DNA of 64,000 nucleotides, from the NCBI RefSeq assembly GCF_021531315.1, contig NZ_JAFBIQ010000011.1, positions 1-64,000 of the forward strand. The letters are read 5' to 3'. Below the pieces are notes generated by a model. It worked only from the letters and a program-made list of their open reading frames with translations, was not told the origin of the DNA and searched no databases. The position numbers and the translations under genes were made by a program. This document shows, one piece after another, positions 1 to 64,000 of the stretch; positions within the stretch are counted from its first letter, which is position 1, and each line of letters begins with the position of its first letter. This stretch comes from Oscillibacter valericigenes (GTDB taxonomy: Bacteria; Bacillota; Clostridia; Oscillospirales; Oscillospiraceae).

Positions 1-69
1 ATACTCGCCTTTATGATACTCCACGGACAGGCTTTTTTCTACCCTCCCGTGTCCACTTTTATAATAGCA

Positions 70-801
70 TCATTTGCTTTTCTGCTCGTAGACGTGCAGC
101 AGCTCCTGTCGGAAGATCTGATTGGTGAGCGTGGACTTGATCTGCCGTATCCCATCTTTGGACAGGTACGCCTGATTGGGTTTCACCGACCACGCCATCA
201 TGTGGACGTGAGGATGATTGCCCTCATCGTGGAATGCCGCGTACCAGCGAAAGTCCTCCGGTGGGATCTTCATTGCCGCGGCGATGTCGTTGCGGTGGGT
301 ACGCAGCAATGTGCGCCATGTGTCCGCGTGGTCATACCCCAGCCGCTCCGCATCCTCTCGGTAGAGGGAGATGATGTGCGTCCACACGTTGCCGGTGTAG
401 TGATCCAGTTCATCCGCGACAGCGGCGAGGTCAACGGCATCATCGTCACCGAAGAGACCGTGTTCCCCCAACCGCTCCGCCCTCGGACGCAGGGCGATGT
501 ACTTGGCGTAGCCCTCCATGCTCTGCACCTTGTCCCAGTTTTCCTCCAGCGTCAGCGTGATGAGTGCGGACGCTGTTGCTTTTGTTGGGTGCGCCGTGTA
601 GTCCTCGTACTCCATCAGTTCTTTTGCGTCAGGAAAATCCTTCACCAGCTTTGCGATGAGTTGCTCCTGCTTGTTGGTGGGCGGACGGTCATCCGGGATG
701 ATCTCCACCCGCTCCCGTGTGGCGATGTACTTGAGATACCCACCGGCGCTTTTCCCAGCGCCGCACTTGATGTACGGACTTTTGACGATCAGCCTTGCCA
801 T
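70..801 (-). CDS. MobP-type relaxase, C-terminally truncated
   Basis: Conjugative relaxase of the MobP3/MobL type, which nicks oriT and leads the strand to the recipient. The N-terminus has a KSPYIKCG segment with the candidate nucleophilic tyrosine, and the metal-binding histidines appear late as HDEGNHPHVHMMAW (about residues 190-203). The reading frame stops after 243 residues, just past the catalytic domain, while relatives I know are roughly twice as long with a helical C-terminal half. After the TGA the same frame stays open to the window edge, but its residues do not look like a relaxase tail, so a deletion or insertion junction near position 70 is likely. It overlaps the upstream accessory gene by 13 bases. 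Family call is solid; whether the truncated protein works is unknown. Confidence 0.85.
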   Translation of the reverse strand: MARLIVKSPYIKCGAGKSAGGYLKYIATRERVEIIPDDRPPTNKQEQLIAKLVKDFPDAKELMEYEDYTAHPTKATASALITLTLEENWDKVQSMEGYAKYIALRPRAERLGEHGLFGDDDAVDLAAVADELDHYTGNVWTHIISLYREDAERLGYDHADTWRTLLRTHRNDIAAAMKIPPEDFRWYAAFHDEGNHPHVHMMAWSVKPNQAYLSKDGIRQIKSTLTNQIFRQELLHVYEQKSK

Positions 802-1202
802 GCTTCGCTCTCCAACTCACGGAGCTTTTGCTCCAACCGCAGCTGACCGTTAGTGCGCTTGACGGCGGCGATGCTCTTGGCGCGTTCCTGCCGCAGTACT
901 TCCTCGCTCACATTGAGGCTTTGCAGGAGAATGGACAGCGCCATGTCCATCTCCACCGCCTGCTTGTAGAGCAGCGACGCAATACGATCCTCGAAGAGCT
1001 GCAGCCGACTGTCGATGGCGGACTGCACCGCACGGGGCAGCGTGGTGCTTTCGCCTGCGGCCAGCATATCCGCATAGCAGTTCACCGCCTTTTCGATGAA
1101 CTCATTTTTGCTGCGGCAGTTATCTTCCTGATACCACCGCTCTATTTTGGCGGCTGTTTCATCCGTCATGCGGAAGTTCAGCCTGTTTTCATTTTTGCTC
1201 AT
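789..1202 (-). CDS. Relaxosome accessory / mobilization protein
   Basis: Small protein (137 aa) directly upstream of, and overlapping, the relaxase gene. It opens with MSKNENRLNFRMTDETA followed by a ribbon-helix-helix-like segment, then a long helical region rich in Leu/Glu/Arg. This layout fits MobC-like accessory proteins that bind oriT and recruit the relaxase. The ATG at 1202 is chosen because the RHH-like part begins there; an upstream in-frame ATG would add a low-complexity 44-residue tail without family features. The probable binding target is the repeat-rich region just upstream (1203-1958). Confidence 0.75.
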   Translation of the reverse strand: MSKNENRLNFRMTDETAAKIERWYQEDNCRSKNEFIEKAVNCYADMLAAGESTTLPRAVQSAIDSRLQLFEDRIASLLYKQAVEMDMALSILLQSLNVSEEVLRQERAKSIAAVKRTNGQLRLEQKLRELESEAWQG

Positions 1203-1496
1203 AATGCCCTCCAATCTGCCGTAAGGCACGCTTGTTTTCGTTGAAATGCCTGCGCTTGCGGGAACAAAGACGCCAGCCGTTCCAAAATTCTCCATAGAAG
1301 GTGCCACAACCGCCTGCGCTGAAACCCCCGTCAACTGCCCGCACTGCGGGCAGAAGTGACAGGGCAGAGCGTCGGTTACGACGCCAGCCCTTTATCCTGC
1401 TATAGATAAAATCCTCCGATAATCGCTTGATCTGTCCGAAATACGCTGAAGGTGCGTCCCATACGGCGAGGGGAAAGCCTCTCCGAAATAGTTTCA

Positions 1497-1590
1497 AATC
1501 ACACTCCCACAAACGGCTCACATTCGCTTTCACACTCGAAATCGGGTACACACTCGTCCTCACTCACAAGAGCGCACACAGCGGCTCACA
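1497..1590. repeat. Clustered CACAC/CTCAC repeats
   Basis: Within about 95 bases the plus strand carries repeated short units: TCACACTC, CTCACATT, TTCACACTCG, ACACACTCG, CTCACTCAC, GCGCACAC and CTCACACG. The spacing is irregular. The arrangement resembles iteron-like binding sites for a ribbon-helix-helix accessory protein or a replication initiator. Confidence 0.5.
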
Positions 1591-1743
1591 CGCGCAAACA
1601 GGGCGTGTTTCAGATGGTGGGTGCTATCACTACTCTCGGCGCGCGCTGCGTGGTCCGGAACCTCTGCGCGCGCAGCGGTCAGAAGAGCATCCTTTGCCAT
1701 CTTTGCATGGACCGAGGGAACGTCGGAGAGAAGCAGAGAGCCT

Positions 1744-1782
1744 TCGGAACGGAGACGCGCACTGTGCGCGTCTCCGTTCCGA
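1744..1782. repeat. 39-bp palindrome with 19-bp perfect arms
   Basis: Two 19-base arms (TCGGAACGGAGACGCGCAC and its exact reverse complement) are separated by a single T. There is no T-run on either side, so it is not a typical intrinsic terminator. A cruciform-forming element in the candidate oriT region is the best guess. Confidence 0.85.
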
Positions 1783-1958
1783 GGCGCCGCGGCCCCGCAG
1801 GGTCGCGCTGCTCCACTGCTGTTTCTTGCGCTGCACCGGTAAGCTTCGCGGTTCGTTATCACTGCGACGAAGGGCAGAGAGGAAAATTTGTTAACGTGAC
1901 TGTTGTGATTTTGTTTGTGGTGTGAGTTGCGGCTGCGGTATAAGGGATTCTTCTTTGG

Positions 1959-2222
1959 TTACAGCGCTGCGTTTTTGGAACCGCTGTTTGCGTCGATCCA
2001 TGCGAGGAACTTGTCCTTTTTTGAACCGCTGTTCGCATCGATCCATGCGAGAAACTTATCCTTTGGGACAACGATCCGGCTGCCGATTTTGAGCGCGGGG
2101 AAGCCGTCGCTGTGTGCCAGCTCGTAAGCGCCGGCACGGGAGATCCCGAGCACCGCAGCGACCCCCGCGACGGAGAGCATCAGCGGCAGTTCATCGTAGC
2201 TTGTGTAGGTGGAATGCTTCAT
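1959..2222 (-). CDS. Excisionase-like helix-turn-helix protein with internal duplication
   Basis: An 87-aa MerR/excisionase-type DNA-binding protein. The core has LMLSVAGVAAVLGISRAGAYE (helix-turn-helix) followed by FPALKIGSRIVVPKDKFLAWI, the usual wing. The C-terminus repeats the unit KDKFLAWIDANSGSK twice in tandem. Such proteins act as recombination directionality factors or as regulators in integrative elements. It precedes the candidate oriT and follows the replication-initiator-like gene on the same strand. The start at 2222 has a GAAAGGAAG ribosome binding site. Confidence 0.8.
   Translation of the reverse strand: MKHSTYTSYDELPLMLSVAGVAAVLGISRAGAYELAHSDGFPALKIGSRIVVPKDKFLAWIDANSGSKKDKFLAWIDANSGSKNAAL
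1978..2067 (-). repeat. Tandem 45-bp duplication inside the excisionase-like gene
   Basis: Units 1978-2022 and 2023-2067 encode the same 15 residues (KDKFLAWIDANSGSK-like) but differ at several third-codon or silent positions, for example GTTTGCGTC versus GTTCGCATC. The in-frame duplication is therefore not a fresh slippage event or an assembly artefact. Confidence 0.85.
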
Positions 2223-2238
2223 GACGTTCTTCCTTTCC

Positions 2239-2652
2239 TCATGCGCCGGGCAGCATATCCATTGCGGACAGCTTGCGCTGGATCTGCTGTCGCTCTGCTG
2301 TACGCTCGACTGCCGCCATCTGACGATCATGGAAAAGCTCCACGGCTTCACGGATCGGTCTGAGAGTGTAGCGCAGGTTGCCGTTCTTCTTGATTCCTGA
2401 TTTCATTAGGACAGAGGTTGGTTCGGTATAGATGAGACCCTTCTCCGCGAGCGCATCGACGTACCGCATGACCGTGTTCTTTGCGCGGCCAACGGCATTG
2501 CCGATGGTGGTGTAGCTCGGCCAGCACTGGTAGGAGCTGCGGTTTTCAAGGCAGCGAAGATAGGCATACACTGCGATTTCGCTTGCGTCCAGTCCGAGCG
2601 AAAAAATTTCGTTCGGCATGGTGAAATAGTTTTTGTTGGGAAACTGATTCAT
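2239..2652 (-). CDS. Replication-initiator-like winged-helix protein
   Basis: A 137-aa protein with the RepA/DnaD-like N-terminal helix-turn-helix pattern: NYFTMPNEIFSLGLDASEIA, then WPSYTTIGNAVGRAKNTVMRY and a two-strand wing with an RYTL end. Such domains start replication of small mobilizable elements or act as regulators. Its start overlaps the stop of the upstream gene (ATGA-type overlap at 2649-2652), so the two are translationally coupled. The protein is much shorter than a full plasmid Rep. Confidence 0.7.
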   Translation of the reverse strand: MNQFPNKNYFTMPNEIFSLGLDASEIAVYAYLRCLENRSSYQCWPSYTTIGNAVGRAKNTVMRYVDALAEKGLIYTEPTSVLMKSGIKKNGNLRYTLRPIREAVELFHDRQMAAVERTAERQQIQRKLSAMDMLPGA

Positions 2653-3002
2653 GGGGTGTCCTCCTGTTCATTGGGATGGAAGGGCTGGATGAACTCCTTT
2701 GCGGAATGGACGATGCCCAATCCCTTGAGCTGCTGGTAGCGGATCAGGTCGCAGAGGGTACGCAGACTGATCTCCGCGTACTCCAGCAGCTTATCAGTCG
2801 CCAGCATTTGCTGGTAGGTGTCCAGTTCGGTCGGTTCGTCCGGTGATTGGAAGAAGGCAAATAGTTCTTCTTCCGTTGGAACGCTGTCCGGTGCGTCGTG
2901 CTGCATTTCCTGCCGGATGTAGTCAATGACCTCCCACTCAGCGTGGGAGGTCAGGAAGCGCAGAAGCTGCTGTGTGCTTTGTTCAAATGGATTCATGGTC
3001 AT
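2649..3002 (-). CDS. Hypothetical acidic helical protein
   Basis: A 117-aa acidic, helix-rich protein that I do not recognise. It lies between the sigma-like gene and the replication-initiator-like gene on the same strand and overlaps the latter by four bases. No membrane segment, signal peptide or metal-binding motif is visible. Its constant place in the replication/mobilization block suggests a role in element maintenance, which is inference only. Confidence 0.65.
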   Translation of the reverse strand: MTMNPFEQSTQQLLRFLTSHAEWEVIDYIRQEMQHDAPDSVPTEEELFAFFQSPDEPTELDTYQQMLATDKLLEYAEISLRTLCDLIRYQQLKGLGIVHSAKEFIQPFHPNEQEDTP

Positions 3003-3124
3003 ACACGCTCCTTGTGTTCAGGTGAGACGATCATGACTGCGGCCAACTCAGTCGGAAAATTTGTCTCTCACCTATAAGGACACTCAGAGTGCGTTTGTAA
3101 ACCAGAGAACAGAAAAAATTTCAA

Positions 3125-3168
3125 AAAAGCTGGGAAGTCCTGTCATGAGACAGAGCTTCCCAGCTTTT
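3125..3168 (-). terminator. Intrinsic terminator after the sigma-like gene
   Basis: Arms AAAAGCTGGGAAG / CTTCCCAGCTTTT (13 bp) flank an 18-base loop; read on the minus strand the hairpin runs into TTTTTTG. The 5' arm includes the last codons of the gene ending at 3143, so stop codon and terminator overlap. Confidence 0.85.
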
Positions 3169-3532
3169 CGTGCAGCTTTTTCAGTCGCTTTGATACCGCC
3201 ATTTTGGAGATGCCGTAGATCTGACCGATCTCATCCATCGTCAGCGCATCGCTGTACCGGAGGGAGAGCAGGTTTTGACCTTGCACGTCCAGTTCCGCAA
3301 TGGCTTCCCGCAGATTTTCAAGCCAGAGGTTCCTGAGCACCGCATCCTCCACGGGACGCTTGACGCACTCCAAGCCGGACAGCACCGTTTCAAACTCACT
3401 TTTACTCAGGTGCCTTGCGTCCTGCTTTTCCTGAGCCTGTTCCCGTTTTCGATCCTGCTCAAGGAAGTCTGCGACCTCCTTTGGCACCGATACTTGCTCA
3501 CCATTGTAGACGATAACGACGTTGTCGTTCAT
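3143..3532 (-). CDS. Sigma-70 region 4-like regulator
   Basis: A 129-aa protein whose C-terminal third is a sigma-region-4 helix-turn-helix: LSLRYSDALTMDEIGQIYGI then SKMAVSKRLKKLHEKL. There is no region 2, so it cannot be a complete sigma factor. Short proteins of this type are common regulators in Firmicutes mobile elements. The ATG at 3532 is chosen because AAAGGA lies at proper spacing upstream; an earlier ATG at 3568 lacks one. It is first in the minus-strand block leading to the mobilization genes, but the terminator at its end partly separates it from them. Confidence 0.75.
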   Translation of the reverse strand: MNDNVVIVYNGEQVSVPKEVADFLEQDRKREQAQEKQDARHLSKSEFETVLSGLECVKRPVEDAVLRNLWLENLREAIAELDVQGQNLLSLRYSDALTMDEIGQIYGISKMAVSKRLKKLHEKLGSSVS

Positions 3533-3766
3533 TTGTGTCCTTTCCGCTTTCGACGGAAGGGTACACACCCGCGCTGCCGGTACAGCGCCAAAAACTGTCG
3601 ACCTTCATGGAGCATCCTGCGTACAGGGGTGGTCATAATGCCCTACGGGGCCCATGAATGTCTGAGGTCACACTTGCGGTGTGGACCTCACCGGAAAGCT
3701 GCGAGATTAGGCTTTAGCCTATTATCAGTATAAAGTGAACTTGCAGAGGTGTCAAGATACAAAAAA
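3533..3766. other. Intergenic spacer between regulators
   Basis: No gene seen. A GAGGTC-ACAC / GTGT-GGACCTC hairpin lies near 3664-3691, and a short AGGCT/AGCCT dyad near 3709-3722. Either could end transcription of the LysR-type gene, though neither has a long T-run. Confidence 0.4.
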
Positions 3767-4663
3767 TCACTTTATGACTTCGGGTCGCAGTTCCCGCACA
3801 ATATCCACAAAACCATCCACAAACGGTGCAGTCCATTTATCCTTATGATAGAGAATCTGGCTGAAATAGCTTTGTGGCGGAACATCAATGTCGAGTTTTA
3901 CAAGATGACCTTCTTGCAGATGCTTGGCAATGGAGTATTCAGGCAAAAAGGACAGCCCCATGCCACGGTTGACCAGCTCGGCAACGGCGACAGTACTGTC
4001 TACGAGCAGACAATGCTTGAGCAGCAGGCGCTGGACGGACGCCAGCTCATTGAGCCGGGTATAGCAAAATCCGCTGTGCTCCGTAGCGATGATGTTGTAT
4101 TCGAGAACTTCGCTTAGCGGGATGCGCTCCCGGCTTGCTAATGGGTGATTGGGCGCGGCAAAAAAAACCAAGTGCTCCCTGCGGGCATAGCGCCGCAAGA
4201 GACCCGGCTCAGTGCTCAGGTTGCCGGAGATGTAGATCAGATCCAGTCGATTTTGCTTGAGCAGTGCCATCAACTCGGTGGCCTGTCCCATCCGGATCTG
4301 TACTTTAACGTTCCGGTAGCGGGAACCGAAACGCTCCAGCACATCGGGGAGTGCACGGTGGAGCAGCGATTCCAGCGCGCCGACATAGAGCGTACCGCTC
4401 ATTTCTTCCTCCTTGCGGCCGAGCATGCATGCCTGAAACCAGATGTGAAGAATGTCGTCGGCGTGTGCGCGGAATTTTTCGCCCAACTGCGTGAGGGAGA
4501 CATGCTTGCCGACGCGATCGAAGAGAGGAAAGCCAAGCTCCCGCTCAAGCTGTTGAATCTGCGTGGTGACGGTGGACTGCGCATAGCTGAGTTCCTCGGC
4601 GGCTTTGGTGAAGTTTTCCAATTCCGCCACGCGCAGAAAGGTTTCAATGCTTTTGATATCCAT
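3767..4663 (-). CDS. LysR-family transcriptional regulator
   Basis: A 298-aa LysR regulator. The N-terminal winged helix is clear (MDIKSIETFLRVAELENFTK, then AQSTVTTQIQQLERELG) and is followed by the effector-binding domain. The start at 4663 has an excellent AGGAGGAG site, unlike the longer in-frame start. It is divergent from the opine-dehydrogenase/TRAP operon, the usual arrangement for a LysR protein that controls the neighbouring catabolic genes and responds to their substrate. The intergenic region holds a good promoter and a dyad (4720-4792). Confidence 0.95.
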   Translation of the reverse strand: MDIKSIETFLRVAELENFTKAAEELSYAQSTVTTQIQQLERELGFPLFDRVGKHVSLTQLGEKFRAHADDILHIWFQACMLGRKEEEMSGTLYVGALESLLHRALPDVLERFGSRYRNVKVQIRMGQATELMALLKQNRLDLIYISGNLSTEPGLLRRYARREHLVFFAAPNHPLASRERIPLSEVLEYNIIATEHSGFCYTRLNELASVQRLLLKHCLLVDSTVAVAELVNRGMGLSFLPEYSIAKHLQEGHLVKLDIDVPPQSYFSQILYHKDKWTAPFVDGFVDIVRELRPEVIK

Positions 4664-4719
4664 TGGCTTGCTCCTCCTAATGATCAAAAAAATCGATTTG
4701 AAAAATCGGAACAATCTGT

Positions 4720-4748
4720 TTTACAAATCAAGATTAGCATATTATACT
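4720..4748 (+). promoter_or_regulatory. Sigma-A-type promoter of the catabolic operon
   Basis: TTTACA (4720-4725) and TATACT (4743-4748) are separated by exactly 17 bases, upstream of the gene starting at 4817. It lies in the spacer between the divergent LysR gene and the operon. Confidence 0.7.
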
Positions 4749-4751
4749 AAC

Positions 4752-4792
4752 ATTGTAAATAGCAAATAGAATTAACTGTGCTATTTAACAAT
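4752..4792. promoter_or_regulatory. Dyad operator or leader hairpin
   Basis: ATTGTAAATAGCA (4752-4764) and TGCTATTTAACAAT (4779-4792) form an inverted repeat that is perfect except for one extra base. It starts right after the -10 box, so it would lie in the first transcribed bases. It could be a LysR binding site or a regulatory hairpin. Confidence 0.6.
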
Positions 4793-4816
4793 ATGCCTAC
4801 AAGGAGAGATGCGATA

Positions 4817-6058
4817 ATGAGCAAAATGGAATACTTGAAAGATATGCCGGTCGCCGTTCTGGGCGGTGGCGCTGTCGGTAAGACCTGCGCAGCGGATATC
4901 AAGCTTGCGGGTCGCGAAGTCCGTCTGTACGATGTAATGCCGTTTGCTGAAAAATCCCTCAAGGACCTCGATAAAACCGGAATTCTTTTTGATGGCATCC
5001 AGCGCAACCGTGACTGCTTTGAGCGCAGCGGCCGCGCATTCATCGACGTTGTAACAACCGACATTGAAAAGGCAATCAAGGGTGCAGGCCACATTGTCGT
5101 CTCCTGCGGCTCCTGGGGCCATGAGGCCATGTTCCGTGCCATGATTCCCTATCTCGAAGACGGACAGGTCGTCAACGTGTTCGCGGATAACTTTGGTGCG
5201 CTGCTCCTGCGTCGCCTGATGCGCGAGATGGGCTGCAAGAAGAAGGTCATCGTCGGTGGCTGGTCCTCCGCACCCTACGGTACGCGCCTTGAGAGCATCG
5301 GCAAGTGCGTGTTCCCGCACGTGAGCGCCAAGTACCGTGCCATCACGCTGCGCGGCGCGGCCCTGCCCATGACCGACACGGACGATTTCCTCGAGGCTTC
5401 GAAGTATCTGCCTTGCATGGATGCCGTCACGAACGGCGACGGTCCCTCCAAGGCCAACACCATCCTTGATGTTGACTTCGCCAATGTCAACCCCGTCATC
5501 CATGTCCCGGCAACGATCCTCGGCGTTTCTACGATGGAAAACTGGGGCGTGATCTTCGGTGGCCACGACAAGACTACTTACTCCATGTATTCCCACGGCC
5601 TGTGCCCGTCCATTTGCGAGGTGCAGTACCAGTTCTATAACGAAGAGATTGCGCTGGCCGAGGCCATCGGCGTCGGCACCCCGAAATACAAGAAGGAAAT
5701 GTTCTTCTCCCGCCGCAGCGTGCTGACGCAGGAGTACATGGGTCTCGACGAAAACGGCAACGACAACGTCGTCTTCCCGCTTGATCAGCCTTCCACCGAG
5801 GGCAACACCGGTCCGAACAACATCCACCACCGTTACATGACCGAGGATGTGCCCATCGGCTGCAAGGTCTATCACGATCTGGGCGTGGCCTACGGCGTCA
5901 AGACTCCGATCATCGACTCCATGATCACGCTGGCTGGCGCGATGCATCAGAAAAACTTCTTCGAAGAGAGCCGTTACAACCTCGCTTACCTCGGCATCGA
6001 CGGCATGGGCAAGGAAGAACTGCTTGCCTACCTCAACAATGGTGTATACAACCGCTGA
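4817..6058 (+). CDS. NAD(P)-dependent opine dehydrogenase-like protein
   Basis: A 413-aa protein of the octopine/nopaline dehydrogenase superfamily. The Rossmann dinucleotide motif is near the N-terminus (VAVLGGGAVGKTCAADI), followed by GHIVVSCGSWGHEAMFRA; the C-terminal half has the helical fold of this group with conserved NPVIHVPATILG. Opine dehydrogenases reductively couple an amino acid to a 2-oxo acid, or run in reverse to degrade opines. The ATG at 4817 is preferred over an upstream one because of the AAGGAGA site. First gene of the operon with a TRAP transporter, so a catabolic role on an imported opine-like or hydroxyacid substrate is likely. Exact substrate cannot be told. Confidence 0.8.
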   Translation: MSKMEYLKDMPVAVLGGGAVGKTCAADIKLAGREVRLYDVMPFAEKSLKDLDKTGILFDGIQRNRDCFERSGRAFIDVVTTDIEKAIKGAGHIVVSCGSWGHEAMFRAMIPYLEDGQVVNVFADNFGALLLRRLMREMGCKKKVIVGGWSSAPYGTRLESIGKCVFPHVSAKYRAITLRGAALPMTDTDDFLEASKYLPCMDAVTNGDGPSKANTILDVDFANVNPVIHVPATILGVSTMENWGVIFGGHDKTTYSMYSHGLCPSICEVQYQFYNEEIALAEAIGVGTPKYKKEMFFSRRSVLTQEYMGLDENGNDNVVFPLDQPSTEGNTGPNNIHHRYMTEDVPIGCKVYHDLGVAYGVKTPIIDSMITLAGAMHQKNFFEESRYNLAYLGIDGMGKEELLAYLNNGVYNR

Positions 6059-6148
6059 AGCGTTTCTTGAGCTGTTAAGCTATGTAACGGGAGAAGTGTG
6101 ATATAATAATCCTGTTCACTTTACAAACTGGATAAAAGGAGGGCTCCT

Positions 6149-8101
6149 GTGAAACTATTTAGAAAACGCGAAGACAAAATTGTGGATGTGGATCTTCATG
6201 ATCTCGAAGTTGAGTCTGGCAATCGCTTGGAACATTTGCCGGGTTGGACACAAAAAACTGTTGCGGTCGTAGCAATAGTTTGGACAGTATTTCAGGTTTA
6301 TACTGCATTGTTTGGACTTTTCCCTGCAATGATCCAGCGCATGACAACACTTTCTTTTGGCTTGTTTCTTTGCTTTATCTGTTTTAAGCTGAAGAAAAAT
6401 GACATTAACAAGGTACCGATCTATGACTGGATTCTCGCCATCGTTTCTGTAGCGCTGGATGTTTATATTATAGCTACATTTGATACGCTGACTAAGCGCG
6501 GTGGCAATCCAACACAAATGGATATCATTTGTGGAATTGTTTTGATTCTGCTTGTTTTGGAAGCGACCCGCCGCGCGGTCGGTAAGCCTCTGGTTATTGT
6601 TGCAGTTGTTTTTCTGCTTTACGCTTATCTTGGACCGTATCTTCCAACTGCAATTTCCCATCGCGGATACAGTATCAATCGCATTGCTTCACAGATGTTT
6701 CTGACTGCGGAGGGTATATTCGGCACACCGATGTCAGTTATGACAACTTTTGTGTTTAGCTTTGTTGTCTTTGGCTGTTTCCTTGAAGTAACAGGAGGCG
6801 CAAAGCTCTTCATCAATTTGGCATTCGCACTGACCGGCAAGTTTGCTGGAGGACCGGCTAAAACTGCTGTTGTGGCCTCTGCATTGCTTGGAACGATTTC
6901 CGGTTCCAGCCTTGCCAATGTTGTTACGACCGGAACATTTACGATTCCTCTGATGAAGTCCTGCGGATATGACCCGTCTTTTGCTGGCGGTGTGGAAGCA
7001 TCTTCGTCTTCTGCTGGACAAATCATGCCTCCTGTTATGGGCGCAGCAGCCTTTATCATGGCGGAGACGACAGGAATACCATATCTGAGTATCTGTATTT
7101 CTGCAGCAATTCCGGCCGTCCTCTATTATATGTGCGTTATGCTCTCGGTTGATTTTGAGGCACGCCGCTGTAAGCTCAAAACAGTTGCCAAGGAAGATGT
7201 GCCGCCCCTGCTCCCAACATTAAAACGTTGCTACCCGCTCCTTCTTCCGATTGCTACGCTGGTTGGAATGCTTTGTATGGGATTTACCCCGCTGAAGGCC
7301 TCCATTTATGCAACGATTGTAATGATCCTGACTTCTTTCTTGAGTAAAGAAACAAGGCTGAATGGCAAACGTACATTTGAAGCCCTGACAAAATCGGCCT
7401 ACAACTCGGTTACGGTTTGTGTTGCTTGTGCAGTTTGTGGTATCGTTACTGGTGTCATCACGCTGACAGGTCTCGGACTTAAACTTTCAGATCTGATACT
7501 GACGGCATCCGGCGGAAGCCTTTTCCTCACGCTGTTCCTTACGATGGTCGCCTCGATTATTCTTGGTATGGGACTCCCCACCACGGCAAAGTACATTGTA
7601 CTTTCGGCAATCGCAGCACCGGCCCTTGTCAAGCTCGGAGTGCCGTTGGTTGGCGCACATCTCTTTATTCTTTACTTTGGCGTTATTGCAGAGGTCACAC
7701 CTCCTGTTGCGCTGTCTTCCTATGCGGCGGCAGCGGTAGCAAAGTCTCCCAATGTGAGGACGGCTCTGCAGGGGTTGAAGATTTCTATCGGAGCTTTCTT
7801 TATTCCGTTTATGTTCTGCTATTATCCGTCTCTCCTTTTTGTTGACACGAGCGTCAGCGGAATGATCAGCGGCTTTTACAGTTCGTTCATTGGCATGATT
7901 TGCCTGTGTGCCTGCTCGATTGGATATTTCTTCGGCCCCATGAAAATCTGGAAGCGAGTATTTATCTTTATCGGCGTTGCTCTGCTGATGCATCCAGGTA
8001 CGGTCACAGATATCCTTGGAACGGCCATCGTAATTGTAATGTACTTTATCCAGAGAAAAGAATTCAAAAAATCCACTCCCCCGGCCGCAGCAGTTGAATA
8101 A
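6149..8101 (+). CDS. TRAP transporter permease, fused DctQ-DctM (4TM/12TM) type
   Basis: A 650-aa membrane protein with a short cytoplasmic N-terminus, about four helices of the small (DctQ-like) subunit and then the large DctM-like subunit. Typical segments are ALLGTISGSSLANVVTTGTF, SSSSAGQIMPPVMGAAAFIM and GMGLPTTAKYIVLSA. Fused permeases of this kind pair with TAXI-type binding proteins, and the next gene is one. Driven by the sodium or proton gradient, it would import an organic acid or similar solute. The start is GTG with AAGGAGG upstream. Codon use is visibly more AT-rich than in the preceding gene, suggesting a different origin within the operon. Confidence 0.93.
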   Translation: MKLFRKREDKIVDVDLHDLEVESGNRLEHLPGWTQKTVAVVAIVWTVFQVYTALFGLFPAMIQRMTTLSFGLFLCFICFKLKKNDINKVPIYDWILAIVSVALDVYIIATFDTLTKRGGNPTQMDIICGIVLILLVLEATRRAVGKPLVIVAVVFLLYAYLGPYLPTAISHRGYSINRIASQMFLTAEGIFGTPMSVMTTFVFSFVVFGCFLEVTGGAKLFINLAFALTGKFAGGPAKTAVVASALLGTISGSSLANVVTTGTFTIPLMKSCGYDPSFAGGVEASSSSAGQIMPPVMGAAAFIMAETTGIPYLSICISAAIPAVLYYMCVMLSVDFEARRCKLKTVAKEDVPPLLPTLKRCYPLLLPIATLVGMLCMGFTPLKASIYATIVMILTSFLSKETRLNGKRTFEALTKSAYNSVTVCVACAVCGIVTGVITLTGLGLKLSDLILTASGGSLFLTLFLTMVASIILGMGLPTTAKYIVLSAIAAPALVKLGVPLVGAHLFILYFGVIAEVTPPVALSSYAAAAVAKSPNVRTALQGLKISIGAFFIPFMFCYYPSLLFVDTSVSGMISGFYSSFIGMICLCACSIGYFFGPMKIWKRVFIFIGVALLMHPGTVTDILGTAIVIVMYFIQRKEFKKSTPPAAAVE

Positions 8102-8135
8102 AATTGCTTAGGAAAAGAATAAAGGAGAAGTTGAA

Positions 8136-9125
8136 ATGAAAAAGTTTTTAGCTCTGGCACTCTCTTTGCTGATGATTCTCTCTCTTGCCGCCTGCGGCAG
8201 CAAGGACACAGACGCTGAGCAGAATGATGGTCCTTCTTCCGGCAAGGATACATATCTTTCTCTCGGAACTGGCGGCGTAACAGGAACGTACTATCCTCTC
8301 GGCGGCGCCTTTGCCAATATCATCACCAACAATATCGACGGGTATACCTGTACGGCGGAGTCTACTGGAGGTGCTGTGGAAAACGCATGGATGCTCGCTC
8401 GCGGCGAAATTGATATTGGCTTTGTTGCCGCGTCGACCCTGTACCAGGCACAGCATTCCGAAGGCGATTTCTCCGATGGAACGGCCGCCAGCATTAAGGG
8501 CATTGTTTCCATTTATGATGAGGTTGTCCAGATTGTTTCCTGCGACCCATCCATTACATCCATCGAAGATCTGCGTGGCAAGAAGGTTGCCGTTGGCTCT
8601 GCTGGCTCCGGTACTGAGGTCATGGCACGTGATCTTCTTACTCTGTACGGAATGTCTTATGATGATATTGAAGAGGATTTTCTCGGGTTCGGCGATGCCT
8701 CTAACGGATTAAAGGATAAGACGCTCGATGCGGCATTTATCTGGGCTGGTATGCCCACATCTGGCTTGCTTGAACTCGGTGCTCAGAACGACTTTTACAT
8801 GATTAATATCCCAACGGAAAAAATCGAGGAGTTGAAAAAGAGCCAGCCTTTCTGCGTTGAAGTCAAGGTCGATAACACAACATACTCTGCAATGAAGAAT
8901 ACTGCAACCACCATTGCAATTCCTGCCTCTCTTGCAGTACGTGAGGACCTCGACGAGAACCTCGTTTACAACTTCCTGTCGTATCTGTTTGATAATCTTG
9001 ACAAGGTCGCTGAAGCGCACACACAGGGAGCCAATCTTTCGCTTGATACCGCCCTGCTCGGCCTTGATGTAGATAACCTGCATCCTGGCGCTGTAAAGTT
9101 CTACACGGAGAAAGGGATTCTTTAA
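8136..9125 (+). CDS. TAXI-family TRAP solute-binding lipoprotein
   Basis: A 329-aa extracytoplasmic binding protein. A lipoprotein signal with lipobox is seen (LSLAACGSK), followed by TAXI motifs: LSLGTGGVTGTYYPLGGAFA, STGGAVENAWMLARGEID, and VAVGSAGSGTEVMARDLL. It would capture the substrate outside the cell and hand it to the fused permease encoded 34 bases upstream. An AAAGGAGAAG ribosome binding site precedes the ATG. Confidence 0.93.
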   Translation: MKKFLALALSLLMILSLAACGSKDTDAEQNDGPSSGKDTYLSLGTGGVTGTYYPLGGAFANIITNNIDGYTCTAESTGGAVENAWMLARGEIDIGFVAASTLYQAQHSEGDFSDGTAASIKGIVSIYDEVVQIVSCDPSITSIEDLRGKKVAVGSAGSGTEVMARDLLTLYGMSYDDIEEDFLGFGDASNGLKDKTLDAAFIWAGMPTSGLLELGAQNDFYMINIPTEKIEELKKSQPFCVEVKVDNTTYSAMKNTATTIAIPASLAVREDLDENLVYNFLSYLFDNLDKVAEAHTQGANLSLDTALLGLDVDNLHPGAVKFYTEKGIL

Positions 9126-9158
9126 GAGCGACTTGTGTGGCAAACTCTCCTGCCTTTT

Positions 9159-9198
9159 TATAAAATATCGCCATCCATTCAGATGGCGATATTTTATA
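9159..9198. terminator. Hairpin after the TRAP genes
   Basis: Perfect 17-bp arms (TATAAAATATCGCCATC and its complement) with a 6-base loop, 34 bases past the binding-protein gene. The outer part of the stem is A/T rich, giving a terminator-like form in both directions. It may reduce read-through into the next genes rather than fully stop it. Confidence 0.75.
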
Positions 9199-9237
9199 AT
9201 CGGCATAATCTTAGGAGGAGTAGAGGGAAGAAACGGT

Positions 9238-9768
9238 ATGGTTGAACTGAAGTTTCGGGTGTCTTTGTCAGATTTTCGAGAAGCAAGTTATTTCGGCACG
9301 TTTATGCGCAAGCGTAATGCTTTTCGCGTTGCAGTCGGAGTACTGCTATTTACGGTGGTTTATCTGATCCTATGGAAGTGCGGTGTTGTGCATATGATAC
9401 CGGCCCTCCTGTTCTTTTCCTGCGCCTATTTGGTGTGGGTGTTGTGTACACTTGCCGGAATAGAATGGCAGATATCCAGATATGTGAAACAACCGGGCAA
9501 TCTGATTGGTACAGAGTACTCTGCATACTTTGATGATGATGCATTCGCATTTGATATTCCTGCAGAAAAGTTTCATGTTCACGGGAAAATTGATGAATTA
9601 TCTGGAGCTTATGAGCTGTTTCATTGCTTCCTGATTTACGTAACCGCACAGCAGCTTTTCATTCTTCCGATCAGATCAATGAAGAAAAGTGAATTGCCGG
9701 AGCTTCGTACAATTTTGAAGCGGAAGCTGGGAAACCGATTTTCCTCTGTGGTAGACAATAAAAGATGA
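9238..9768 (+). CDS. YcxB-like membrane protein
   Basis: A 176-aa protein with two adjacent hydrophobic helices (about residues 36-80) and a C-terminal soluble part that ends in a YcxB-like region (HCFLIYVTAQQLFILPIRSM). YcxB-like proteins are small membrane proteins of unknown function in Firmicutes. The ATG at 9238 follows GAGGG at a loose spacing and a stronger AGGAGGAG further upstream. It sits between the TRAP genes and the MmgE/PrpD gene but has no evident metabolic role. Confidence 0.65.
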   Translation: MVELKFRVSLSDFREASYFGTFMRKRNAFRVAVGVLLFTVVYLILWKCGVVHMIPALLFFSCAYLVWVLCTLAGIEWQISRYVKQPGNLIGTEYSAYFDDDAFAFDIPAEKFHVHGKIDELSGAYELFHCFLIYVTAQQLFILPIRSMKKSELPELRTILKRKLGNRFSSVVDNKR

Positions 9769-9787
9769 TCTATTGAAAGGAGCTTTT

Positions 9788-11128
9788 ATGAATTTTACAA
9801 CAGATTATCGGATTGAACATTATGTACTGCAAACAAAGTGGGATGAACTCCCGCCCGCCGTACAAAAACGCGCGATCGTATGCAGCATTGACCTGATGAT
9901 GGCGCTGATTGTGGGTGCCCATGGCGAGCAGTTCCAAAACGGCGTACGTTTGTCCAAGGCTATGCAGCCCGGAGAGCTCCGTATTCCGGGAAGTACTGAG
10001 GGTTTCAGTTTCCTTGGTGCCGCAACCGCTATGGGGCATGCTTCCAACTCTTTTGATATAGATGATGGCCATAATATGATAAAAGGCCATCCGGGTACCT
10101 CGTTTATCGGAGGCGTTTTGGCAGCCGCCCTTGAAAAAGACATCACATATCGGGAATATCTCGAAACGCTGGTCGTATCCTATGATGTTGCGGTACGTAT
10201 GGGCCTTGCTCTTCAGGATCACTATCAGTTTCTGCACAGCACAGGCGCCTATGGCGCAGTCGCGACGGCGGCCGGCGCAGGACGCATTCTTGGATTTACA
10301 AAAGAACAGTTAAATACCGCGATCTCTATGGCGGAATTTCACGCCCCTATGGTCCCTGTGATGCGCGCCGTTGAATACCCGTCCATGAACAAGGATGGCG
10401 TTCCCTTTGGCGCAATGGTCGGTGCTTTGGCCGTACTTGATACGCTCGCCGGCGAAACGGCACGGACCCATCTGCTGGAATTGGATGAATGCAGGAAGTA
10501 TACCGATACCCTCGGCAGCACCTATGAGATCATGAATCTCTATTTCAAACCCTATACCTGTTGCCGCTGGGCGCACCAGCCGATTCAGGCATCCATTGAG
10601 CTGATGAAGTCGAACGGCATTACGCCGCAGGATATCGACCATGTGGTCGTGCATACATTCAACTCCGCAGCACGCTTAAGCAAAATCGTGCCTGCAGATA
10701 CCGATGAAGCGCAGTATAACATCGCCTATCCCGTTGCCACAGCTATTGTAAACGGCAACGTGGGCTACCCGCAGATCTGCAATAAGGCTTTGGGCGATCT
10801 GGCCGTTTTGGAGATGATGAAAAAGCTGTCCTTTGTTGTTGATCCGGAGATGGATCAGCAGTTCCCGGAAAAGCGGCTTGCATGGGTCGAGTTTTTCCTC
10901 AAAGATGGCCGTTCGATCCGCAGCCGTGTCTACGCTGCCAACGGAGAGGCGGCTGATCATGTCGACCTCACGTGGATGCTTGAGAAATTTACCCGCATCA
11001 CAGCCCCGTTCTTAAAGGAGACCGACCAAAAGACCGTTCTTGACTTGCTTATGGGCAGCCTTGATCAGAAAGTCCCCGACATCGTCAATGGGGTAAACGC
11101 TGCGTTGGAAAGAAGCACCGCACAGTAA
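9788..11128 (+). CDS. MmgE/PrpD family protein
   Basis: A 446-aa MmgE/PrpD protein, a fold shared by 2-methylcitrate dehydratase and cis-aconitate decarboxylase. Family signatures include MGHASNSFDIDDGH near residue 85, LHSTGAYGAVATAAGAGRIL, and CCRWAHQPIQASIE. Members dehydrate or decarboxylate hydroxylated or unsaturated tricarboxylates and also isomerise other acids. It closes the operon behind the opine-dehydrogenase-like enzyme and the TRAP importer, consistent with breakdown of an imported organic acid. The ATG at 9788 follows GAAAGGAGC. Confidence 0.92.
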   Translation: MNFTTDYRIEHYVLQTKWDELPPAVQKRAIVCSIDLMMALIVGAHGEQFQNGVRLSKAMQPGELRIPGSTEGFSFLGAATAMGHASNSFDIDDGHNMIKGHPGTSFIGGVLAAALEKDITYREYLETLVVSYDVAVRMGLALQDHYQFLHSTGAYGAVATAAGAGRILGFTKEQLNTAISMAEFHAPMVPVMRAVEYPSMNKDGVPFGAMVGALAVLDTLAGETARTHLLELDECRKYTDTLGSTYEIMNLYFKPYTCCRWAHQPIQASIELMKSNGITPQDIDHVVVHTFNSAARLSKIVPADTDEAQYNIAYPVATAIVNGNVGYPQICNKALGDLAVLEMMKKLSFVVDPEMDQQFPEKRLAWVEFFLKDGRSIRSRVYAANGEAADHVDLTWMLEKFTRITAPFLKETDQKTVLDLLMGSLDQKVPDIVNGVNAALERSTAQ

Positions 11129-11155
11129 TGTTTGATACCAATCTCCTCTAAATCA

Positions 11156-11193
11156 GAAAGAAGCGGAAGTTTTGTTGGGCTTCTGCTTCTTTC
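11156..11193 (+). terminator. Terminator of the catabolic operon
   Basis: GAAAGAAGCGGAAG and CTTCTGCTTCTTTC pair over 13 of 14 positions around a 10-base loop, 28 bases after the MmgE/PrpD stop. A true T-run is missing. Confidence 0.6.
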
Positions 11194-11656
11194 ATAAAAA
11201 GAAATGAATGTGTTTTCGGCAGGACATCAGGATGCTAATGGTTATGGCTTACCTGAGAGACGGTATGAAGTGCGTACTGAAGAGAATACGGTAGACATCC
11301 AGATATGTGAAAAGTCATCTATTACAGCAGCCGAAGCTTGAAGTACAAGGAATTTTGCAAAGAAAACAGATAATTGCCGTTGACGGAGATAGTCGATGCA
11401 GGCTATCTCCGCTGAACAACTTTTATTGAATACAGTAGCGCAAAATATGACGGCATGAGTACATGCAAGACGGCTTTTGCAGTCTACTGATTTGTGATAT
11501 TTTTGCTGTATGGAGAGGACAGAGCGGTGGGCGTACTCTTTGAATACAGCGGTGCATTTTTGGAACGGAAAAGCGAGGTTGTGTTGTCTCCAAAGTTGCC
11601 ACTTCATTTTTTGCAAGTGTTGTGGTATACTGTATTGCAGAAAGGGGGCGCGGAAT
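11194..11656. other. Stretch without a recognisable gene
   Basis: About 460 bases between the operon terminator and the toxin-antitoxin pair. I see no frame with a ribosome binding site and no clear repeat; base composition is more AT-rich than the surroundings. It may hold decayed sequence. Confidence 0.5.
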
Positions 11657-11959
11657 ATGTCTGACCATATTTATACGCAGGACGAGATTTTTGCTGCGGT
11701 ACGGCTACTGCTCGAAAAGTATCATGCAGAAAGCGCAATCCTATTCGGTTCTTATGCAAGGCGGGAAGCGGATGCGGCCTCCGATATTGACCTGATCGTG
11801 ATTGGCGGCAGCAAGTTTGACCCGACAGACATTCTTTGCATCGCTGAAGAACTGCATTGCGCCTTGGGGAAAGCTGTGGATGTTTACGAGCTGCGAGAGG
11901 TGAACACCAGCTCCGCTTTTTACAATACGATCATGGCGGAAGGAGTTCGGATCGCATGA
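11657..11959 (+). CDS. mntA: MntA-like nucleotidyltransferase antitoxin
   Basis: A 100-aa minimal nucleotidyltransferase with the signature GSYARREADAASDIDLIVIG (GSxAR...DxDL) near residues 34-53. In MntA/HepT type VII systems this enzyme AMPylates the HEPN toxin near its active site. The ATG at 11657 is the family start and follows AAAGGGGGCG. The stop overlaps the start of the HepT gene, giving translational coupling. It lies within 800 bases of the element's tRNA att site, a common place for stabilising toxin-antitoxin pairs. Confidence 0.9.
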   Translation: MSDHIYTQDEIFAAVRLLLEKYHAESAILFGSYARREADAASDIDLIVIGGSKFDPTDILCIAEELHCALGKAVDVYELREVNTSSAFYNTIMAEGVRIA

Positions 11960-12288
11960 AATACAGTGACCAGCAAAGAGTTGAAAAGATGCGGGAGACA
12001 GCGGAAAAGCTTTTGCGCTATGTGGAGAAGGAGAATATCACTTCTGAGAGAATTTTCGAGGAAGAAGCGGTTCAATGGACCGTTACAACGCCGCTCTACA
12101 ACATCGGAGAGCATGCCGCTAATTTGTCGGAAGACTTCAAAAAGCAGCATCCGGATATTCCGTGGGTAAAAATTGCGGGATTGAGGCACAGACTGGTACA
12201 TCATTATGAGGATACGAATTGGACCGTTATCTGTGCAGTTATATTTGATGTTCTGCCCTCGTTTCTTGATGAGTTGAAGAAACTCTGA
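11956..12288 (+). CDS. hepT: HepT-like HEPN RNase toxin
   Basis: A 110-aa all-helical HEPN-domain protein. The catalytic RX4HXY motif is intact as RHRLVHHY near residue 75. HEPN toxins of this type cleave RNA (tRNA in studied members) and are silenced by the partner nucleotidyltransferase, which is encoded directly upstream with an ATGA overlap. The last codons run into direct repeats at the element end (12286-12307). Confidence 0.9.
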   Translation: MKYSDQQRVEKMRETAEKLLRYVEKENITSERIFEEEAVQWTVTTPLYNIGEHAANLSEDFKKQHPDIPWVKIAGLRHRLVHHYEDTNWTVICAVIFDVLPSFLDELKKL

Positions 12289-12307
12289 CCCACACCGTGA
12301 CCCACAC
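12286..12307 (+). repeat. Direct repeat TGACCCACAC x2 near the att site
   Basis: TGACCCACAC occurs at 12286-12295 and again at 12298-12307, a 12-bp period, about 115 bases inside the tRNA-Thr fragment. Short direct repeats of this kind near att sites can be arm-type binding sites of tyrosine integrases. The first copy contains the HepT stop codon. Confidence 0.5.
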
Positions 12308-12419
12308 AGGGGAATGAGCGGACGGAAGCAATGGAACAAACAGGCTGCGACCTCATCCTTTTTGGACAAAAAAACGCCGCAAAGCCTTATACAGCAAGGG
12401 CTGGAAGGCTCTACGGCAG

Positions 12420-12464
12420 TTGGTAAGGATGAGGTCGGCAGTTCGAATCTGCCCAGCAGCTCCA
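12420..12464 (+). other. tRNA-Thr(GGT) 3' half: att scar of element 1
   Basis: The 45 bases match the 3' part of a tRNA-Thr: anticodon loop TTGGTAA (anticodon GGT), stem GGATG, variable loop, T-arm GGCAG-TTCGAAT-CTGCC, acceptor strand CAGCAGC, discriminator T and CCA. The 5' partners (CATCC before the loop and a GCTGCTG acceptor strand) are absent upstream, so this is not a working tRNA. It is the displaced 3' end left when an element inserts at the anticodon-loop-to-3' end of a tRNA gene. The intact tRNA and integrase should be left of the window. Confidence 0.85.
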
Positions 12465-12491
12465 AAATGTGTTGATGAAAGATGCAACGCC

Positions 12492-12521
12492 GAAAACACC
12501 GCACGAAAGTGCGGTGTTTTC
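12492..12521 (+). terminator. Terminator of the original tRNA gene
   Basis: GAAAACACCGCAC and GTGCGGTGTTTTC pair perfectly (13 bp) around GAAA, with TTTTC in the 3' arm, 28 bases after the tRNA CCA. It probably belonged to the chromosomal tRNA-Thr gene, marking DNA to the right as outside element 1. Confidence 0.8.
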
Positions 12522-12682
12522 ACATATAATGCGCAACTTTTAGAATGAAAAAGTTGCAAAAACTTGATTTTTCAAAATTCCGGTTTTGCCCCGCGAGAGG
12601 CGACATTTTTAAGATGCGCCCTGCCGAATTTATGGTCTGGTGTGGTTTGAACACCTGAGCTTCAAAAAACAGAAAAACCAGC

Positions 12683-12728
12683 AGCCGCTGTATCACCCGC
12701 CCCTCTTCTGGCGTGTGAGGCAGCGGCT
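12683..12728. terminator. Hairpin with T-run
   Basis: AGCCGCTG and CAGCGGCT arms (with an inner TCAC/GTGA pairing) followed by TTTTCC. It lies in an otherwise empty spacer (12522-12907) before the lipoprotein gene. Confidence 0.6.
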
Positions 12729-12907
12729 TTTCCTATCAGATGGGAGTCGGACACATAATCTGAAGTGGGCTCCATAACCTAATTGAAAAGAAAATGTTAT
12801 ACTCGATATGGACTTTTCCTGCTGAGTCGGTTACCATATTAAGTGTTCCGTGCGGCAGGTTCAGCTTTGTCCCGCAAGGATCGATGAAAGGAAAGGCAAA
12901 ATCAATT

Positions 12908-13828
12908 ATGAAAATGAAAAGAAATTCTCTGACCACGCTTCTGGCGGTCAGCCTCCTCCTCATGGCACTCTCAGGCTGCGGGCAGCAAGCCGAGCCAGAT
13001 TCAGCGCAGCCGCCGCTGGAAACCGTAACGTACTCCAATCTGACGGACGCGGACTCGCGCAAGCTGCTCACCGAAGCGCTTGCAGATGCCAATGTGGATG
13101 AGACCCGAACGAAGTTGCTGCTGGACTGCGTGGATCAGTTCAATGCCAGCGTCAAGAGCGAATGGCTGACAGGCGGGTTTGAGAGCGCCGCTCCCACCGA
13201 GACCAGATATGACCCCTATGAGATGCAAGATCTGTGGATGGAGAAGAACGGCAGCTTCCCCGGTTATAACTGCCGGATCACAGCCTTCAGCCTGTTCGGT
13301 GAGTTCGTCACCGCCGGAGCGGATCAGCCGGAAACGCAGGGCGAGGACTCCCTCTTTATGGATCTTGAAACGCTGGCCGCAGATCCCGCCGTTCTCTGTG
13401 GGGACAGCACATCCAAGTTCTGCGCATTGTTCGCACCGGTAACTGCCGCAGACACCACGGAGGTGGCGGATCAGGTCAAAGCGCTTCAGGCGGGCTGGTC
13501 GGAGCGCGGTATTTCCTTTGAGGACAGTTCCGCCCGTCTGATCTCCGTTGTCCTCCATGATCGATTCTCGGATACGGACAATACGCTGTTCATCGGGCAC
13601 GTGGGCGTATTGCTGCCGGCAGAGGACGGAAGCCTGTACTTCATTGAAAAGGTCGCCTTTCAGGAGCCGTACCGCCTGGTAAAGATTCAGAACAGAACCG
13701 AACTGAGCGATTATCTGATGGAAAAATACGATACCGCATGGGGACAGGATACGACACGTCCCTTCATCATGGAAAATGATGAACTTATGGATGGATACCG
13801 CCCAAACCCGTTGGACAGTGCGTCATAA
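12908..13828 (+). CDS. DUF4300-like lipoprotein
   Basis: A 306-aa secreted lipoprotein: signal peptide with lipobox LMALSGCGQQ, then a domain that resembles DUF4300 (YSNLTDADSRKLLTEALA near the start and NCRITAFSLFGEFV in the middle). The function of that family is unknown; the mature protein would be anchored outside the membrane. The ATG at 12908 gives a proper signal peptide; upstream in-frame starts would add a non-signal tail. It sits alone between terminators, between the two mobile elements, so it could be chromosomal or the first gene of element 2. Confidence 0.75.
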   Translation: MKMKRNSLTTLLAVSLLLMALSGCGQQAEPDSAQPPLETVTYSNLTDADSRKLLTEALADANVDETRTKLLLDCVDQFNASVKSEWLTGGFESAAPTETRYDPYEMQDLWMEKNGSFPGYNCRITAFSLFGEFVTAGADQPETQGEDSLFMDLETLAADPAVLCGDSTSKFCALFAPVTAADTTEVADQVKALQAGWSERGISFEDSSARLISVVLHDRFSDTDNTLFIGHVGVLLPAEDGSLYFIEKVAFQEPYRLVKIQNRTELSDYLMEKYDTAWGQDTTRPFIMENDELMDGYRPNPLDSAS

Positions 13829-13840
13829 GCAGCACATAAG

Positions 13841-13876
13841 GCAGGAGGTCTGCTTCTTCGGAAACAGACTTCCTGC
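13841..13876 (+). terminator. Terminator of the lipoprotein gene
   Basis: GCAGGAGGTCTG / CAGACTTCCTGC arms (one mismatch) around a 12-base loop, followed by TTCCTTTTA, 12 bases after the stop codon. Confidence 0.75.
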
Positions 13877-14016
13877 TTCCTTTTATAACCCTGCACAGCC
13901 CCCTGTCGCGCTCCGTGTGGCCGATAAAGCAGACACTGCGGATACGGACACCCCCCGACGAAGATAACGCCGTGTAAGCCCGCATTAAAGCCAAAACAAA
14001 AGAACATGATTTAGGG

Positions 14017-14066
14017 AAAAGCCACCCGGGGCATCCGAATATATTCGGATGCCCCGGGTGGCTTTT
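14017..14066. terminator. 50-bp perfect palindrome, bidirectional terminator-like
   Basis: Positions 14017-14066 form an uninterrupted palindrome with 25-base arms (from AAAAGCCACCC to GGGTGGCTTTT) and TTTTT at the right end. It would stop transcription from both sides, just 31 bases before the next gene. The lack of a loop is unusual and would favour a cruciform. Confidence 0.85.
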
Positions 14067-14096
14067 TCCGTTTCATCAAAGAAGGAGGCACGCATC

Positions 14097-15014
14097 ATGG
14101 AAAGCGAGATCAGAAATCGCTTCACAGACACAGAAATGCAGATCGCCAGAGAGACGGACCTGCCGGAACTGCTCTCCCACCTCGGCTATCAGGTCAAGCG
14201 CGTGGGACGCTTCCACACTACCGCAGAGATGGACAGCCTGCGAATCAAGGACCGGCGTACCTGGTTCCGGTATTCCCAGAATACCGGCGGGGATGCCATC
14301 ACCTTTCTCCAGCAGTTTTGCGGAAAATCCTTTCCGGAAGCGGTGGAGTACCTTCTGACCTTCCATGGGAAAGCCAGAGACGCACCCGCTCCGCAGCCAA
14401 AGTCAATCAGCCAGAAGCAGGCGCTTTCCCTGCCGCCCCGCAATGCGGATGACAGAAGGGTCTTCGCCTATCTCCGTAAGCGGGGCATCGCTGCCCAGGT
14501 GATCCGACAGTTTCTGAATGCTGGGCTGCTGTATGAGGATACGGTACATCACAACTGCGTGTTCGTCGGAAAGAACAGCGCGGGGCAGGCAAAGTATGCG
14601 GGACTGCGCGGCACCTATGATCTGGACAGCCCCGGCTTCAAGGGGGATGCACCCGGCAGCGACAAAAACACAGGATTCTCCCTCCCGCACGATCCGCAGT
14701 CAGATCTGGTGCGTGTTTTTGAAGCGCCCATCGACCTGATGAGTTACCTCACGCCCCACAGAGACATGGTCAACGCCGTTGCGCTGTGCGGGCTCTATGA
14801 CGGCGCACTGCGGACCTATTTGCAGGCGCATCCGGAGATCCGCCGTATTGCGCTATGTCTGGACGCGGACGAGCCTGGGCAGAAAGCCGCTCGGCAATTA
14901 CAGGAAAAGTATCAGTTACAGGGGTATGCCGTTACCGTGGAGAAACCGCGCTGCGGCAAGGATTGGAACGAGTATCTGCAAAGAAAGATTTGCAGACGGG
15001 AAAGGGGGCGATAG
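14097..15014 (+). CDS. DUF3991/toprim domain protein (primase-like)
   Basis: A 305-aa protein with a zinc-finger-less CHC2-like N-terminus (RRTWFRYSQNTGGDAITFLQ), a DUF3991-like middle and a C-terminal toprim domain (VFEAPIDLMSY, then IALCLDADEPGQKAARQL with the DxD-type metal site). Such proteins are found on conjugative elements and are thought to prime or process the transferred strand. The ATG at 14097 has GAAGGAGG upstream. First clear gene of element 2. Confidence 0.85.
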   Translation: MESEIRNRFTDTEMQIARETDLPELLSHLGYQVKRVGRFHTTAEMDSLRIKDRRTWFRYSQNTGGDAITFLQQFCGKSFPEAVEYLLTFHGKARDAPAPQPKSISQKQALSLPPRNADDRRVFAYLRKRGIAAQVIRQFLNAGLLYEDTVHHNCVFVGKNSAGQAKYAGLRGTYDLDSPGFKGDAPGSDKNTGFSLPHDPQSDLVRVFEAPIDLMSYLTPHRDMVNAVALCGLYDGALRTYLQAHPEIRRIALCLDADEPGQKAARQLQEKYQLQGYAVTVEKPRCGKDWNEYLQRKICRRERGR

Positions 15015-15069
15015 CCAAAAGAACATTGTTTTCAACGCGGATAAAAAACAAAAAATATAAGGAGGATCT

Positions 15070-18000
15070 ATGAATCTGAATAAGAACCATTATTCCCGCA
15101 GAGCGCTGGCACTGCTGCTGACGCTGGTCATGTGCGTGGGCATGCTACCCACCGCCTTTGCCGCGCAGCAGAACAGCTACCACGACCCCGCCGAGCACTG
15201 GATGCAGGCATCCGGTCGAACCAATGAGCTGGACGCCAACAGTGTTGTGACTCGCGAGACCTTCAAGTGCGGTGAGTGCGGCAAAGCCACATCCTTTGAG
15301 GTGTTCCGCGTTCCCGAATATACCCGCAATGGCCAGCCGGCACTCAGCCGCAATGTGAAATATTCAGATGGCACTATGGTGGATGGAATCGGCAAGGGTG
15401 ACACCATGGACGGGATTCCCGGCAAGGACGCCACCTACACCGGATATCACTACACAAAGGCTGTTTGTGAGACCTGTGGCGGCATCAACACAAATATGAG
15501 CAAAAGCGAGTACGGCTATCTGAAAAATGTCTACTGGCTGTATGACTGTGCCGCCGCATTTACGCAGGAACTGGACGAAACCGTTTCCTACGAGTATACG
15601 GATGATACCTATCACACTGTTACCACCAAGGGCGGCACCTACTGCGCATTCTGCTACGGTACCAATCATACGGTCAGCCGCAAGCTGGAGCGCCACAGCA
15701 TGGTGACGGAAGTCCTTCCCCAGCCTGCAAACGGACGCTTCGCTACGGTAGAGAAATGCCGCCTGTGCAACTACGCCCGCTATGACTACACGGCAGCAAA
15801 GGCGGTCATTGCAGACTATTACGGCGTGGTGGACGGAAAGCCCCACACCATCACGGTCAGCGACCTCTCCGAAGCCGGTGTCCGCACCTCTATCCGCTAC
15901 GGCAACAGCGCGGATAGCTGCACCATGACCTCCGCTCCCAACTACACGGAGGAAGGTCAGTACACTGTCTATTACGAGATCACCTACACCTACAAGGGCA
16001 AGGAAATGACCGAAAACGGCGTGGCCTATGTCTGGCTGCGGGATGATACCACAGACGAGAACGGCAACTGCGGCTGCGGCTGCTCTAACCCCAACTGTGG
16101 TTGTCAGAACAAGCATTGCAACGGAAATTGCTGTGCCGACAAGGGCTGCGGTGAAAACCACAAGTATATTCTGCTGGACAGCACCAAGGCCGGCTGCACC
16201 ACCCTTGGCTATGACCGCTACCTCTGTACGGAGTGCGGCAAGATCGAAAAGCGCGACTATGTGGACTCCCTCGGTCACGCATGGCAGAGCATCGTCATCC
16301 GTGACGCCACCTGCGAAACGGACGGCAAGCTGCTGGAACTTTGCGCCCGCTGTGGACAGATGAAGCAGACTGCCCCCCCCAAGGGCGAGCATACCTATGA
16401 GACCTACACCGTGGCCGCCACCTGCACCAATCCCGGCTACACCGTCCGCGAGTGCTCCGTCTGCGGGGATCGTCACATTGAGGACATCACGGCGGCGCTG
16501 CCTCACAATTACGAATCCCATGTGATCGCCGCGACCTGTGAGGGCGGCGGCAAGACCATCCACCGCTGCGATGGCTGCGGAAGCAGCTTCGTCACGGACT
16601 ACACTGACGCACTCGGTCATAGCTGGGACAACGGTACCCTCGTCACCAACGCCACCTGCACCGGCGAGGGTGTGATGGAATACCGCTGCACCCGCTGCGG
16701 CTACCACCGCATCGAGGGCAACGAGGCGGCAGGTCATGTCCCCGGCAATCCTGCCACCTGCACGGAACCCCAGCTCTGCACCCGCTGCGGCGCTGTGCTG
16801 AAAAACGCGCTGGGACACGATTACAAGTCCGAAGTGACCGCCCCTACCTGCACCGAGATGGGTTATACCACCAACACCTGCACCCGCTGTGGTGACAGCA
16901 ACAAGAGCGACTACACCGAGCCTACCGGTCATAAACCCAGCGACTGGATCGTTGACAAGCAGCCGACCACCGATTCCGAGGGCAGCAAGCACAAGGAGTG
17001 TACCGTGTGCGGTGAAAAGCTGGAGACGCAGCCCATTGAAAAGATCTACAACAGCGCCACCACGGACAGCAAGGGTGAAGCAGTTGTAGGCGGCTACCTT
17101 GTGACCGTCACGGATACCGATACAAAAAATCCCGTGGCAAACGCCGCTGTCGCGCTCCACAAGGATAACAGCATCTCCATCCGTCTGCCGAACAGCCGCC
17201 TGCTGGACTACGCCGACCAGACCACCGTGACCGTGCAGCTTGTCAAGGACAAGAGTGCTGTTTCCGATATGAGCATTTCTGTCACGGATAAGAACGACAA
17301 CTACGCCTCCGGCAAGACCGACAAGGCAGGTCAGATCACCGTTCCCACCGGCAGCGGCGTGACCAACGAGGACGGCAAGGTCACTGCTGGCTATGAGGAT
17401 GCGGACGGCGACCGCTGGACGCTGACCGTCAAGGTCATCCGCACGGACACGAAGCGCCCCATCTCCGGCAGTGCAGTGTCCATCGGCAAGACCGGCAATA
17501 TCACGGTGAAGCTGCCGGACGGCACAGATCTGGACGCCAAGCATCAGGTGACGGTTATTGTCACCGACCACAAGAAGGCTCCCCAGCAGGGCAAAAATGT
17601 TACGGTCAAGGGTGATCTCGGTCAGTCTGCCGCAGGCAAGACCGACAAAAACGGTGAGCTGACCGTCCCCGAAGTGGAGCAGACCGAGCGCCACGGCGTT
17701 TATATCGTCGGCTACACGGATGGCACCTTTGGCCCCAGCCGCAGCATGACTCGCAGTGAAGCCGCCGCGATCTTCGCCCGTCTGCTGGCGGAGAAGAACG
17801 GCGATACCATTACCACAGCCGCAACAACCAAGTTCGCGGATATTCCCGCCCATGCCTGGTATAGCGGCTATGTGAAGTATCTGAGCAACAACGGCATTAC
17901 CTACGGCAAAAGCAGGACCGTCTTTGCCCCGAATGACGCTATCACCCGCGCGGAATTTACCACGATGGCGGTCCGCTTCTTTGATGTGTACGGCGACGGT

Positions 18001-18336
18001 GACGCGGAGATCATGGAGCAGTTCAGCGGCTTCCACGATGTTTCCTCCGGCTATTGGGCGGCTGAATACATCAAGTACGCCGCGCTCCACGGCTGGATCA
18101 ACGGCTACGGGGACGGCTCGTTCCACGCAGAGCGCGAGATCAACCGTGCCGAGGTGGTCACCATCGTCAACCGCCTGCTGGGACGCGAAGCGGACGAGGA
18201 CTATATCGCGGACAATCTCCGCAAGCTCAATACCTTCCCAGATGTCACGAAGCGCCATTGGGCATATTACGCCGTCATGGAAGCCGCTAACGCTCACACT
18301 GCTGTGCTGGGCGAGAGCGAAAGCTGGAGCAAGTAA
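15070..18336 (+). CDS. SLH-anchored surface protein with tandem Cys-pair repeats
   Basis: A 1088-aa secreted protein. Residues 1-32 are a signal peptide ending in TAFAAQ. The middle (about 330-650) has many CxxCG pairs in tandem units such as CTRCGYHRIEGNEAAGHVP, like repeated small zinc ribbons. Then come two Ig-like/carboxypeptidase-regulatory-like segments (about 660-875) and three S-layer homology repeats at the C-terminus (GYTDGTFGPSRSMTRSEAAA, then two more). SLH repeats bind pyruvylated secondary cell wall polymer, so the protein should be displayed on the cell surface. AAGGAGG precedes the ATG. A role in mating contact or adhesion is possible but unproven. Confidence 0.88.
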   Translation: MNLNKNHYSRRALALLLTLVMCVGMLPTAFAAQQNSYHDPAEHWMQASGRTNELDANSVVTRETFKCGECGKATSFEVFRVPEYTRNGQPALSRNVKYSDGTMVDGIGKGDTMDGIPGKDATYTGYHYTKAVCETCGGINTNMSKSEYGYLKNVYWLYDCAAAFTQELDETVSYEYTDDTYHTVTTKGGTYCAFCYGTNHTVSRKLERHSMVTEVLPQPANGRFATVEKCRLCNYARYDYTAAKAVIADYYGVVDGKPHTITVSDLSEAGVRTSIRYGNSADSCTMTSAPNYTEEGQYTVYYEITYTYKGKEMTENGVAYVWLRDDTTDENGNCGCGCSNPNCGCQNKHCNGNCCADKGCGENHKYILLDSTKAGCTTLGYDRYLCTECGKIEKRDYVDSLGHAWQSIVIRDATCETDGKLLELCARCGQMKQTAPPKGEHTYETYTVAATCTNPGYTVRECSVCGDRHIEDITAALPHNYESHVIAATCEGGGKTIHRCDGCGSSFVTDYTDALGHSWDNGTLVTNATCTGEGVMEYRCTRCGYHRIEGNEAAGHVPGNPATCTEPQLCTRCGAVLKNALGHDYKSEVTAPTCTEMGYTTNTCTRCGDSNKSDYTEPTGHKPSDWIVDKQPTTDSEGSKHKECTVCGEKLETQPIEKIYNSATTDSKGEAVVGGYLVTVTDTDTKNPVANAAVALHKDNSISIRLPNSRLLDYADQTTVTVQLVKDKSAVSDMSISVTDKNDNYASGKTDKAGQITVPTGSGVTNEDGKVTAGYEDADGDRWTLTVKVIRTDTKRPISGSAVSIGKTGNITVKLPDGTDLDAKHQVTVIVTDHKKAPQQGKNVTVKGDLGQSAAGKTDKNGELTVPEVEQTERHGVYIVGYTDGTFGPSRSMTRSEAAAIFARLLAEKNGDTITTAATTKFADIPAHAWYSGYVKYLSNNGITYGKSRTVFAPNDAITRAEFTTMAVRFFDVYGDGDAEIMEQFSGFHDVSSGYWAAEYIKYAALHGWINGYGDGSFHAEREINRAEVVTIVNRLLGREADEDYIADNLRKLNTFPDVTKRHWAYYAVMEAANAHTAVLGESESWSK

Positions 18337-18349
18337 ATCGTATCCCTCT

Positions 18350-18382
18350 GCGGGTGGTCTGATAGCAGGCCACCCGCACTTT
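18350..18382 (+). terminator. Terminator after the SLH protein gene
   Basis: GCGGGTGG / CCACCCGC arms around a 12-base loop followed by ACTTTTAT, 14 bases after the stop. It separates the surface protein gene from the maintenance operon starting at 18424. Confidence 0.75.
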
Positions 18383-18423
18383 TATCCAAATCTAAAAATC
18401 ACTCAAATAAAGGAGAACTGAAT

Positions 18424-18798
18424 ATGCTGAAGATCACTGCTATTGGCAATCTGACCCACGATGTGGAACTGAAAATGAACGAGACCACCGGCAAGCCCTA
18501 CGCCATCCTGCGGATCGCCTCGGATCGCCGCTACAAGGATAAGGCCGGCAATCGTCTCACCGACTTTATCTCCATCAAGGTGCGCGGCCCTCTGGCCGAG
18601 CGCTGCGCCGAGTTTGCTTGGAAGGGCTGCAAGCTGGCAGCTACCGGTGATTTTGAGACCATCACCTTCGCGGACGATCCCCAGCGCCAGCCCGGTTTTC
18701 TCATCAAGGCCAGCGATGTGGAGTTCCTCTCGCCCCGCAAGGCGGAGGACTCTGCTGCTGCACTGGAGAATGAGAGTACCGGAGAGGTCGCTGCCTGA
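18424..18798 (+). CDS. ssb: Single-stranded DNA-binding protein
   Basis: A 124-aa OB-fold SSB: MLKITAIGNLTHDVELKMNE, then FISIKVRGPLAERCAEFAWK and KLAATGDFE. It lacks the typical acidic DDDIPF tip, ending instead in GEVAA, so it may not recruit the host SSB partners. Element-encoded SSBs coat the strand entering the recipient. AAAGGAG precedes the ATG; the stop overlaps the next start (TGATG). Confidence 0.9.
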   Translation: MLKITAIGNLTHDVELKMNETTGKPYAILRIASDRRYKDKAGNRLTDFISIKVRGPLAERCAEFAWKGCKLAATGDFETITFADDPQRQPGFLIKASDVEFLSPRKAEDSAAALENESTGEVAA

Positions 18799-19784
18799 TG
18801 AAAAACACCGGGATCACATACACCAGCGCTGAACGCAGCCCTGTGATCCTGCCGGAGATGGCCGAGCTGCTCCCGCCTTTGAGCGCGGAGCAGTCTGCCG
18901 CTCTGGAAGAGGATCTGCTGCGAAATGGCTGTTACTCCCCCATCATCGTCAATGAGGACATGGTGATCGTGGATGGGCATAACCGTCAGTCACTGTGTGA
19001 AAAGCATGGCCTGCCCTATACGATGGCGGTATTTTCCTTTGAGGATTTGCTGGAAGCCAAGCAGTGGGCGCTGGACACACAGAAAAATCGAAGAAATCTG
19101 GAAAAGTGGGAGCTGGGCAAGATCGCGCTGAAGCTGAAACCCGAGATTGAAGCCAAGGCCAAAGCCAACATGGCTGCTGGCGGACAGAATTTCCGCCCCA
19201 GCGAGGCCGAGGAAGGTTTGGCAACATTGCCAAACCTTCCTTCTGTTGAAAAAGCGGTAGACACCCGCAAGGAGCTGGCAGAAGCAGTCGGTCTGGGTGA
19301 GCGCACCATGGGCAAGATCATGCAGATCGACGAGAACGCCCCGGAGGTTATCAAGGAGGCTCTGGATAAGAAGGAACTTTCCATCAACAAGGGCTATGAC
19401 CTGACCCGGCAGCTTCAGGACCTTCCGGAAGAGCAGCGGGAGCAGGCGGCCGCCGAAGCGCTGGAATACGAAAAAGCGAAAAAAGAACTGAAAAAGCAGG
19501 ACGCCGAGATCGACCGGAAAGGAAAAATCGCGGCGCTTTTCTGCAAAGCGTATGAAAAAGCCGTCCTGCTGACGCCGTCCGAAGAAAATATCCGCTGCTG
19601 GACGGACGGGACGCGGATGACCCCGGAGGAAATGCGGGATACCGTGAAGGAATCCCGTGAGTTGGCGGAGGTGTTCCGGACGATTGCAGATATCATCGAG
19701 CAGAAGATCCTGCCCGCGGATTGGAGGTGTACCAATGCAGAAAGTGAAGAAAACGATGCCCAGCCGGACGGGAATCCCGCCTGA
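18798..19784 (+). CDS. ParB/Spo0J-like protein
   Basis: A 328-aa protein with the ParB N-terminal nuclease/CTPase-like fold. Key segments are LRNGCYSPIIV, DGHNRQSLCEKHGL and the central helix-turn-helix region (ELAEAVGLGERTMGKIMQID). The C-terminus is a charged coiled coil. On conjugative elements such proteins help partition or regulate replication. It is coupled to ssb by a one-base overlap and lies in one operon with the ParM-like gene. Confidence 0.85.
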   Translation: MKNTGITYTSAERSPVILPEMAELLPPLSAEQSAALEEDLLRNGCYSPIIVNEDMVIVDGHNRQSLCEKHGLPYTMAVFSFEDLLEAKQWALDTQKNRRNLEKWELGKIALKLKPEIEAKAKANMAAGGQNFRPSEAEEGLATLPNLPSVEKAVDTRKELAEAVGLGERTMGKIMQIDENAPEVIKEALDKKELSINKGYDLTRQLQDLPEEQREQAAAEALEYEKAKKELKKQDAEIDRKGKIAALFCKAYEKAVLLTPSEENIRCWTDGTRMTPEEMRDTVKESRELAEVFRTIADIIEQKILPADWRCTNAESEENDAQPDGNPA

Positions 19785-20163
19785 CGCGCAGGCGGAGATT
19801 TTGCAAAAGCTGTCTGCCGAAACGAAGATCACTTCCTGTGAGATCGCGGAGATCTTGAAAAAGCACGATGTCTGCGGAGATATGGACGCGCTCCAGGACG
19901 CCTATCGAAAGCGTCTGGGACAGCGGCTTCTGTCCGGCATCCGGGACGAGAACGGCAAGCGGGAAATCCTCTCCACCAGCGGCGGCGAGTATGTCATCGT
20001 AGACTGCTGCAATGACCCGCAGAAGCTGAAAGCCATCCAGCGCCGTATTCAGGCGCAGATGAATGGGCTGGATGTGTCTGCCGGGAAGGTGCGCGGACGG
20101 GTTCACCTTTTGGAGCGCTTTATGGGTTGGGTAAGAAAGGAGCGGTCAGATGGAGCAGCATGA
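19735..20163 (+). CDS. Hypothetical protein in the partition operon
   Basis: A 142-aa charged protein that I do not recognise. The start at 19735 is set by GGAGGTG upstream and overlaps the ParB-like gene by 50 bases, with the next gene overlapping its end by 14. The N-terminal half has helical segments like ITSCEIAEILKKHD, possibly a DNA-binding helix pair. Its place in a tightly packed operon argues that it is real. Confidence 0.7.
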   Translation: MQKVKKTMPSRTGIPPDAQAEILQKLSAETKITSCEIAEILKKHDVCGDMDALQDAYRKRLGQRLLSGIRDENGKREILSTSGGEYVIVDCCNDPQKLKAIQRRIQAQMNGLDVSAGKVRGRVHLLERFMGWVRKERSDGAA

Positions 20164-21205
20164 CAAAATGCTATCCCCGGAGGAACAGTACGCGCAGCTT
20201 GCGCCGACGCTGGACGCAGACGGTTTCTCGCTGTATGCCGCCGCAGAAGAAGTCACCGGGCTCAAGGTCTATGAAGAATTTCCCTATGAGGATAACCATG
20301 GAATGTTTGAGATGGCAGACGGACACACGCTGCTGCGGTATCTGGAAGCGGCATACTTTGGGACCGTTACCTGGGAGATCGTCCCCGGCACACCCTATGA
20401 GCGGGCGATTCTCGGTGAAGTAGATAAAACCACACCGGAGTATCGCACGTTTTATCAAAAGATCTGCGCGGGTGCGGCAGCGCACATCAAAAAACGTATT
20501 GGGAAGGAGATGAAGAATGTGAAGGAACCGATCTCAGAGATCAACAAAGAATCCTTCTGGGACCTGATCCATGAGGCAAAAAACGCCTGCGGGCAGGATA
20601 TGGACGCCATGCTGGCCTATCTGAAAGACCGGCTGGTTTCTATGGGCCACGCGCAGGCGCAGAATTTCCACGACATCATCCACGTCTATGAAGATCTCGC
20701 GGACAAGTTCGGCTTGTGGGACGCGGCAGGGATCATGAAGGAATACGGCTGCAGCGATGACGGTTTTATCGATTTTCGCGCCTGGCTCATCGCACAGGGG
20801 CGCGAGGTCTATTTTGCCGCGCTGGCAGACCCGGACAGCCTTGCAGATGTCGTTCCCTACGGCGATTGCTGCTTTGAGCAGTTGAGCTATGTCGGGGACT
20901 ATGCCTACGAGCAGCTCACTGGGAAAAGCGCCTATGATCAGACAGATTGGAGCGCATATGAAGCGCTTTTGATGAAGCTGGAACAGGATATCGTCTATAA
21001 GGGCGGCATCGAGTTTCCCAGAGAGGGTGCGGATCTGAAGAAATATCTGCCCCGGCTCTGTGCGAAGCATCCGGAGTGGGACGGTCAAACGCGCTGGAAT
21101 CCGCAGCTGAAGGAGATTCGGGATCTTATCCGTGCTGGAAAGGACTATGACCGGCGCCAGACATCAAATAAGAAGAAACGCAGCCGTGGAGGTGAAGCAA
21201 GATGA
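20150..21205 (+). CDS. DUF4240-containing protein
   Basis: A 351-aa protein in two parts. The C-terminal part (about 125-310) fits DUF4240: ESFWDLIHEAKNACG, then DDGFIDFRAWLIAQGREVYF. The N-terminal 110 residues (LDADGFSLYAAAEEVTGLKV) are an element-specific region I cannot assign. No catalytic motif is evident. It is translationally linked to both neighbours (overlaps of 14 and 4 bases) in the maintenance operon. Confidence 0.75.
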   Translation: MEQHDKMLSPEEQYAQLAPTLDADGFSLYAAAEEVTGLKVYEEFPYEDNHGMFEMADGHTLLRYLEAAYFGTVTWEIVPGTPYERAILGEVDKTTPEYRTFYQKICAGAAAHIKKRIGKEMKNVKEPISEINKESFWDLIHEAKNACGQDMDAMLAYLKDRLVSMGHAQAQNFHDIIHVYEDLADKFGLWDAAGIMKEYGCSDDGFIDFRAWLIAQGREVYFAALADPDSLADVVPYGDCCFEQLSYVGDYAYEQLTGKSAYDQTDWSAYEALLMKLEQDIVYKGGIEFPREGADLKKYLPRLCAKHPEWDGQTRWNPQLKEIRDLIRAGKDYDRRQTSNKKKRSRGGEAR

Positions 21206-22128
21206 GCGAGTCCATGATTGTTGGTGTCGACCACGGCTATGCCGCTATGAAAACGGCCCATTTCTCGTTCCCCTCCGGTCTGGTGGCGTATGAGCATGAG
21301 CCATATACGCTGAAGGACGTGCTGGAATACGGCGGAAAATTCTATGTGGTGGGCAGCGGGCGTCAGGCGCTGCAGAAGAACAAAACGCAGACAGAGGACT
21401 ACTACCTCCTCACGCTGGCCGCTATCGCAAAGGAGCTCTCCTTCCGTCATGCGGAGCCTGCAGCAGAGATCCATCTGGCGGCCGGACTGCCCCTCACCAG
21501 CTTTGGACGGGAGAAAAATGCATTCCGTGAGTATCTGCTCCGGGATGGGAAAACGGTAAATTTCCGCTATGAGGGACAGGAATACTCCATCGCCACCCGC
21601 AAGGTGTCCCTGTTCCCGCAAGGTTATGCCGCAGTCTTGACCCAGAGCATCCTGCTGGATGAGCCTTCTGTGATCGTGGCAGATATCGGTGGATGGACAG
21701 TGGATCTGATGCGCCTGGACAACCGTATTCCCAATGCATCGACCTGCCGCAGTCTGGAACTTGGCATGATCCGCTGTCTGGATGAGATCGGTGAGCAGAT
21801 CCGCCGCACGCTGGGCCTGTCTATGACGGCGGCACAGATGGAAAGCGTGCTGCGCGGCGATGCTGTCCATATCAACGAGGATGCCAGAAAAATTATTGAC
21901 CGGCAGGCAGACGCCTATGTCCATCGCCTGCTCTCCGCCATTACGGAGAGCGGACTGGATACCCGTGCCATGCCTGCTGTTTTTCTGGGCGGTGGTGCGG
22001 CGCTGCTGAAGCGGAATGTATCCGCTGCGGACGGCCTTTGCCGTCCAGTCATCCTTGACGATGTATCCCTCAACGCCAAAGGCTATGAGCGGCTGGCAGA
22101 GCGGCTCACAAAGAACGATGAGCAGTAA
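21202..22128 (+). CDS. ParM/StbA-like actin-family ATPase
   Basis: A 308-aa actin-like protein. The phosphate-1 motif is GVDHGYAAMK, phosphate-2 is VIVADIGGWTVDLMRLD and the adenosine motif is VFLGGGAALLKR. ParM filaments push sister plasmids apart; on integrative elements they may keep the excised circle in dividing cells. It is followed at once by a small basic gene that fits the adaptor role, as in parMR pairs. Confidence 0.88.
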   Translation: MSESMIVGVDHGYAAMKTAHFSFPSGLVAYEHEPYTLKDVLEYGGKFYVVGSGRQALQKNKTQTEDYYLLTLAAIAKELSFRHAEPAAEIHLAAGLPLTSFGREKNAFREYLLRDGKTVNFRYEGQEYSIATRKVSLFPQGYAAVLTQSILLDEPSVIVADIGGWTVDLMRLDNRIPNASTCRSLELGMIRCLDEIGEQIRRTLGLSMTAAQMESVLRGDAVHINEDARKIIDRQADAYVHRLLSAITESGLDTRAMPAVFLGGGAALLKRNVSAADGLCRPVILDDVSLNAKGYERLAERLTKNDEQ

Positions 22129-22420
22129 CAAAAAGCGGATCAATCTGTCCTTTTCCATGTCCTCGCCCATACAGCGCAGGGCGTGGAAGAAGCTGACGGA
22201 GATCCCCGCAGGACAGCGTACCGCCGCGGTCTGCCGCATGGTCTGTGAGTATAAAGGGCAGCAGGAATTGCTGGATGCCGTTCGCCAGACCATCCGGCAG
22301 GAACTGCGGGGAGTGCAGCTCACCAAAGAAGAAGCGCAGGATAGCGTCAGAGCCGGGGATGTAGATGAAAGCGTCCTCGGCTTTTTGCTTGCCCTGCAGG
22401 AAGGAGATGAGATGACCTGA
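22118..22420 (+). CDS. Small partner of the ParM-like protein (ParR-like)
   Basis: A 100-aa protein overlapping the end of the ParM-like gene. A basic N-terminus (SSNKKRINLSFSMSSPIQRR) leads into a ribbon-helix-helix-like segment, then an acidic helix. Size, charge and position match centromere-binding adaptors of type II partition systems. The assignment rests mostly on context. Confidence 0.65.
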   Translation: MSSNKKRINLSFSMSSPIQRRAWKKLTEIPAGQRTAAVCRMVCEYKGQQELLDAVRQTIRQELRGVQLTKEEAQDSVRAGDVDESVLGFLLALQEGDEMT

Positions 22421-23580
22421 TCCGATATTTTGATATGTTTGCCGGCATCGGCGGCTTCCGCACGGGATTGACCCGCGCGGGCGGTTTCCAGTGCGTAGGA
22501 CACTGCGAGATCGACAAATATGCCAACGCCAGCTATGAGGCCATTTATGAGCCGGGAAAGGAGGAACGATATTATCACGATGCCACAAAAATTGACCCCG
22601 CAGATATGCCGGACTTTGACCTTCTGTGCGGAGGATTCCCTTGTCAGACATTTTCAATCGCTGGCAGAAGAAAGGGCTTTGACGACACCCGCGGCACTCT
22701 CTTCTTTGAAATTGCCCGATTGGCTCAATCCAAACGACCTTCGTATCTTCTGCTCGAAAACGTTCCGGGACTGCTGTCGCATGACAAAGGCCGGACGTTT
22801 TCTGTCATCCTCGCCACGCTTAATGACCTGGGGTACCGCGTGGAATGGATGGTGCTTAACAGCAAACATTTTGGAGTCCCGCAATCCAGAAGGCGGCTGT
22901 TCCTTATCTGCTATCTTGATCCCCGATGCGCCGGAAAAATATTTCCTGTCTTCGGCACAGGTGGAAAAGCTCTTATACAAGTCCTCGGAGGCTCGCAAGG
23001 CTCCCGCGTCTACGACGCAGACGGAATAGCCTGCACGCAGACTGCCGGCGCTGGAGGTGTGGGCGGCAAAACAGGATTGTATATCATTCCGCAGGACAGA
23101 CCCTTTGTGGATCTATGTGCCGGGGAGGCGAGACAAACGGAGGCTGCCCGCTGCCTCACTGCGCGTTATGGACAGACAACGCTGTCCAATCATAGAGCAG
23201 AACGTTCCGGCGTTCTGCTCATCAAGGAAGCCACGAAAAAAGGCTATAAAGAGGCGAATCCCGGTGACAGCGTCGATCTCGGCTTTTCCGGGAGCAATAC
23301 CCGCCGTGGTCGTGTGGGACAGGATATCGCACACACATTGGAGACGAGCTGCATCCAGGGCATCGTGGAACGTGGCGGACGCATCCGGCGTCTGATGCCG
23401 CGGGAGTGTCTGCGGCTGCAAGGCTTCGATGAGTGGCAGATCGACCGCATCCTCGCCATCCAGTCTGACGCGCAGGCGTATAAGCAGGCAGGCAACAGCG
23501 TCACCGCCAATGTCATTGAAGCCATCGGGCGCCGTATCCGGGAGGTGGATGCGGAACTGAAAGCCGGTGCTGCCGCATGA
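22417..23580 (+). CDS. C5-cytosine DNA methyltransferase
   Basis: A Dcm-type enzyme (about 387 aa). Motifs in order: FAGIGGFR (I), GGFPCQTFSIAG with the catalytic Cys (IV), ENVPGLL (VI), PQSRRRLFLI (VIII), RRLMPRECLRLQGF (IX) and AGNSV (X), with the target-recognition region before motif IX. The usual family start, IRYFDMFAGIGG, is encoded from a CTG at 22417 with AAGGAG upstream; the first ATG at 22435 would remove those residues. No restriction endonuclease is next to it, so it is likely a solitary methylase protecting the element from host restriction. SAM could come from the element's own metK. Confidence 0.92.
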   Translation: MIRYFDMFAGIGGFRTGLTRAGGFQCVGHCEIDKYANASYEAIYEPGKEERYYHDATKIDPADMPDFDLLCGGFPCQTFSIAGRRKGFDDTRGTLFFEIARLAQSKRPSYLLLENVPGLLSHDKGRTFSVILATLNDLGYRVEWMVLNSKHFGVPQSRRRLFLICYLDPRCAGKIFPVFGTGGKALIQVLGGSQGSRVYDADGIACTQTAGAGGVGGKTGLYIIPQDRPFVDLCAGEARQTEAARCLTARYGQTTLSNHRAERSGVLLIKEATKKGYKEANPGDSVDLGFSGSNTRRGRVGQDIAHTLETSCIQGIVERGGRIRRLMPRECLRLQGFDEWQIDRILAIQSDAQAYKQAGNSVTANVIEAIGRRIREVDAELKAGAAA

Positions 23581-24539
23581 TCGGGCTGAAGGACCAGTGC
23601 TTCGGCGTGGAAGTTGAAATGACCGGCATCACCCGTGAGCAGGCGGCAACAGCACTGGCCGCGTATTTTGCAACGGATGCCCGCTATGTGGGCGGCGCTT
23701 ACGATAAATGGTGTGTGACGGATCGGGACGGCAAAGAGTGGACAGTCATGAGTGACTCCAGCATCCACGGGGAGCAGAAGATCGGCAGCGGCTATCGTGC
23801 AACGGGTGACTACAGATACCGCGTGGAGATGGTAACGCCAAAGCTCACCTATGCGGAACTGCCCAAGCTGCAGGAGTGTGTCCGGCAGGTACGCCACGCA
23901 GGAGCCAGGGCCAACAGCTCCTGCGGCATCCATGTCCATGTGGACGCAGCCAATCATAACCGGCAGAGTCTGAAAAACCTCATCGGCATCATGTACTCCA
24001 AGGAGGATATCCTGTTCAAAGCGCTGCAGGTCAATGAAAGCCGGGCGTCCCGCTGGTGTCAGAAGGTGCGGGAACCCATGCTGCAAAAGGCGCGCAAGCT
24101 GTCATCGGATGAGACAAGGGATCTGACGCAGTTGGAGAATATCTGGTACGAGGGAGATAACGGCAGCGCAGACCACTATAACTGGACCCGCTATTACGCG
24201 CTGAATCTGCATTCGGTCTTTTACCGGGGGACGGTGGAATGGCGCTGCTTCAATTCCACGCTCCACGCGGGAAAAGTTGCCGCCTATGTGAATCTGTGCC
24301 TTGCCATCTCCGCCCAGGCTATCGCCCAGCGCAGCACGGTCATGCGCAAGACCCACAGCGACAATGAACTGTTCACCTTCCGGGTCTGGTTGGTGCGGCT
24401 GGGGCTCAACGGCGAGGAATTCAAGCATACCCGTGACCACCTGTTGGCAAATCTGGACGGTGATCGGGCGTGGCGTTTTGATAAGGACAGCTATGCAGTC
24501 AACAAAAAGAAGAAAAAATCCAGAGAAATGGAGAGGTGA
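23577..24539 (+). CDS. Amidoligase family protein
   Basis: A 320-aa protein of the amidoligase group, related in fold to glutamine synthetase/glutamate-cysteine ligase. Visible motifs: FGVEVEMTGITREQA at the N-terminus, RVEMVTPKL, SCGIHVHVDAANHN and GTVEWRCFNSTLHAGKV. These enzymes are predicted to form amide bonds between a carboxylate, often glutamate, and an amine of a peptide, protein or small molecule. The gene overlaps the methyltransferase by four bases and is followed after one small gene by a gamma-glutamylcyclotransferase-like gene, a pairing seen in predicted amide-conjugation systems. Substrate unknown. Confidence 0.85.
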   Translation: MIGLKDQCFGVEVEMTGITREQAATALAAYFATDARYVGGAYDKWCVTDRDGKEWTVMSDSSIHGEQKIGSGYRATGDYRYRVEMVTPKLTYAELPKLQECVRQVRHAGARANSSCGIHVHVDAANHNRQSLKNLIGIMYSKEDILFKALQVNESRASRWCQKVREPMLQKARKLSSDETRDLTQLENIWYEGDNGSADHYNWTRYYALNLHSVFYRGTVEWRCFNSTLHAGKVAAYVNLCLAISAQAIAQRSTVMRKTHSDNELFTFRVWLVRLGLNGEEFKHTRDHLLANLDGDRAWRFDKDSYAVNKKKKKSREMER

Positions 24540-24793
24540 AGCCTTTGAAGATTCAAATTGAAGATACCGTGTACGAAGGGACCGCAGCCGGGATCATGGA
24601 ACAGCTTCGGGATCTCAGCTTTGATCCCACAGAGTTCCCGGATGTGGAGACCTACATCTGGTTTGTACAGAATAATGTCATCCGCACCACGGGAATGGAC
24701 TGTCCGCTGCCGGATGGCGATGCGGAGACACAGGCGGCAGCCCTGCTCCGTCATCTGGAACGCTTTGGCGCTCTGACGATGCTGGAGGTGTGA
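24536..24793 (+). CDS. Small hypothetical between amidoligase and cyclotransferase
   Basis: An 85-aa acidic protein starting at GTG 24536 inside the amidoligase stop; a TTG at 24545 is the alternative. Sequence such as QIEDTVYEGTAAGIMEQLRD looks like a small single-domain protein. Lying between the two enzyme genes, it could be a substrate-like or carrier protein, but no conserved C-terminal Gly or Cys tail is present (it ends LTMLEV). Confidence 0.6.
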   Translation: MKPLKIQIEDTVYEGTAAGIMEQLRDLSFDPTEFPDVETYIWFVQNNVIRTTGMDCPLPDGDAETQAAALLRHLERFGALTMLEV

Positions 24794-24794
24794 C

Positions 24795-25298
24795 GTGGAG
24801 GAAAACCTGTATTTTGCCTACGGCAGCAACCTTGATCTGGAGCAGATGGCGCAGCGCTGTCCGGACGCCGAGATCGTGGGGCCGGTCAGGCTGGAAAACT
24901 ACGAACTGCGGTTCCGCGGCAGCGGCTTCGCTACCGTTGCACCGAAAAAAGGCAGTACTGTCCACGGACTGGTGTGGAAGATCACGCCAAACTGTGAACA
25001 GTCTCTGGATCGGTATGAGGGGTATCCCCGCCACTACACGAAAGAAACCGTGACTGTTAAAGACGCGGCTGGCGCTGAGCTCCCAGTCATGGTCTATATC
25101 ATGGCGGAGTCGTATTGCCGCCAGCCTGCACTGCCGTCCCCATATTATTACCGCGTGATCCAGCGAGGCTTTGAAGCCAACGGCCTGCCGGTGGAGTCAT
25201 TACAGGCTGCGTGGAGCAGGACCATTGACGAGGTGTGGAGCGGCAGGATTGACAAGCCAAAGCGAGCGCCTGAGCGAAACAGAGGGCCGGAGCGGTAA
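24795..25298 (+). CDS. Gamma-glutamylcyclotransferase (AIG2-like)
   Basis: A 167-aa GGCT-fold protein with the diagnostic FAYGSNLDLEQM at the N-terminus and the catalytic Glu in DRYEGYPRHY. GGCT enzymes split gamma-glutamyl amide bonds releasing 5-oxoproline. Next to an amidoligase it could remove or trim the conjugate that enzyme makes. GTG start, with GGAGGTG in the preceding bases. Convergent with a small minus-strand gene. Confidence 0.88.
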   Translation: MEENLYFAYGSNLDLEQMAQRCPDAEIVGPVRLENYELRFRGSGFATVAPKKGSTVHGLVWKITPNCEQSLDRYEGYPRHYTKETVTVKDAAGAELPVMVYIMAESYCRQPALPSPYYYRVIQRGFEANGLPVESLQAAWSRTIDEVWSGRIDKPKRAPERNRGPER

Positions 25299-25299
25299 C

Positions 25300-25509
25300 T
25301 CAGAGCAGCGCCGGCGTCTGTGCAAGAAAGAAGATCACCAGAATAGAGATCACAAAGGCCAAGATCCCAACGAGCAGGAAAACCTTTTTGCCGGGGCGGA
25401 TTTTTGCCGCCTTGCCGATCAGCGCGGCCGCGGCGACGCATACCGCGGAAACCAGTAAAGCGACGCCAAGCATCTTCCACAGCCATGAAAGCTCCCAAAA
25501 CCATATCAT
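25300..25509 (-). CDS. Small two-helix membrane protein
   Basis: A 69-aa protein with two hydrophobic stretches (ALLVSAVCVAAAALIG and VFLLVGILAFVISILVIFF) joined by a basic KAAKIRPGKK turn. A GAGGAGG site lies eight bases before the ATG at 25509, which supports a real gene on the minus strand among plus-strand genes. Function unknown; possible small toxin-like or envelope protein. Confidence 0.55.
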   Translation of the reverse strand: MIWFWELSWLWKMLGVALLVSAVCVAAAALIGKAAKIRPGKKVFLLVGILAFVISILVIFFLAQTPALL

Positions 25510-25656
25510 CACAGCCGCCTCCTCATATTTTTGTTCGTAAGCACAGTGTATCACAGGCGCGGTATCCGCGCAACAGACAGTCGGAGTGAAAAAGAGGTGT
25601 TCATTTTCCGCGGTCTGTGTTACAATAACCCCTGTTTGTGAAAGGGGGGGGCTGAT

Positions 25657-25923
25657 ATGTTTTATACAACGGAGGAAGCTGCTGTCCTCGGCGGCTTTCT
25701 GGAACTGTATCTGGAACGGGACAGCGTGGACCCGGCCGTGCGGGAACGGCACCGGAAATTCCGGCAGGGGCTGCTGGGCGGCGCACTGGAACGGGCCGAT
25801 TATGAATGGGCGGCTGCGGCGCTGGGATTCCTGCGCCCCCAATGGTGGCAGGAGCATGAAGATCATCGGGCGTTGGAAAATGCCCTGCTGAAGACCCGGA
25901 CGCTGGCATCCAAAAAAGAATAA
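25657..25923 (+). CDS. Hypothetical 88-aa protein
   Basis: An acidic helical protein with no motif I recognise (begins MFYTTEEAAVLGGFLELYLE). It has an AAAGGGGGGG ribosome binding site and starts a new transcription unit; TACAAT (25621-25626) with a weak upstream -35 could be its promoter. Confidence 0.55.
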   Translation: MFYTTEEAAVLGGFLELYLERDSVDPAVRERHRKFRQGLLGGALERADYEWAAAALGFLRPQWWQEHEDHRALENALLKTRTLASKKE

Positions 25924-26008
25924 GAATCACCATTTGCGGCAACGGCAGTGCAAACTGCTGCTGCCGCTTTTCTTTTGGGAAGGAGGAACCCATATCAGCA
26001 CAGAAAAA

Positions 26009-26398
26009 ATGAAAGTCCTTGTGGTGCGCCCCATGGAAATGCCTGAAGTGCAGGAGATCGACCACACCCTTTCTGCCATGCAGGAGCTCGTAGGCGGCAC
26101 CATTCAGGCAGTTTACCCCTTCGATGACCCGGTGGCGCTCGTCTGCAATGACGAGGGCAAGCTGCTGGGCCTGCCGTGGAACCGCGCCCTGACCGATGAT
26201 CACGGTGTGCCGTATGACATTGTCTGCGGCACATTTTTTGTTGCCGGTCTTAAAGAGGATGATTTTGCCTCGCTGACGGAGCAGCAGATCGAAAAGTACA
26301 AGGACAAATACAGCAACGAAATGATCCTCTCTGTTCCGAAACAGCCGGAGGCACATAAGAAACCAATGAAAAAGGAGAAACATGAATATGAAAGATAA
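26009..26398 (+). CDS. DUF3846 domain protein
   Basis: A 129-aa protein whose core, GGTIQAVYPFDDPVALVCND then GLPWNRALTDD and DIVCGTFFVAGL, fits DUF3846, common on conjugative elements and phages. Function unknown. The ATG at 26009 lacks a site at proper spacing; AAGGAGG sits seven bases before an in-frame ATC at 25994, which might be the true start. It overlaps metK by 17 bases. Confidence 0.8.
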   Translation: MKVLVVRPMEMPEVQEIDHTLSAMQELVGGTIQAVYPFDDPVALVCNDEGKLLGLPWNRALTDDHGVPYDIVCGTFFVAGLKEDDFASLTEQQIEKYKDKYSNEMILSVPKQPEAHKKPMKKEKHEYER

Positions 26399-27539
26399 CT
26401 GCATTTTGACTGCTGAGTCAGTCACCGAGGGACATCCCGACAAGCTCTGCGACACCATCGCGGACGCGGTGGTAGATGCCTGTCTTACGCGGGACGCCGC
26501 TGCCCGCGTTGCCTGCGAGGTCATGGCCACAGCCGGAAAGATCATCGCCGCAGGCGAGATCACGGCAGCGAAGATTCCGGATATCCCTGCCACTATTTGC
26601 AGAACGGTGCGGGAAGCCGGATACGGCGGCAGCGACTATGAGGTGGAGGTCATCACCCATGAGCAGAGTCCCGACATTGCGGAAGCTGTGTGCGGCGGCA
26701 CGGAGACCGGCGCAGGAGATCAGGGAATCCTGTACGGCTTTGCCTGCGATGAAACAAAGGAGCTGCTGCCTCTGCCTGTGGTGCTGGCCCATCGACTGGC
26801 CCGCCTGTTGACCGATACCCGCAGGCAGGGCATCATCCCCGGCCTGCGTCCGGACGGCAAGGCACAAGTGTCTGTGGAATACCGCTCTGGAGTCCCGTAC
26901 CGCGTTGCCGCAGTGGTGGTATCCTGCCAGCATGAGGAGGAGCTGCCCCTGCCGGAACTGCGCAGGGACATTCTGCGCCATGTGATCCGACCCGCCATGC
27001 AGGAACTTCCGCTGGACGAACATACCGAAGTGCTGGTCAATCCCTCCGGTCGATTTGTCCAGGGCGGTTTTGAAGCGGACACCGGACTCACCGGACGCAA
27101 GCTGATGGTGGATACCTACGGCGGCCTCGCCCCTCATGGCGGCGGCGCGCTGTCCGGCAAGGATGGAACGAAGGTGGACCGCAGCGGCGCGTACATGGCC
27201 CGTTACATTGCCAAGAATATCGTAGCGGCAGGACTGGCCAAGCGCTGCACCATCAGCCTTGCCTATGCCATCGGTAAGGCACAGCCTGTGGCGGTGACGG
27301 TGGATACGGAGCATACCGGCATCTATTCCGATGATGTGCTGGAACAGGCTGTCCGCACGGTATTCAACCTGACGCCGGACGGCATGATCGGAACGCTGGG
27401 ACTGGATCAGCCCATGTTCCAAAAGTTCTGCAATTACGGTCACTTCACCCATGCGGACGCGCCCTGGGAGCGCACGGACATGACAGAGGTTTTGGAATGT
27501 GCCTGTCGTGCCAAGGACATGGGCGTATCGCACCGATAA
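26382..27539 (+). CDS. metK: S-adenosylmethionine synthetase
   Basis: A 385-aa methionine adenosyltransferase making SAM from methionine and ATP. Signatures are complete: TEGHPDK at residues 15-21, GAGDQG near 108 and GGGALSGKDGTKVDRSG near 252-268. Length is close to the usual 390-400. Several positions differ from housekeeping enzymes (GKDGTK where GKDPTK is usual), suggesting a mobile-element lineage. It sits between two DNA methyltransferase genes, which would use its product. AAAGGAG precedes the ATG at 26382. Confidence 0.95.
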   Translation: MNMKDNCILTAESVTEGHPDKLCDTIADAVVDACLTRDAAARVACEVMATAGKIIAAGEITAAKIPDIPATICRTVREAGYGGSDYEVEVITHEQSPDIAEAVCGGTETGAGDQGILYGFACDETKELLPLPVVLAHRLARLLTDTRRQGIIPGLRPDGKAQVSVEYRSGVPYRVAAVVVSCQHEEELPLPELRRDILRHVIRPAMQELPLDEHTEVLVNPSGRFVQGGFEADTGLTGRKLMVDTYGGLAPHGGGALSGKDGTKVDRSGAYMARYIAKNIVAAGLAKRCTISLAYAIGKAQPVAVTVDTEHTGIYSDDVLEQAVRTVFNLTPDGMIGTLGLDQPMFQKFCNYGHFTHADAPWERTDMTEVLECACRAKDMGVSHR

Positions 27540-27547
27540 CAGAAAAG

Positions 27548-27574
27548 GCCCGCGAGAGATGGTCTCTCGCGGGC
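27548..27574. terminator. Terminator between metK and HU
   Basis: GCCCGCGAGAGA / TCTCTCGCGGGC arms (12 bp) around TGG, placed between convergent metK and HU stops, so it can serve both strands. Confidence 0.85.
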
Positions 27575-27580
27575 GTGTTA

Positions 27581-27853
27581 TCACTGCACGGAATCCTTGA
27601 ATGCCTTGCCGGGCTTGAAAGCCGGCGCTTTGGAAGCGGGGATTTCAATGGTGGCTCCGGTGGCGGGATTCTTGCCGGTGCGGGCGGCGCGCTCCTTCAC
27701 CTCGAAGGTGCCAAAGCCCAGCAGCTGTACCTTGTCACCGGACTTCAACGCAGTCTGCAGCGTGTCGACAAACGCATTCAGAGCGGTGTCGCAGTCCTTC
27801 TTGGTAAGGCCGCTGGCTTCCGCCATGGCGGTGATCAGTTCTGTTTTATTCAT
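27581..27853 (-). CDS. HU-family DNA-binding protein
   Basis: A 90-aa [42 protein letters not shown] and the C-terminal [15 protein letters not shown] bends DNA and supports recombination, replication and relaxosome assembly. It is the only minus-strand gene in this block and has its own consensus promoter (27902-27930) and an AAGGAGAC ribosome binding site, so expression should be strong and independent. Confidence 0.95.
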
Positions 27854-27901
27854 CGTATTTCGTCTCCTTCATATCTAAAATGACTGGAAATGATATGCGC
27901 T

Positions 27902-27930
27902 ATTATAGCAGACTCCCCACCTGCTGACAA
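27902..27930 (-). promoter_or_regulatory. Consensus promoter of the HU gene
   Basis: On the minus strand TTGTCA (27925-27930) and TATAAT (27902-27907) are 17 bases apart, about 50 bases before the HU start codon. Confidence 0.85.
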
Positions 27931-27965
27931 TACTGCCAGCAAAAACAGAATCAGAGAGGATGATC

Positions 27966-28724
27966 ATGATTTCAAAAGAAAAGAAGAACACCCTGCATAT
28001 TGCGTCCTGCTCCTTCGGCAAAGACAGCCTTGCCACGATCCTGCTGGCGCTGGAGCACGGGGAACCGCTGGATGAAGCGGTCTACTGTGAGGTGATGTTC
28101 GATAAAAGGACCTCCGGCGAGGTGCCGGAGCATCGGGCATTCATCTATGAGACTGCGCTCCCCAGACTGGAACGGTTGGGCATCCCGGTCCGTGTGCTGC
28201 GTTCGGATAAGACCTATCTGGACCTGTTTGCCGGAGCCATTACCCGCGGTCTGAAAAAAGGACTTCGACGCGGATTCCCTCTGTGCGGGCATTGCTACGT
28301 TCAGCGGGACTGCAAACTCCGTCCCATCCGCCGGTATAACAGGACTCTGACGCCGGATACTGTGCAGTATGTGGGCATCGCCAGCGATGAGCCGGTGCGC
28401 TTGCACCGCTTGCAGGGAGATCAGGTGTCCCTGCTGGAAAAATATCACTACACCGAAGAGGATGCAAAGCAGCTCTGCCAAACGGCAGGGCTGCTTTCTC
28501 CAGTCTATGCGTTCACAGACCGTGGCGGCTGCTGGTTCTGCCCGAATGCCAAGCGGAAGGAACTGCGGCACCTTTATGACCACCATCCGGAGCTGTGGGC
28601 AAGAATGCTGGAGCTGCAGGCCATGTCGGGAAAGGTGTCCGAGAAATTCAACCGCACGGAGCGCTTTTCCGACATCGATGCGGCATTCCGAAAAGAAGAT
28701 GCCCTGTGCCAAAAAGCGGCATAA
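27966..28724 (+). CDS. PAPS-reductase-like PP-loop protein
   Basis: A 252-aa adenine-nucleotide alpha-hydrolase of the phosphoadenosine phosphosulfate reductase family. The PP-loop is SCSFGKDSLAT; a Cys cluster (CGHCYVQRDCKLRP) and a later GGCWFCPNAKRKEL suggest an Fe-S or zinc site. Related proteins act in sulfate reduction, DNA phosphorothioation (DndC) and other sulfur or base modifications; no other dnd gene is visible here. The ATG at 27966 is better spaced from AGAGAGG than the ATG six bases earlier. Confidence 0.85.
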   Translation: MISKEKKNTLHIASCSFGKDSLATILLALEHGEPLDEAVYCEVMFDKRTSGEVPEHRAFIYETALPRLERLGIPVRVLRSDKTYLDLFAGAITRGLKKGLRRGFPLCGHCYVQRDCKLRPIRRYNRTLTPDTVQYVGIASDEPVRLHRLQGDQVSLLEKYHYTEEDAKQLCQTAGLLSPVYAFTDRGGCWFCPNAKRKELRHLYDHHPELWARMLELQAMSGKVSEKFNRTERFSDIDAAFRKEDALCQKAA

Positions 28725-28738
28725 AAAAGGAAAAGGAG

Positions 28739-29380
28739 ATGAGAACCATCAGCAATCAGAAATATGAGATCACAGACATTGCCCATGAGGAATATCCGTT
28801 CCTGCACCGCATCTGCGCGCTGCGGGACATCTGTGGTGAGATTTGCGCAGGCGACATAGGCGGTTTCGTGGAAAGCGAAAGCAACCTGTCCGCGGAGCCG
28901 GGAGACTGCGCGTGGATCTTCGATGACGCCATTGCAGCGGGTGACGCCTATGTGGATCGGGATGCCTGTCTGCGGGGTGATGCCATTGCCTGTGGCAGCG
29001 CCTATGTTTCCAAAGGCAGCGTGATGAGCGGCCACAGCCGCGCCGAGGACAACGCCTATCTCCGCGGGACCTCCATGACCGGAAAAGCGCTGGCTTCCGG
29101 AAACGCGCAGATCATTCACGATCCCCATACGATGGGGACTCCCATCCTGTCCGGCAACTGCAAGGTGTATGGCACGGTGCAGGGGGATATCCGCATCACC
29201 GGTTCTGCCGTGATCCTGCCCTGCGAGGAAGTCCGCAACGATACAAGGGATACCTTTGTCCTGAGCGGCAAGAGCCGCAGCGTGATCCGCGGCATCGGGC
29301 GTGAGACCTTGAAACCTCTGCAAAAAGAAGTAAGTCCTATGAAAACAAAAACGCCAAAGAAACGAGGTGTGGAGCGATGA
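28739..29380 (+). CDS. Left-handed beta-helix repeat protein
   Basis: A 213-aa protein whose middle (about 55-155) is a run of hexapeptide-like turns: GDAYVDRDACLRGDAIACGS, GSVMSGHSRAEDNAYLRG, GKALASGNAQI. This pattern gives a left-handed parallel beta helix as in hexapeptide transferases and polymer-forming proteins, but no catalytic His is obvious. The C-terminus is basic (KTKTPKKRGVER). It overlaps the next gene by four bases. Confidence 0.7.
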   Translation: MRTISNQKYEITDIAHEEYPFLHRICALRDICGEICAGDIGGFVESESNLSAEPGDCAWIFDDAIAAGDAYVDRDACLRGDAIACGSAYVSKGSVMSGHSRAEDNAYLRGTSMTGKALASGNAQIIHDPHTMGTPILSGNCKVYGTVQGDIRITGSAVILPCEEVRNDTRDTFVLSGKSRSVIRGIGRETLKPLQKEVSPMKTKTPKKRGVER

Positions 29381-30150
29381 CCGTGTATGAGCAGGAGCTG
29401 CGAAAGCTGTTTGAACACAGCGATCTCGTGGATCGGCCTCAATTCTCCGGGCGTGTGTGCGTGGGAGATCTCGGAAAGGACCTGCGTGTACGGGCGGAGT
29501 TTCTCTCTACCCATATCTCCAGCCAATATGACGCCATCCGCCTCACGGTGCTCAACCGCACGGAGGGCGTGGTGGACCGGACGCTACTGCGCTTTCAGGA
29601 TGTCTGGGGTAAAAAGCAGGTGCCGAACAATCCCAACTTCCGCAGCGGCGTCATTCCCCACCTGTGGGATGACTACGGAAAAGTGGAATGGTACGCCTAT
29701 CATCCCACTGCCGCGGACTATGCCGCTCTGCGGGATGGCGTCGGTCAGTATCTGTCCGCATTCCGGGAGCGCACGCCGGAGCTGGAACGGAGCGGCCCCA
29801 AGCTGGTCTATATCTGTGCTCCGCTGCGGGGCGATGTTACAAACAATGTGGAGTTTGCGCGGCAGAAAGCGCAGGAGGTGTTTGAGGAGGGAAATATCCC
29901 TATCTGTCCGCATCTGCTGTTCCCGCCTGTCGCAGATCCCACCGATCCTGCCCAGGACGAGAAAGCCAGGGCGATGGGACTGCGCCTGCTGGAATCCTGC
30001 CAGCAGATGAATGTGTACGGTCCGGTCTGGACGGATGGGATGTGGCAGGAGATATACAAAGCCGGTGAGCTGGGCATCCCCGTGTTGACGGATCAGAAGA
30101 CCATTGGCCGGACACCGCCTGCAAGACGCCTCGGCAGAAAGGAGCGATAA
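29377..30150 (+). CDS. Nucleoside deoxyribosyltransferase-like (DUF4406/DUF7768) protein
   Basis: A 257-aa protein. The C-terminal half has the nucleoside 2-deoxyribosyltransferase-like fold: LVYICAPLRGDVTNNVEFAR, then PICPHLLFPP and an end GELGIPVLTD. The N-terminal 130 residues are unassigned. Relatives occur on phages and conjugative elements and may act on nucleotides or modified bases. Coupled by overlap to the beta-helix gene and adjacent to the next hypothetical. Confidence 0.75.
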   Translation: MTVYEQELRKLFEHSDLVDRPQFSGRVCVGDLGKDLRVRAEFLSTHISSQYDAIRLTVLNRTEGVVDRTLLRFQDVWGKKQVPNNPNFRSGVIPHLWDDYGKVEWYAYHPTAADYAALRDGVGQYLSAFRERTPELERSGPKLVYICAPLRGDVTNNVEFARQKAQEVFEEGNIPICPHLLFPPVADPTDPAQDEKARAMGLRLLESCQQMNVYGPVWTDGMWQEIYKAGELGIPVLTDQKTIGRTPPARRLGRKER

Positions 30151-30741
30151 ATGCCGATTGAAAAGATCACCGCGGACGATCTGCGGGATATGGAGCATCA
30201 GGAGGGACTGGTGCTGCAGGGCTGCGGCGGTGAGGCGCAGGAGTGGCTGGATGGCATCAATGACCTGCTGACGCAGGACGGCATCTTGCAGAATGGCAGC
30301 CGCTTTGAGACGGTCAAGGTTTTTCAGCACGATGGAATCACCAATCTGCTGTTCCCCTTCGAGGACATTCAGGTGGACATGGGGAAACTGGCGATGTGGC
30401 GTTTGCAGACCCACGGCGCATTCGGCGGCACATGGCTGTCCGACTATGTTCCCAACAGGCTGGGCGGGTTTCGCTCCGCCCGGCAGGAGAACCCCCGCCC
30501 TCTCTGCCCTCTGCTGGGGCAGGACGGCAACATCTTCCATCTGATGGGTATTGCCGCCAGAGTTCTTCGGCAGAATGGCATGGCGGCAGAAGCAAAGGAA
30601 ATGCAGACCCGCATCATGGGCGGAGCGTGCCACAGCTACGAGGAAGCACTGGGAATCATCAGCGAATATGTGGAAACGGAGCTGTCTCCGCCCCGCGAAA
30701 ATCGAACGAAAAAGAAGGAGAAGCATGAGCATGAGCGATAA
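30151..30741 (+). CDS. Hypothetical 196-aa protein
   Basis: Starts at ATG 30151 immediately after the previous stop, with AAAGGAGCG upstream. I do not recognise the family. It begins with a helical region (ITADDLRDMEHQEGLVLQGC) and has LFPFEDIQVDMGKLAMWRLQ in the middle; the C-terminus is a charged KKKEKHEHER tail. Its position between a deoxyribosyltransferase-like gene and a DNA methyltransferase suggests a role in the same module. Confidence 0.65.
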   Translation: MPIEKITADDLRDMEHQEGLVLQGCGGEAQEWLDGINDLLTQDGILQNGSRFETVKVFQHDGITNLLFPFEDIQVDMGKLAMWRLQTHGAFGGTWLSDYVPNRLGGFRSARQENPRPLCPLLGQDGNIFHLMGIAARVLRQNGMAAEAKEMQTRIMGGACHSYEEALGIISEYVETELSPPRENRTKKKEKHEHER

Positions 30742-31459
30742 TCAGAAATGGAGCATCCTCCAAGGTGATGCCCTGAAGGTGCTGGGGACCTTTGCCCCCA
30801 ACACCTTTGACGCTGTGATCACCGATCCGCCCTATGCGTCCGGTGGGCGCACCCAGGCGGAAAAAAACAAATCCACCGCCAGAAAGTATTCCAGCATGGG
30901 TGAGAACGCACCGCCCCCTTTCGATGGGGACGCCAAGGACCAGCGCTCCTGGACCCGCTGGGCGGCGGAGTGGTTGTATGAAGCGCGAAAGGTATGCAAG
31001 AGCGGTGCGCCGGTATGTATGTTTATCGACTGGCGGCAGCTTCCGGCAGCCACCGACGCTCTCCAGTGGGCGGGCTGGATCTGGCGCGGCACCGCTGTCT
31101 GGGATAAGGGCAACAGCCGCCCCCAGAAGGGGCGCTTCCGCCAGCAGGCGGAATATATCGTCTGGGGCTCCAACGGCGATATGCCTATCAGCCGTCCGGT
31201 CCCGTGTCTGCCGGGGGTGTTCAAATACGGCAATCCCCAGAGCCGCATCCATCTGACGGAGAAGCCGCTGCAGCTGATGCGGGACATCGTGAAGATCACG
31301 GAACCGGGCGGGCATATTCTGGACCCCTTTGCTGGCAGCGGTACCACGGTGCTGGCGGCTGTGCAGGAGGGCTATACCGCCACCGGCATCGAAGTCACAG
31401 ACACCTATGCGGAGCTGGCACGGGAACGTATTCGGAAGGAACTGGCGTGCGCCGCCTGA
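30725..31459 (+). CDS. Beta-class DNA methyltransferase (DPPY)
   Basis: A 244-aa amino-methyltransferase (N6-adenine or N4-cytosine). Catalytic motif IV is VITDPPYASGG near residue 32 and the SAM motif I is ILDPFAGSGTTVLAA near 200; the order IV then I defines the beta class. Another segment is RQQAEYIVWGSNGDMP. The ATG at 30725 is preferred over 30731 because of AAGGAG spacing. No cognate restriction enzyme is present. Confidence 0.92.
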   Translation: MSMSDNQKWSILQGDALKVLGTFAPNTFDAVITDPPYASGGRTQAEKNKSTARKYSSMGENAPPPFDGDAKDQRSWTRWAAEWLYEARKVCKSGAPVCMFIDWRQLPAATDALQWAGWIWRGTAVWDKGNSRPQKGRFRQQAEYIVWGSNGDMPISRPVPCLPGVFKYGNPQSRIHLTEKPLQLMRDIVKITEPGGHILDPFAGSGTTVLAAVQEGYTATGIEVTDTYAELARERIRKELACAA

Positions 31460-31640
31460 GCCTGCGCTGTGTGGCAACAGCACTTGCTATGCGCCTCTTG
31501 TGGCATTCTTTGTAGAGGAACAGACGAGCTATTATCAATAGGTAGAAGGATTCGTCCTTCCCTTCGACGCAGCTCGAACTACTGCACGAAACAGCAGGCA
31601 GAAAACGGAAGAGATCGAGCGTTGAGTCAATATTTGAACG
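31460..31640. other. Spacer without a gene
   Basis: About 180 bases after the methyltransferase with no supported gene; frames here are short and lack ribosome binding sites. The spacer continues through the terminator (31641-31667) into the oriT region. Confidence 0.5.
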
Positions 31641-31667
31641 GGCAGGGTGTCTTGATGACACCCTGCC
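31641..31667 (+). terminator. Terminator after the methyltransferase operon
   Basis: GGCAGGGTGTC / GACACCCTGCC arms (11 bp) around TTGAT, followed by a T-rich stretch. A second GACACCCTG copy appears near 31688, so a role in oriT cannot be excluded. Confidence 0.65.
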
Positions 31668-31764
31668 GTTTCTATTTTGGGTGTTACATTGACACCCTGT
31701 GCGGAAGGACCCTGCGAAACCGGATGTCTGGCGCTGCTGCCAGACATTTCTTTTTTTCTGGAAA

Positions 31765-31940
31765 AGGTGCGGACCGTGTCCGCCTGTATTGGAATTAACC
31801 TACCTCTCAAAAAACGCCCCGCCGACGGCGGGGAACAGCCAACGCCGCCGTGGGCGGCGCTGGCGCAAGCATAGCGTTTGTATGACAAACGCGCTTGCTG
31901 GGGGCATCCCCAGTCCCCAATGCCGCCTGCGGGCGGAAGA
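31765..31940 (+). other. Candidate oriT: row of hairpins upstream of mobC
   Basis: A dense row of inverted repeats: GCGGAC/GTCCGC (near 31767-31781), CCCCGCC/GGCGGGG (31817-31833), CGCCGCC/GGCGGCG (31843-31859), GCAAGC..GCGTTTGT / ACAAACGC GCTTGC (31865-31898), CTGGGG/CCCCAG and CCGCC/GGCGG (to about 31936). No gene fits here. Lying just before mobC and the relaxase, with a hairpin next to a GC-skewed stretch, it matches the expected oriT of MOBP-type conjugative elements. Confidence 0.7.
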
Positions 31941-31973
31941 TTTTGCGGCAGTGCCGCTGGAAAGGAGGGCGAT

Positions 31974-32285
31974 ATGCCCGGAAAAACACACATGATCTCC
32001 GTCCGGCTGACGGACGCGGAGCGCAGGAAGCTGTCGCAGATCTGCGCCGTTTCCGGCCTGCCGGTCAGCGCGGCGATCCGGGAGATGATCGGCGGTATTA
32101 CCATCCGCCAGCGGCCGCCGCAGGAGCTTCACGACCTGTATGTGGAGATCAACCGCATCGGCAAGAACATCAATCAGATCGTCCGGAAAGCCAACGCCGG
32201 TTTTGCTACGAAGGAGGATATCCGGGAACTGAAGTTTCTGATGCGGACGATAGAGACAAAAATGACAGAATTGGTGAAACAGTAA
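31974..32285 (+). CDS. mobC: MobC relaxosome protein
   Basis: A 103-aa ribbon-helix-helix mobilization protein: ISVRLTDAERRKLSQICAVS at the N-terminus and the MobC hallmark INRIGKNINQIVRKAN near residue 60. It binds oriT and helps the relaxase melt the nic region. AAAGGAGGG precedes the ATG at 31974; its stop overlaps the relaxase start (TAATG). Confidence 0.92.
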   Translation: MPGKTHMISVRLTDAERRKLSQICAVSGLPVSAAIREMIGGITIRQRPPQELHDLYVEINRIGKNINQIVRKANAGFATKEDIRELKFLMRTIETKMTELVKQ

Positions 32286-33691
32286 TGGCAGTCACAAAAA
32301 TCCTTGCCCGCAGAGGCGGTTTGGCTCAGGCCATTGCCTATGTGGTCAACGGTGACAAGACGGAGGAACAGGTGTTGACTGCCACGCAGGGGTGCTCAAT
32401 CAAAAGCGCCTGCGCCGAGATGCAGGATGCCAAGATCCGCTGGAACAAAACAGACGGAGTGCAGCTCTATCATATCATCCAGTCCTTCCGTCCGGGCGAG
32501 ATCGAGCCGGAACTGGCGCTGGAGATCGCGCAGGAATTCGTGCGGGAGCATCTGCCCGGATACCAGGCAGTCATCGGCATCCATACCGACCGGGAACACA
32601 TCCACGCCCATATCGCATTCAATTCCATCAACCAGCTCACCGGAGAAAAATATCACAGCAACGCCCGAAGCTACTACCAGCAGATCCGTGCCATTTCAGA
32701 CCGGCTCTGCCGAGAGCATGGATTATCCGTCATCGTGCAGGGCGCGCCTGCCAGGTCGGTCAGCTACATTGAGTGGCTGCGCCAGTCCAAGGGGCAGCCC
32801 ACCTTCCGTTCCATGCTGGAGGCAGATCTGCGGGATGCCATCCGGGACGCCAACGACCTCGGCCACTTCTTCCTGCTCATGGAGCATAAGGGGTATGAGA
32901 TCCATCATGGCGGCAGGCTCGGCTTCCGCCTGCGGGGGCAGGAGCGATTCCAGTACCCCGGCAGGCGAGATCCGCTGTTCACAGAGGACGGAATCCGTGC
33001 TGCCATCCAGGGCAACCTGGAACAGATTGAAGCGGGACTGCGGCCTGTCTTGCCTGCGCTGTCGGCATATCAGCCGTACCAGAAGCATCCCAGATACAGC
33101 GGTTTTCTCGCCCTCTATGTCCATTATCTCTGTCTGCTGGGCAAGATCGAAAAGCGGCAGTATCCGCCCCGCATGACGCCGCATCTGCGGCAGGCGGTCA
33201 TGCGCTTTGAACGGTATCAGGCGCAGTTCGCGTTCCTGCGGGAAAATGACATCACAACGCCTGCTGACATGGCGGCATTCGAACAACGCACAGAGGAAAC
33301 GCTGGGCAGATTGACAAAGCAGCGGACCCTCCTCAATGTGCGGAAGAAGAAACGCCAGCCGCTCTACGCGGCGCTGGCAGATGCGGAGGCGCTGGAACCC
33401 AGCAGAGCGTTATACGAGGAAGGGCTCACCGGCATGGAGCAGGAGTTTGAGCAGTATATGAAAGCCGTGAAGCTGCTGGAGGACAGCGGCATTCCGCGGG
33501 AGGTGCTGAAGAAAGAAAAGGCAGAAGTGTATGAACAGCTCTCAGAGGTGAATCGGGAGATCCTGGCAGAGCGGGAAAAGCTGAAGCTCTGCCGGGAGAT
33601 CTGCCAGCAGACGCCTGTAATGGAGCAAGACATCCAGAAAACAGAAGAACACCAGAAGGAGGTGCGGGAACATGAACATCGGAGGCGGTGA
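32285..33691 (+). CDS. MOBP-family relaxase
   Basis: A 468-aa relaxase (MobA/VirD2 group). The histidine triad is HTDREHIHAHIAFNSI (residues 100-115), with the candidate active tyrosine near residue 19 (AIAYVVNGDKT). The C-terminal half is a long helical region (IPREVLKKEKAEVYEQLSEV) that probably contacts the coupling protein. It nicks oriT and stays bound to the 5' end of the transferred strand. It overlaps mobC and the PcfB-like gene. Confidence 0.93.
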   Translation: MAVTKILARRGGLAQAIAYVVNGDKTEEQVLTATQGCSIKSACAEMQDAKIRWNKTDGVQLYHIIQSFRPGEIEPELALEIAQEFVREHLPGYQAVIGIHTDREHIHAHIAFNSINQLTGEKYHSNARSYYQQIRAISDRLCREHGLSVIVQGAPARSVSYIEWLRQSKGQPTFRSMLEADLRDAIRDANDLGHFFLLMEHKGYEIHHGGRLGFRLRGQERFQYPGRRDPLFTEDGIRAAIQGNLEQIEAGLRPVLPALSAYQPYQKHPRYSGFLALYVHYLCLLGKIEKRQYPPRMTPHLRQAVMRFERYQAQFAFLRENDITTPADMAAFEQRTEETLGRLTKQRTLLNVRKKKRQPLYAALADAEALEPSRALYEEGLTGMEQEFEQYMKAVKLLEDSGIPREVLKKEKAEVYEQLSEVNREILAEREKLKLCREICQQTPVMEQDIQKTEEHQKEVREHEHRRR

Positions 33692-34406
33692 AGCGGCGGA
33701 CCAGCTGGTACGCATGATGCTCTCCGGCAGCGAGGTCGCTGTCCGGCTGAGCGGCTCCGTCATCAAAAATATGCTGGCGCTCACTATGGCGCTGGCGAAA
33801 AACCACAAGACCATTTCCGGTAAAGTCAATCTGGTCAAGATGCTGAAGGAGACCCGCGATGTGCGGCGATTTTCCATGTCACCAGAACAGTATCAGCAAT
33901 TCAGGCAGCGGGCAGGAAAACAGAAGATCCTGTTCTCTGCCATCCGTGATTCGGATAACAAGGGAAAAGTCGTGGATGTGATCATGCCGGTAACGGAGAT
34001 CGACCGCGCCAATATGATCTTTGAGCGCATCCGCTATACCGGACAGCCGGAGCAGGCACGGCAGGATGCGCCCTCTAAGGAGCAGGAAGCCCGTGTGGGA
34101 CAGGAGGTGCCGCAGCGCGAACAGCAGCGCCCCCGGCAGGAAGAAACGCCTGTAACGCCGCCTGTGGGCGAGCGGCAGGGGGTGACGCCAAAAAAAGGAT
34201 CTCGGTCGGGAACAGACTTGCCAGATACCAAAGGCAGATCGACCTCATCCAGCGGCAGGGAAACGGCTGCCGGGACGATGACGAATGAGCGGCCTTCGGT
34301 TCTGGAACGGCTGAAAGGCTATCAGGCGCAGCTGGACCAGCAGCAGAAGTCTGCCCCGGCCAAAGAAAAGATTCATCAAAAAGTACGACCGGACAGAACA
34401 AAGTAA
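33672..34406 (+). CDS. PcfB-like (DUF3801) protein
   Basis: A 244-aa protein. The N-terminal 120 residues fit DUF3801/PcfB (SGSVIKNMLALTMALAKNHK, then FSAIRDSDNKGKVVDVIMP); the rest is a disordered Gln/Arg/Pro-rich tail. PcfB-type proteins act as adaptors between relaxosome and coupling protein in Firmicutes conjugation. It lies between the relaxase and the VirD4 gene, as expected. Confidence 0.85.
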   Translation: MNIGGGEAADQLVRMMLSGSEVAVRLSGSVIKNMLALTMALAKNHKTISGKVNLVKMLKETRDVRRFSMSPEQYQQFRQRAGKQKILFSAIRDSDNKGKVVDVIMPVTEIDRANMIFERIRYTGQPEQARQDAPSKEQEARVGQEVPQREQQRPRQEETPVTPPVGERQGVTPKKGSRSGTDLPDTKGRSTSSSGRETAAGTMTNERPSVLERLKGYQAQLDQQQKSAPAKEKIHQKVRPDRTK

Positions 34407-34425
34407 GAAAGCCGTTCCGTCAGCA

Positions 34426-34456
34426 AGGCCGGCAGAGTGGAATACTCTGCCGGCCT
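34426..34456 (+). terminator. Hairpin between PcfB and VirD4 genes
   Basis: AGGCCGGCAGAGT / ACTCTGCCGGCCT (13 bp) with loop GGAAT, followed by CGTATTTTTA. It splits the relaxosome genes from the T4SS operon and may act as a partial terminator. Confidence 0.8.
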
Positions 34457-34477
34457 CGTATTTTTACGCAGGAGGTG

Positions 34478-36211
34478 ATGCGGCTGAAAAAGACATCCCC
34501 AATAACGGATCTGGTACTTGCCCTGTTCCTCTATATCCCTGTGGTATGGGCGGCGCTGCTGATCGCCCAATCCCTTGGCGGCGGTCTGCCGGAGCTGCTA
34601 TCAAACTTAACTGCCGCACTGGAACAACCCTTCCAGATCCAATGGACAGACAAGAGCCTGTTGTCCATTCTCGTCTGCACCGGCGCGTATCTCATGGGGC
34701 TGTGTCTCTATGCTTTCGGACAGGGCAGGACACGGGACGGAGAGGAACACGGCTCCGCCGCATGGGGCTCGCCACGGCAGCTCAACGCGCAGTTCCGGCA
34801 GAAGCAGAACAAGATCCTCACCCGCCATGTGCGGCTGGGGCTGGATACCCACAAGCACCGGCGCTCACTGAATGTGCTGGTCATTGGCGGCAGCGGCGCC
34901 GCTAAGACCCGCGGCTATGTCAAACCCAACATTCTGGAAGCCAACAGCAACTATGTGATCACGGACCCAAAGATGGAGGTGCTGACCGCCACCGGAGGGT
35001 ATCTGAAACGGCAGGGATACGACATCCGAGTGCTGAATCTGGTGGATCTGTCACAGTCGGACGGCTATAACCCGTTCCGCTATCTGCGGGATGAAAAGGA
35101 CGCGCTGAAGCTGGTCAACACGCTGATCCAGGCAACGACGCCCAAGGGCAGTCATGAGTCCGATCCGTTCTGGTCGAAGTCCGAGACAGCACTGCTGCAG
35201 GCCATCATCCTCATGCTGTTCCAGGAAGCGCCGGAATACGAGCAGAATTTTTCAATGGTGATGCGTGTGCTGGAATATGCCGAAGTGAAGGAGGACGATG
35301 ATGAGTATGTCTCCCCACTGGATCTGCTGTTCCGGGCAATAGAGTATGAAAACCCGGAAAGCGTTGCCCTGCGGCAATATAAGGTTTTCAAGCAGGCTGC
35401 GGGCAAGACAGCGAAAAGCATTTTGGTCTCTGCCGCTGTGCGGCTGGCACCCTTCAATCTGCCGCAGATCAAAGCTGTCACCGACCATGATGACATGGAT
35501 CTCTACACGCTGGGAGAGCGAAAGTGCGCCCTCTATGCCGTGATCCCGGATAATGACACGACCTTTACTTTTTTAGTGAGTCTTCTGTACTCCCAGATCT
35601 TCCAGACCCTTTACTACTGCGCAGACCAGATCCATCACGGCGCCTTGCCCTGCCATGTGCATTTCATCTTGGATGAAGCGCCATCGGTCAATCTGCCGGG
35701 GCTGCCGCGGGAGCTTGCGACCATGCGCTCCCGCAACATCTCCTGCAGCACCATCATCCAGAACATGGCGCAGATTAAGGAGCTGTATAAGGATTCCTGG
35801 GAAACCATCCCCGGCAACTCGGACACGCTGCTCTATCTGGGCGGCAACGAGGCAAGCACTCACAAGTACATTTCTGAGGCGTTGGGTAAGTCCACCATTG
35901 ACACCAAGACCCACGGGCAGACCAAAGGGCGGTCCGGGTCTTACTCCACTAACTTCCAGATGAGCGGCAGAGAACTGCTGACGCCGGACGAGGTGCGGAT
36001 GCTGGATAACCGGTATTGCATCCTGTTCATCCGCGGCACACGGCCGGTGATGGACGAAAAGTATGAGCTCATGGAGCATCCCGCCATCCGCTATACGATG
36101 GATGGCGGCGGACCGCCCTACATCCACCACGGGACGGCGGAGCCTCCTATTCCGGGAGAGCCACTGTTCCAAACTGATTTTGACAATGAAAAGGAGAATG
36201 CTGCAGCATGA
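34478..36211 (+). CDS. VirD4/TraG-like coupling ATPase
   Basis: A 577-aa type IV coupling protein. Two N-terminal membrane helices come first, then Walker A VIGGSGAAKTRGY near residues 135-147, DPKMEVL, and Walker B HFILDEAPSVNLPGLP near 394. It links the relaxosome to the secretion channel. The start is uncertain: ATG 34478 sits within the AGGAGGTGATG sequence, and CTG 34484 would be better spaced. Confidence 0.93.
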   Translation: MRLKKTSPITDLVLALFLYIPVVWAALLIAQSLGGGLPELLSNLTAALEQPFQIQWTDKSLLSILVCTGAYLMGLCLYAFGQGRTRDGEEHGSAAWGSPRQLNAQFRQKQNKILTRHVRLGLDTHKHRRSLNVLVIGGSGAAKTRGYVKPNILEANSNYVITDPKMEVLTATGGYLKRQGYDIRVLNLVDLSQSDGYNPFRYLRDEKDALKLVNTLIQATTPKGSHESDPFWSKSETALLQAIILMLFQEAPEYEQNFSMVMRVLEYAEVKEDDDEYVSPLDLLFRAIEYENPESVALRQYKVFKQAAGKTAKSILVSAAVRLAPFNLPQIKAVTDHDDMDLYTLGERKCALYAVIPDNDTTFTFLVSLLYSQIFQTLYYCADQIHHGALPCHVHFILDEAPSVNLPGLPRELATMRSRNISCSTIIQNMAQIKELYKDSWETIPGNSDTLLYLGGNEASTHKYISEALGKSTIDTKTHGQTKGRSGSYSTNFQMSGRELLTPDEVRMLDNRYCILFIRGTRPVMDEKYELMEHPAIRYTMDGGGPPYIHHGTAEPPIPGEPLFQTDFDNEKENAAA

Positions 36212-36534
36212 AACATGATTTGAACAACAAAAATTTCGAGAGAAAGGCAAAGCGGGTCTATTCCGTCTTTGCCTGTGTCGCCCTGCTTCTGGCAGTCACC
36301 GCAGTGCCTGCGCTGGCGGCAGATGACCCACTGACGGTGGTCAACAACCTGTCTGATTTCATTTTCTCGCTGATCCGCGCCATTGGTCTCATCCTGCTGG
36401 GCTTCGGCATCCTGCAGGTGGGCCTGTCCCTCAAGAGCCATGACCCCTCCCAGCGCGCCAACGGTATGCTGACGGTGGCAGGCGGTATCGTCATCACCTT
36501 CACCAAGGAGATCCTCACTCTCATCACCGGCTGA
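36208..36534 (+). CDS. VirB2-like pilin/channel subunit
   Basis: A 108-aa small membrane protein: a signal-like N-terminal helix ending AVPALAADDP, then two hydrophobic helices (FIFSLIRAIGLILLGFGILQ and LTVAGGIVITFTKEIL). Size, topology and position between VirD4 and VirB6 genes match TrbC/VirB2-type subunits of Firmicutes T4SS. The stop is followed by a hairpin, as for highly expressed pilins. Confidence 0.8.
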   Translation: MKHDLNNKNFERKAKRVYSVFACVALLLAVTAVPALAADDPLTVVNNLSDFIFSLIRAIGLILLGFGILQVGLSLKSHDPSQRANGMLTVAGGIVITFTKEILTLITG

Positions 36535-36543
36535 AAAACGCGG

Positions 36544-36574
36544 CAGGGTGAACGGCATGATACCGTTCACCCTG
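36544..36574 (+). terminator. Attenuator after the pilin gene
   Basis: CAGGGTGAACGG / CCGTTCACCCTG (12 bp) around a 7-base loop, then TTCTTCCC, in the pilin-VirB6 gap. It should let the pilin be made in excess over downstream proteins. Confidence 0.75.
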
Positions 36575-36599
36575 TTCTTCCCGTAGGAGGTGATTTTGA

Positions 36600-37445
36600 A
36601 TGGGAAGTGGAAACTGGATCGTAGACAATTTGAACTCTGCGCTGGAAATGTGGAACGGAAGGCTGGCAGAGATCTGGCAGCTCATCAGCACCTCGCCGGA
36701 GTCCTTTAAGGGCGGCGGTGTCTGGAATGTCATCGTGAATATCAACGATGGATTGAAGGCTGTGGGGTATGCGTTGTTGGTGCTGTTTTTCGTGATGGGC
36801 GTGGTCAAGACCTGCGGCAGCTTTACCGAGATGAAGAAGCCGGAAGTGGCCTTCAAATGCTTCATCCGCTTTGTGCTGGCGCAGGCGGCGGTATCGTGGG
36901 GCATGGAGCTGATGACCGGCGCGTTTCGTGTTGCCCAGGGCATGGTGACAACCATCATGGATTCCTCCGGGCTGACGGCGATGTCTGCCACCACATTACC
37001 GGATGAACTGGTGAGTGTCATCGAGGATGTGGGCTTTATTGACTCCATCCCCCTTTGGGCGGTGACGCTGTTGGGCTCCCTTTTTATCTGGGTTCTGTCC
37101 CTTGTGATGATCCTGACGGTGTATAGCCGTTTTTTTAAGCTCTATATCGCAACGGCCATCGCCCCTGTGCCGCTGGCCAGCTTTGCAGGACAGCCCTCCA
37201 GCAGTATCGGCGTTGCTTTTCTGAAAAGCTATGCCGCCATCTGTCTGGAGGGCTGTGTCATCGTATTGGCCTGTGTGATCTTCTCTGCCTTTGCCTCGTC
37301 ACCGCCCGCCATCGCGGACGATACGCTGGCGGCAGCCACCATCGTGTGGAACTATGTGGGCGAGCTGATCTTCAATATGCTGGTGCTGGTGGGCGCGATC
37401 AAGATGAGCGACCGCATCATCCGGGAGCTGATGGGCCTTGGCTGA
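36600..37445 (+). CDS. VirB6/TrbL-like polytopic membrane protein
   Basis: A 281-aa protein with about five to six hydrophobic segments (VGYALLVLFFVMGVVKTC, AVTLLGSLFIWVLSLVMIL, GCVIVLACVIFSAFA and others). This is the inner-membrane channel component of MPF-FA systems. AGGAGGTG precedes the ATG at 36600. Confidence 0.85.
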   Translation: MGSGNWIVDNLNSALEMWNGRLAEIWQLISTSPESFKGGGVWNVIVNINDGLKAVGYALLVLFFVMGVVKTCGSFTEMKKPEVAFKCFIRFVLAQAAVSWGMELMTGAFRVAQGMVTTIMDSSGLTAMSATTLPDELVSVIEDVGFIDSIPLWAVTLLGSLFIWVLSLVMILTVYSRFFKLYIATAIAPVPLASFAGQPSSSIGVAFLKSYAAICLEGCVIVLACVIFSAFASSPPAIADDTLAAATIVWNYVGELIFNMLVLVGAIKMSDRIIRELMGLG

Positions 37446-37446
37446 T

Positions 37447-37785
37447 TCAGCGCCACAGACCCTCTGTGCTGACGGTGTCTTCGCCGTTCTCCCGTGCTTT
37501 GCGAACACGGTAGGAGAAATACTCCATAGCGGCAGCGTCATCCCGTGCCTGCATAACAAGATCACAGACAAAGCGGATCAGCGAAAGCAGCCAGGACAGC
37601 ACCACCAGCCCTACAAGAGCGAACAGGATGCGGTCTGCCAGCACGGTATGGGTGCGATACCAGCCGTGGAACACCGTCAGCATGGACACGGTGTACAGCA
37701 GCGGGATGGTCATCCGCGTCAGCGCGGCCAGCCGGGAGAGAAGCGCCAGGACGCCAAGCCCGGCGATCATCAGAAAAGCGATCAT
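37447..37785 (-). CDS. Antisense small membrane protein within the T4SS operon
   Basis: A 112-aa membrane protein with three hydrophobic segments (MIAFLMIAGLGVLALLSRL, MTIPLLYTVSMLTVFHGWY, ILFALVGLVVLSWLLSL) and a charged C-terminus. AAGGAGG lies nine bases before its ATG at 37785, which supports translation from the minus strand. It ends one base after the VirB6 stop. Family unknown; its transcript would be convergent with the operon and could affect the VirB6-PrgI junction. Confidence 0.7.
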   Translation of the reverse strand: MIAFLMIAGLGVLALLSRLAALTRMTIPLLYTVSMLTVFHGWYRTHTVLADRILFALVGLVVLSWLLSLIRFVCDLVMQARDDAAAMEYFSYRVRKARENGEDTVSTEGLWR

Positions 37786-37888
37786 GTGTCACGACCTCCT
37801 TCATCGGGTTTGTGGCATAGTACCATGACTGCACAGACAAAGCAAGAGTCTGTTCAGCAAAACTCAGAAAAAACTCGGAGGTGATCCA

Positions 37889-38242
37889 TTGGAGGTCCGC
37901 ATCAACAAAGAAGTACGAAATTACCAGGAGAGTCTATTCTTCGGGCTGTCCCTGCGGCAATTGCTGTTCGCACTGCTGGCGGTCGCCGTGGCAGTGGGCG
38001 TATATTTCGGCCTGCGTCCTGTGCTGGGGAATGGGGAGATCGGCTGGGTCTGCGTGCTTGCAGCCTTTCCCTTTGCCCTGGGCGGCTTTTTTCAGTATAA
38101 CGGCATGACGCTGGAACGCTTTCTGCTCGCGTATATCCGCTCGGAATTCCTGTTTCCCCGCAGGCTCGTGTTCAAATCGGACAACATATACGCCAAAGCT
38201 CTGGAAAATTCAACGATAAAGGAGGCTCTCAAACTTGATTAA
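37889..38242 (+). CDS. PrgI-family T4SS protein
   Basis: A 117-aa protein of the PrgI/TcpE-like type: an N-terminal NYQESLFFGLSLRQLLFALL segment with two membrane helices and the C-terminal FLFPRRLVFKSDNIYAKAL. It is a membrane component paired with the VirB4 ATPase. TTG start at 37889 with GGAGGTG upstream; it overlaps the VirB4 gene by eight bases. Confidence 0.85.
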   Translation: MEVRINKEVRNYQESLFFGLSLRQLLFALLAVAVAVGVYFGLRPVLGNGEIGWVCVLAAFPFALGGFFQYNGMTLERFLLAYIRSEFLFPRRLVFKSDNIYAKALENSTIKEALKLD

Positions 38243-40571
38243 AACTCTGCAAAATACACTGAAGCAGGACAAAGAAAGATTTACGGTTCCGAAATCTGTA
38301 CAGGACATCATCCCCATCCGCCGCATCTGGCCGGATGGGGTCTTTCAATTTGGCAGCAAGTATTCTAAAACACTGCGTTTTAGCGACATCAATTATGCCA
38401 TTGCCTCGAAAGAGGATAAGACAGCCATGTTTCTCAGCTATTCCGAGCTGCTGAACGCGCTGGACACCGGCTCCACCACGAAGATCACCATCAACAATAA
38501 GCGCCTGGACCGACGCAATTTTGAGCAGGAGATCCTCATCCCGCCCAAGGGAGATGATCTGGACGGCGGGCGTAAGGAATACAACGCCATGCTGCTGGAT
38601 AAGGTGACGGACTCATCCAACAGTGTGGTGCAGGAGCGCTACATCACCCTGTCCGTCCACAAGAAAAATGTAGAGGAGGCCCGCGCATTTTTTGACCGCA
38701 CGGTCCATGACGCCTCTTCCCGTCTGAACCACATGGACTCCCACTGCGAGGAGATGGATGCGGCAGACCGCCTCCACATCCTGCATGATTTCTACCGTGT
38801 GGGTGAGGAAAGCGAGTTCCGCTTTGACCTCCGGGAGAACATGAAGAACGGGCGTTCCTTCAAGGACGCCATCTGCCCGGACAGCATGGAATTCAAAAAG
38901 GATCATTTTATCATGGGCGGTAAATATGGCCGGGTGCTTTTTTTGAAGGAGTATGCCAGCTACATCAAGGATTCCATGATCAATGAGCTTACCAGCCTGA
39001 ACCGCAGTCTCATGCTGTCCATTGACATCATCCCTGTTCCTACCGATGAGGCGGTGCGGGAGGTGCAGAACCGCCTGCTGGGTGTGGAGACCAATGTGAC
39101 CAACTGGCAGCGCCGGCAGAACGCCAACAATAACTTTTCTGCCGTTGTACCTTACGATTTGGAGCAGCAGCGCAAGGAGACCCGTGAGATGCTGGACGAT
39201 CTCACCACCCGCGACCAGCGGATGATGTTTGCCGTGGTGACGCTGGTGCATTTGGCAGACAGCAAGGAAGAGTTGGACAGTGATACGGAAACGCTCCAGT
39301 CCATCGCCCGCAAGCACCTCTGTCAGCTCACGACGCTGAACTGGCAGCAGGCGGACGGGCTGGTGACGGCGCTGCCGCTGGGCCTGCGCCGCATCGATGC
39401 TCTGCGTACACTGACCACGGAAGCGCTGGCTGTTCTCATGCCCTTTAAGGCGCAGGAGATCTGGGACCGGGGCGGTGTGTACTACGGGCAGAACGCCATC
39501 AGCAAAAATCTTATCGTGGCGGACCGCAGGCAGCTTCTCAATGGCAACGCATTCATTCTGGGCGTCTCCGGCTCCGGCAAATCCTTCAGCGCCAAGAAGG
39601 AGATGGTGTCACTGGCGCTGTCCACGCAGGACGATATCATCGTCATCGATCCGGAGTCGGAGTACCGGCCCCTCATCGAAGGGCTGGGCGGTCAGGTCAT
39701 CAACATCTCCGCCACCTCACCCAACCATATCAACGCCATGGATATGGAGCAGGGCTATGGGGACGGAGAAAACCCCGTGGTGCTGAAATCCGAATTTCTG
39801 CTCTCCCTCTGTGAGCAGCTCATCGGGGCGGGCAAGCTGTCTGCCAAGGAAAAATCCGTCATCGACCGCTGTACCGCGCAGGTGTACCGGGACTATATCC
39901 GCAGCGGCTATCACGGTGCGGTCCCCACCTTGCAGGACTTCCACGCGGAGCTGCTCCGCCAGCCGGAAAAGGAAGCGCAGGATGTGGCGCTGGCCATCGA
40001 ACTGTTTACAGACGGCAGTCTCAACACCTTTGCCAAACCCACCAATGTGGACACCAATGCCCGCATCCTCTGCTACGATATCCGGGACCTTGGCAAGCAG
40101 CTTCTGCCGGTGGGGATGCTGGTGGTGCTGGACAGCATCTTCAACCGCATCATCCGAAACCGCGGGCTGAAGCGCAACACCTGGATCTATATTGATGAGA
40201 TCTATCTGCTGTTCCAGCATGAGTACAGCGCCAATTTCCTGTTCACCCTCTGGAAGCGTATGAGAAAGTATCATGCTTGCGGGACGGGAATCAGCCAGAA
40301 TATCGAAGACCTGCTCCAGTCCCATACGGCCCGCACCATGCTGGCAAACAGTGAGTTCCTCATCATGCTGAATCAAGCAGCCACAGACCGGGAGGAACTG
40401 GCGCGCCTGCTGAACATCTCGGATAATCAGCTCTCCTACATCACCAATGTGGACTCCGGTCGGGGACTCATCAAGTGCGGCAGCGCCATCGTGCCTTTCG
40501 TGGACAGTTTTCCCCGCCACACCAGGCTGTATCAGATGATGACGACCCGCCCCTCCGACCTTGTTGCGTGA
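38235..40571 (+). CDS. VirB4-family T4SS ATPase
   Basis: A 778-aa ATPase powering conjugation. Walker A is ILGVSGSGKSFSAKKE near residues 438-450, Walker B is WIYIDEIYLLFQ near 650, and a C-terminal TGISQNIEDLLQS is typical of the family. TTG start at 38235 with AAAGGAGG upstream. The longest ATPase of the element; no frameshift seen. Confidence 0.95.
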   Translation: MIKTLQNTLKQDKERFTVPKSVQDIIPIRRIWPDGVFQFGSKYSKTLRFSDINYAIASKEDKTAMFLSYSELLNALDTGSTTKITINNKRLDRRNFEQEILIPPKGDDLDGGRKEYNAMLLDKVTDSSNSVVQERYITLSVHKKNVEEARAFFDRTVHDASSRLNHMDSHCEEMDAADRLHILHDFYRVGEESEFRFDLRENMKNGRSFKDAICPDSMEFKKDHFIMGGKYGRVLFLKEYASYIKDSMINELTSLNRSLMLSIDIIPVPTDEAVREVQNRLLGVETNVTNWQRRQNANNNFSAVVPYDLEQQRKETREMLDDLTTRDQRMMFAVVTLVHLADSKEELDSDTETLQSIARKHLCQLTTLNWQQADGLVTALPLGLRRIDALRTLTTEALAVLMPFKAQEIWDRGGVYYGQNAISKNLIVADRRQLLNGNAFILGVSGSGKSFSAKKEMVSLALSTQDDIIVIDPESEYRPLIEGLGGQVINISATSPNHINAMDMEQGYGDGENPVVLKSEFLLSLCEQLIGAGKLSAKEKSVIDRCTAQVYRDYIRSGYHGAVPTLQDFHAELLRQPEKEAQDVALAIELFTDGSLNTFAKPTNVDTNARILCYDIRDLGKQLLPVGMLVVLDSIFNRIIRNRGLKRNTWIYIDEIYLLFQHEYSANFLFTLWKRMRKYHACGTGISQNIEDLLQSHTARTMLANSEFLIMLNQAATDREELARLLNISDNQLSYITNVDSGRGLIKCGSAIVPFVDSFPRHTRLYQMMTTRPSDLVA

Positions 40572-40577
40572 TGTGTT

Positions 40578-42629
40578 ATGAAAAAAATCAAAGAAAAACC
40601 CACGCTCTCTGAACGCATCAAAGAAAAGGCGATATCGACACCCAGAGAACTGCTGCACAGAGGTCTGGACGATGGCTCGGAGCGGCTGCGGACGCAGCTG
40701 CGGGATACGGCTCAGCACGGGCAGACAGATGAATATGGCGGTGACGCCATTGAGGATACCGCCGCCCGCAGCCTGCGTCGGGCAGAAAAGGAACTCACCC
40801 GGCAGCGGAAGAAGAAACCGCAGGAGCAGCCGCCGGAGGGCGGCGCTCCTGCTGCCGATGCCACAGAGCAAAAGCCTTCTGCCATCAAGGGAAAAGATAC
40901 CACTTCTGCCGGGTCGCAGCCGCAGACCGCTGCGGAGCGTGGACGGCAGCAGACGCGTCAGAACGCCGCGCAAAAAGCTGCCAAGGTCAAGACCAAAGAC
41001 GCCTATATCGGCGCACAGACAGAGACACAGGTCACAGTGGCAACGGAACCGCAGCGGCAGGGGCAGCAGGTATTCATGGAGGAACGCGGGCGCAAAGCCG
41101 CTCGATGGCAGGCAGAGCAAAAACAAGCCGTATCGCGGCACCAGGTCAAGACGGCGCAAGCCTTGCATTCAGACAGGGACGGCAGCACCATGCCCGACAG
41201 GAAACGTTCAGCACAGACTCCTCGCATTAAAGAGCGGGCGGCAACCAGCTTGCCAAAATCGGCGCGAAAACACAGCCTGCCAATGGAACGGAAAGTATCA
41301 CCGACTTTGTCTCGTTCACGCAAGACGGGCGACGCGGTGAAAGCCGCAGAGTCCGCACAGAAGCAGGCGGTCATGCTGCAAAGCAGCGCCCATGCCGCAC
41401 GGGAAGCAGTGGTGCAGACAACGCGGTATCAGCAAGCCGCGAAAGCGGCGCAGGCCACCGCGCAGAAAGCATCCCAGGCGGCGGGACGGGCGCTGCGGGC
41501 GATCCTGTCCGCCGCCAGAAGCCTTGCGGCGGCGATGATGGCGGGCGGCAGCACGGTCCTCTCAATGGTGTTAGTCATCTGCCTGATCGGGCTCCTAATC
41601 GCGTCACCGTTTGGGATTTTCTTTTCCGGTGAGGACAGCGGCACCGGATATACGATGCCGGAGGCTGTGACTATGCTGAATACAGAGTTTACAGACCGCA
41701 TCGAGCAGATCAAGGCGGAGAATCCGCATGATGAATTGGATATGGACAACGCCGGCAGCGCCGCCATGATCTCCAACTGGCGGGATGTGCTGGCTGTTTA
41801 TGCTGTGCGGACAACGACAGATGCATCGTCGCCGGACGAGGTGGCGACGCTGACGGAAGAAAAGCTGGATATTCTGCGGCAGATTTTCTGGGATATGAAC
41901 GCCATCTCTTATTGGGTGGAAACCATCTCAGGCGACAAGGATGAAAGCGATACCGCCATCCTGCATATCACCGTCACGGTAAAGGATCACCTGCAGATGG
42001 CGGATGAGTACCGATTCACCGCAGATCAGCGGAAGCTGCTGGAAGAACTCATGCAGCCGGAGTATCAGGAACTATTCGCGGCGCTCACCGGTAGCTACCA
42101 GGACATTGAGCTGAGTCCCGACGAGGTAGCGAAGATCATGGAAAACCTCCCCGCCAATCTCAGCGAGGCACGCAGAGAAGTTGTGCTGACAGCATATCAG
42201 CTCTTGGGCAGAGTCCATTATTTTTGGGGAGGAAAATCTTTGGTAATCGGCTGGGACTCCCGCTGGGGAATGCCGATGGAGGTCACAGCCGAGGGCAGCT
42301 CCACCACCGGCACTGTGCGGCCCTTCGGACTGGATTGTTCGGGAATGGTGGATTGGGTATTCTACAACCAGAGCGGCGGACAATACGTCATTGGGCATGG
42401 CGGCGGGGCCACTGCGCAGCACAGCTACTGTACGCCTATTGCTTGGAGTGACGCCCAGCCGGGAGACCTTGTCTTTTATCCGGGTGACAGCCATGTCGGC
42501 ATTGTTTGCGGCTTTGACAGCGGCGGTAATATCATGATCATCCACTGCGCCAGCGGCGCGAACAATGTGGTGGTTACCAGCAAGGAAGGATTTACTGCCG
42601 TTAGCAGACCCTTTTACTACAGTAAATAG
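40578..42629 (+). CDS. NlpC/P60 conjugation cell-wall hydrolase
   Basis: A 683-aa protein: a long charged, low-complexity N-terminal region (1-300) rich in Gln, Arg, Lys and Ala, one membrane helix (VLSMVLVICLIGLLIASPF), then a C-terminal NlpC/P60 peptidase with FGLDCSGMVDWVFYNQSG (catalytic Cys) and PGDSHVGIVCG (His). It cuts peptidoglycan to let the mating channel cross the wall. Last gene of the T4SS operon, seven bases after VirB4. Confidence 0.92.
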   Translation: MKKIKEKPTLSERIKEKAISTPRELLHRGLDDGSERLRTQLRDTAQHGQTDEYGGDAIEDTAARSLRRAEKELTRQRKKKPQEQPPEGGAPAADATEQKPSAIKGKDTTSAGSQPQTAAERGRQQTRQNAAQKAAKVKTKDAYIGAQTETQVTVATEPQRQGQQVFMEERGRKAARWQAEQKQAVSRHQVKTAQALHSDRDGSTMPDRKRSAQTPRIKERAATSLPKSARKHSLPMERKVSPTLSRSRKTGDAVKAAESAQKQAVMLQSSAHAAREAVVQTTRYQQAAKAAQATAQKASQAAGRALRAILSAARSLAAAMMAGGSTVLSMVLVICLIGLLIASPFGIFFSGEDSGTGYTMPEAVTMLNTEFTDRIEQIKAENPHDELDMDNAGSAAMISNWRDVLAVYAVRTTTDASSPDEVATLTEEKLDILRQIFWDMNAISYWVETISGDKDESDTAILHITVTVKDHLQMADEYRFTADQRKLLEELMQPEYQELFAALTGSYQDIELSPDEVAKIMENLPANLSEARREVVLTAYQLLGRVHYFWGGKSLVIGWDSRWGMPMEVTAEGSSTTGTVRPFGLDCSGMVDWVFYNQSGGQYVIGHGGGATAQHSYCTPIAWSDAQPGDLVFYPGDSHVGIVCGFDSGGNIMIIHCASGANNVVVTSKEGFTAVSRPFYYSK

Positions 42630-42632
42630 CGT

Positions 42633-42672
42633 CAGGGGCTGTCTCAGAATATTTGCTCTGGGACAGCCCCTG
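42633..42672 (+). terminator. Terminator of the T4SS operon
   Basis: CAGGGGCTGTC / GACAGCCCCTG arms (11 bp) with an inner CAGA/TCTG pairing, followed by TTTATTTTG, right after the NlpC/P60 stop. Confidence 0.9.
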
Positions 42673-42755
42673 TTTATTTTGATGTACCGCAGCACGTTAT
42701 TATCCTATGTGTGTCCAGCCGCCCTCAGCTTTGACGGTATAGGCGTCGGGTGTAA

Positions 42756-42961
42756 CTAACCGCCAGGGGTATTATTGCTACCGCCACCACTACTGCCTCT
42801 GCCGCTGCTTACCAATTTGGGAATGCTCTCCGTCTTTGTGGCCTTGCAAATCCCACAGGTGTAAGTTTTGACGCCTGTTTTTTCATGGGTAGGTGCAGTT
42901 GTCACTTTACCCTCGCCTGTATAGACGCCGCTGGAATTGACGCTTACGTTACCGGGTGGTT
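42756..42961 (-). pseudogene. C-terminal remnant of a Cys-pair surface protein
   Basis: On the minus strand an open stretch of about 67 codons without a start reads like VSVNSSGVYTGEGK, then KTYTCGICKATKTESIPKLV and a Gly/Ser-rich end. An in-frame TAA lies just upstream. The CxxC unit resembles the tandem ribbon repeats of the SLH protein at 15070. It is probably the decayed tail of another surface protein. Confidence 0.6.
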
Positions 42962-43060
42962 ACTGAGCACTTACACAGCTTACCAAAGAACGGCGGCAGG
43001 GAATCGTTGATTCCGAGCCGCCGTTCTGATTCACTTTGGGTTACCCGTCAGTCGCTACCC

Positions 43061-44722
43061 TTACTTGCCCTGATAGGCACGGAACAGGAAGGTCACGATC
43101 TGGGCGCGAGTGCAGCCGTTGTCGGGGCTGAACGTAGAGTCCGTCGTACCGTTAGTCACGCCGTTTTCCACAGCCCAGGCCACTGCGTCAGTATAGAAAG
43201 CATTGGCCGCCACATCGGTGAAGCCAATTGCCGTGGTAGGTGCGGTACCCAGCGCGCGGTACAGGAACGTCACGCTCTGGGCGCGGGTGCAGGTGGCGTT
43301 GGGGCTGAAGGTGCCGTTGCCGGTACCGGTAGTGATGCCCTGGCTCAGTGCCCAGCGGACAGCCTCCGCATAGTAAGCATCACCGGGAACGTCCGTCAGA
43401 TCCATGGCGTAATTCACCACGGGAGAACCGGCCGCACGCCACAGGAATGTCACGATTTGAGCCCGAGTACAGGGCTGGTTGGGTCCAAACAGGCCGTTGC
43501 CGATACCGCCGGTGATGCTCTCCTTAGCGGCCCACTTCACAGCGTCATAGTAATAGGCGCTGGAGGGAACGTCCACGAAGTCCATGGCCTTGATCTCGGC
43601 GAATTCAGCGGAAACCGTCACCTTGGAGGCGGGCATGGTAAAGGTAAACTTGCCGTTGCCCTTGTCCTTCACCTTGATCTTGCTGCCACTGGCGTCTTTC
43701 ACGGTCAGGGTGTCCAGCTCATAGCCGCTGTCGGGCTTGACCGTAATGGTCACGGTATCGCCCGCCTTGGCGTTCTTGGGATCAACGGTCACATCGCCGT
43801 GCTTGACAGAGGGCGCGGAGACGTCATAGCGTCTGGTGGAAGAGCTGGAACCGCCTCCGGAGCTGCTGCCGCCACCGCCGGTGCTGCCACTGCCACCGGT
43901 GCTGCCGCCGCCCGCAGAGGGACCGCCGGTGCTACCGCCGCCCGCAGAGGGGCCGCCGGTGCTACCGCCGCCCGCAGAGGGGCCGCCGGTGCTGCCACCG
44001 CCCGCAGAGGGGCCGCCGGTGCTGCCGCCGCCCGCAGAGGGGTTGCCAGTGCTGCCACTACCCGCGGAGGGGTTGCCAGTGCTGCCACTACCCGCGGAGG
44101 GGTTGCCGGTGCTGCCACTACCCGCGGAGGGGTTGCCGGTGCTACCACTACCCGCGGAGGGGTTGCCGGTGCTGCCACTACCCGCGGAGGGGTTGCCAGT
44201 GCTGCCACTACCCGCGGAGGGGTTGCCGGTGCTAGTCTCACTAATACCACCAGGCACGACAGATACACTGATCTTAACATTTGATGCATTCTTAAAGGTG
44301 GTCGTTTTAAGAGTCACGTTCGCGCCGCTTGAACAGTCTGCCTTCACGGTGAATGTCAGAGTAAACAGCATACCGTCCTCCGCACACTCTTTTTGAGCAG
44401 CATCAGCAACGAAATTCACCTTTCCAGTATTTACATTTTCAGTAAAATTTCCGTTAATGCCTGCTTTTTCAATCTTTTTCAGTGCCAATTTGCTAGCATC
44501 GTACTGGACAGTAAAATCAAATGCCGCAAAGCCGGGATTGTTCGCAATGGAAACCTTCAGTTCAACTTCCTCACCCTCTTTGACTGCTTGCTTTACAGTC
44601 TCGACGGTGATCGTGGTCGCACTGCCGTTATCAGTGCCAGCTGCCATAGCAGGGGTGATCGCCATTGTGAACACTACCACTACGGAAAGAAGCACCGATA
44701 ACCAGCGTTTTGCATTCTTCAT
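43061..44722 (-). CDS. Cohesin-domain protein with SLH anchor
   Basis: A 553-aa secreted protein. A signal peptide (AITPAMAAG) is followed by a cohesin-like domain (about 30-165): VEGVELKVS-type strand region seen as EEVELKVSIANNPGFAAFDF, VQYDASKLALKKIE and GMLFTLTFTVKA. A 10-residue Gly/Ser/Pro repeat linker comes next (11 copies), then a bacterial Ig-like/Listeria-repeat-like domain (VTVDPKNAKAGDTVTITVKP) and three SLH repeats. Cohesins bind dockerins; SLH repeats bind the cell wall. With a dockerin protein encoded next to it, this looks like a one-site anchoring scaffoldin. GAAAGGAAC precedes the ATG at 44722. Confidence 0.88.
   Translation of the reverse strand: MKNAKRWLSVLLSVVVVFTMAITPAMAAGTDNGSATTITVETVKQAVKEGEEVELKVSIANNPGFAAFDFTVQYDASKLALKKIEKAGINGNFTENVNTGKVNFVADAAQKECAEDGMLFTLTFTVKADCSSGANVTLKTTTFKNASNVKISVSVVPGGISETSTGNPSAGSGSTGNPSAGSGSTGNPSAGSGSTGNPSAGSGSTGNPSAGSGSTGNPSAGSGSTGNPSAGGGSTGGPSAGGGSTGGPSAGGGSTGGPSAGGGSTGGPSAGGGSTGGSGSTGGGGSSSGGGSSSSTRRYDVSAPSVKHGDVTVDPKNAKAGDTVTITVKPDSGYELDTLTVKDASGSKIKVKDKGNGKFTFTMPASKVTVSAEFAEIKAMDFVDVPSSAYYYDAVKWAAKESITGGIGNGLFGPNQPCTRAQIVTFLWRAAGSPVVNYAMDLTDVPGDAYYAEAVRWALSQGITTGTGNGTFSPNATCTRAQSVTFLYRALGTAPTTAIGFTDVAANAFYTDAVAWAVENGVTNGTTDSTFSPDNGCTRAQIVTFLFRAYQGK
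43901..44234 (-). repeat. Coding minisatellite, 30-bp units x 11
   Basis: The linker of the cohesin protein is built of 30-bp units coding STGNPSAGSG (6 copies), STGNPSAGGG (1) and STGGPSAGGG (4). Units are nearly identical in DNA, so copy number may vary between strains by slippage or recombination. Confidence 0.92.
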
Positions 44723-44784
44723 GTTTTTTGTTCCTTTCTTTATAAAAAAGTGTTGTATCACAAGATACACAAATTGGGGATTCT

Positions 44785-44822
44785 CCCACCAAAGGATGTG
44801 GAAAACTGCATCCTTTGGTGGG
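44785..44822 (-). promoter_or_regulatory. 14-bp stem hairpin between dockerin and cohesin genes
   Basis: CCCACCAAAGGATG and its exact complement around a 10-base loop, in the 111-base gap between the two genes. There is no T-run on the minus strand after the stem, so it may be an mRNA-stabilising or partial-termination structure setting the ratio of the two proteins. Confidence 0.7.
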
Positions 44823-44833
44823 AAAGTGAGGTG

Positions 44834-47800
44834 TTATTCCTCGTAGCCAGCCAAACGTCTCTGGAGCGTCCACGCATCGAAAATGTCAACATCGCCGTCA
44901 CTGTTCACATCGCTATTGGCGTAAATAAAGCCTTCGACCTCATATCCCGCAAGATAACGGCACAATGCATAGACATCGAAAATATCAACCTCGCCGTCGC
45001 CATTCACATCGCCCATCACAAAGACAGTTTCCGCAAAAGTCACGTCCAATTTTGCGATACGCTGTGTGAGCCAATTCTGCATATCTGCAAAAACCGAAGC
45101 ATAGGTGGCGTTCTTCCAAATGTGTCCGGCATTGCTCGGATCTCCCACACGGATATACGGCCAGAGGACGAAGTTCATTTCCGCACTATCTGTCAGGCAG
45201 TCCGCATAACCACGGATTGTACCGTTCTCCGCGATCAGAGCATTGGCTTGCGGAGCAAATATCTCGTTATAGTATGCGATGACGGCCTCCCGGAAGTCGG
45301 GGATCTGGATCAGCGCTTCCGCCAGATAGTGATAGTCGGTCGTGTCCGGTGAGATATACTTGCTCCAGCCGGTACCGAGCGTCATGTCCTGATCCCAGAT
45401 GGGACCGGCATACATGATCCCGTTGGCATCCTTGTAGAAATAGAGCGAGGAAATAAAGCCGTCCGGACTCAGCGCCAGTTCCTGCAGCAGGAAGATCTTC
45501 ACGAGCGAATCACGATCAACATAGTCGTAATAGTGCTTGCCGTCCTCGTTGATGCCGGTGTAATTGCCGTTTCCGTCCGTGGCATAGACCGCATTCTCAA
45601 ACGCCTGATAATACTCGCTGATGTACTTCATAGCTGCATCACCGCACCATTCGGGGCTCTTGACATTGACGCCCTTGCCCTGTTTGGTCACAAATCCGTT
45701 GACCTCATCCGGTGCGTTGTGGTTCAGCTCCAGCAGGTATCCGCCCGTGATGTCGGTCGGGTCAGTAAGGCCGGTCGTATAGGTATAGCTCCCGCCATAG
45801 GCATTGGTGCCGGTTGAGGTGCTCATATTCGTACCATACGCCGGATTCAGATCCTCGTACGCCGCTTCCAGATCGGTGATATTGATGCCGGTATCCTTGA
45901 CCGCATTCTTTTCGCTCAGCAGATACACGCCGCGATACTCACCATCGTAGTACAGGTTCACCCAATCGCAGCTCGCTGTATAGGGCATTCCCAAAGCAGC
46001 CGCCATGTCCTTGAACAGCTTGTCATGCATCAGTGTAGCGTCGAAGTAGTTTGCCAGCAGCACCCACGTCTTCACGTTCTCGCCGTTTTGCAGCAGATCG
46101 GAGGCCGTTTCCAGCTTCATCTGATAGGACTTCTTCGCAGCGTAGGTAAAGGTGGAATTGCCGCGCGCCTTGAGTTCTTTGATGCCCATCGTACTGATCT
46201 CGCTGCCAGCTGTGTCGATCATCTTGAGCGCCGCCGTCGTGGTGTTCTGCTTGCTGCTATCCACATAGCTGCGTCCCTGCGTTTTTGCATCCGTGCTGGT
46301 CAGATAGATGGTCGGCAAGCTCGTCGCCTGCATGATGCGGACGGTGAACGCTGTGCCGTTTCCGACTTTTGCAGTCAGGAGGCGATAGCCGTCCGTCTCA
46401 GAAGCCAGAGCGGAAACATTCAGTGCAGCAGCATCGCCGGTAACGGGCTGGCTGCTTTGATTGCCCGCAACCACCAGACTGCCGTCATTAGCCGAACGCG
46501 TGATGGTGACATTCAGGTTCGCAAGATCTGCCGAGGCAGGCAGGAACAGGTAATTTGTACCGTCCACATCGACCGCCGGAATCTGCATGCCGTCTACCGT
46601 GGCAGTCATAGCCGTTACATCTGCCGAAAGAGGAGACGTTGTTGCACAGAGGATATTGGACCATTCTATACTGTAGTAGACCTCGTTTTCTGTCGGAACC
46701 TTAGTCCGGCCAGCCGCTACGAAATAATACGCTGTGTCCGCACTCAGCCCCGTGACTTTAAAAGTGGTATTCTCAGTGGTTCCCAACGATGTACGGTTTT
46801 GGCCCTTCTCGTCGCATTGGAAGACCTCATAATACCCCGCACCGGGGGCCGCGTTCCATGCAAGGGTCAGGGAATCTACCGTAGCAGCGGTGCATTTCAA
46901 ATCCTCCACATTGTTCGGAACAATGTAGTAGGTCAGCGTTTTATCGCCGTAGTAATTTCCTCGGCCTGAGCATTTGATCTCGGCCTTGCCGACATTCTTG
47001 CTGTCCGGCCATTCCACATATAGATCGGGAATCTGTCCGTTGATGAGGTTGGCGTCATTGTTCTGCGTCAGCACATAGTCATCGCGTTTGGCAAAGCTGC
47101 CGGGACGAACACCGGTGCCGGTGTAATAATATTTGGGGGCCGGTTCGATATCGCGAGGCTTTTCAGGGCTTCCGAATTTGAAGACGACATCTTCGCTGTT
47201 GATATCGATGCCGTGGAAGCCGCAGACGGTGCAGATATGTTTCTCATCCCACTTGTGTTTCTCGGGCATCTTAAATGCCGAGGTATCCGTTTGCTGACAA
47301 GCGGGACAGGTATAGGTAATATAGCCGCCGGTTACGCAGGTACGGCTGTCGCTCTGCGTGGTAAGATGGGCATAGCCGTCCGTGCAGGAGTGGTATCTGT
47401 CCTCCCCCTGAGAAGAGAACTCGTTCTTCTTGACGCTGCCGCTTGCGAGGATGACCTGTTTGCCGTCTGTGGTAGAGAGCAGACCACTGAAAGCATAGTC
47501 GCCTTCAGGTTTCAGTGCCGTGCCGCAGACTGCGCAGGAAATCGTTCCAGCGGTCATATCGTACTTGCTGGTGCCATTCACCGTGTGCTTGCCCAACTCG
47601 CAGTCGGTGCGCGTTTTGGTGTAGGTGTCCAGCTCTTTGCCATTGACATCGATCGCCTTGACCGTGAAGGATTCCTCCGTCGCGTTCACCGTGAGGTACA
47701 TACCGCTGTAGCCGCTTTTGTCATTGTGCGGAATGGCTCTCGCATACTCCTCACGGCTATGCAATTCATAGTTCTTTCCGCTCAAATCGCCGCAGACAAA

Positions 47801-50800
47801 GTACACAACGCCGTTTCGGCTGTTTTCCGCCTGCTTCACGCCGCCGAGCATGGGATAGGTGCGGGCGTAGGCATGGTCATCACCGCCGAAGACGAAGCTG
47901 AAGCCTGCCTTCTCAATACTGGCAAGGATCGCCGGTGTTGCGGAAACGGACTCGGTGCCATAGATGGGCTCGTGCGACACGAGTACCTTCCAGACGCAGT
48001 CGGTGGTCAGATTCTCTGCAATGTCCGCCAACGTCTCAGAGAGCTTCGTGCCATGGTTCACGACGACTACACAGACCTTGCCGTATTCCATTTTGTACCA
48101 GCTGTTCTGCGCGCTCTCAGGCAGATCATAGATTGCCTTGCTGATCTTGCCATCCGCATCGCCGTAATACTCATGGTTGCCCAGCACATGGATCAGATCC
48201 ACTCCGCCCAGCGTACCGCTGTTGACCGCATTCAGGAACGGGCGGCAATGCGTTTCATACATTGTCACATTGTCGATGGCATCGCCGGTCTGAACACCGA
48301 AGTCATAGCTTTCTGCTTTCAGCTTTTCCAGCGCTGCAGCCAGATTTGCTGTGTCGCCTGTTTGAATGTCGCCCAGGATGAAGAAGTTGGTGGCTACCGC
48401 GTCCGCGGCAGGCATTTTAAAGCTCTGCGTATTAGACCAAGTAGCGCCATCACCCACCTGATAGTAGTAGGTGGTGTCTGGTGCCAGATTGGTAAGCGTT
48501 ACCTTGTTGCTCCGCAGCGCATCGCCGCGGGTGCTCTGCACAAAGGTCTGGATCGCGGAGGTTCCATCCACCGTAGCGGCGCCGTTGAGTTCGGCATCGG
48601 TGGAATACTTCACCTGTGCCTTTTCCGCAGAGCCATCGATCTGGGTAAGCCAGGTAATGCTCTTGGTTCCCGCTTTCGTCACACCGTTGGTGAGGATACC
48701 GAAGGGCTTGCCGCCGTTCTCAGTCGTCCTTTCGCAGACGATCACGCGCTGGTTCCAGGAGCGGCCGCTGCCGGCCTTTTCGGCATAGAAGGTGTATTCG
48801 CCCGCCGTGTCAAAGGTTTTGGTAAATGTACCCTTCATGTTGGTGCTGCCCAACTTATGGCTGCCATCACTGCTCACCTGATAGATATCCGCACGGGAAA
48901 TAGGCTTGCCGTCGGCATCCGTTACGGTCAGTTCGGCAGACATCCCGGCAATGGCCTGCTCACAGGTGAGCTGATAGCTTGCCGTCATGGGGACAACCTT
49001 TTCTGTGCCGGAGAAGGTATAAGCCGTTCCAGTTTCGGTACCGTCCGCGACGGTGTAGCTGCCCTGCGTCACCGTGCATTTCAGCACGCTGTCCGATGCG
49101 GCATTTGCAGGAATCGTGATGATGAGATAACCCAACTCGGAAACATAGTTGTAATCCGTGTCCTGCGCACCGGTACGCATCGCCCGCCGCGCCTGCGTAA
49201 CTGGCGGCTTTGTGACCGTGATTTTGGCAAGTCCCTTTTCCAAAGCATTTTGATCCAGTGTCAGCGTATAGTCGCTGCTGAGTGACTCGACCTTAGCGCC
49301 CGCAAGATACTCCGCAGCGTTGCCCATGGCGCGGAAATCCACCGTCAGCTCTGCCTTTGTGACAGGCTCGCCAGTGTTATTTACGATAGCAAAGACGTAG
49401 TCTTTGCCGATCTCCGGCGGCTCGGGCTGGGGCAGAATATCAATGGCAGACTGCATCCCCTTTGCGTCCTCCACACGGAAGGTGCGTGTTTCGGTGGTCA
49501 CGTTGCCGTAGAAGTCCTTGAGCCGGACAGTGAGCGTATGCGTGCCGTTACGGAGCGCCACGCCCTTGAGGTAGAGGGAACCGTCATTAATCTCCAGCTT
49601 GCCGGTATAGTCCGTACCGTCCAGCAGCACGCGGATACCGCTCTGGTCAATGCCGGTGGCGTACTTGTCGGTCAGCTCGCTGTCGGAATAGACGGCGGAG
49701 AAGCTCAGATTGCCGCTCGGCAAAACGGTCGTTCCGCGTGCATCGAGCACCGTGCCGTTGCCAGTCTCGGTGATGCTCTCCAGCACCGGCCGGGTCACGT
49801 CGTTGGTGTTCGTGCCGTAGATGAACTGGAAATTATCAATGTAAATATATCCCGAGCCTTTTTTACAGTTCTGCGGAGAAGTTATGCGAATAGCATAGGC
49901 GCGGCACATATCAACTGGCATCTGAAGCGTTGAAATATCCGCCTCGACCCAAGTCCACCCCTTTCCTGCCCAGTCAGAAAGCGTACTACCACTGACAGTT
50001 CCATCTGCGTTGTAGCTCTTGTACTGGAAATAGCTTGTAGTACCAACCAGTTGGCCATCAAAATACGAAGTTGAACCATCCTCATTTATTGCCATATGAG
50101 CTGTTGGAGTCAGAGTCCCGCTCTCCGTTGATGCACCGCCTTTCAGAATTGCTTTTAGCAGTGTTTTGTCGCCGTCAAAACTTGATGGTACGTTGATCCA
50201 CAAGCCGAGTTTGGTCGGCTGCAGCGTGTTCAGCAACATATCCCCAGAAAAGCCAAAATCAGCAGACATTGGCTTTGCTAAGTTTTGTTCGCCGCCAAAA
50301 TTGAATCCAATCTTGAAAGCGTACTGCCCAAAACGGACATTCTCATCTTCGTCGGCGCTGACGACCAAATTGCCGTCATTTAAGAATTGGACACCCTTAC
50401 CGCTGGTGTCGCGGATCCAGATTCGATCCGCCCGGACTTCCTCTGGTGTCAGATAGTTGTTGTCTCCTGCGCCGTTGGACTTGCCTACATGGCAAGTCCA
50501 ATAGTCTGTTGCAGAAACCGTTCCTTCGTCTCCGACGTGATCTTCAAAGTCCATGATAACATATGGTTCCATGCCGACAACAACATCCACATGTCCTGTG
50601 ATATTAGGATTCTGGATCAACGCAACCTGTACAGTAGCACGCAAAGAGGTGTCGCTATCTGCAACGAACGTATTGCTAATGAATTTCCCCAGAATAGCAG
50701 AATGTACGTTGCTGTTTTCGCCTTGGATTATGGTCGCATTGACCTGTTGCGTTCCATCTGTGTTCGCCAAAAGCTCGAGATTTGTTACTTTGTAGACTTT

Positions 50801-52222
50801 CCCATTTACCTTCATATCTTTGTTCAAGATTTCCGGAGTAACTGCCATTTTATATTTGGTCGTTCCGTTAATCTCAACAACGGGGCTGAATTTATAATAT
50901 GTCGGTGTCAGCGTCCACGCAAAGTCTCCATCCTTATAATGGACCGCTCTGCCCTGCCAGGTAGGCTTGAAGGTCAGGTCGCTCGTCTGGCCAAAATCAA
51001 TGGAGACGCTGTTGTTGGTGAAGTCCAGCTTATCCGGCCACTGCACCTGAATTCTGGTCTGGCCAATGGTCTTGCCGCCGGCCTTCAGACCGACTTCGAC
51101 CTCGCCGCAGGTATCGGCAGCCGTGTAAAGGCCATTCGCATTGATGCGGCCATTGCCGGAGAGAACCGCCCAGGAAGCACCTTCGGGAATTTCCGCCTTG
51201 CCGCCGGCGGCGTCAATGCCGGTCGCTTCAAACTGCACAGTGCTGCCGGGGGTATAGACTTCGTCATTGGGCGTCAGCACCGCGTGGTCAAACTGACCTG
51301 TGGGCTTCGCCGTGGAGAGCACCATGATGGTGTTGGACACCTTACGCTCGTAGCCGTCGGACGGACGGCAGCGCAGGGTCAGACCGGCGGTGCTGCTTTC
51401 CGGCTCGCCCTCGCGCTGGGTGGCGAAGGTCGAGGAGCCGCCGCCATCCAGATTAATGGCCTGCACGCAACCCAGATCTTCCATGGAGGCCGCAACCTCT
51501 GCCATGGTCATGCCGACAGAATAGGGTGCCTGACGACCATCCACCATGAACATCACCACCGAGCCATCCGCCTTGATGCCGATGGCCGTGCGGGAGGCGC
51601 GGGTGACGTTGTCCAGACCGCTGCGGGCATGGCCATTCTCAAAGATATCGCCGAAGCTGGCGACCGCTTCCAGAACATTGCCTGCCGCATAGGCGGCGTT
51701 GCACTCCTGCGCGCTGGTGATGTGCGCATCGCCGCTCTTGTCGATCCAGAAGGTGGTGCCGGTCGGCGCGTTGATCTGCGTGCCGCTCATGATGAAAGCA
51801 CCACTGGGTCGGCCATTGCTCATGTCGTAGCCGCCGGCATTGATCGCGCCCACAACATTGGTGTTGCGGCGGGTCTGCATGCTCTGCGCCTGCTTGGTCG
51901 TTTCCGTCATGGCCCAGTTTCTGCCGGTTTTGATGGTTTTGATATCATCATCACTGTAACCGGCCGCAATGGAAGCTGTGGAGCCTTCGCCCACTTTGAC
52001 CTCCATCACATGACCCATCATCTGCTGGGTCAGTGCGCCATTGTTCAAGATCCATTCGTATTCCTTGACATCGGGTGTCATGGCATATTCCTTTTCGGAT
52101 ATCTGCCGGATACCCAGTCGGTCAAGTCCGCCGCTACTTGCGTTCTCCGCTGCCTGAACCTGTGCCGGTAGCAGTGATGCCGTCAAACAGAATGTCAGCA
52201 GCAGCGAAAGCAACCTTTTCAT
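44834..52222 (-). CDS. Giant secreted dockerin protein: phosphodiester glycosidase, metallophosphatase, CotH kinase
   Basis: A 2462-aa secreted protein with a signal peptide (LPAQVQAAE). Domains in order: NAGPA-type phosphodiester glycosidase (about 100-310; AINLDGGGSSTFATQ); Ig/lectin-like modules to about 1170; a purple-acid-phosphatase-type N-terminal Fn3 domain and metallophosphoesterase (about 1175-1530; ILGDIQTGD, VLGNHEYYGD, FVFGGDDHAYAR); CxxC units; an Fn3 domain (about 1775-1860); a CotH-like kinase domain (about 1965-2395; LKARGNSTF, PIWDQDMTLG); and a type I dockerin (2400-2462; DVNGDGEVDIFDVYALCRYL and DVNSDGDVDIFDAWTLQRRL). GGAGGAG precedes the ATG at 52222. Likely docked on the neighbouring cohesin protein. 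No frameshift seen. Confidence 0.9.
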   Translation of the reverse strand: MKRLLSLLLTFCLTASLLPAQVQAAENASSGGLDRLGIRQISEKEYAMTPDVKEYEWILNNGALTQQMMGHVMEVKVGEGSTASIAAGYSDDDIKTIKTGRNWAMTETTKQAQSMQTRRNTNVVGAINAGGYDMSNGRPSGAFIMSGTQINAPTGTTFWIDKSGDAHITSAQECNAAYAAGNVLEAVASFGDIFENGHARSGLDNVTRASRTAIGIKADGSVVMFMVDGRQAPYSVGMTMAEVAASMEDLGCVQAINLDGGGSSTFATQREGEPESSTAGLTLRCRPSDGYERKVSNTIMVLSTAKPTGQFDHAVLTPNDEVYTPGSTVQFEATGIDAAGGKAEIPEGASWAVLSGNGRINANGLYTAADTCGEVEVGLKAGGKTIGQTRIQVQWPDKLDFTNNSVSIDFGQTSDLTFKPTWQGRAVHYKDGDFAWTLTPTYYKFSPVVEINGTTKYKMAVTPEILNKDMKVNGKVYKVTNLELLANTDGTQQVNATIIQGENSNVHSAILGKFISNTFVADSDTSLRATVQVALIQNPNITGHVDVVVGMEPYVIMDFEDHVGDEGTVSATDYWTCHVGKSNGAGDNNYLTPEEVRADRIWIRDTSGKGVQFLNDGNLVVSADEDENVRFGQYAFKIGFNFGGEQNLAKPMSADFGFSGDMLLNTLQPTKLGLWINVPSSFDGDKTLLKAILKGGASTESGTLTPTAHMAINEDGSTSYFDGQLVGTTSYFQYKSYNADGTVSGSTLSDWAGKGWTWVEADISTLQMPVDMCRAYAIRITSPQNCKKGSGYIYIDNFQFIYGTNTNDVTRPVLESITETGNGTVLDARGTTVLPSGNLSFSAVYSDSELTDKYATGIDQSGIRVLLDGTDYTGKLEINDGSLYLKGVALRNGTHTLTVRLKDFYGNVTTETRTFRVEDAKGMQSAIDILPQPEPPEIGKDYVFAIVNNTGEPVTKAELTVDFRAMGNAAEYLAGAKVESLSSDYTLTLDQNALEKGLAKITVTKPPVTQARRAMRTGAQDTDYNYVSELGYLIITIPANAASDSVLKCTVTQGSYTVADGTETGTAYTFSGTEKVVPMTASYQLTCEQAIAGMSAELTVTDADGKPISRADIYQVSSDGSHKLGSTNMKGTFTKTFDTAGEYTFYAEKAGSGRSWNQRVIVCERTTENGGKPFGILTNGVTKAGTKSITWLTQIDGSAEKAQVKYSTDAELNGAATVDGTSAIQTFVQSTRGDALRSNKVTLTNLAPDTTYYYQVGDGATWSNTQSFKMPAADAVATNFFILGDIQTGDTANLAAALEKLKAESYDFGVQTGDAIDNVTMYETHCRPFLNAVNSGTLGGVDLIHVLGNHEYYGDADGKISKAIYDLPESAQNSWYKMEYGKVCVVVVNHGTKLSETLADIAENLTTDCVWKVLVSHEPIYGTESVSATPAILASIEKAGFSFVFGGDDHAYARTYPMLGGVKQAENSRNGVVYFVCGDLSGKNYELHSREEYARAIPHNDKSGYSGMYLTVNATEESFTVKAIDVNGKELDTYTKTRTDCELGKHTVNGTSKYDMTAGTISCAVCGTALKPEGDYAFSGLLSTTDGKQVILASGSVKKNEFSSQGEDRYHSCTDGYAHLTTQSDSRTCVTGGYITYTCPACQQTDTSAFKMPEKHKWDEKHICTVCGFHGIDINSEDVVFKFGSPEKPRDIEPAPKYYYTGTGVRPGSFAKRDDYVLTQNNDANLINGQIPDLYVEWPDSKNVGKAEIKCSGRGNYYGDKTLTYYIVPNNVEDLKCTAATVDSLTLAWNAAPGAGYYEVFQCDEKGQNRTSLGTTENTTFKVTGLSADTAYYFVAAGRTKVPTENEVYYSIEWSNILCATTSPLSADVTAMTATVDGMQIPAVDVDGTNYLFLPASADLANLNVTITRSANDGSLVVAGNQSSQPVTGDAAALNVSALASETDGYRLLTAKVGNGTAFTVRIMQATSLPTIYLTSTDAKTQGRSYVDSSKQNTTTAALKMIDTAGSEISTMGIKELKARGNSTFTYAAKKSYQMKLETASDLLQNGENVKTWVLLANYFDATLMHDKLFKDMAAALGMPYTASCDWVNLYYDGEYRGVYLLSEKNAVKDTGINITDLEAAYEDLNPAYGTNMSTSTGTNAYGGSYTYTTGLTDPTDITGGYLLELNHNAPDEVNGFVTKQGKGVNVKSPEWCGDAAMKYISEYYQAFENAVYATDGNGNYTGINEDGKHYYDYVDRDSLVKIFLLQELALSPDGFISSLYFYKDANGIMYAGPIWDQDMTLGTGWSKYISPDTTDYHYLAEALIQIPDFREAVIAYYNEIFAPQANALIAENGTIRGYADCLTDSAEMNFVLWPYIRVGDPSNAGHIWKNATYASVFADMQNWLTQRIAKLDVTFAETVFVMGDVNGDGEVDIFDVYALCRYLAGYEVEGFIYANSDVNSDGDVDIFDAWTLQRRLAGYEE

Positions 52223-52281
52223 ATGATCTCCTCCTACAGTATATGTTTTCTGCGGCTCCCCGCAGTTGAGCACCTATTATA

Positions 52282-53400
52282 TTAGTGTGTCGGTTTCTCC
52301 GGCTGCCCGGCTAAGATCGTCGTACATTGGCTCAGCGGCCTGCCTGCGCAAACAGGGCAGCCGCAGCGCTGTTTTCCTGTACGGCTGCTGATGACCACTC
52401 TCCACGCGTGGCCGTTTTCACACAGCCACCAAGCCTTCCGGCTGCTGCCGGGCGTCACCTGGTGCGGCGTGAAGTTGCCGTTAAGGGTCGGATGCCACTG
52501 CGACGCGATCACCGGCTCCTTGGTTTCCAGATCATTAAATCCAGGCAGGACCTTGCGGTTGGTGCAGTACGGGCAATCGCTCCCCTTGTTCACACGATGG
52601 GCGATGACCGCACAGAAAGAATGTCCCTTGTCACAGAGCCACCACACGCGGCGATTGGAATATACGCTCACTGTCTCCGGTGTCAGCGCACCGTTCTTTT
52701 TCCGGTCCCACTGTTCAGCAAGCCGCGGATGCAGTGAAGCGAGATCATTGAATCCGGACAGGACCTTTTGTCCCGCGCAGAACGGACAGCCTGCGTTTGA
52801 TGTGACGCGGCTGGCAACGCTCGCCTGCCAGCTATGCTTTTTCGGACACCTCCACCAAACCTTCCGATGCGCTCCCGGCATGACCTGCATCGGCAGCAGT
52901 GGGGAATTCTTTTCTGTATCCCAGTCCGAAAGCAGATCAGGGAATTTTGCCGCCAGGGAGTTTTCCTCCGGCAGAATAGCTCGGCCCGCACAGACGGGAC
53001 AGCCCGTCCCTTGTGTGCGGCTTTTAACTGCAGAGCGGTAAGAATGTCCTTTAGCGCATCGCCACCATACAAGCCTTCGGCTGCCAACCGTCAGCTCAGA
53101 GAATTGCAACGGGCCATTCTTCTCTGCATCCCATTCCGGCTCAAGCTCCGGATGGCACATTCGCAGGGCCTCCTTTGGCTCTGCCAGACGTCCTGAGCAG
53201 TATGGACATCCGCTGCCGGCGGAGCGAGAATAAATCTTTGCCTGCCAGTGATGCCCGCTGGCACAGTACCACCATACCTTTTGGTGGCTTCCGTAGGTCA
53301 CATCTTTCGGCGTGAGCGGCGCATTGCGTTCATCGTCCCATTGTGCCAGCAGGTGAGCTTGTTCATGCCCGGCGCAGAAATCGTACAGAGACGGACGGAT
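52282..53400 (-). CDS. Tandem treble-clef zinc-finger protein (DUF4379-like)
   Basis: A protein of about 372 aa built of five to six repeats of roughly 65 residues, each with WWxCxxGHxW, then CPxCxGR, then an EWDxEKN segment (for example KVWWRCPKKHSWQASVASR and GCPFCAGQKVLSGFNDLASL). These are zinc-binding treble-clef fingers thought to bind nucleic acid. The frame opens upstream of GTG 53301; GGGAGGTG lies seven bases before an ATC at 53400, which completes the first repeat and may be the real start. Its role in the surface island is unclear. Confidence 0.8.
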   Translation of the reverse strand: MRPSLYDFCAGHEQAHLLAQWDDERNAPLTPKDVTYGSHQKVWWYCASGHHWQAKIYSRSAGSGCPYCSGRLAEPKEALRMCHPELEPEWDAEKNGPLQFSELTVGSRRLVWWRCAKGHSYRSAVKSRTQGTGCPVCAGRAILPEENSLAAKFPDLLSDWDTEKNSPLLPMQVMPGAHRKVWWRCPKKHSWQASVASRVTSNAGCPFCAGQKVLSGFNDLASLHPRLAEQWDRKKNGALTPETVSVYSNRRVWWLCDKGHSFCAVIAHRVNKGSDCPYCTNRKVLPGFNDLETKEPVIASQWHPTLNGNFTPHQVTPGSSRKAWWLCENGHAWRVVISSRTGKQRCGCPVCAGRPLSQCTTILAGQPEKPTH

Positions 53401-53609
53401 TGCCGCTCACCTCCCGCAGAATAGTTGGCCGCCTGCAACACAGGCGGAAGGGTCTTTTTTAGCTGATCGTGTATCCGGCACAGTGGCTAAAAAAGTACGT
53501 TTTTTTAGTCGGATTGAAGCCGTTGGCCTATTGCTATTCTGTTGGGGGAGTGCTATGGTAGATGTATAAGATTTTGTGTATATCGCTGTGGTCGGCAACC
53601 TGTACTTTT
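53401..53609. other. Spacer between zinc-finger and resolvase genes
   Basis: No gene. CCGCCTG/CAGGCGG (53432-53450) forms a hairpin followed on the plus strand by a T-run (TCTTTTTTAG), a possible terminator. Confidence 0.45.
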
Positions 53610-54239
53610 TTATCCAGTCTTCTTCGTCTGCGTTTTCTTAACGGCTTCTTTGCACCCGTCATCCTGCGCCCAGAGCAAAAAGCTCCGGTGGGTGACGCCC
53701 AGCAGTCTTCCTGCCGCACGTGCAGACAGCTCGCCGCGCTCCCAACGCGCTTTGACTTCGCCGAACCCTTCTGGCAGCGCCTTGCGGGGTCTGCCGAATT
53801 TCACGCCGCGCGCCTTCGCTGCGGCGATCCCTTCCGCCTGCCGCTGGTGAATGAACTCGCGCTCTGTCTGCGCCACATAGGATAGCAGCTGCAGCACGAT
53901 GTCCGCGATCAACGTTCCGGTGAGGTCGCGATTCCGCCGCGTGTCAAGCAGAGGCATATCCAGCACAACGATTGCCGCACTCTTTTCCTTTGTGATGATG
54001 CGCCATTGCTCCAAAATTTCTTCATAGTTTCTGCCAAGACGGTCGATGCTCTTGATCACAAGCGTATCGCCGTCTTTCAGTTTGCGCAGCAGCCGCTGGT
54101 AGCTGCGGCGGTCAAAATCCTTGCCGGACTGCTTGTCCACAAAAATCGCCCGGTCCGTTAAACCGAATTCCCGCAGAGCGATGAGTTGGCGCAACTCATT
54201 CTGTTCCTTGGTCGAAACTCTTGCATAACCGTATTCCAT
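53610..54239 (-). CDS. Serine resolvase/invertase
   Basis: A 209-aa small serine recombinase. The catalytic motif is GYARVST (Ser9), followed by DRLGRNYEEIL and the E-helix, then a C-terminal helix-turn-helix (ELSARAAGRLLGVTHRSFLL). Such enzymes resolve cointegrates or invert DNA between short sites. GGGAGGTC precedes the ATG at 54239; a longer upstream frame is not supported. Its promoter region overlaps operator-like inverted repeats shared with the divergent XRE gene. Confidence 0.92.
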   Translation of the reverse strand: MEYGYARVSTKEQNELRQLIALREFGLTDRAIFVDKQSGKDFDRRSYQRLLRKLKDGDTLVIKSIDRLGRNYEEILEQWRIITKEKSAAIVVLDMPLLDTRRNRDLTGTLIADIVLQLLSYVAQTEREFIHQRQAEGIAAAKARGVKFGRPRKALPEGFGEVKARWERGELSARAAGRLLGVTHRSFLLWAQDDGCKEAVKKTQTKKTG

Positions 54240-54301
54240 GTGCTGACCTCCCAATTTATCGGTGGATAAATTGTAAGCCAGGTGCCGGCCACATGGACAA
54301 T

Positions 54302-54356
54302 ATAGTGTTATATCACTATTATAGCACATATTTTTCTGTTAGTGAAGTATCACTAA
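54302..54356. promoter_or_regulatory. Operator pair and promoter between resolvase and XRE genes
   Basis: Two inverted repeats share the half-site TAGTG/CACTA: ATAGTG-N6-CACTAT (54302-54319) and TTAGTGA-N4-TCACTAA (54339-54356). For the resolvase, minus strand, TATAAT (54318-54323) and TTCACT lie 17 bases apart, and each overlaps one of the repeats. A third half-site (ATAGTGA) follows near 54383. Binding of the XRE protein would block the resolvase promoter. Confidence 0.75.
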
Positions 54357-54411
54357 TAACCTTTTCTCAAATAATTTACCATAGTGATAAATCGTCATGG
54401 AGGTTTACACT

Positions 54412-54654
54412 ATGGATACTCGGGAAACTGTTGCACTTCGCATCCGCCAACTTTGCGCAGAACGAAAAATTACACCGAACGGATTAGCAAATCTGTCTGC
54501 CGTTCCTCAAGCAACCATCAAGAGTATCCTTAATAATGAAAGTAAAAATCCGGGCGTCGTGACGATTAAGAAGCTTTGTGATGGTCTTGACATTACCCTC
54601 GGTGAGTTCTTCTCCACGCCTGAATTCGATACGCTGGAACAGGAGATCAAGTGA
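54412..54654 (+). CDS. XRE-family repressor
   Basis: An 80-aa HTH_3 protein: LRIRQLCAERKITPNGLANL, then VPQATIKSILNNESKNPGVV and IKKLCDGLDITLGEFF. It is divergent from the resolvase and faces the TAGTGA operators, so it probably represses the resolvase and itself. The ATG at 54412 follows GGAGG with nine-base spacing; the upstream ATG contains that site and is unlikely. Confidence 0.9.
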   Translation: MDTRETVALRIRQLCAERKITPNGLANLSAVPQATIKSILNNESKNPGVVTIKKLCDGLDITLGEFFSTPEFDTLEQEIK

Positions 54655-54698
54655 AGCCTCTTTCTCAGCCTCTACCGCCAGCGCTCCTCCATTTTTTC

Positions 54699-54733
54699 GC
54701 GTAGAGTACACGCATAGTGCGTGAACTCTACGC
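54699..54733. repeat. 35-bp near-perfect palindrome
   Basis: Two 16-base arms (GCGTAGAGTACACGCA versus the complement of TGCGTGAACTCTACGC, one mismatch) around TAG. It lies between the XRE and WYL genes and could be a WYL-protein operator or a terminator-like hairpin. Confidence 0.75.
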
Positions 54734-54842
54734 TCTATACGGGGCATTCTCTCATTTTCACGGAAAATCTTCCATCCGCTGCTGCGTTTGACGGTTACGT
54801 ATTGCGGCCGCGCCGTTTCCCATTTGAATGGAGTACAGCTAC

Positions 54843-55802
54843 ATGAAAAATGAATCCCAATATGGTCTGCTGCTTCTCCGGCAATATCTATATCGGCAGA
54901 CAGACGAGCAGCATCCGGTCTCGGTCACGGACATTCTCGCATTCTGGCAGCAGCACGGCATTCAGGCCGGACGCAAGAGTGTTTACACCGACATCGAACT
55001 GCTGCAGAACGCCGGGATGGATATCGTCTGCGTCAAAAGCACCCAGAATCGATACTTCGTGGGGGAGAGGCTGTTTGAACTGCCGGAGCTGAAGCTGCTG
55101 GTGGATGCGGTGGAATCCTCCCGGTTTATCACGGAGAAAAAGAGCACCGCCCTCATCAAGAAGCTGGGCCATCTCACCAGCACAGCGCAGGCGGAACAGC
55201 TGAACCGCCGCATTTACATGGGCGGCACTCCAAAGCCGGAGAATGAGAGCATCTACTACAATGTGGATACCATCCACAACGCCGTCCAGAAGAAACAGCA
55301 AATCACCTTCCAGTATTTTGAGTACACGCCTAAAAAGGAAAAGATACTCAAGCATGATGGATACAAGTATCGGTTCAGCCCCTACGCCATGATCTGGAAT
55401 CGGGACTGCTACTATGCCGTAGGCTGGTCGGAAAAGCATGGAAAGATTGCACAATTTCGGGTGGACCGCATGACGGCAGTCGAACCGCTGGAACAGACGG
55501 CAGTCCAGACACCGGATTTTGATCCGGCGGAGTATGTCCGCAAGGTGTTTGGGATGTACCCGGACAACCTCTGTACCGTAGAGCTGCTGTGCGATAATGA
55601 GGTCATGCGCAGCGTGATCGACCGCTTCGGTGAAAATGTGCAGACGGAAACTGTAGATGAACAGCATTTCCGTGCCACAGTCGAGGTCGCGCCAAGCCCT
55701 CCGTTCTTCAGTTGGGTCTTTACCTTTAGCGGTAAGATTCGCATCGTCAGCCCAGCAGCAGTGCTGGAGGAAATGCGGGATATGGCAGCGTGGCTGAAAT
55801 AA
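54843..55802 (+). CDS. WYL-domain transcriptional regulator
   Basis: A 319-aa regulator with an N-terminal winged helix (LLLLRQYLYRQTDEQ, then GRKSVYTDIELLQNAGMDI) and a WYL domain in the centre (YRFSPYAMIWNRDCYYAVGW and GKIAQFRVDRM), plus a WCX-like C-terminus. WYL proteins sense nucleic-acid or nucleotide ligands and regulate mobile elements and defence loci. The start at 54843 is preferred to ATG 54828. Confidence 0.9.
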   Translation: MKNESQYGLLLLRQYLYRQTDEQHPVSVTDILAFWQQHGIQAGRKSVYTDIELLQNAGMDIVCVKSTQNRYFVGERLFELPELKLLVDAVESSRFITEKKSTALIKKLGHLTSTAQAEQLNRRIYMGGTPKPENESIYYNVDTIHNAVQKKQQITFQYFEYTPKKEKILKHDGYKYRFSPYAMIWNRDCYYAVGWSEKHGKIAQFRVDRMTAVEPLEQTAVQTPDFDPAEYVRKVFGMYPDNLCTVELLCDNEVMRSVIDRFGENVQTETVDEQHFRATVEVAPSPPFFSWVFTFSGKIRIVSPAAVLEEMRDMAAWLK

Positions 55803-55808
55803 TTTCAG

Positions 55809-55836
55809 GATGGTGTTCCCTGCGGGGAACACCATC
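55809..55836 (+). terminator. Terminator of the WYL gene
   Basis: GATGGTGTTCCC / GGGAACACCATC arms (12 bp) around TGCG, followed by TTTTTCAC. Confidence 0.92.
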
Positions 55837-55847
55837 TTTTTCACATC

Positions 55848-55907
55848 TTGCCAATCGAACGAATGTTTGCTATACTGAGGCTACAGTGTTTCCAGAGAAG
55901 AGAACAC
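55848..55907 (+). promoter_or_regulatory. Promoter and operator of the ImmR/ImmA-like pair
   Basis: TTGCCA (55848-55853) and TATACT (55871-55876), 17 bases apart, followed by an imperfect dyad GTGTTTCC..GAGAACAC (55886-55907). The GAGAACA half-site recurs as a perfect dyad past the immA-like gene (56943-56964), suggesting one regulator reads both. Confidence 0.65.
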
Positions 55908-55927
55908 ACGGATAGGAGGTGAATTAC

Positions 55928-56326
55928 TTGGAACAGACATTCGGCAGCTTCGTTCGAGAGAAACGGCAATCTATCGGATTGTCCCTGCGCACGCTGGCGG
56001 CAAAGCTGGATCTGTCGCCAGTCTATCTGAGCAACATTGAGAACGACCGCAGACCGGCGCCGACGCGCGCATATTTGGAACGGTTGGAGCAGGAACTGCA
56101 TCTGAGCAAGGTGGAAACCGAGCAGATGCTGGATCTTGCCGCCAAGTCCCAGAATAACCGGGTATCCGCAGACCTGCCGGACTACATCATGGATCGGGAG
56201 ATCGTCCGGGCCGCGCTCCGCACGGCGAAGGAGGCAGACGCCACAGACCAGGAGTGGCAGGAATTTATCGACCGGATCACCCAGCGCGCAAAGAAATCCA
56301 AAGAGGGCGGTGAAATAGACGCATGA
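55928..56326 (+). CDS. XRE repressor (ImmR-like)
   Basis: A 132-aa helix-turn-helix protein: LRTLAAKLDLSPVYLSNIEN in the N-terminal half, then a helical tail. Followed directly by an ImmA-like protease, so it fits the repressor/antirepressor control of ICEBs1-type elements. The TTG at 55928 is correctly spaced from AGGAGG; a GTG inside that site is not. Confidence 0.85.
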   Translation: MEQTFGSFVREKRQSIGLSLRTLAAKLDLSPVYLSNIENDRRPAPTRAYLERLEQELHLSKVETEQMLDLAAKSQNNRVSADLPDYIMDREIVRAALRTAKEADATDQEWQEFIDRITQRAKKSKEGGEIDA

Positions 56327-56928
56327 AAAAAGCATATTACCGCGAACAGGCGCTGGAGCGGATCGCCCGCGATGTGATCACCGCCTATGACCCCAGACTT
56401 TATTACGGTTCCCCCGCAGCCATTCCCATTGAGGACATCATCGAGGCACAGGGGCTGGTGCTGGAGTATCAATATCTGCGGAATAATGGGCGGGTTTTGG
56501 GCGAGACCATCTTTGACGACGGTCTCACAGCGATCTATGACCGAGAAAACCACCGCTATGACCTTCTTCCCGTCAAGGGCGGCACCATCCTCATCGACTG
56601 CTCTCTCTGCGAAGAGGAAGCATCTACCGGGCGGCTGCGCTTTACCTGCGCCCATGAGCTGGGGCACTGGCTGCTCCACAAGAAACTGTTCTGCGGGACC
56701 GGCGAAAACGCGGCGCTCCGTTCCGGCAATGAGAGCGACAACACATTGGAAGTGCAGGCGAACCTGCTGGGCTCTATCCTTCTGCTGCCGCTGCCGCAGG
56801 TCAAGCGCTGCTTCTATCAGCTGCGCTCCGGACGGACGAACCAACAGCTGGTGACGGATATGGCAGGTATCTTTCAGGTATCCAAACAGGCCATGCGCAT
56901 TCGGTTGGAGAACCATAACCTGCTGTAA
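56323..56928 (+). CDS. ImmA/IrrE metallopeptidase
   Basis: A 201-aa protease with the HELGH zinc motif (CAHELGHWLLHKK near residue 108) and a downstream Glu (LEVQANLLGSILLLP). ImmA-type enzymes cleave the ImmR repressor and induce excision and transfer. It overlaps the repressor gene by four bases, arguing for coupled synthesis. Confidence 0.9.
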   Translation: MKKAYYREQALERIARDVITAYDPRLYYGSPAAIPIEDIIEAQGLVLEYQYLRNNGRVLGETIFDDGLTAIYDRENHRYDLLPVKGGTILIDCSLCEEEASTGRLRFTCAHELGHWLLHKKLFCGTGENAALRSGNESDNTLEVQANLLGSILLLPLPQVKRCFYQLRSGRTNQQLVTDMAGIFQVSKQAMRIRLENHNLL

Positions 56929-56942
56929 AAAATTTTCATGTG

Positions 56943-56964
56943 CTGTTCTCAAAAAAGAGAACAG
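56943..56964. promoter_or_regulatory. Perfect CTGTTCTC/GAGAACAG dyad
   Basis: Eight-base arms around six A residues, 15 bases past the ImmA-like stop and just before a small zinc-ribbon gene. Same half-site as in the upstream operator (55886-55907); a binding site for the ImmR-like repressor is likely. Confidence 0.65.
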
Positions 56965-56979
56965 AGAAAGCGAGGCGCT

Positions 56980-57216
56980 ATGTCAAAAACCAATTCCCTG
57001 CGCTGTCCGCTGTGCGGCAAGGGCCGCATCGCGGATATCCCCAGCGGTGCGGAACAGTCTCAGTACAGGCTATTTGCGCTGCACAGAGCGGAACACCCTG
57101 ACCTGATCGCCAAATGCCCCAAGTGCGGCGAACAGATCGGCATCACGGTGCTGACACCGGATGCTCACCCCCTGATCCACACGCCCATCCCCTTTATGGG
57201 ATATGTTCAGGCATAA
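56980..57216 (+). CDS. Small double zinc-ribbon protein
   Basis: A 78-aa protein with CPLCGKGRI near the N-terminus and KCPKCGEQIGITVLT later, giving four metal-binding cysteines. GAGGCG lies before the ATG. It follows the repressor/protease pair and could be an accessory regulator. Confidence 0.75.
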   Translation: MSKTNSLRCPLCGKGRIADIPSGAEQSQYRLFALHRAEHPDLIAKCPKCGEQIGITVLTPDAHPLIHTPIPFMGYVQA

Positions 57217-57290
57217 ATTAAAAATCCAATTGATATGACTTCGTCAAGCGCACCAGCCACCCATCATCGAATATGGGAACATTGAGTTAG

Positions 57291-57335
57291 GAGCCTTACA
57301 AGTAGCTTTTCAGCTATGCGTAAGGCTCTTTTTTT
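57291..57335 (+). terminator. Terminator after the zinc-ribbon gene
   Basis: GAGCCTTAC / GTAAGGCTC stem (with an inner AGTAGC/GCTAT pairing) followed by TTTTTTT. Confidence 0.92.
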
Positions 57336-57414
57336 GCGCCTTTCTTCGGCTGAAAAGCGGAAAGGCACAAAATGCGCAGACGCTGGCAGCCCTATATCGC
57401 TAAATATCCGTGAC

Positions 57415-57448
57415 CCCATCTCAGACATTTCAAAAAATCTGAGATGGG
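57415..57448 (+). promoter_or_regulatory. Leader hairpin covering the ribosome binding site
   Basis: CCCATCTCAGA (57415-57425) pairs with TCTGAGATGGG (57438-57448). The 3' arm contains the first G residues of GGGAG (57446-57450), the ribosome binding site of the gene starting at 57460, so the fold would hide it. It suggests translational control. Confidence 0.65.
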
Positions 57449-57459
57449 AGTCATGAATC

Positions 57460-57990
57460 ATGAAAAAATGGCAGGAAGAACGCAACTATCGGCGCGTTCG
57501 AAGCGAAGGTGGCGAAGTCATCGCCAATATCATCACTGTAGACAGTATGGACGTAGAGGTGCCGGAGGATGTCTACCTCGCCTATGCGCAGGCAGACCGC
57601 AGGGAGCGCTACATCATGGAGGAACAGTCCTCCAGAAAACTGCTCTCTCTGGAGCAGATGGAGGAAGATGCGCTTTTGCCGGACTATGTCGGAGCAGAAA
57701 CGGCCCCCAGCGCCGAAACTGAGGCACTGGAGCGTGAGGAACTTCGGAATCTGGCAGAACAGAAGCAGATCCTTTTGCTGGCGCTACTGTCACTAAAGGA
57801 TACCGACCGGGAACTCATCAACGCCCTGTTCTTCGACGGCGCGTCTACACGGGAATGTGCCCAAAGAATGGGCGTCAGCCAGCGGGCGGTCATCAAGCGG
57901 AGAGACCGCATCCTGCGGGATCTCAAAAAGTTTTTTGAAAATTCCTCGAATAAGGGTATTCACCGAACGCAATTTTCGGGAGGACAGTGA
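57460..57990 (+). CDS. Sigma-70 region 4-like regulator of element 2
   Basis: A 176-aa protein ending in a sigma region 4 HTH (LKDTDRELINALFFDGASTR, ECAQRMGVSQRAVIKRRDRI). The N-terminal part starts MKKWQEERNYRRVRSEGG and lacks core-binding region 2. It probably regulates transfer or excision genes. GGGAG ribosome binding site lies within a hairpin (57415-57448). Confidence 0.82.
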   Translation: MKKWQEERNYRRVRSEGGEVIANIITVDSMDVEVPEDVYLAYAQADRRERYIMEEQSSRKLLSLEQMEEDALLPDYVGAETAPSAETEALEREELRNLAEQKQILLLALLSLKDTDRELINALFFDGASTRECAQRMGVSQRAVIKRRDRILRDLKKFFENSSNKGIHRTQFSGGQ

Positions 57991-58378
57991 GGGGCTCCGA
58001 ATGCCCCTCGCTGTTCCTTGAAAATTGCATACCAGCAATACGGATAACCACCCGGACAGAAGAGCGGTCCGCGCAGTGTGCGCCACGACCCGCGGGAAGC
58101 CTTGCGGCTTCCCGCGGCGAGCGATTTTACCTGCGCAGGGGCGGCGTTGGCAGCGCCGCCCGCAGAGACGCTGTTCGGGCAGATAATGAGACACAATGCA
58201 CTGGCCAGCATGAAGAGGCTGGGCTGCTCCGGGATTGAAAGCAGTAGAGATCCCGGAAATACGCCCGTGAAGGTCTTGCCGGACCTTGTCCGTATTGTTC
58301 CCCTTTCCCACCGGGGCGCGCGCTGCAAATACGGTGGAAACGAAAACAAAGCATGACAGGAAAAGAGGAAATTATCGG
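57991..58378. other. Hairpin-rich leader before the helicase gene
   Basis: No gene in 388 bases. In order it holds GAGGGGC/GCCCCTC (57989-58009), CCGCGGGAAGCC/GGCTTCCCGCGG (58090-58117), GGGCGGCG/CGCCGCCC (58139-58161), TCCGGGAT/ATCCCGGA (58228-58257) and AAGGTC/GACCTT (58270-58287). The first is probably the terminator of the sigma-like gene. The rest has no T-runs and could be a structured RNA, an origin of replication, or a regulatory leader. Confidence 0.6.
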
Positions 58379-60313
58379 ATGAATACCAACGATAACAGGC
58401 TGAAAGCCCATAAACTGATCGACCATATTTTTCAGGACCTTCTTCCCGCCCACGGTATGGCGCAGCGTCCGGAGCAGATCCAATTGAGTCACCGGATGCT
58501 GGAAGCCATGCAGAACGGGAGGATCGCCCTGTGCGATGCCGGGACGGGCATCGGCAAGACCTACGCTTATCTGGCGGCTGCCACGGCAGCGTCTGCTTTC
58601 CCGACAGGGCAGATCGCCCGCCCCATCATCATTTCCACTTCCAGTATCGCGCTGCAAAACGCGGTGCTGACGGAGTATCTGCCGCTGCTGTCCTGCGTCC
58701 TAATGGCGGACGGGATTCTTACCAAGCCACTGAAAGCGGTCATCCGCAAAGGAAAAAGCCATTATGTCTGCGACGAGCGGCTGGACAGACGGCTGCGTCA
58801 GGTAAACCTTGGAAAGAAAAATCCGGAAGCGTTGGCAGCGCTCCGGACTCTTAGGGAAACGCTGGACATGGACAGAGTTTCTCATCTCAGCGGCTATGAC
58901 CGGGAGCGTGTCTGCGTACCGCAGGTCTGCGACTGCAAGCAGAGGGACTGCCGATATCAGCGGTTCCTCAAGACCTGCGACAAAGATCAATTTTTGTTTC
59001 AAATCTGCAATCATAATTTGCTGGTGGCAGACGCCATCCACCGCAGCGAGGGAAAACGCCCCATCTTCCCGGAGCACAGCATCATCATCGTGGATGAAGC
59101 CCATAAGCTCCCGGAAACCGCACAACAGATGCTGGGTGTGACGTTGGCGGCCGAAGAGATACGAAACCTTATCCTTCAGCTAAAAGAGGAACGGTACTTA
59201 CTGGCGGCAGAAATGCTGGAGGACAGCACCGGCCCTCTGCTGCGCAAGCTGGCGCAGCCCAGAGAGGAAGCGGAGCCGGTGGAAGCCTGTTTGCGATTGC
59301 TGACCGCGCCATCCTGCACACTGCCCATCATCCAGCGGCAGATCGGCAGCCTGCTCTCCCCGCTGGGAAGCCGCCAGCTGAATACGGTGCTGGACGCGGT
59401 CAAGCTGTTCACCAGTTCCCAGACAGATATGATTTTTTACACTGCCGAAGATGTCAGCACAGGCGGCACCATGCTGTGCGCCGCGGCTGATGACATCACG
59501 CAGCGGATGAAAAAGATCCTGTGGCAGCCGGATCAGGCGTTTGTTCTGACCTCCGGCACCATGGCGGTGGGCAGTGATTTCCGCCGTTTCAAAACGCAGG
59601 CAGGATTGGAGAAGGGACACCGTGTCATGGAATCCGTTTCTCCATCCCCCTTTGACTACCGGAACAACTGCCTGCTCTACCTTCCGCAAATCCCGCCCCG
59701 CCAGAGAGTGGAGGATACGGATGTGTACTTTAATGAGCTGACTGCCGAGCTCGTCGGACTCATCAAAGCAGCCACCGGTCACGCGCTGGTGCTCTTTACA
59801 TCCTACGCAGCCATGTCGGCTGTGAAGGAGCGGCTGTGGGAGGAATCTCTCCCATTCCCACTGCTGACGCTGGGCCGCAACGCGCCCCACATCATCGAAC
59901 AGTTCCGGCACACGCCGGGAGCGGTGCTGCTGGCCACCGGCGCGGCATGGGAGGGCTTTGATTTCCCCGGCGACTGTGTATCTCTGCTGGTCATCCCGCG
60001 CCTGCCTTTCGCCTATCCGGACGCCCGGAAGGAGCGGGAATTGGAGAAGTATTCTTCCCTTCACGCATTCATCCGTGAGGTAGCTGTACCGGAGATGCAG
60101 ATCAAGCTGCGCCAAGGCTTTGGACGGGCCATCCGCACGGAGAGCGATACCTGCGTCATCGCCATTCTGGATGAACGGGCCTGCCGTGGCCGCAGATACG
60201 CCCAGGCTGTGAGTGAGGCATTGCCGGAAATGCGGAGGACCGGCAGCCTGCGGGAAGTGACAAGGTTTCTGCGGGAGAAAAAGCCGGAGAGCTATTTTGA
60301 GGTGGGAAGATGA
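58379..60313 (+). CDS. DinG/XPD-like Fe-S helicase
   Basis: A 644-aa superfamily 2 helicase. Walker A is CDAGTGIGKTYAYL near residue 52, the DEAH box is IIIVDEAHKLPE near 236, and motif VI is LRQGFGRAIRTESD near 577. Between I and II lie the Fe-S cysteines (HYVCDERL and VCDCKQRDCRYQRFLKTC). Such 5'-3' helicases unwind R-loops and DNA damage structures; on conjugative elements they may help strand processing in the recipient. GAGG precedes the ATG at 58379. Confidence 0.92.
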   Translation: MNTNDNRLKAHKLIDHIFQDLLPAHGMAQRPEQIQLSHRMLEAMQNGRIALCDAGTGIGKTYAYLAAATAASAFPTGQIARPIIISTSSIALQNAVLTEYLPLLSCVLMADGILTKPLKAVIRKGKSHYVCDERLDRRLRQVNLGKKNPEALAALRTLRETLDMDRVSHLSGYDRERVCVPQVCDCKQRDCRYQRFLKTCDKDQFLFQICNHNLLVADAIHRSEGKRPIFPEHSIIIVDEAHKLPETAQQMLGVTLAAEEIRNLILQLKEERYLLAAEMLEDSTGPLLRKLAQPREEAEPVEACLRLLTAPSCTLPIIQRQIGSLLSPLGSRQLNTVLDAVKLFTSSQTDMIFYTAEDVSTGGTMLCAAADDITQRMKKILWQPDQAFVLTSGTMAVGSDFRRFKTQAGLEKGHRVMESVSPSPFDYRNNCLLYLPQIPPRQRVEDTDVYFNELTAELVGLIKAATGHALVLFTSYAAMSAVKERLWEESLPFPLLTLGRNAPHIIEQFRHTPGAVLLATGAAWEGFDFPGDCVSLLVIPRLPFAYPDARKERELEKYSSLHAFIREVAVPEMQIKLRQGFGRAIRTESDTCVIAILDERACRGRRYAQAVSEALPEMRRTGSLREVTRFLREKKPESYFEVGR

Positions 60314-60459
60314 TCGACGCAAAGAAAGAATTGCAGTATCGGCTGGCAGTCAGGATGCTGGAGCATCTGGCGGAAATCGGCCTGCTGAGTGCGGAAGAAC
60401 TGTCTTACGCCAAGAGACTGGCCAGAGAGAAATATTCCCCGCAGACTGTTTGGGAATAG
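60310..60459 (+). CDS. 49-aa SHOCT-like small protein
   Basis: A short gene whose ATG overlaps the helicase stop (ATGA). The peptide (QYRLAVRMLEHLAEIGLLSA, then LAREKYSPQTVWE) is a helix-turn-helix-sized SHOCT-like unit: a hydrophobic helix, a GLLSAEE turn and a second helix. Such tiny proteins commonly precede serine recombinases on Firmicutes elements. Function unknown. Confidence 0.75.
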   Translation: MIDAKKELQYRLAVRMLEHLAEIGLLSAEELSYAKRLAREKYSPQTVWE

Positions 60460-60527
60460 TGCTGGATATTCTGCGGATCGTGTGGTAGCTTGTGTGTTGA
60501 CAAAAAAGATACAGGGAAGTGAAAAAC

Positions 60528-62081
60528 ATGGCACAGGTAAAAATCATCGCGCCGCAGACGCGGGAAGCGGAACATCTGCGGGTGGCAGCCTACTGCCGGG
60601 TCAGTTCGGACTCCAAGGATCAGCTGCATTCCTACGCCGCCCAGATCCGCAATTATACGGAAGAGATCGCCCAGCATGACGGCTGGGAGCTGGTGGATGT
60701 GTATGCCGACGAAGGGCTGACCGGCACCCGGATGGATCAGCGGGATGACTTCAACCGCATGATGCGGGACTGCCGGAAGGGTAAGATCGACCGCATTCTG
60801 GTGAAGTCCGTATCCCGCTTCGCCCGGAATACCAGAGACTGCCTGTCCGCTCTGCGGGAGTTATCCGCCATGGGCGTCAGCGTCCGGTTTGAAAAAGAAA
60901 ATATCGACACGAAAACGCTCACCACCGAACTGATGGTGAGCGTTTCCGGTTCTCTTGCCCAGCAAGAATCCATCTCCATCTCCGCCAATCAGAAGATGAG
61001 CTATCAGCGGCGGATGGAGCGTGGGGAATTTATCACCTGCACCGCCCCTTACGGATACCGGATCGTAAATAAGAAAGATCTTGAGATCGTCCCGGAGGAA
61101 GCCACCACGGTGCGCTGGATCTTCGACGCATACCTCAAGGGGCGCAGCTCCGGATGGATCGCGGAGCAGCTGACGGCGAAAGGCATCCCCTCCCAGTCCG
61201 GCGCGGAATGCTGGAGAGAAACGGGGATTCGATACCTGCTGACCAATGAAAAGTACATCGGAGACGCTCTGAGCCAGAAATCCTACAGCTGCGGTTTCCC
61301 CTTCGTGCAGAAACGAAATCACGGGGAACGCCTGCAATACTACACGGAGAACTCCCACCCAGCTATCATAGACAGGGACACCTTTGAGCGGGTGCAGGCA
61401 CTGCTGCAAAAGAAAGCGCAGAAAGAGAAAAAGCGCAGAGAAAAAAGCCCTCTTGCCTTAAAAATCGTTTGCGGGAACTGCGGGACGGTGTTTCAGCGCC
61501 GAAGCAGCCAGAGCGGATATGTGACCTGGGTCTGCCGAACCCACGACCGCCACGCCGCGGACTGCCCTGTAGGACGCATCCCGGAAGCGGAGATCCATGC
61601 CGCCTTCCTGCGGATGTACCACAGGCTCAAAAGCAACGCGGACATCATTCTGGCCCCGGCCCTCCGGCAGCTGAACACGCTGGACACGATCCTGCGGCAG
61701 AATCATCCGCAGGTGCTGGCCATCAACCGGGCCATCGCGGAAGCAACAGAAGAAAGCCATAAGATCAGCACTCTGCGGGCCAATGGCCTGCTGGACGCGG
61801 ATATCTGCGCCGCCCGCATGAATGCCATCAGCGCCAGACTGGCGCAGCTTCGCGGAGAACGGCGCAGGCTGACAGAGAACGAAGCGATAGACGAAACGAT
61901 GGACGCGCTCCGCAAGGTGGAGCAGACGCTTCTCAACGGACCGGAACGGCTGGACGGCTTCGATGAAGAGCTGTTCGAACGTCTGGTGGAGAAGATTATT
62001 GCAGAGTCTCAAAACCGTATCCGCTTCCGGCTTTACGGAGGCTTGGAGCTGACAGAACAATGTGAGGTGGCGGCAAGATGA
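60528..62081 (+). CDS. Large serine recombinase 1
   Basis: A 517-aa serine site-specific recombinase. The catalytic domain has AAYCRVSSDSKDQ (Ser26), SRFARNTRDC and a resolvase-type E-helix; then the recombinase domain (APYGYRIVNKK, IRYLLTNEKYIGD), a zinc ribbon (CGNCGTVF) and a coiled coil. It would excise and integrate the element. The ATG at 60528 follows GGGAAGTG. Confidence 0.95.
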   Translation: MAQVKIIAPQTREAEHLRVAAYCRVSSDSKDQLHSYAAQIRNYTEEIAQHDGWELVDVYADEGLTGTRMDQRDDFNRMMRDCRKGKIDRILVKSVSRFARNTRDCLSALRELSAMGVSVRFEKENIDTKTLTTELMVSVSGSLAQQESISISANQKMSYQRRMERGEFITCTAPYGYRIVNKKDLEIVPEEATTVRWIFDAYLKGRSSGWIAEQLTAKGIPSQSGAECWRETGIRYLLTNEKYIGDALSQKSYSCGFPFVQKRNHGERLQYYTENSHPAIIDRDTFERVQALLQKKAQKEKKRREKSPLALKIVCGNCGTVFQRRSSQSGYVTWVCRTHDRHAADCPVGRIPEAEIHAAFLRMYHRLKSNADIILAPALRQLNTLDTILRQNHPQVLAINRAIAEATEESHKISTLRANGLLDADICAARMNAISARLAQLRGERRRLTENEAIDETMDALRKVEQTLLNGPERLDGFDEELFERLVEKIIAESQNRIRFRLYGGLELTEQCEVAAR

Positions 62082-62887
62082 TCAACCGCAAGGTGTTATA
62101 CGGCTATCAGATCCAAAACGGTACGTTGGAAATCGTGCCGGAGGAGCAGCGGGCCGTCAGTATGGTCTTTACGCTCTATAACGCCGGGGCTTCCTATCAG
62201 GCCATCTCGGACGCCTTGAACCGGCAGGACGTTCCGTATTGCCGGGAAGTGCCGCTCTGGAACAAGCATAAGGTAAAGCGCCTTTTGGAAAATCCCCGTT
62301 ACACCGGTAAGGAGGGATACCCCATACTGGTGGAAGCGGATATTTTCCAAGCGGCGCAGGAAAAGACGGCGGAAAAGAATGCCAGGAAGCAGTCCCACGG
62401 AGAGAAGCCTGCCATTGCGCGGTTGACTCCATACTTCCGCTGCACATGCGGCGGGAAGATGACCCGGCTGGGCGGCGGCTGGCAGAACAGCGGCAAGCTG
62501 TATCTGAGATGCGAAGGCTGCGGGAATACCGCGGTCATGGACATGGATGCGACGGTAAACGGGATCGTCCGTCAGTTCCGGGACCATGAACAGCCCAGCT
62601 GCACCGCCTACACGCCCTCTGCGGAGGTCATGCGGCTGGACAATGCCATCAACCGGGGGCTGGAGCAGCCAGACTCGCCGGAAGTGGTGATGGCGCTGAT
62701 CCTGCAGGGTGCGGCAGCGCGGTATGCCTGCTGTCCAGAGCCGTCTGCCGAATCTGAGCCGTCAGATAGTCTGACAGAGGCGGATTGGAGACACTTCCAA
62801 CGAGCGGTTTCCCATATCACCATCTCACAGGATACCGAAGCAACTCTTATATTTACGGATAAAAAAGCGACAGGAAAGGATGAATGA
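62078..62887 (+). CDS. Recombinase-like protein without catalytic domain
   Basis: A 269-aa protein matching only the DNA-binding half of large serine recombinases: MINRKVLYGYQIQNGTLEIV at the start, VKRLLENPRYTGKEGYPILV, then a zinc ribbon (YFRCTCGGKM, LRCEGCGN). There is no YxRVS motif, so it cannot cut DNA itself. Coupled by ATGA overlap to recombinase 1 and followed by recombinase 3, it may be a directionality factor or a third subunit. Confidence 0.88.
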   Translation: MINRKVLYGYQIQNGTLEIVPEEQRAVSMVFTLYNAGASYQAISDALNRQDVPYCREVPLWNKHKVKRLLENPRYTGKEGYPILVEADIFQAAQEKTAEKNARKQSHGEKPAIARLTPYFRCTCGGKMTRLGGGWQNSGKLYLRCEGCGNTAVMDMDATVNGIVRQFRDHEQPSCTAYTPSAEVMRLDNAINRGLEQPDSPEVVMALILQGAAARYACCPEPSAESEPSDSLTEADWRHFQRAVSHITISQDTEATLIFTDKKATGKDE

Positions 62888-62890
62888 TCC

Positions 62891-64000
62891 ATGGAAGCGA
62901 CAGCAGCCACCTTAGAGCGGCGGGTGCGGGTGATCCCCGCAACCAGAAAACCGGAAGAACTGCACAGAGACCATGACGGAAAAATGCGCGTAGCGGCCTA
63001 CTGCCGCGTCTCGACGGACAGCGAAGAGCAGCTCAACAGCTATGAGGCGCAAAAGACCTACTACACCCAGAAGATCCAAGACAGCCCGGACTGGGAGATG
63101 GCAGGGATCTATGCCGATGAGGGCATCTCAGGCACCAGCCTGAAAAAACGGACGCAGTTCAACAAGATGATCACCGCCTGCAAGCGGGGACACATCGACC
63201 TCATCATCACCAAGTCCCTCTCCCGCTTTGCCAGAAACACGGTGGATTGTCTGGATACGGTGCGGCTCCTGAAAGCAAACGGCATTGGGGTGTACTTCGA
63301 GAAGGAAAACATCAACACCCTCACGGAATCCAGCGAATTTCTCATCACCCTGTTCAGCGGCTTCGCCCAGGCGGAATCCGAGTCTCTCAGCAAGAATGTC
63401 GCATGGGGAAAGCAGAAGAGCGCGGAGGCGGGAAAGGTTACCTTCCAGTACAAAAAGATGCTGGGATACCGGAAGGGGGCGGACGGACAGCCGGAGATCG
63501 TACCGGAGGAAGCGGAGATCATCCGCCGCATTTACCACAGGTATCTGGACGGCTGCACCCTGGGACAGATCAAGCGGGAGCTGGACGATGACGGTGTTCC
63601 CACCGCACAGGGTGTAGAGCGCTGGTCTCCCTCCATCATCCACAATATCCTGACCAATGAAAAGTACATTGGAGACGCCCTGCTGCAGAAAACCTATGTG
63701 ACGGACTGCATCAACAAAAAGGTCAAAAAGAACCGTGGTGAACGCACGATGTACTATGTGGAGAACAGCCATCCGGCCATTGTCTCAAGGGACCTGTTCA
63801 ATCAGGTGCAGCAGGAGATGACGCGCCGGTCCAGCAAACGGAAGGTGCTGCAAAAGAGCGGAAAAACGGAACTTGGGAAATACTCCGGCAAATACGCTCT
63901 GACAGAATTGTTGGTGTGCGGCGAGTGTGGCTCCCCCTACAAGCGGGTCACATGGGCCAGAAATGGGAAAAAGCGCATCGTGTGGCGCTGTGTCTCCCGG
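62891..64000 (+). CDS. Large serine recombinase 3 (partial at window edge)
   Basis: The first 370 residues of a large serine recombinase: AAYCRVSTDSEEQ (Ser41), SRFARNTVDCLDTV, LTNEKYIGDALLQK and the start of the zinc ribbon (LLVCGECGSPYKRV). It differs clearly from recombinase 1 and so is not a recent duplicate. The gene runs past the window end; ATG 62891 lies four bases after the previous stop. Confidence 0.93.
   Translation, partial: MEATAATLERRVRVIPATRKPEELHRDHDGKMRVAAYCRVSTDSEEQLNSYEAQKTYYTQKIQDSPDWEMAGIYADEGISGTSLKKRTQFNKMITACKRGHIDLIITKSLSRFARNTVDCLDTVRLLKANGIGVYFEKENINTLTESSEFLITLFSGFAQAESESLSKNVAWGKQKSAEAGKVTFQYKKMLGYRKGADGQPEIVPEEAEIIRRIYHRYLDGCTLGQIKRELDDDGVPTAQGVERWSPSIIHNILTNEKYIGDALLQKTYVTDCINKKVKKNRGERTMYYVENSHPAIVSRDLFNQVQQEMTRRSSKRKVLQKSGKTELGKYSGKYALTELLVCGECGSPYKRVTWARNGKKRIVWRCVSR

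Follow-up and report, generated by a model that had tools for sequence, protein, structure and literature searches.

The use of cohesins and dockerins outside multi-cohesin scaffolds has already been described. Pairwise cohesin–dockerin links between glycoside hydrolases, together with one cohesin and one dockerin in a GH31 protein of Akkermansia, are reported in PMC12997984, and a Ruminococcus albus with one cohesin protein in PMC4081043, which also places positions 10 and 11 of the dockerin loop among the recognition positions. At the cell surface, OlpA and OlpC of Clostridium thermocellum combine CohI with SLH modules and would be able to bind DocI enzymes (PMC4045903). A survey of 305,693 prokaryotic genomes (PMC11557425) names single-cohesin proteins of unknown function as well as SLH-anchoring, non-SLH anchoring and monovalent adaptor scaffoldins. 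Its criteria are a protein with at least two cohesins and a dockerin glycoside hydrolase, a design that leaves out any genome in which there is only a one-to-one pair. The cip-cel operon has intergenic stem-loops that direct how its RNA is processed and in what ratio its subunits are made (PMC10311766).

Here, we analysed a 64,000-nucleotide stretch of Oscillibacter valericigenes DNA (the window) that encodes, in adjoining genes, a cohesin protein with SLH repeats (P0001) and a giant, predicted secreted protein ending in a dockerin (P0002). By its domains the pair resembles the known OlpA-like anchoring scaffoldins. In P0001, as in OlpA and OlpC, a cohesin is joined to SLH repeats and could hold a dockerin protein directly at the surface. 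OlpA, however, sits in a full cellulosome, whereas the window pair comprises the one Pfam cohesin and the one Pfam dockerin of its genome, side by side, with a client that is not a cellulase. The scaffoldin classes of PMC11557425 have the same domains as the proteins found here, and its types occur behind this one giant. PMC12997984 and PMC4081043 describe hydrolases linked to one another, or a lone cohesin alongside dozens of dockerins; in the window, by contrast, an anchored socket stands beside its one client, and that client has homologues anchored in cis. In the open-licence literature we found no paper joining a dockerin with an integrative conjugative element and, by title or abstract start, no anchored one-to-one cohesin–dockerin pair. 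Peer and colleagues have reportedly worked on non-cellulosomal cohesins.

Methods

Domains were assigned with Pfam profiles, and signal peptides of P0001 and P0002 were judged by eye only. P0002 was searched in 394 genomes of the order, 400 of the family and GTDB contigs. Left out of the homologue counts were the partial homologues G510 (SLH-like end) and G603 (neither end), both read by eye, and the more distant partial homologues G430, G183 and G359, the last SLH-ended. In the full-length L095, unknown bases fill a stretch near the end; it was left out of the domain scan. An unrooted tree of ten sequences was built from the common core with IQ-TREE and FastTree. Genomes with exactly one cohesin and exactly one dockerin at E ≤ 1e-4 (n = 12) were picked out by reading the tables by hand; G125 (dockerin E 3.4e-4) and G104 (cohesin at 34.8 bits in the genome search, not recovered by hmmscan of the protein at E ≤ 0.001) were left out of this count. 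For structure prediction, AlphaFold was given an alignment of 9 rows for a 270-residue chain of dockerin, linker and cohesin in which the one TAA stop was read through.

Table 1. Features of the window and related units. Positions are those of the window unless a locus is named.
Feature	Position	Strand	Basis and remarks
Relaxase	31895-33691	+	Conjugation gene
VirD4-like coupling protein	34475-36211	+	Conjugation gene
TraG/VirB4-like ATPase	38235-40571	+	Conjugation gene
NlpC/P60	40578-42629	+	Conjugation gene
Anchoring cohesin protein P0001, 553 aa	43061..44722	-	One cohesin, then a linker of Gly/Ser/Pro repeats, Flg_new_2 and three SLH; by eye, the N-terminus is signal-like
Flg_new_2 and three SLH repeats (cell-wall anchor)	43064..43828	-	Pfam
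Tandem array, 30-bp unit, 11.3 copies, encodes linker	43896..44233	-	TRF
Cohesin domain, residues 37-160	44243..44614	-	Pfam PF00963, E 7.6e-16
RNA stem-loop, 15-bp perfect stem, no T-run after it	44784..44823	-	Folding, covariation
Giant secreted protein P0002 (secretion by eye), 2462 aa	44834..52222	-	NAGPA, PAP-N, Metallophos, fn3, CotH, dockerin
Type I dockerin, residues 2404-2457, two calcium-loop repeats	44852..45013	-	Pfam PF00404, E 2.6e-9
CotH kinase domain, residues 2018-2388	45059..46171	-	Pfam, E 2e-23; conserved stretches
Purple-acid-phosphatase N domain and metallophosphatase, residues 1183-1452	47867..48676	-	Pfam; GHxH reads GDDH
NAGPA phosphodiester glycosidase domain, residues 122-301	51320..51859	-	Pfam PF09992, E 1.3e-31
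DUF4379 zinc-ribbon protein, between resolvase and giant	52282..53301	-	Also in G576
Small serine resolvase	53610..54329	-	Homologues upstream of giant in G576 (95%) and POC01 (76% over 195 aa)
35-bp imperfect palindrome, 30/35 positions self-complementary, upstream of resolvase	54699..54733		One copy in window, one in G576 element
WYL-domain regulator	54828..55802	+	In G470 and G124 directly after NlpC/P60, opposite orientation
Large serine recombinases	60519-62081, 62891-64531 (second runs past window)	+	Pfam; 62078-62887 left out of scan
Cohesin-SLH/dockerin units	L093 5920-7739, L071 6614-8533, L092 4423-6285		G005, G024, G121; similar order in G097

The gene pair and its domains

Both reading frames are open and adjoin on the minus strand, the P0001 gene lying 111 bp downstream of the P0002 gene (Table 1). 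The preliminary description had recognized the two as adjoining genes on one strand, the first for a cohesin protein and the second for a giant closed by a type I dockerin and carrying phosphodiester glycosidase, metallophosphatase and CotH domains in place of cellulases. Pfam bore out each of these assignments, the domains lying where they had been placed. The cohesin scores 59 bits (cut-off 24.1), covers profile positions 2–137 of 139 and matches the PDB scaffoldin chains 5lxv_A and 4ums_A in phmmer (E ~5e-5); Flg_new_2 (residues 299–377) and the three SLH repeats (E 1.9e-37) also exceed the curated cut-offs. With cohesin and SLH in one protein, and secretion judged by eye, P0001 is by its predicted domains an SLH-anchoring (OlpA-like) scaffoldin. 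Its repetitive linker array could change length, and hence the reach of the socket.

The dockerin of P0002 scores 37.6 bits (cut-off 22.9) over profile positions 2–56 of 57, and in the alignment the acidic ligand pattern is kept in both calcium loops; against solved dockerins it gave a weak match (best E 0.0026 for the chain). NAGPA reaches 110.5 bits (cut-off 25; profile 2–168 of 169) and its DGGGS motif is kept in all ten aligned homologues. The predicted kinase domain CotH (PF08757; 83.8 bits, cut-off 23.8; profile 2–318 of 322) has many positions invariant among the homologues, and fn3 is also present. Pur_ac_phosph_N was found at residues 1183–1269 and Metallophos (PF00149) at 1280–1452 (E 2.2e-10); the latter exceeds its cut-off (41.7 against 21.5 bits), but its set of metal ligands is incomplete. 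Metallophosphatases of this family usually have a GHxH motif, and this position is altered in 9/10 aligned homologues (GDDH in the window, GDDN in POC01). Because the usual histidine is missing, the phosphatase activity of P0002 is uncertain. A two-step scheme is attractive, with NAGPA uncovering a phosphate for the phosphatase to take off, but its second half is open to doubt. Of the phosphate chemistry first proposed, the metallophosphatase part is weakened; the NAGPA and CotH domains retain their motifs. Residues ~401–800 form a hypervariable stretch without a Pfam family, with 48–49% protein identity between the window copy and that in genome G576, compared with 72–98% elsewhere.

In the AlphaFold model of the read-through chain, calculated from 9 alignment rows, pLDDT was ~80 for the dockerin and ~30–50 for the cohesin, with a pTM of 0.35; the cohesin part of the model was unusable.

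Putative sockets and mounts at four loci

Dockerin-ended giants were found in the window, G576, G730 and POC01; core identity to the window giant is 78, 68 and 56% for the last three, respectively. A cohesin gene lies directly downstream on the same strand in all four (gaps of 111 bp in the window and 115, 115 and 100 bp in the others), and the cohesins of G576, G730 and POC01 are 61, 63 and 37% identical to that of the window. What is mounted behind the cohesin varies. In the window it is SLH; in G730 it is a sortase-like tail, the socket having CBM_X2 and an NPQTG-plus-hydrophobic tail that resembles a sortase signal by eye; in G576 and POC01 a dockerin adaptor is followed by a third protein.

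The G576 adaptor (481 aa) consists of cohesin and dockerin (48.4 bits), and the third protein (677 aa) of a cohesin-like N-domain, Big_2, Flg_new_2 and three SLH repeats. This N-domain resembles cohesins in hhalign (90%, E 1.4e-6, from two sequences); Pfam gave no cohesin there at E ≤ 1, and the two-sequence profile gave no solved cohesin at E ≤ 1 in the PDB sequence search. POC01 has the same order, with an adaptor dockerin close to the detection limit (hmmscan 22.4 bits, genome search 23.4 bits; cut-off 22.9) and a third protein with Big_2 and without SLH. This third protein (L096 18874-21670) ends next to the gene for a large serine recombinase, as though its anchor had been lost to an insertion. 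The C-terminus of P0001 is 55.8% identical to that of the G576 third protein and 28–33% identical to another SLH protein of the window. This closeness suggests that P0001 may have arisen by losing the middle of the two-gene arrangement.

Dockerin positions 10 and 11 read I-F in both repeats of the window, G576 and G730 giants and T-S in both of POC01. The adaptor dockerin of G576 reads A-A in both repeats (by eye) and should therefore need a different cohesin.

A long stem-loop occupies the gap between giant and cohesin at all four loci (z −5.8, −5.8, −5.0 and −4.0). Among the three sequences from the window, G576 and G730, 12 of the 17 main-stem pairs show a double change with pairing kept in at least one sequence, and four have a gap or break in one; the POC01 hairpin is unrelated in sequence and sits at another spot. 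As in the cip-cel operon (PMC10311766, PMC4423207), the stem-loop lies between the cistrons of a putative cohesin/dockerin operon; there, selective RNA processing and stabilization are described, whereas the window stem-loop was characterized by structure and covariation. The giant and socket genes would be co-transcribed and, on the cip-cel model, the stem-loop would set the ratio of giant to socket protein.

C-terminal anchors of the homologues

Matches to P0002 at E ≤ 1e-100 were found in 11 of the 400 family genomes. Scanning the GTDB contigs with P0002 alone gave no relative, and with a three-row alignment six loci; in plasmid and phage collections the matches were partial, no single place accounting for more than 55% of the query, at 24–43% identity. 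Ten homologues, window included, are full-length: four end in a dockerin, four in SLH (G119, G005, G531 and L094, the last weakly at 23.1 bits), one in neither (L099) and one (L095) is unreadable there. SLH is likewise the ending of three homologues that are shorter or cut: G541 (1409 aa, without metallophosphatase, adjoining another partial match), G578 (1164 aa, with fn3 and CotH only ahead of the SLH end) and G626 (truncated at the start of its contig).

The alignment of P0002 to the G119 and G005 proteins runs through CotH and breaks off where the dockerin begins. G005 belongs to the genus of the window, with an rpoB region 94% identical. The dockerin forms make up one clade (UFBoot 100, FastTree 1.000); because the tree is unrooted, a direction from SLH to dockerin is only inferred. 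A Pfam search of the G119 genome gave neither cohesin nor dockerin. Other genomes with the cis-SLH form do hold such domains elsewhere, namely two cohesins and one dockerin in G005, one and two in G541 and one dockerin each in G531 and G578. Since several relatives have a built-in anchor, the dockerin and cohesin most likely stand in for it.

Cohesins and dockerins across genomes

The genome of the window (2.48 Mb in 122 contigs, 98.9% complete) has a sole Pfam cohesin and a sole Pfam dockerin at E ≤ 0.01, and both are in this pair. Chance adjacency of one such pair (within 2 kb on the same strand, assuming 2 Mb) is ~0.001 per genome. At E ≤ 1e-4, cohesins occur in 48 and dockerins in 66 of 149 genomes (relatives and the own genome). 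Seven of the 12 one-plus-one genomes, that of the window among them, have the two domains in separate reading frames on one strand and no more than 2 kb apart; in the other five they are on different contigs. The seven represent at most five independent cases, because G121 and G139 share a genus and G000 and G048 hold homologous pairs. G730, by comparison, has six cohesin and six dockerin matches at E ≤ 0.01. The window cohesin had no relative in the viral contigs, where the dockerin DNA motif occurs in at least 120 stretches; among the 120 listed stretches and the six GTDB loci, the only cohesin match was POC01's own.

In G011 (two cohesins, six dockerins) a dockerin M14 carboxypeptidase adjoins a cohesin-SLH protein, and in G103 a dockerin Big_3/SH3 protein adjoins a cohesin with a hydrophobic tail (by eye). 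A unit of a cohesin-SLH protein of ~370–410 aa followed by a dockerin protein of ~204–224 aa recurs in three genomes (Table 1).

The conjugative element

The surrounding genes include a relaxase, a coupling protein, a VirB4-like ATPase and a recombinase and so, judged from gene content, make up an integrative conjugative element; the contig ends at 67.7 kb. The same element is found in G576, a member of another genus, with DNA identities of 95.2% over 27.3–42.6 kb and 95.9% over 54.8–63.5 kb, against 77–83% in the rpoB region, indicating recent movement of the element from one genus to another. In the window the pair is inserted, together with the DUF4379 and resolvase genes, between the backbone genes NlpC/P60 and WYL. 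The G576 pair occupies the same place, inverted as a block, with 87% DNA identity over the aligned part of the giant gene. G470 and G124 have a colinear related backbone in which WYL comes right after NlpC/P60; neither has the pair in ~39 kb each, and the idea that the pair is fixed cargo of the element family was rejected. No element backbone was found around the pair in G730 (37 kb) or in POC01 (27 kb); in the latter, no more than a relaxase (24% identity) and a recombinase (25% identity) belonging to another element turned up. Thus, two of the four pairs are element-borne, both in the same element, and three are resolvase-linked. Delivery by a conjugative element, as originally suggested, fits a pair lodged in the backbone of an element common to two genera, and does not extend to the two pairs outside it; a survey of related elements, also suggested, recovered the pair in the G576 copy but not in the ~39 kb each of G470 and G124.

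A resolvase homologue was not found near the G730 giant or in the stretches covered around the nine homologues that lack a dockerin, nor the DUF4379 gene in the 27 kb of POC01. The resolvase sites (window 53610-54329, L230 15978-16694 and L096 9142-9726) lie in two genomic contexts, as if a cassette were moving.

The block that is inverted relative to the G576 element measures ~12 kb (cohesin, giant, DUF4379 and resolvase; window 42600-54750). Among the 25 longest of 38 pairs of inverted repeats, none joined the block ends, and when the ends were compared directly, the matches in either genome were short and weak. A simple phase switch, and with it reversible inversion, is therefore not supported. 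The resolvase end has the 35-bp palindrome, to which no match was seen at the other end.

Two further SLH proteins lie near conjugation genes. One (1088 aa, window 15070-18336, plus strand) adjoins a Toprim gene upstream of the conjugation genes, and the other (1876 aa) is in the G470 locus (L078 4230-9860).

Discussion

We consider it probable that the two proteins work as a two-component anchor for putting a single giant on the surface, with binding and display predicted. The giant would be secreted, and its C-terminal dockerin (the plug) would bind the single cohesin (the socket) of the neighbouring protein, whose SLH repeats would hold it on the cell wall; plug and socket would replace the SLH repeats carried at the C-terminus by other homologues. 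Some observations run counter to this reading: cohesin and dockerin are on different contigs in five of the 12 one-plus-one genomes, L099 ends in neither anchor, some genomes with the cis-SLH form hold cohesins or dockerins elsewhere, and the adaptor dockerin of POC01 is near the cut-off. Once displayed, the giant might act on phosphate-linked surface or environmental glycans, with NAGPA perhaps freeing sugar from a sugar-phosphate diester and CotH perhaps phosphorylating a protein. The system is not a cellulosome: the genome has one Pfam cohesin where a scaffoldin would have two or more, and one dockerin protein, with NAGPA, Metallophos and CotH, where several dockerin enzymes acting on plant polymers would be expected. 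The self-contained surface complex of the preliminary description gains from the uniqueness of the pair and from the cohesin gene beside every dockerin-ended giant; the relatives, however, point to a replaceable anchor for one giant and not to a new architecture.

The pair might instead be the remnant of a larger cellulosome-like system, with other proteins or cells as partners and the adjacency merely historical. Many genomes of the order do hold cohesins or dockerins, the close pair carrier G730 has six matches to each, and longer chains exist, since the cohesin proteins of G576 and POC01 also carry dockerins. We nevertheless regard this as quite improbable, given that no other Pfam cohesin or dockerin is present in the own genome, that the gene order is kept at all four homologous loci, that one recognition dyad is common to both dockerin repeats and that the mount is exchanged while the cohesin stays. 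Chance neighbourhood of a functionless dockerin is far less credible still: four homologous loci keep the same order even though their cohesins are only 37–63% identical to that of the window, and seven of the 12 one-plus-one genomes (at most five independent cases) have the two linked.

Two other readings concern the form of the anchor and the work of its cargo. A chain of three tiers, in which the giant's dockerin binds a cohesin/dockerin adaptor that in turn binds a second cohesin on an SLH protein, would make the window a shortened or fused version. This is compatible with a two-part anchor, doing the same job with one more joint, and we hold it to be a real possibility, though not the likelier one. 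The adaptor and SLH-bearing third protein of G576, the same order in POC01 (without SLH) and the closeness of the P0001 C-terminus to the G576 third protein speak for it; on the other side, the second cohesin is seen by hhalign from two sequences and not by Pfam or the PDB search, and the mounts of G730 and the window are each complete in a single step. We think it unlikely that the giant works chiefly as an adhesin or surface protein with enzyme domains that are in part inactive. The altered GHxH position and the divergence of residues ~401–800 between element copies would suit an adhesin, but the NAGPA motif is kept throughout and CotH retains many invariant positions.

If the two-component anchor is real, a mobile element with both halves could display its cargo in a new host. 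The socket protein alone would change (SLH, sortase-like tail or adaptor chain), re-fitting the cargo to other envelopes and leaving the giant gene untouched, and the resolvase beside three of the four pairs would make giant plus socket a cassette in itself. Homologues whose SLH is built in offer a natural control, being related proteins anchored in cis or via the plug. Surveys asking for multi-cohesin scaffoldins would miss such pairs. We propose tentatively, at somewhat less than even confidence, that cohesin–dockerin is a general plug-and-socket for single large surface proteins in Oscillospirales-like gut bacteria, of which the element ships both halves. The pair would show that cohesin–dockerin binding, familiar chiefly from cellulosomes, also serves one-to-one as an anchor that can be exchanged, and that surface proteins can travel on conjugative elements together with their own fitting.
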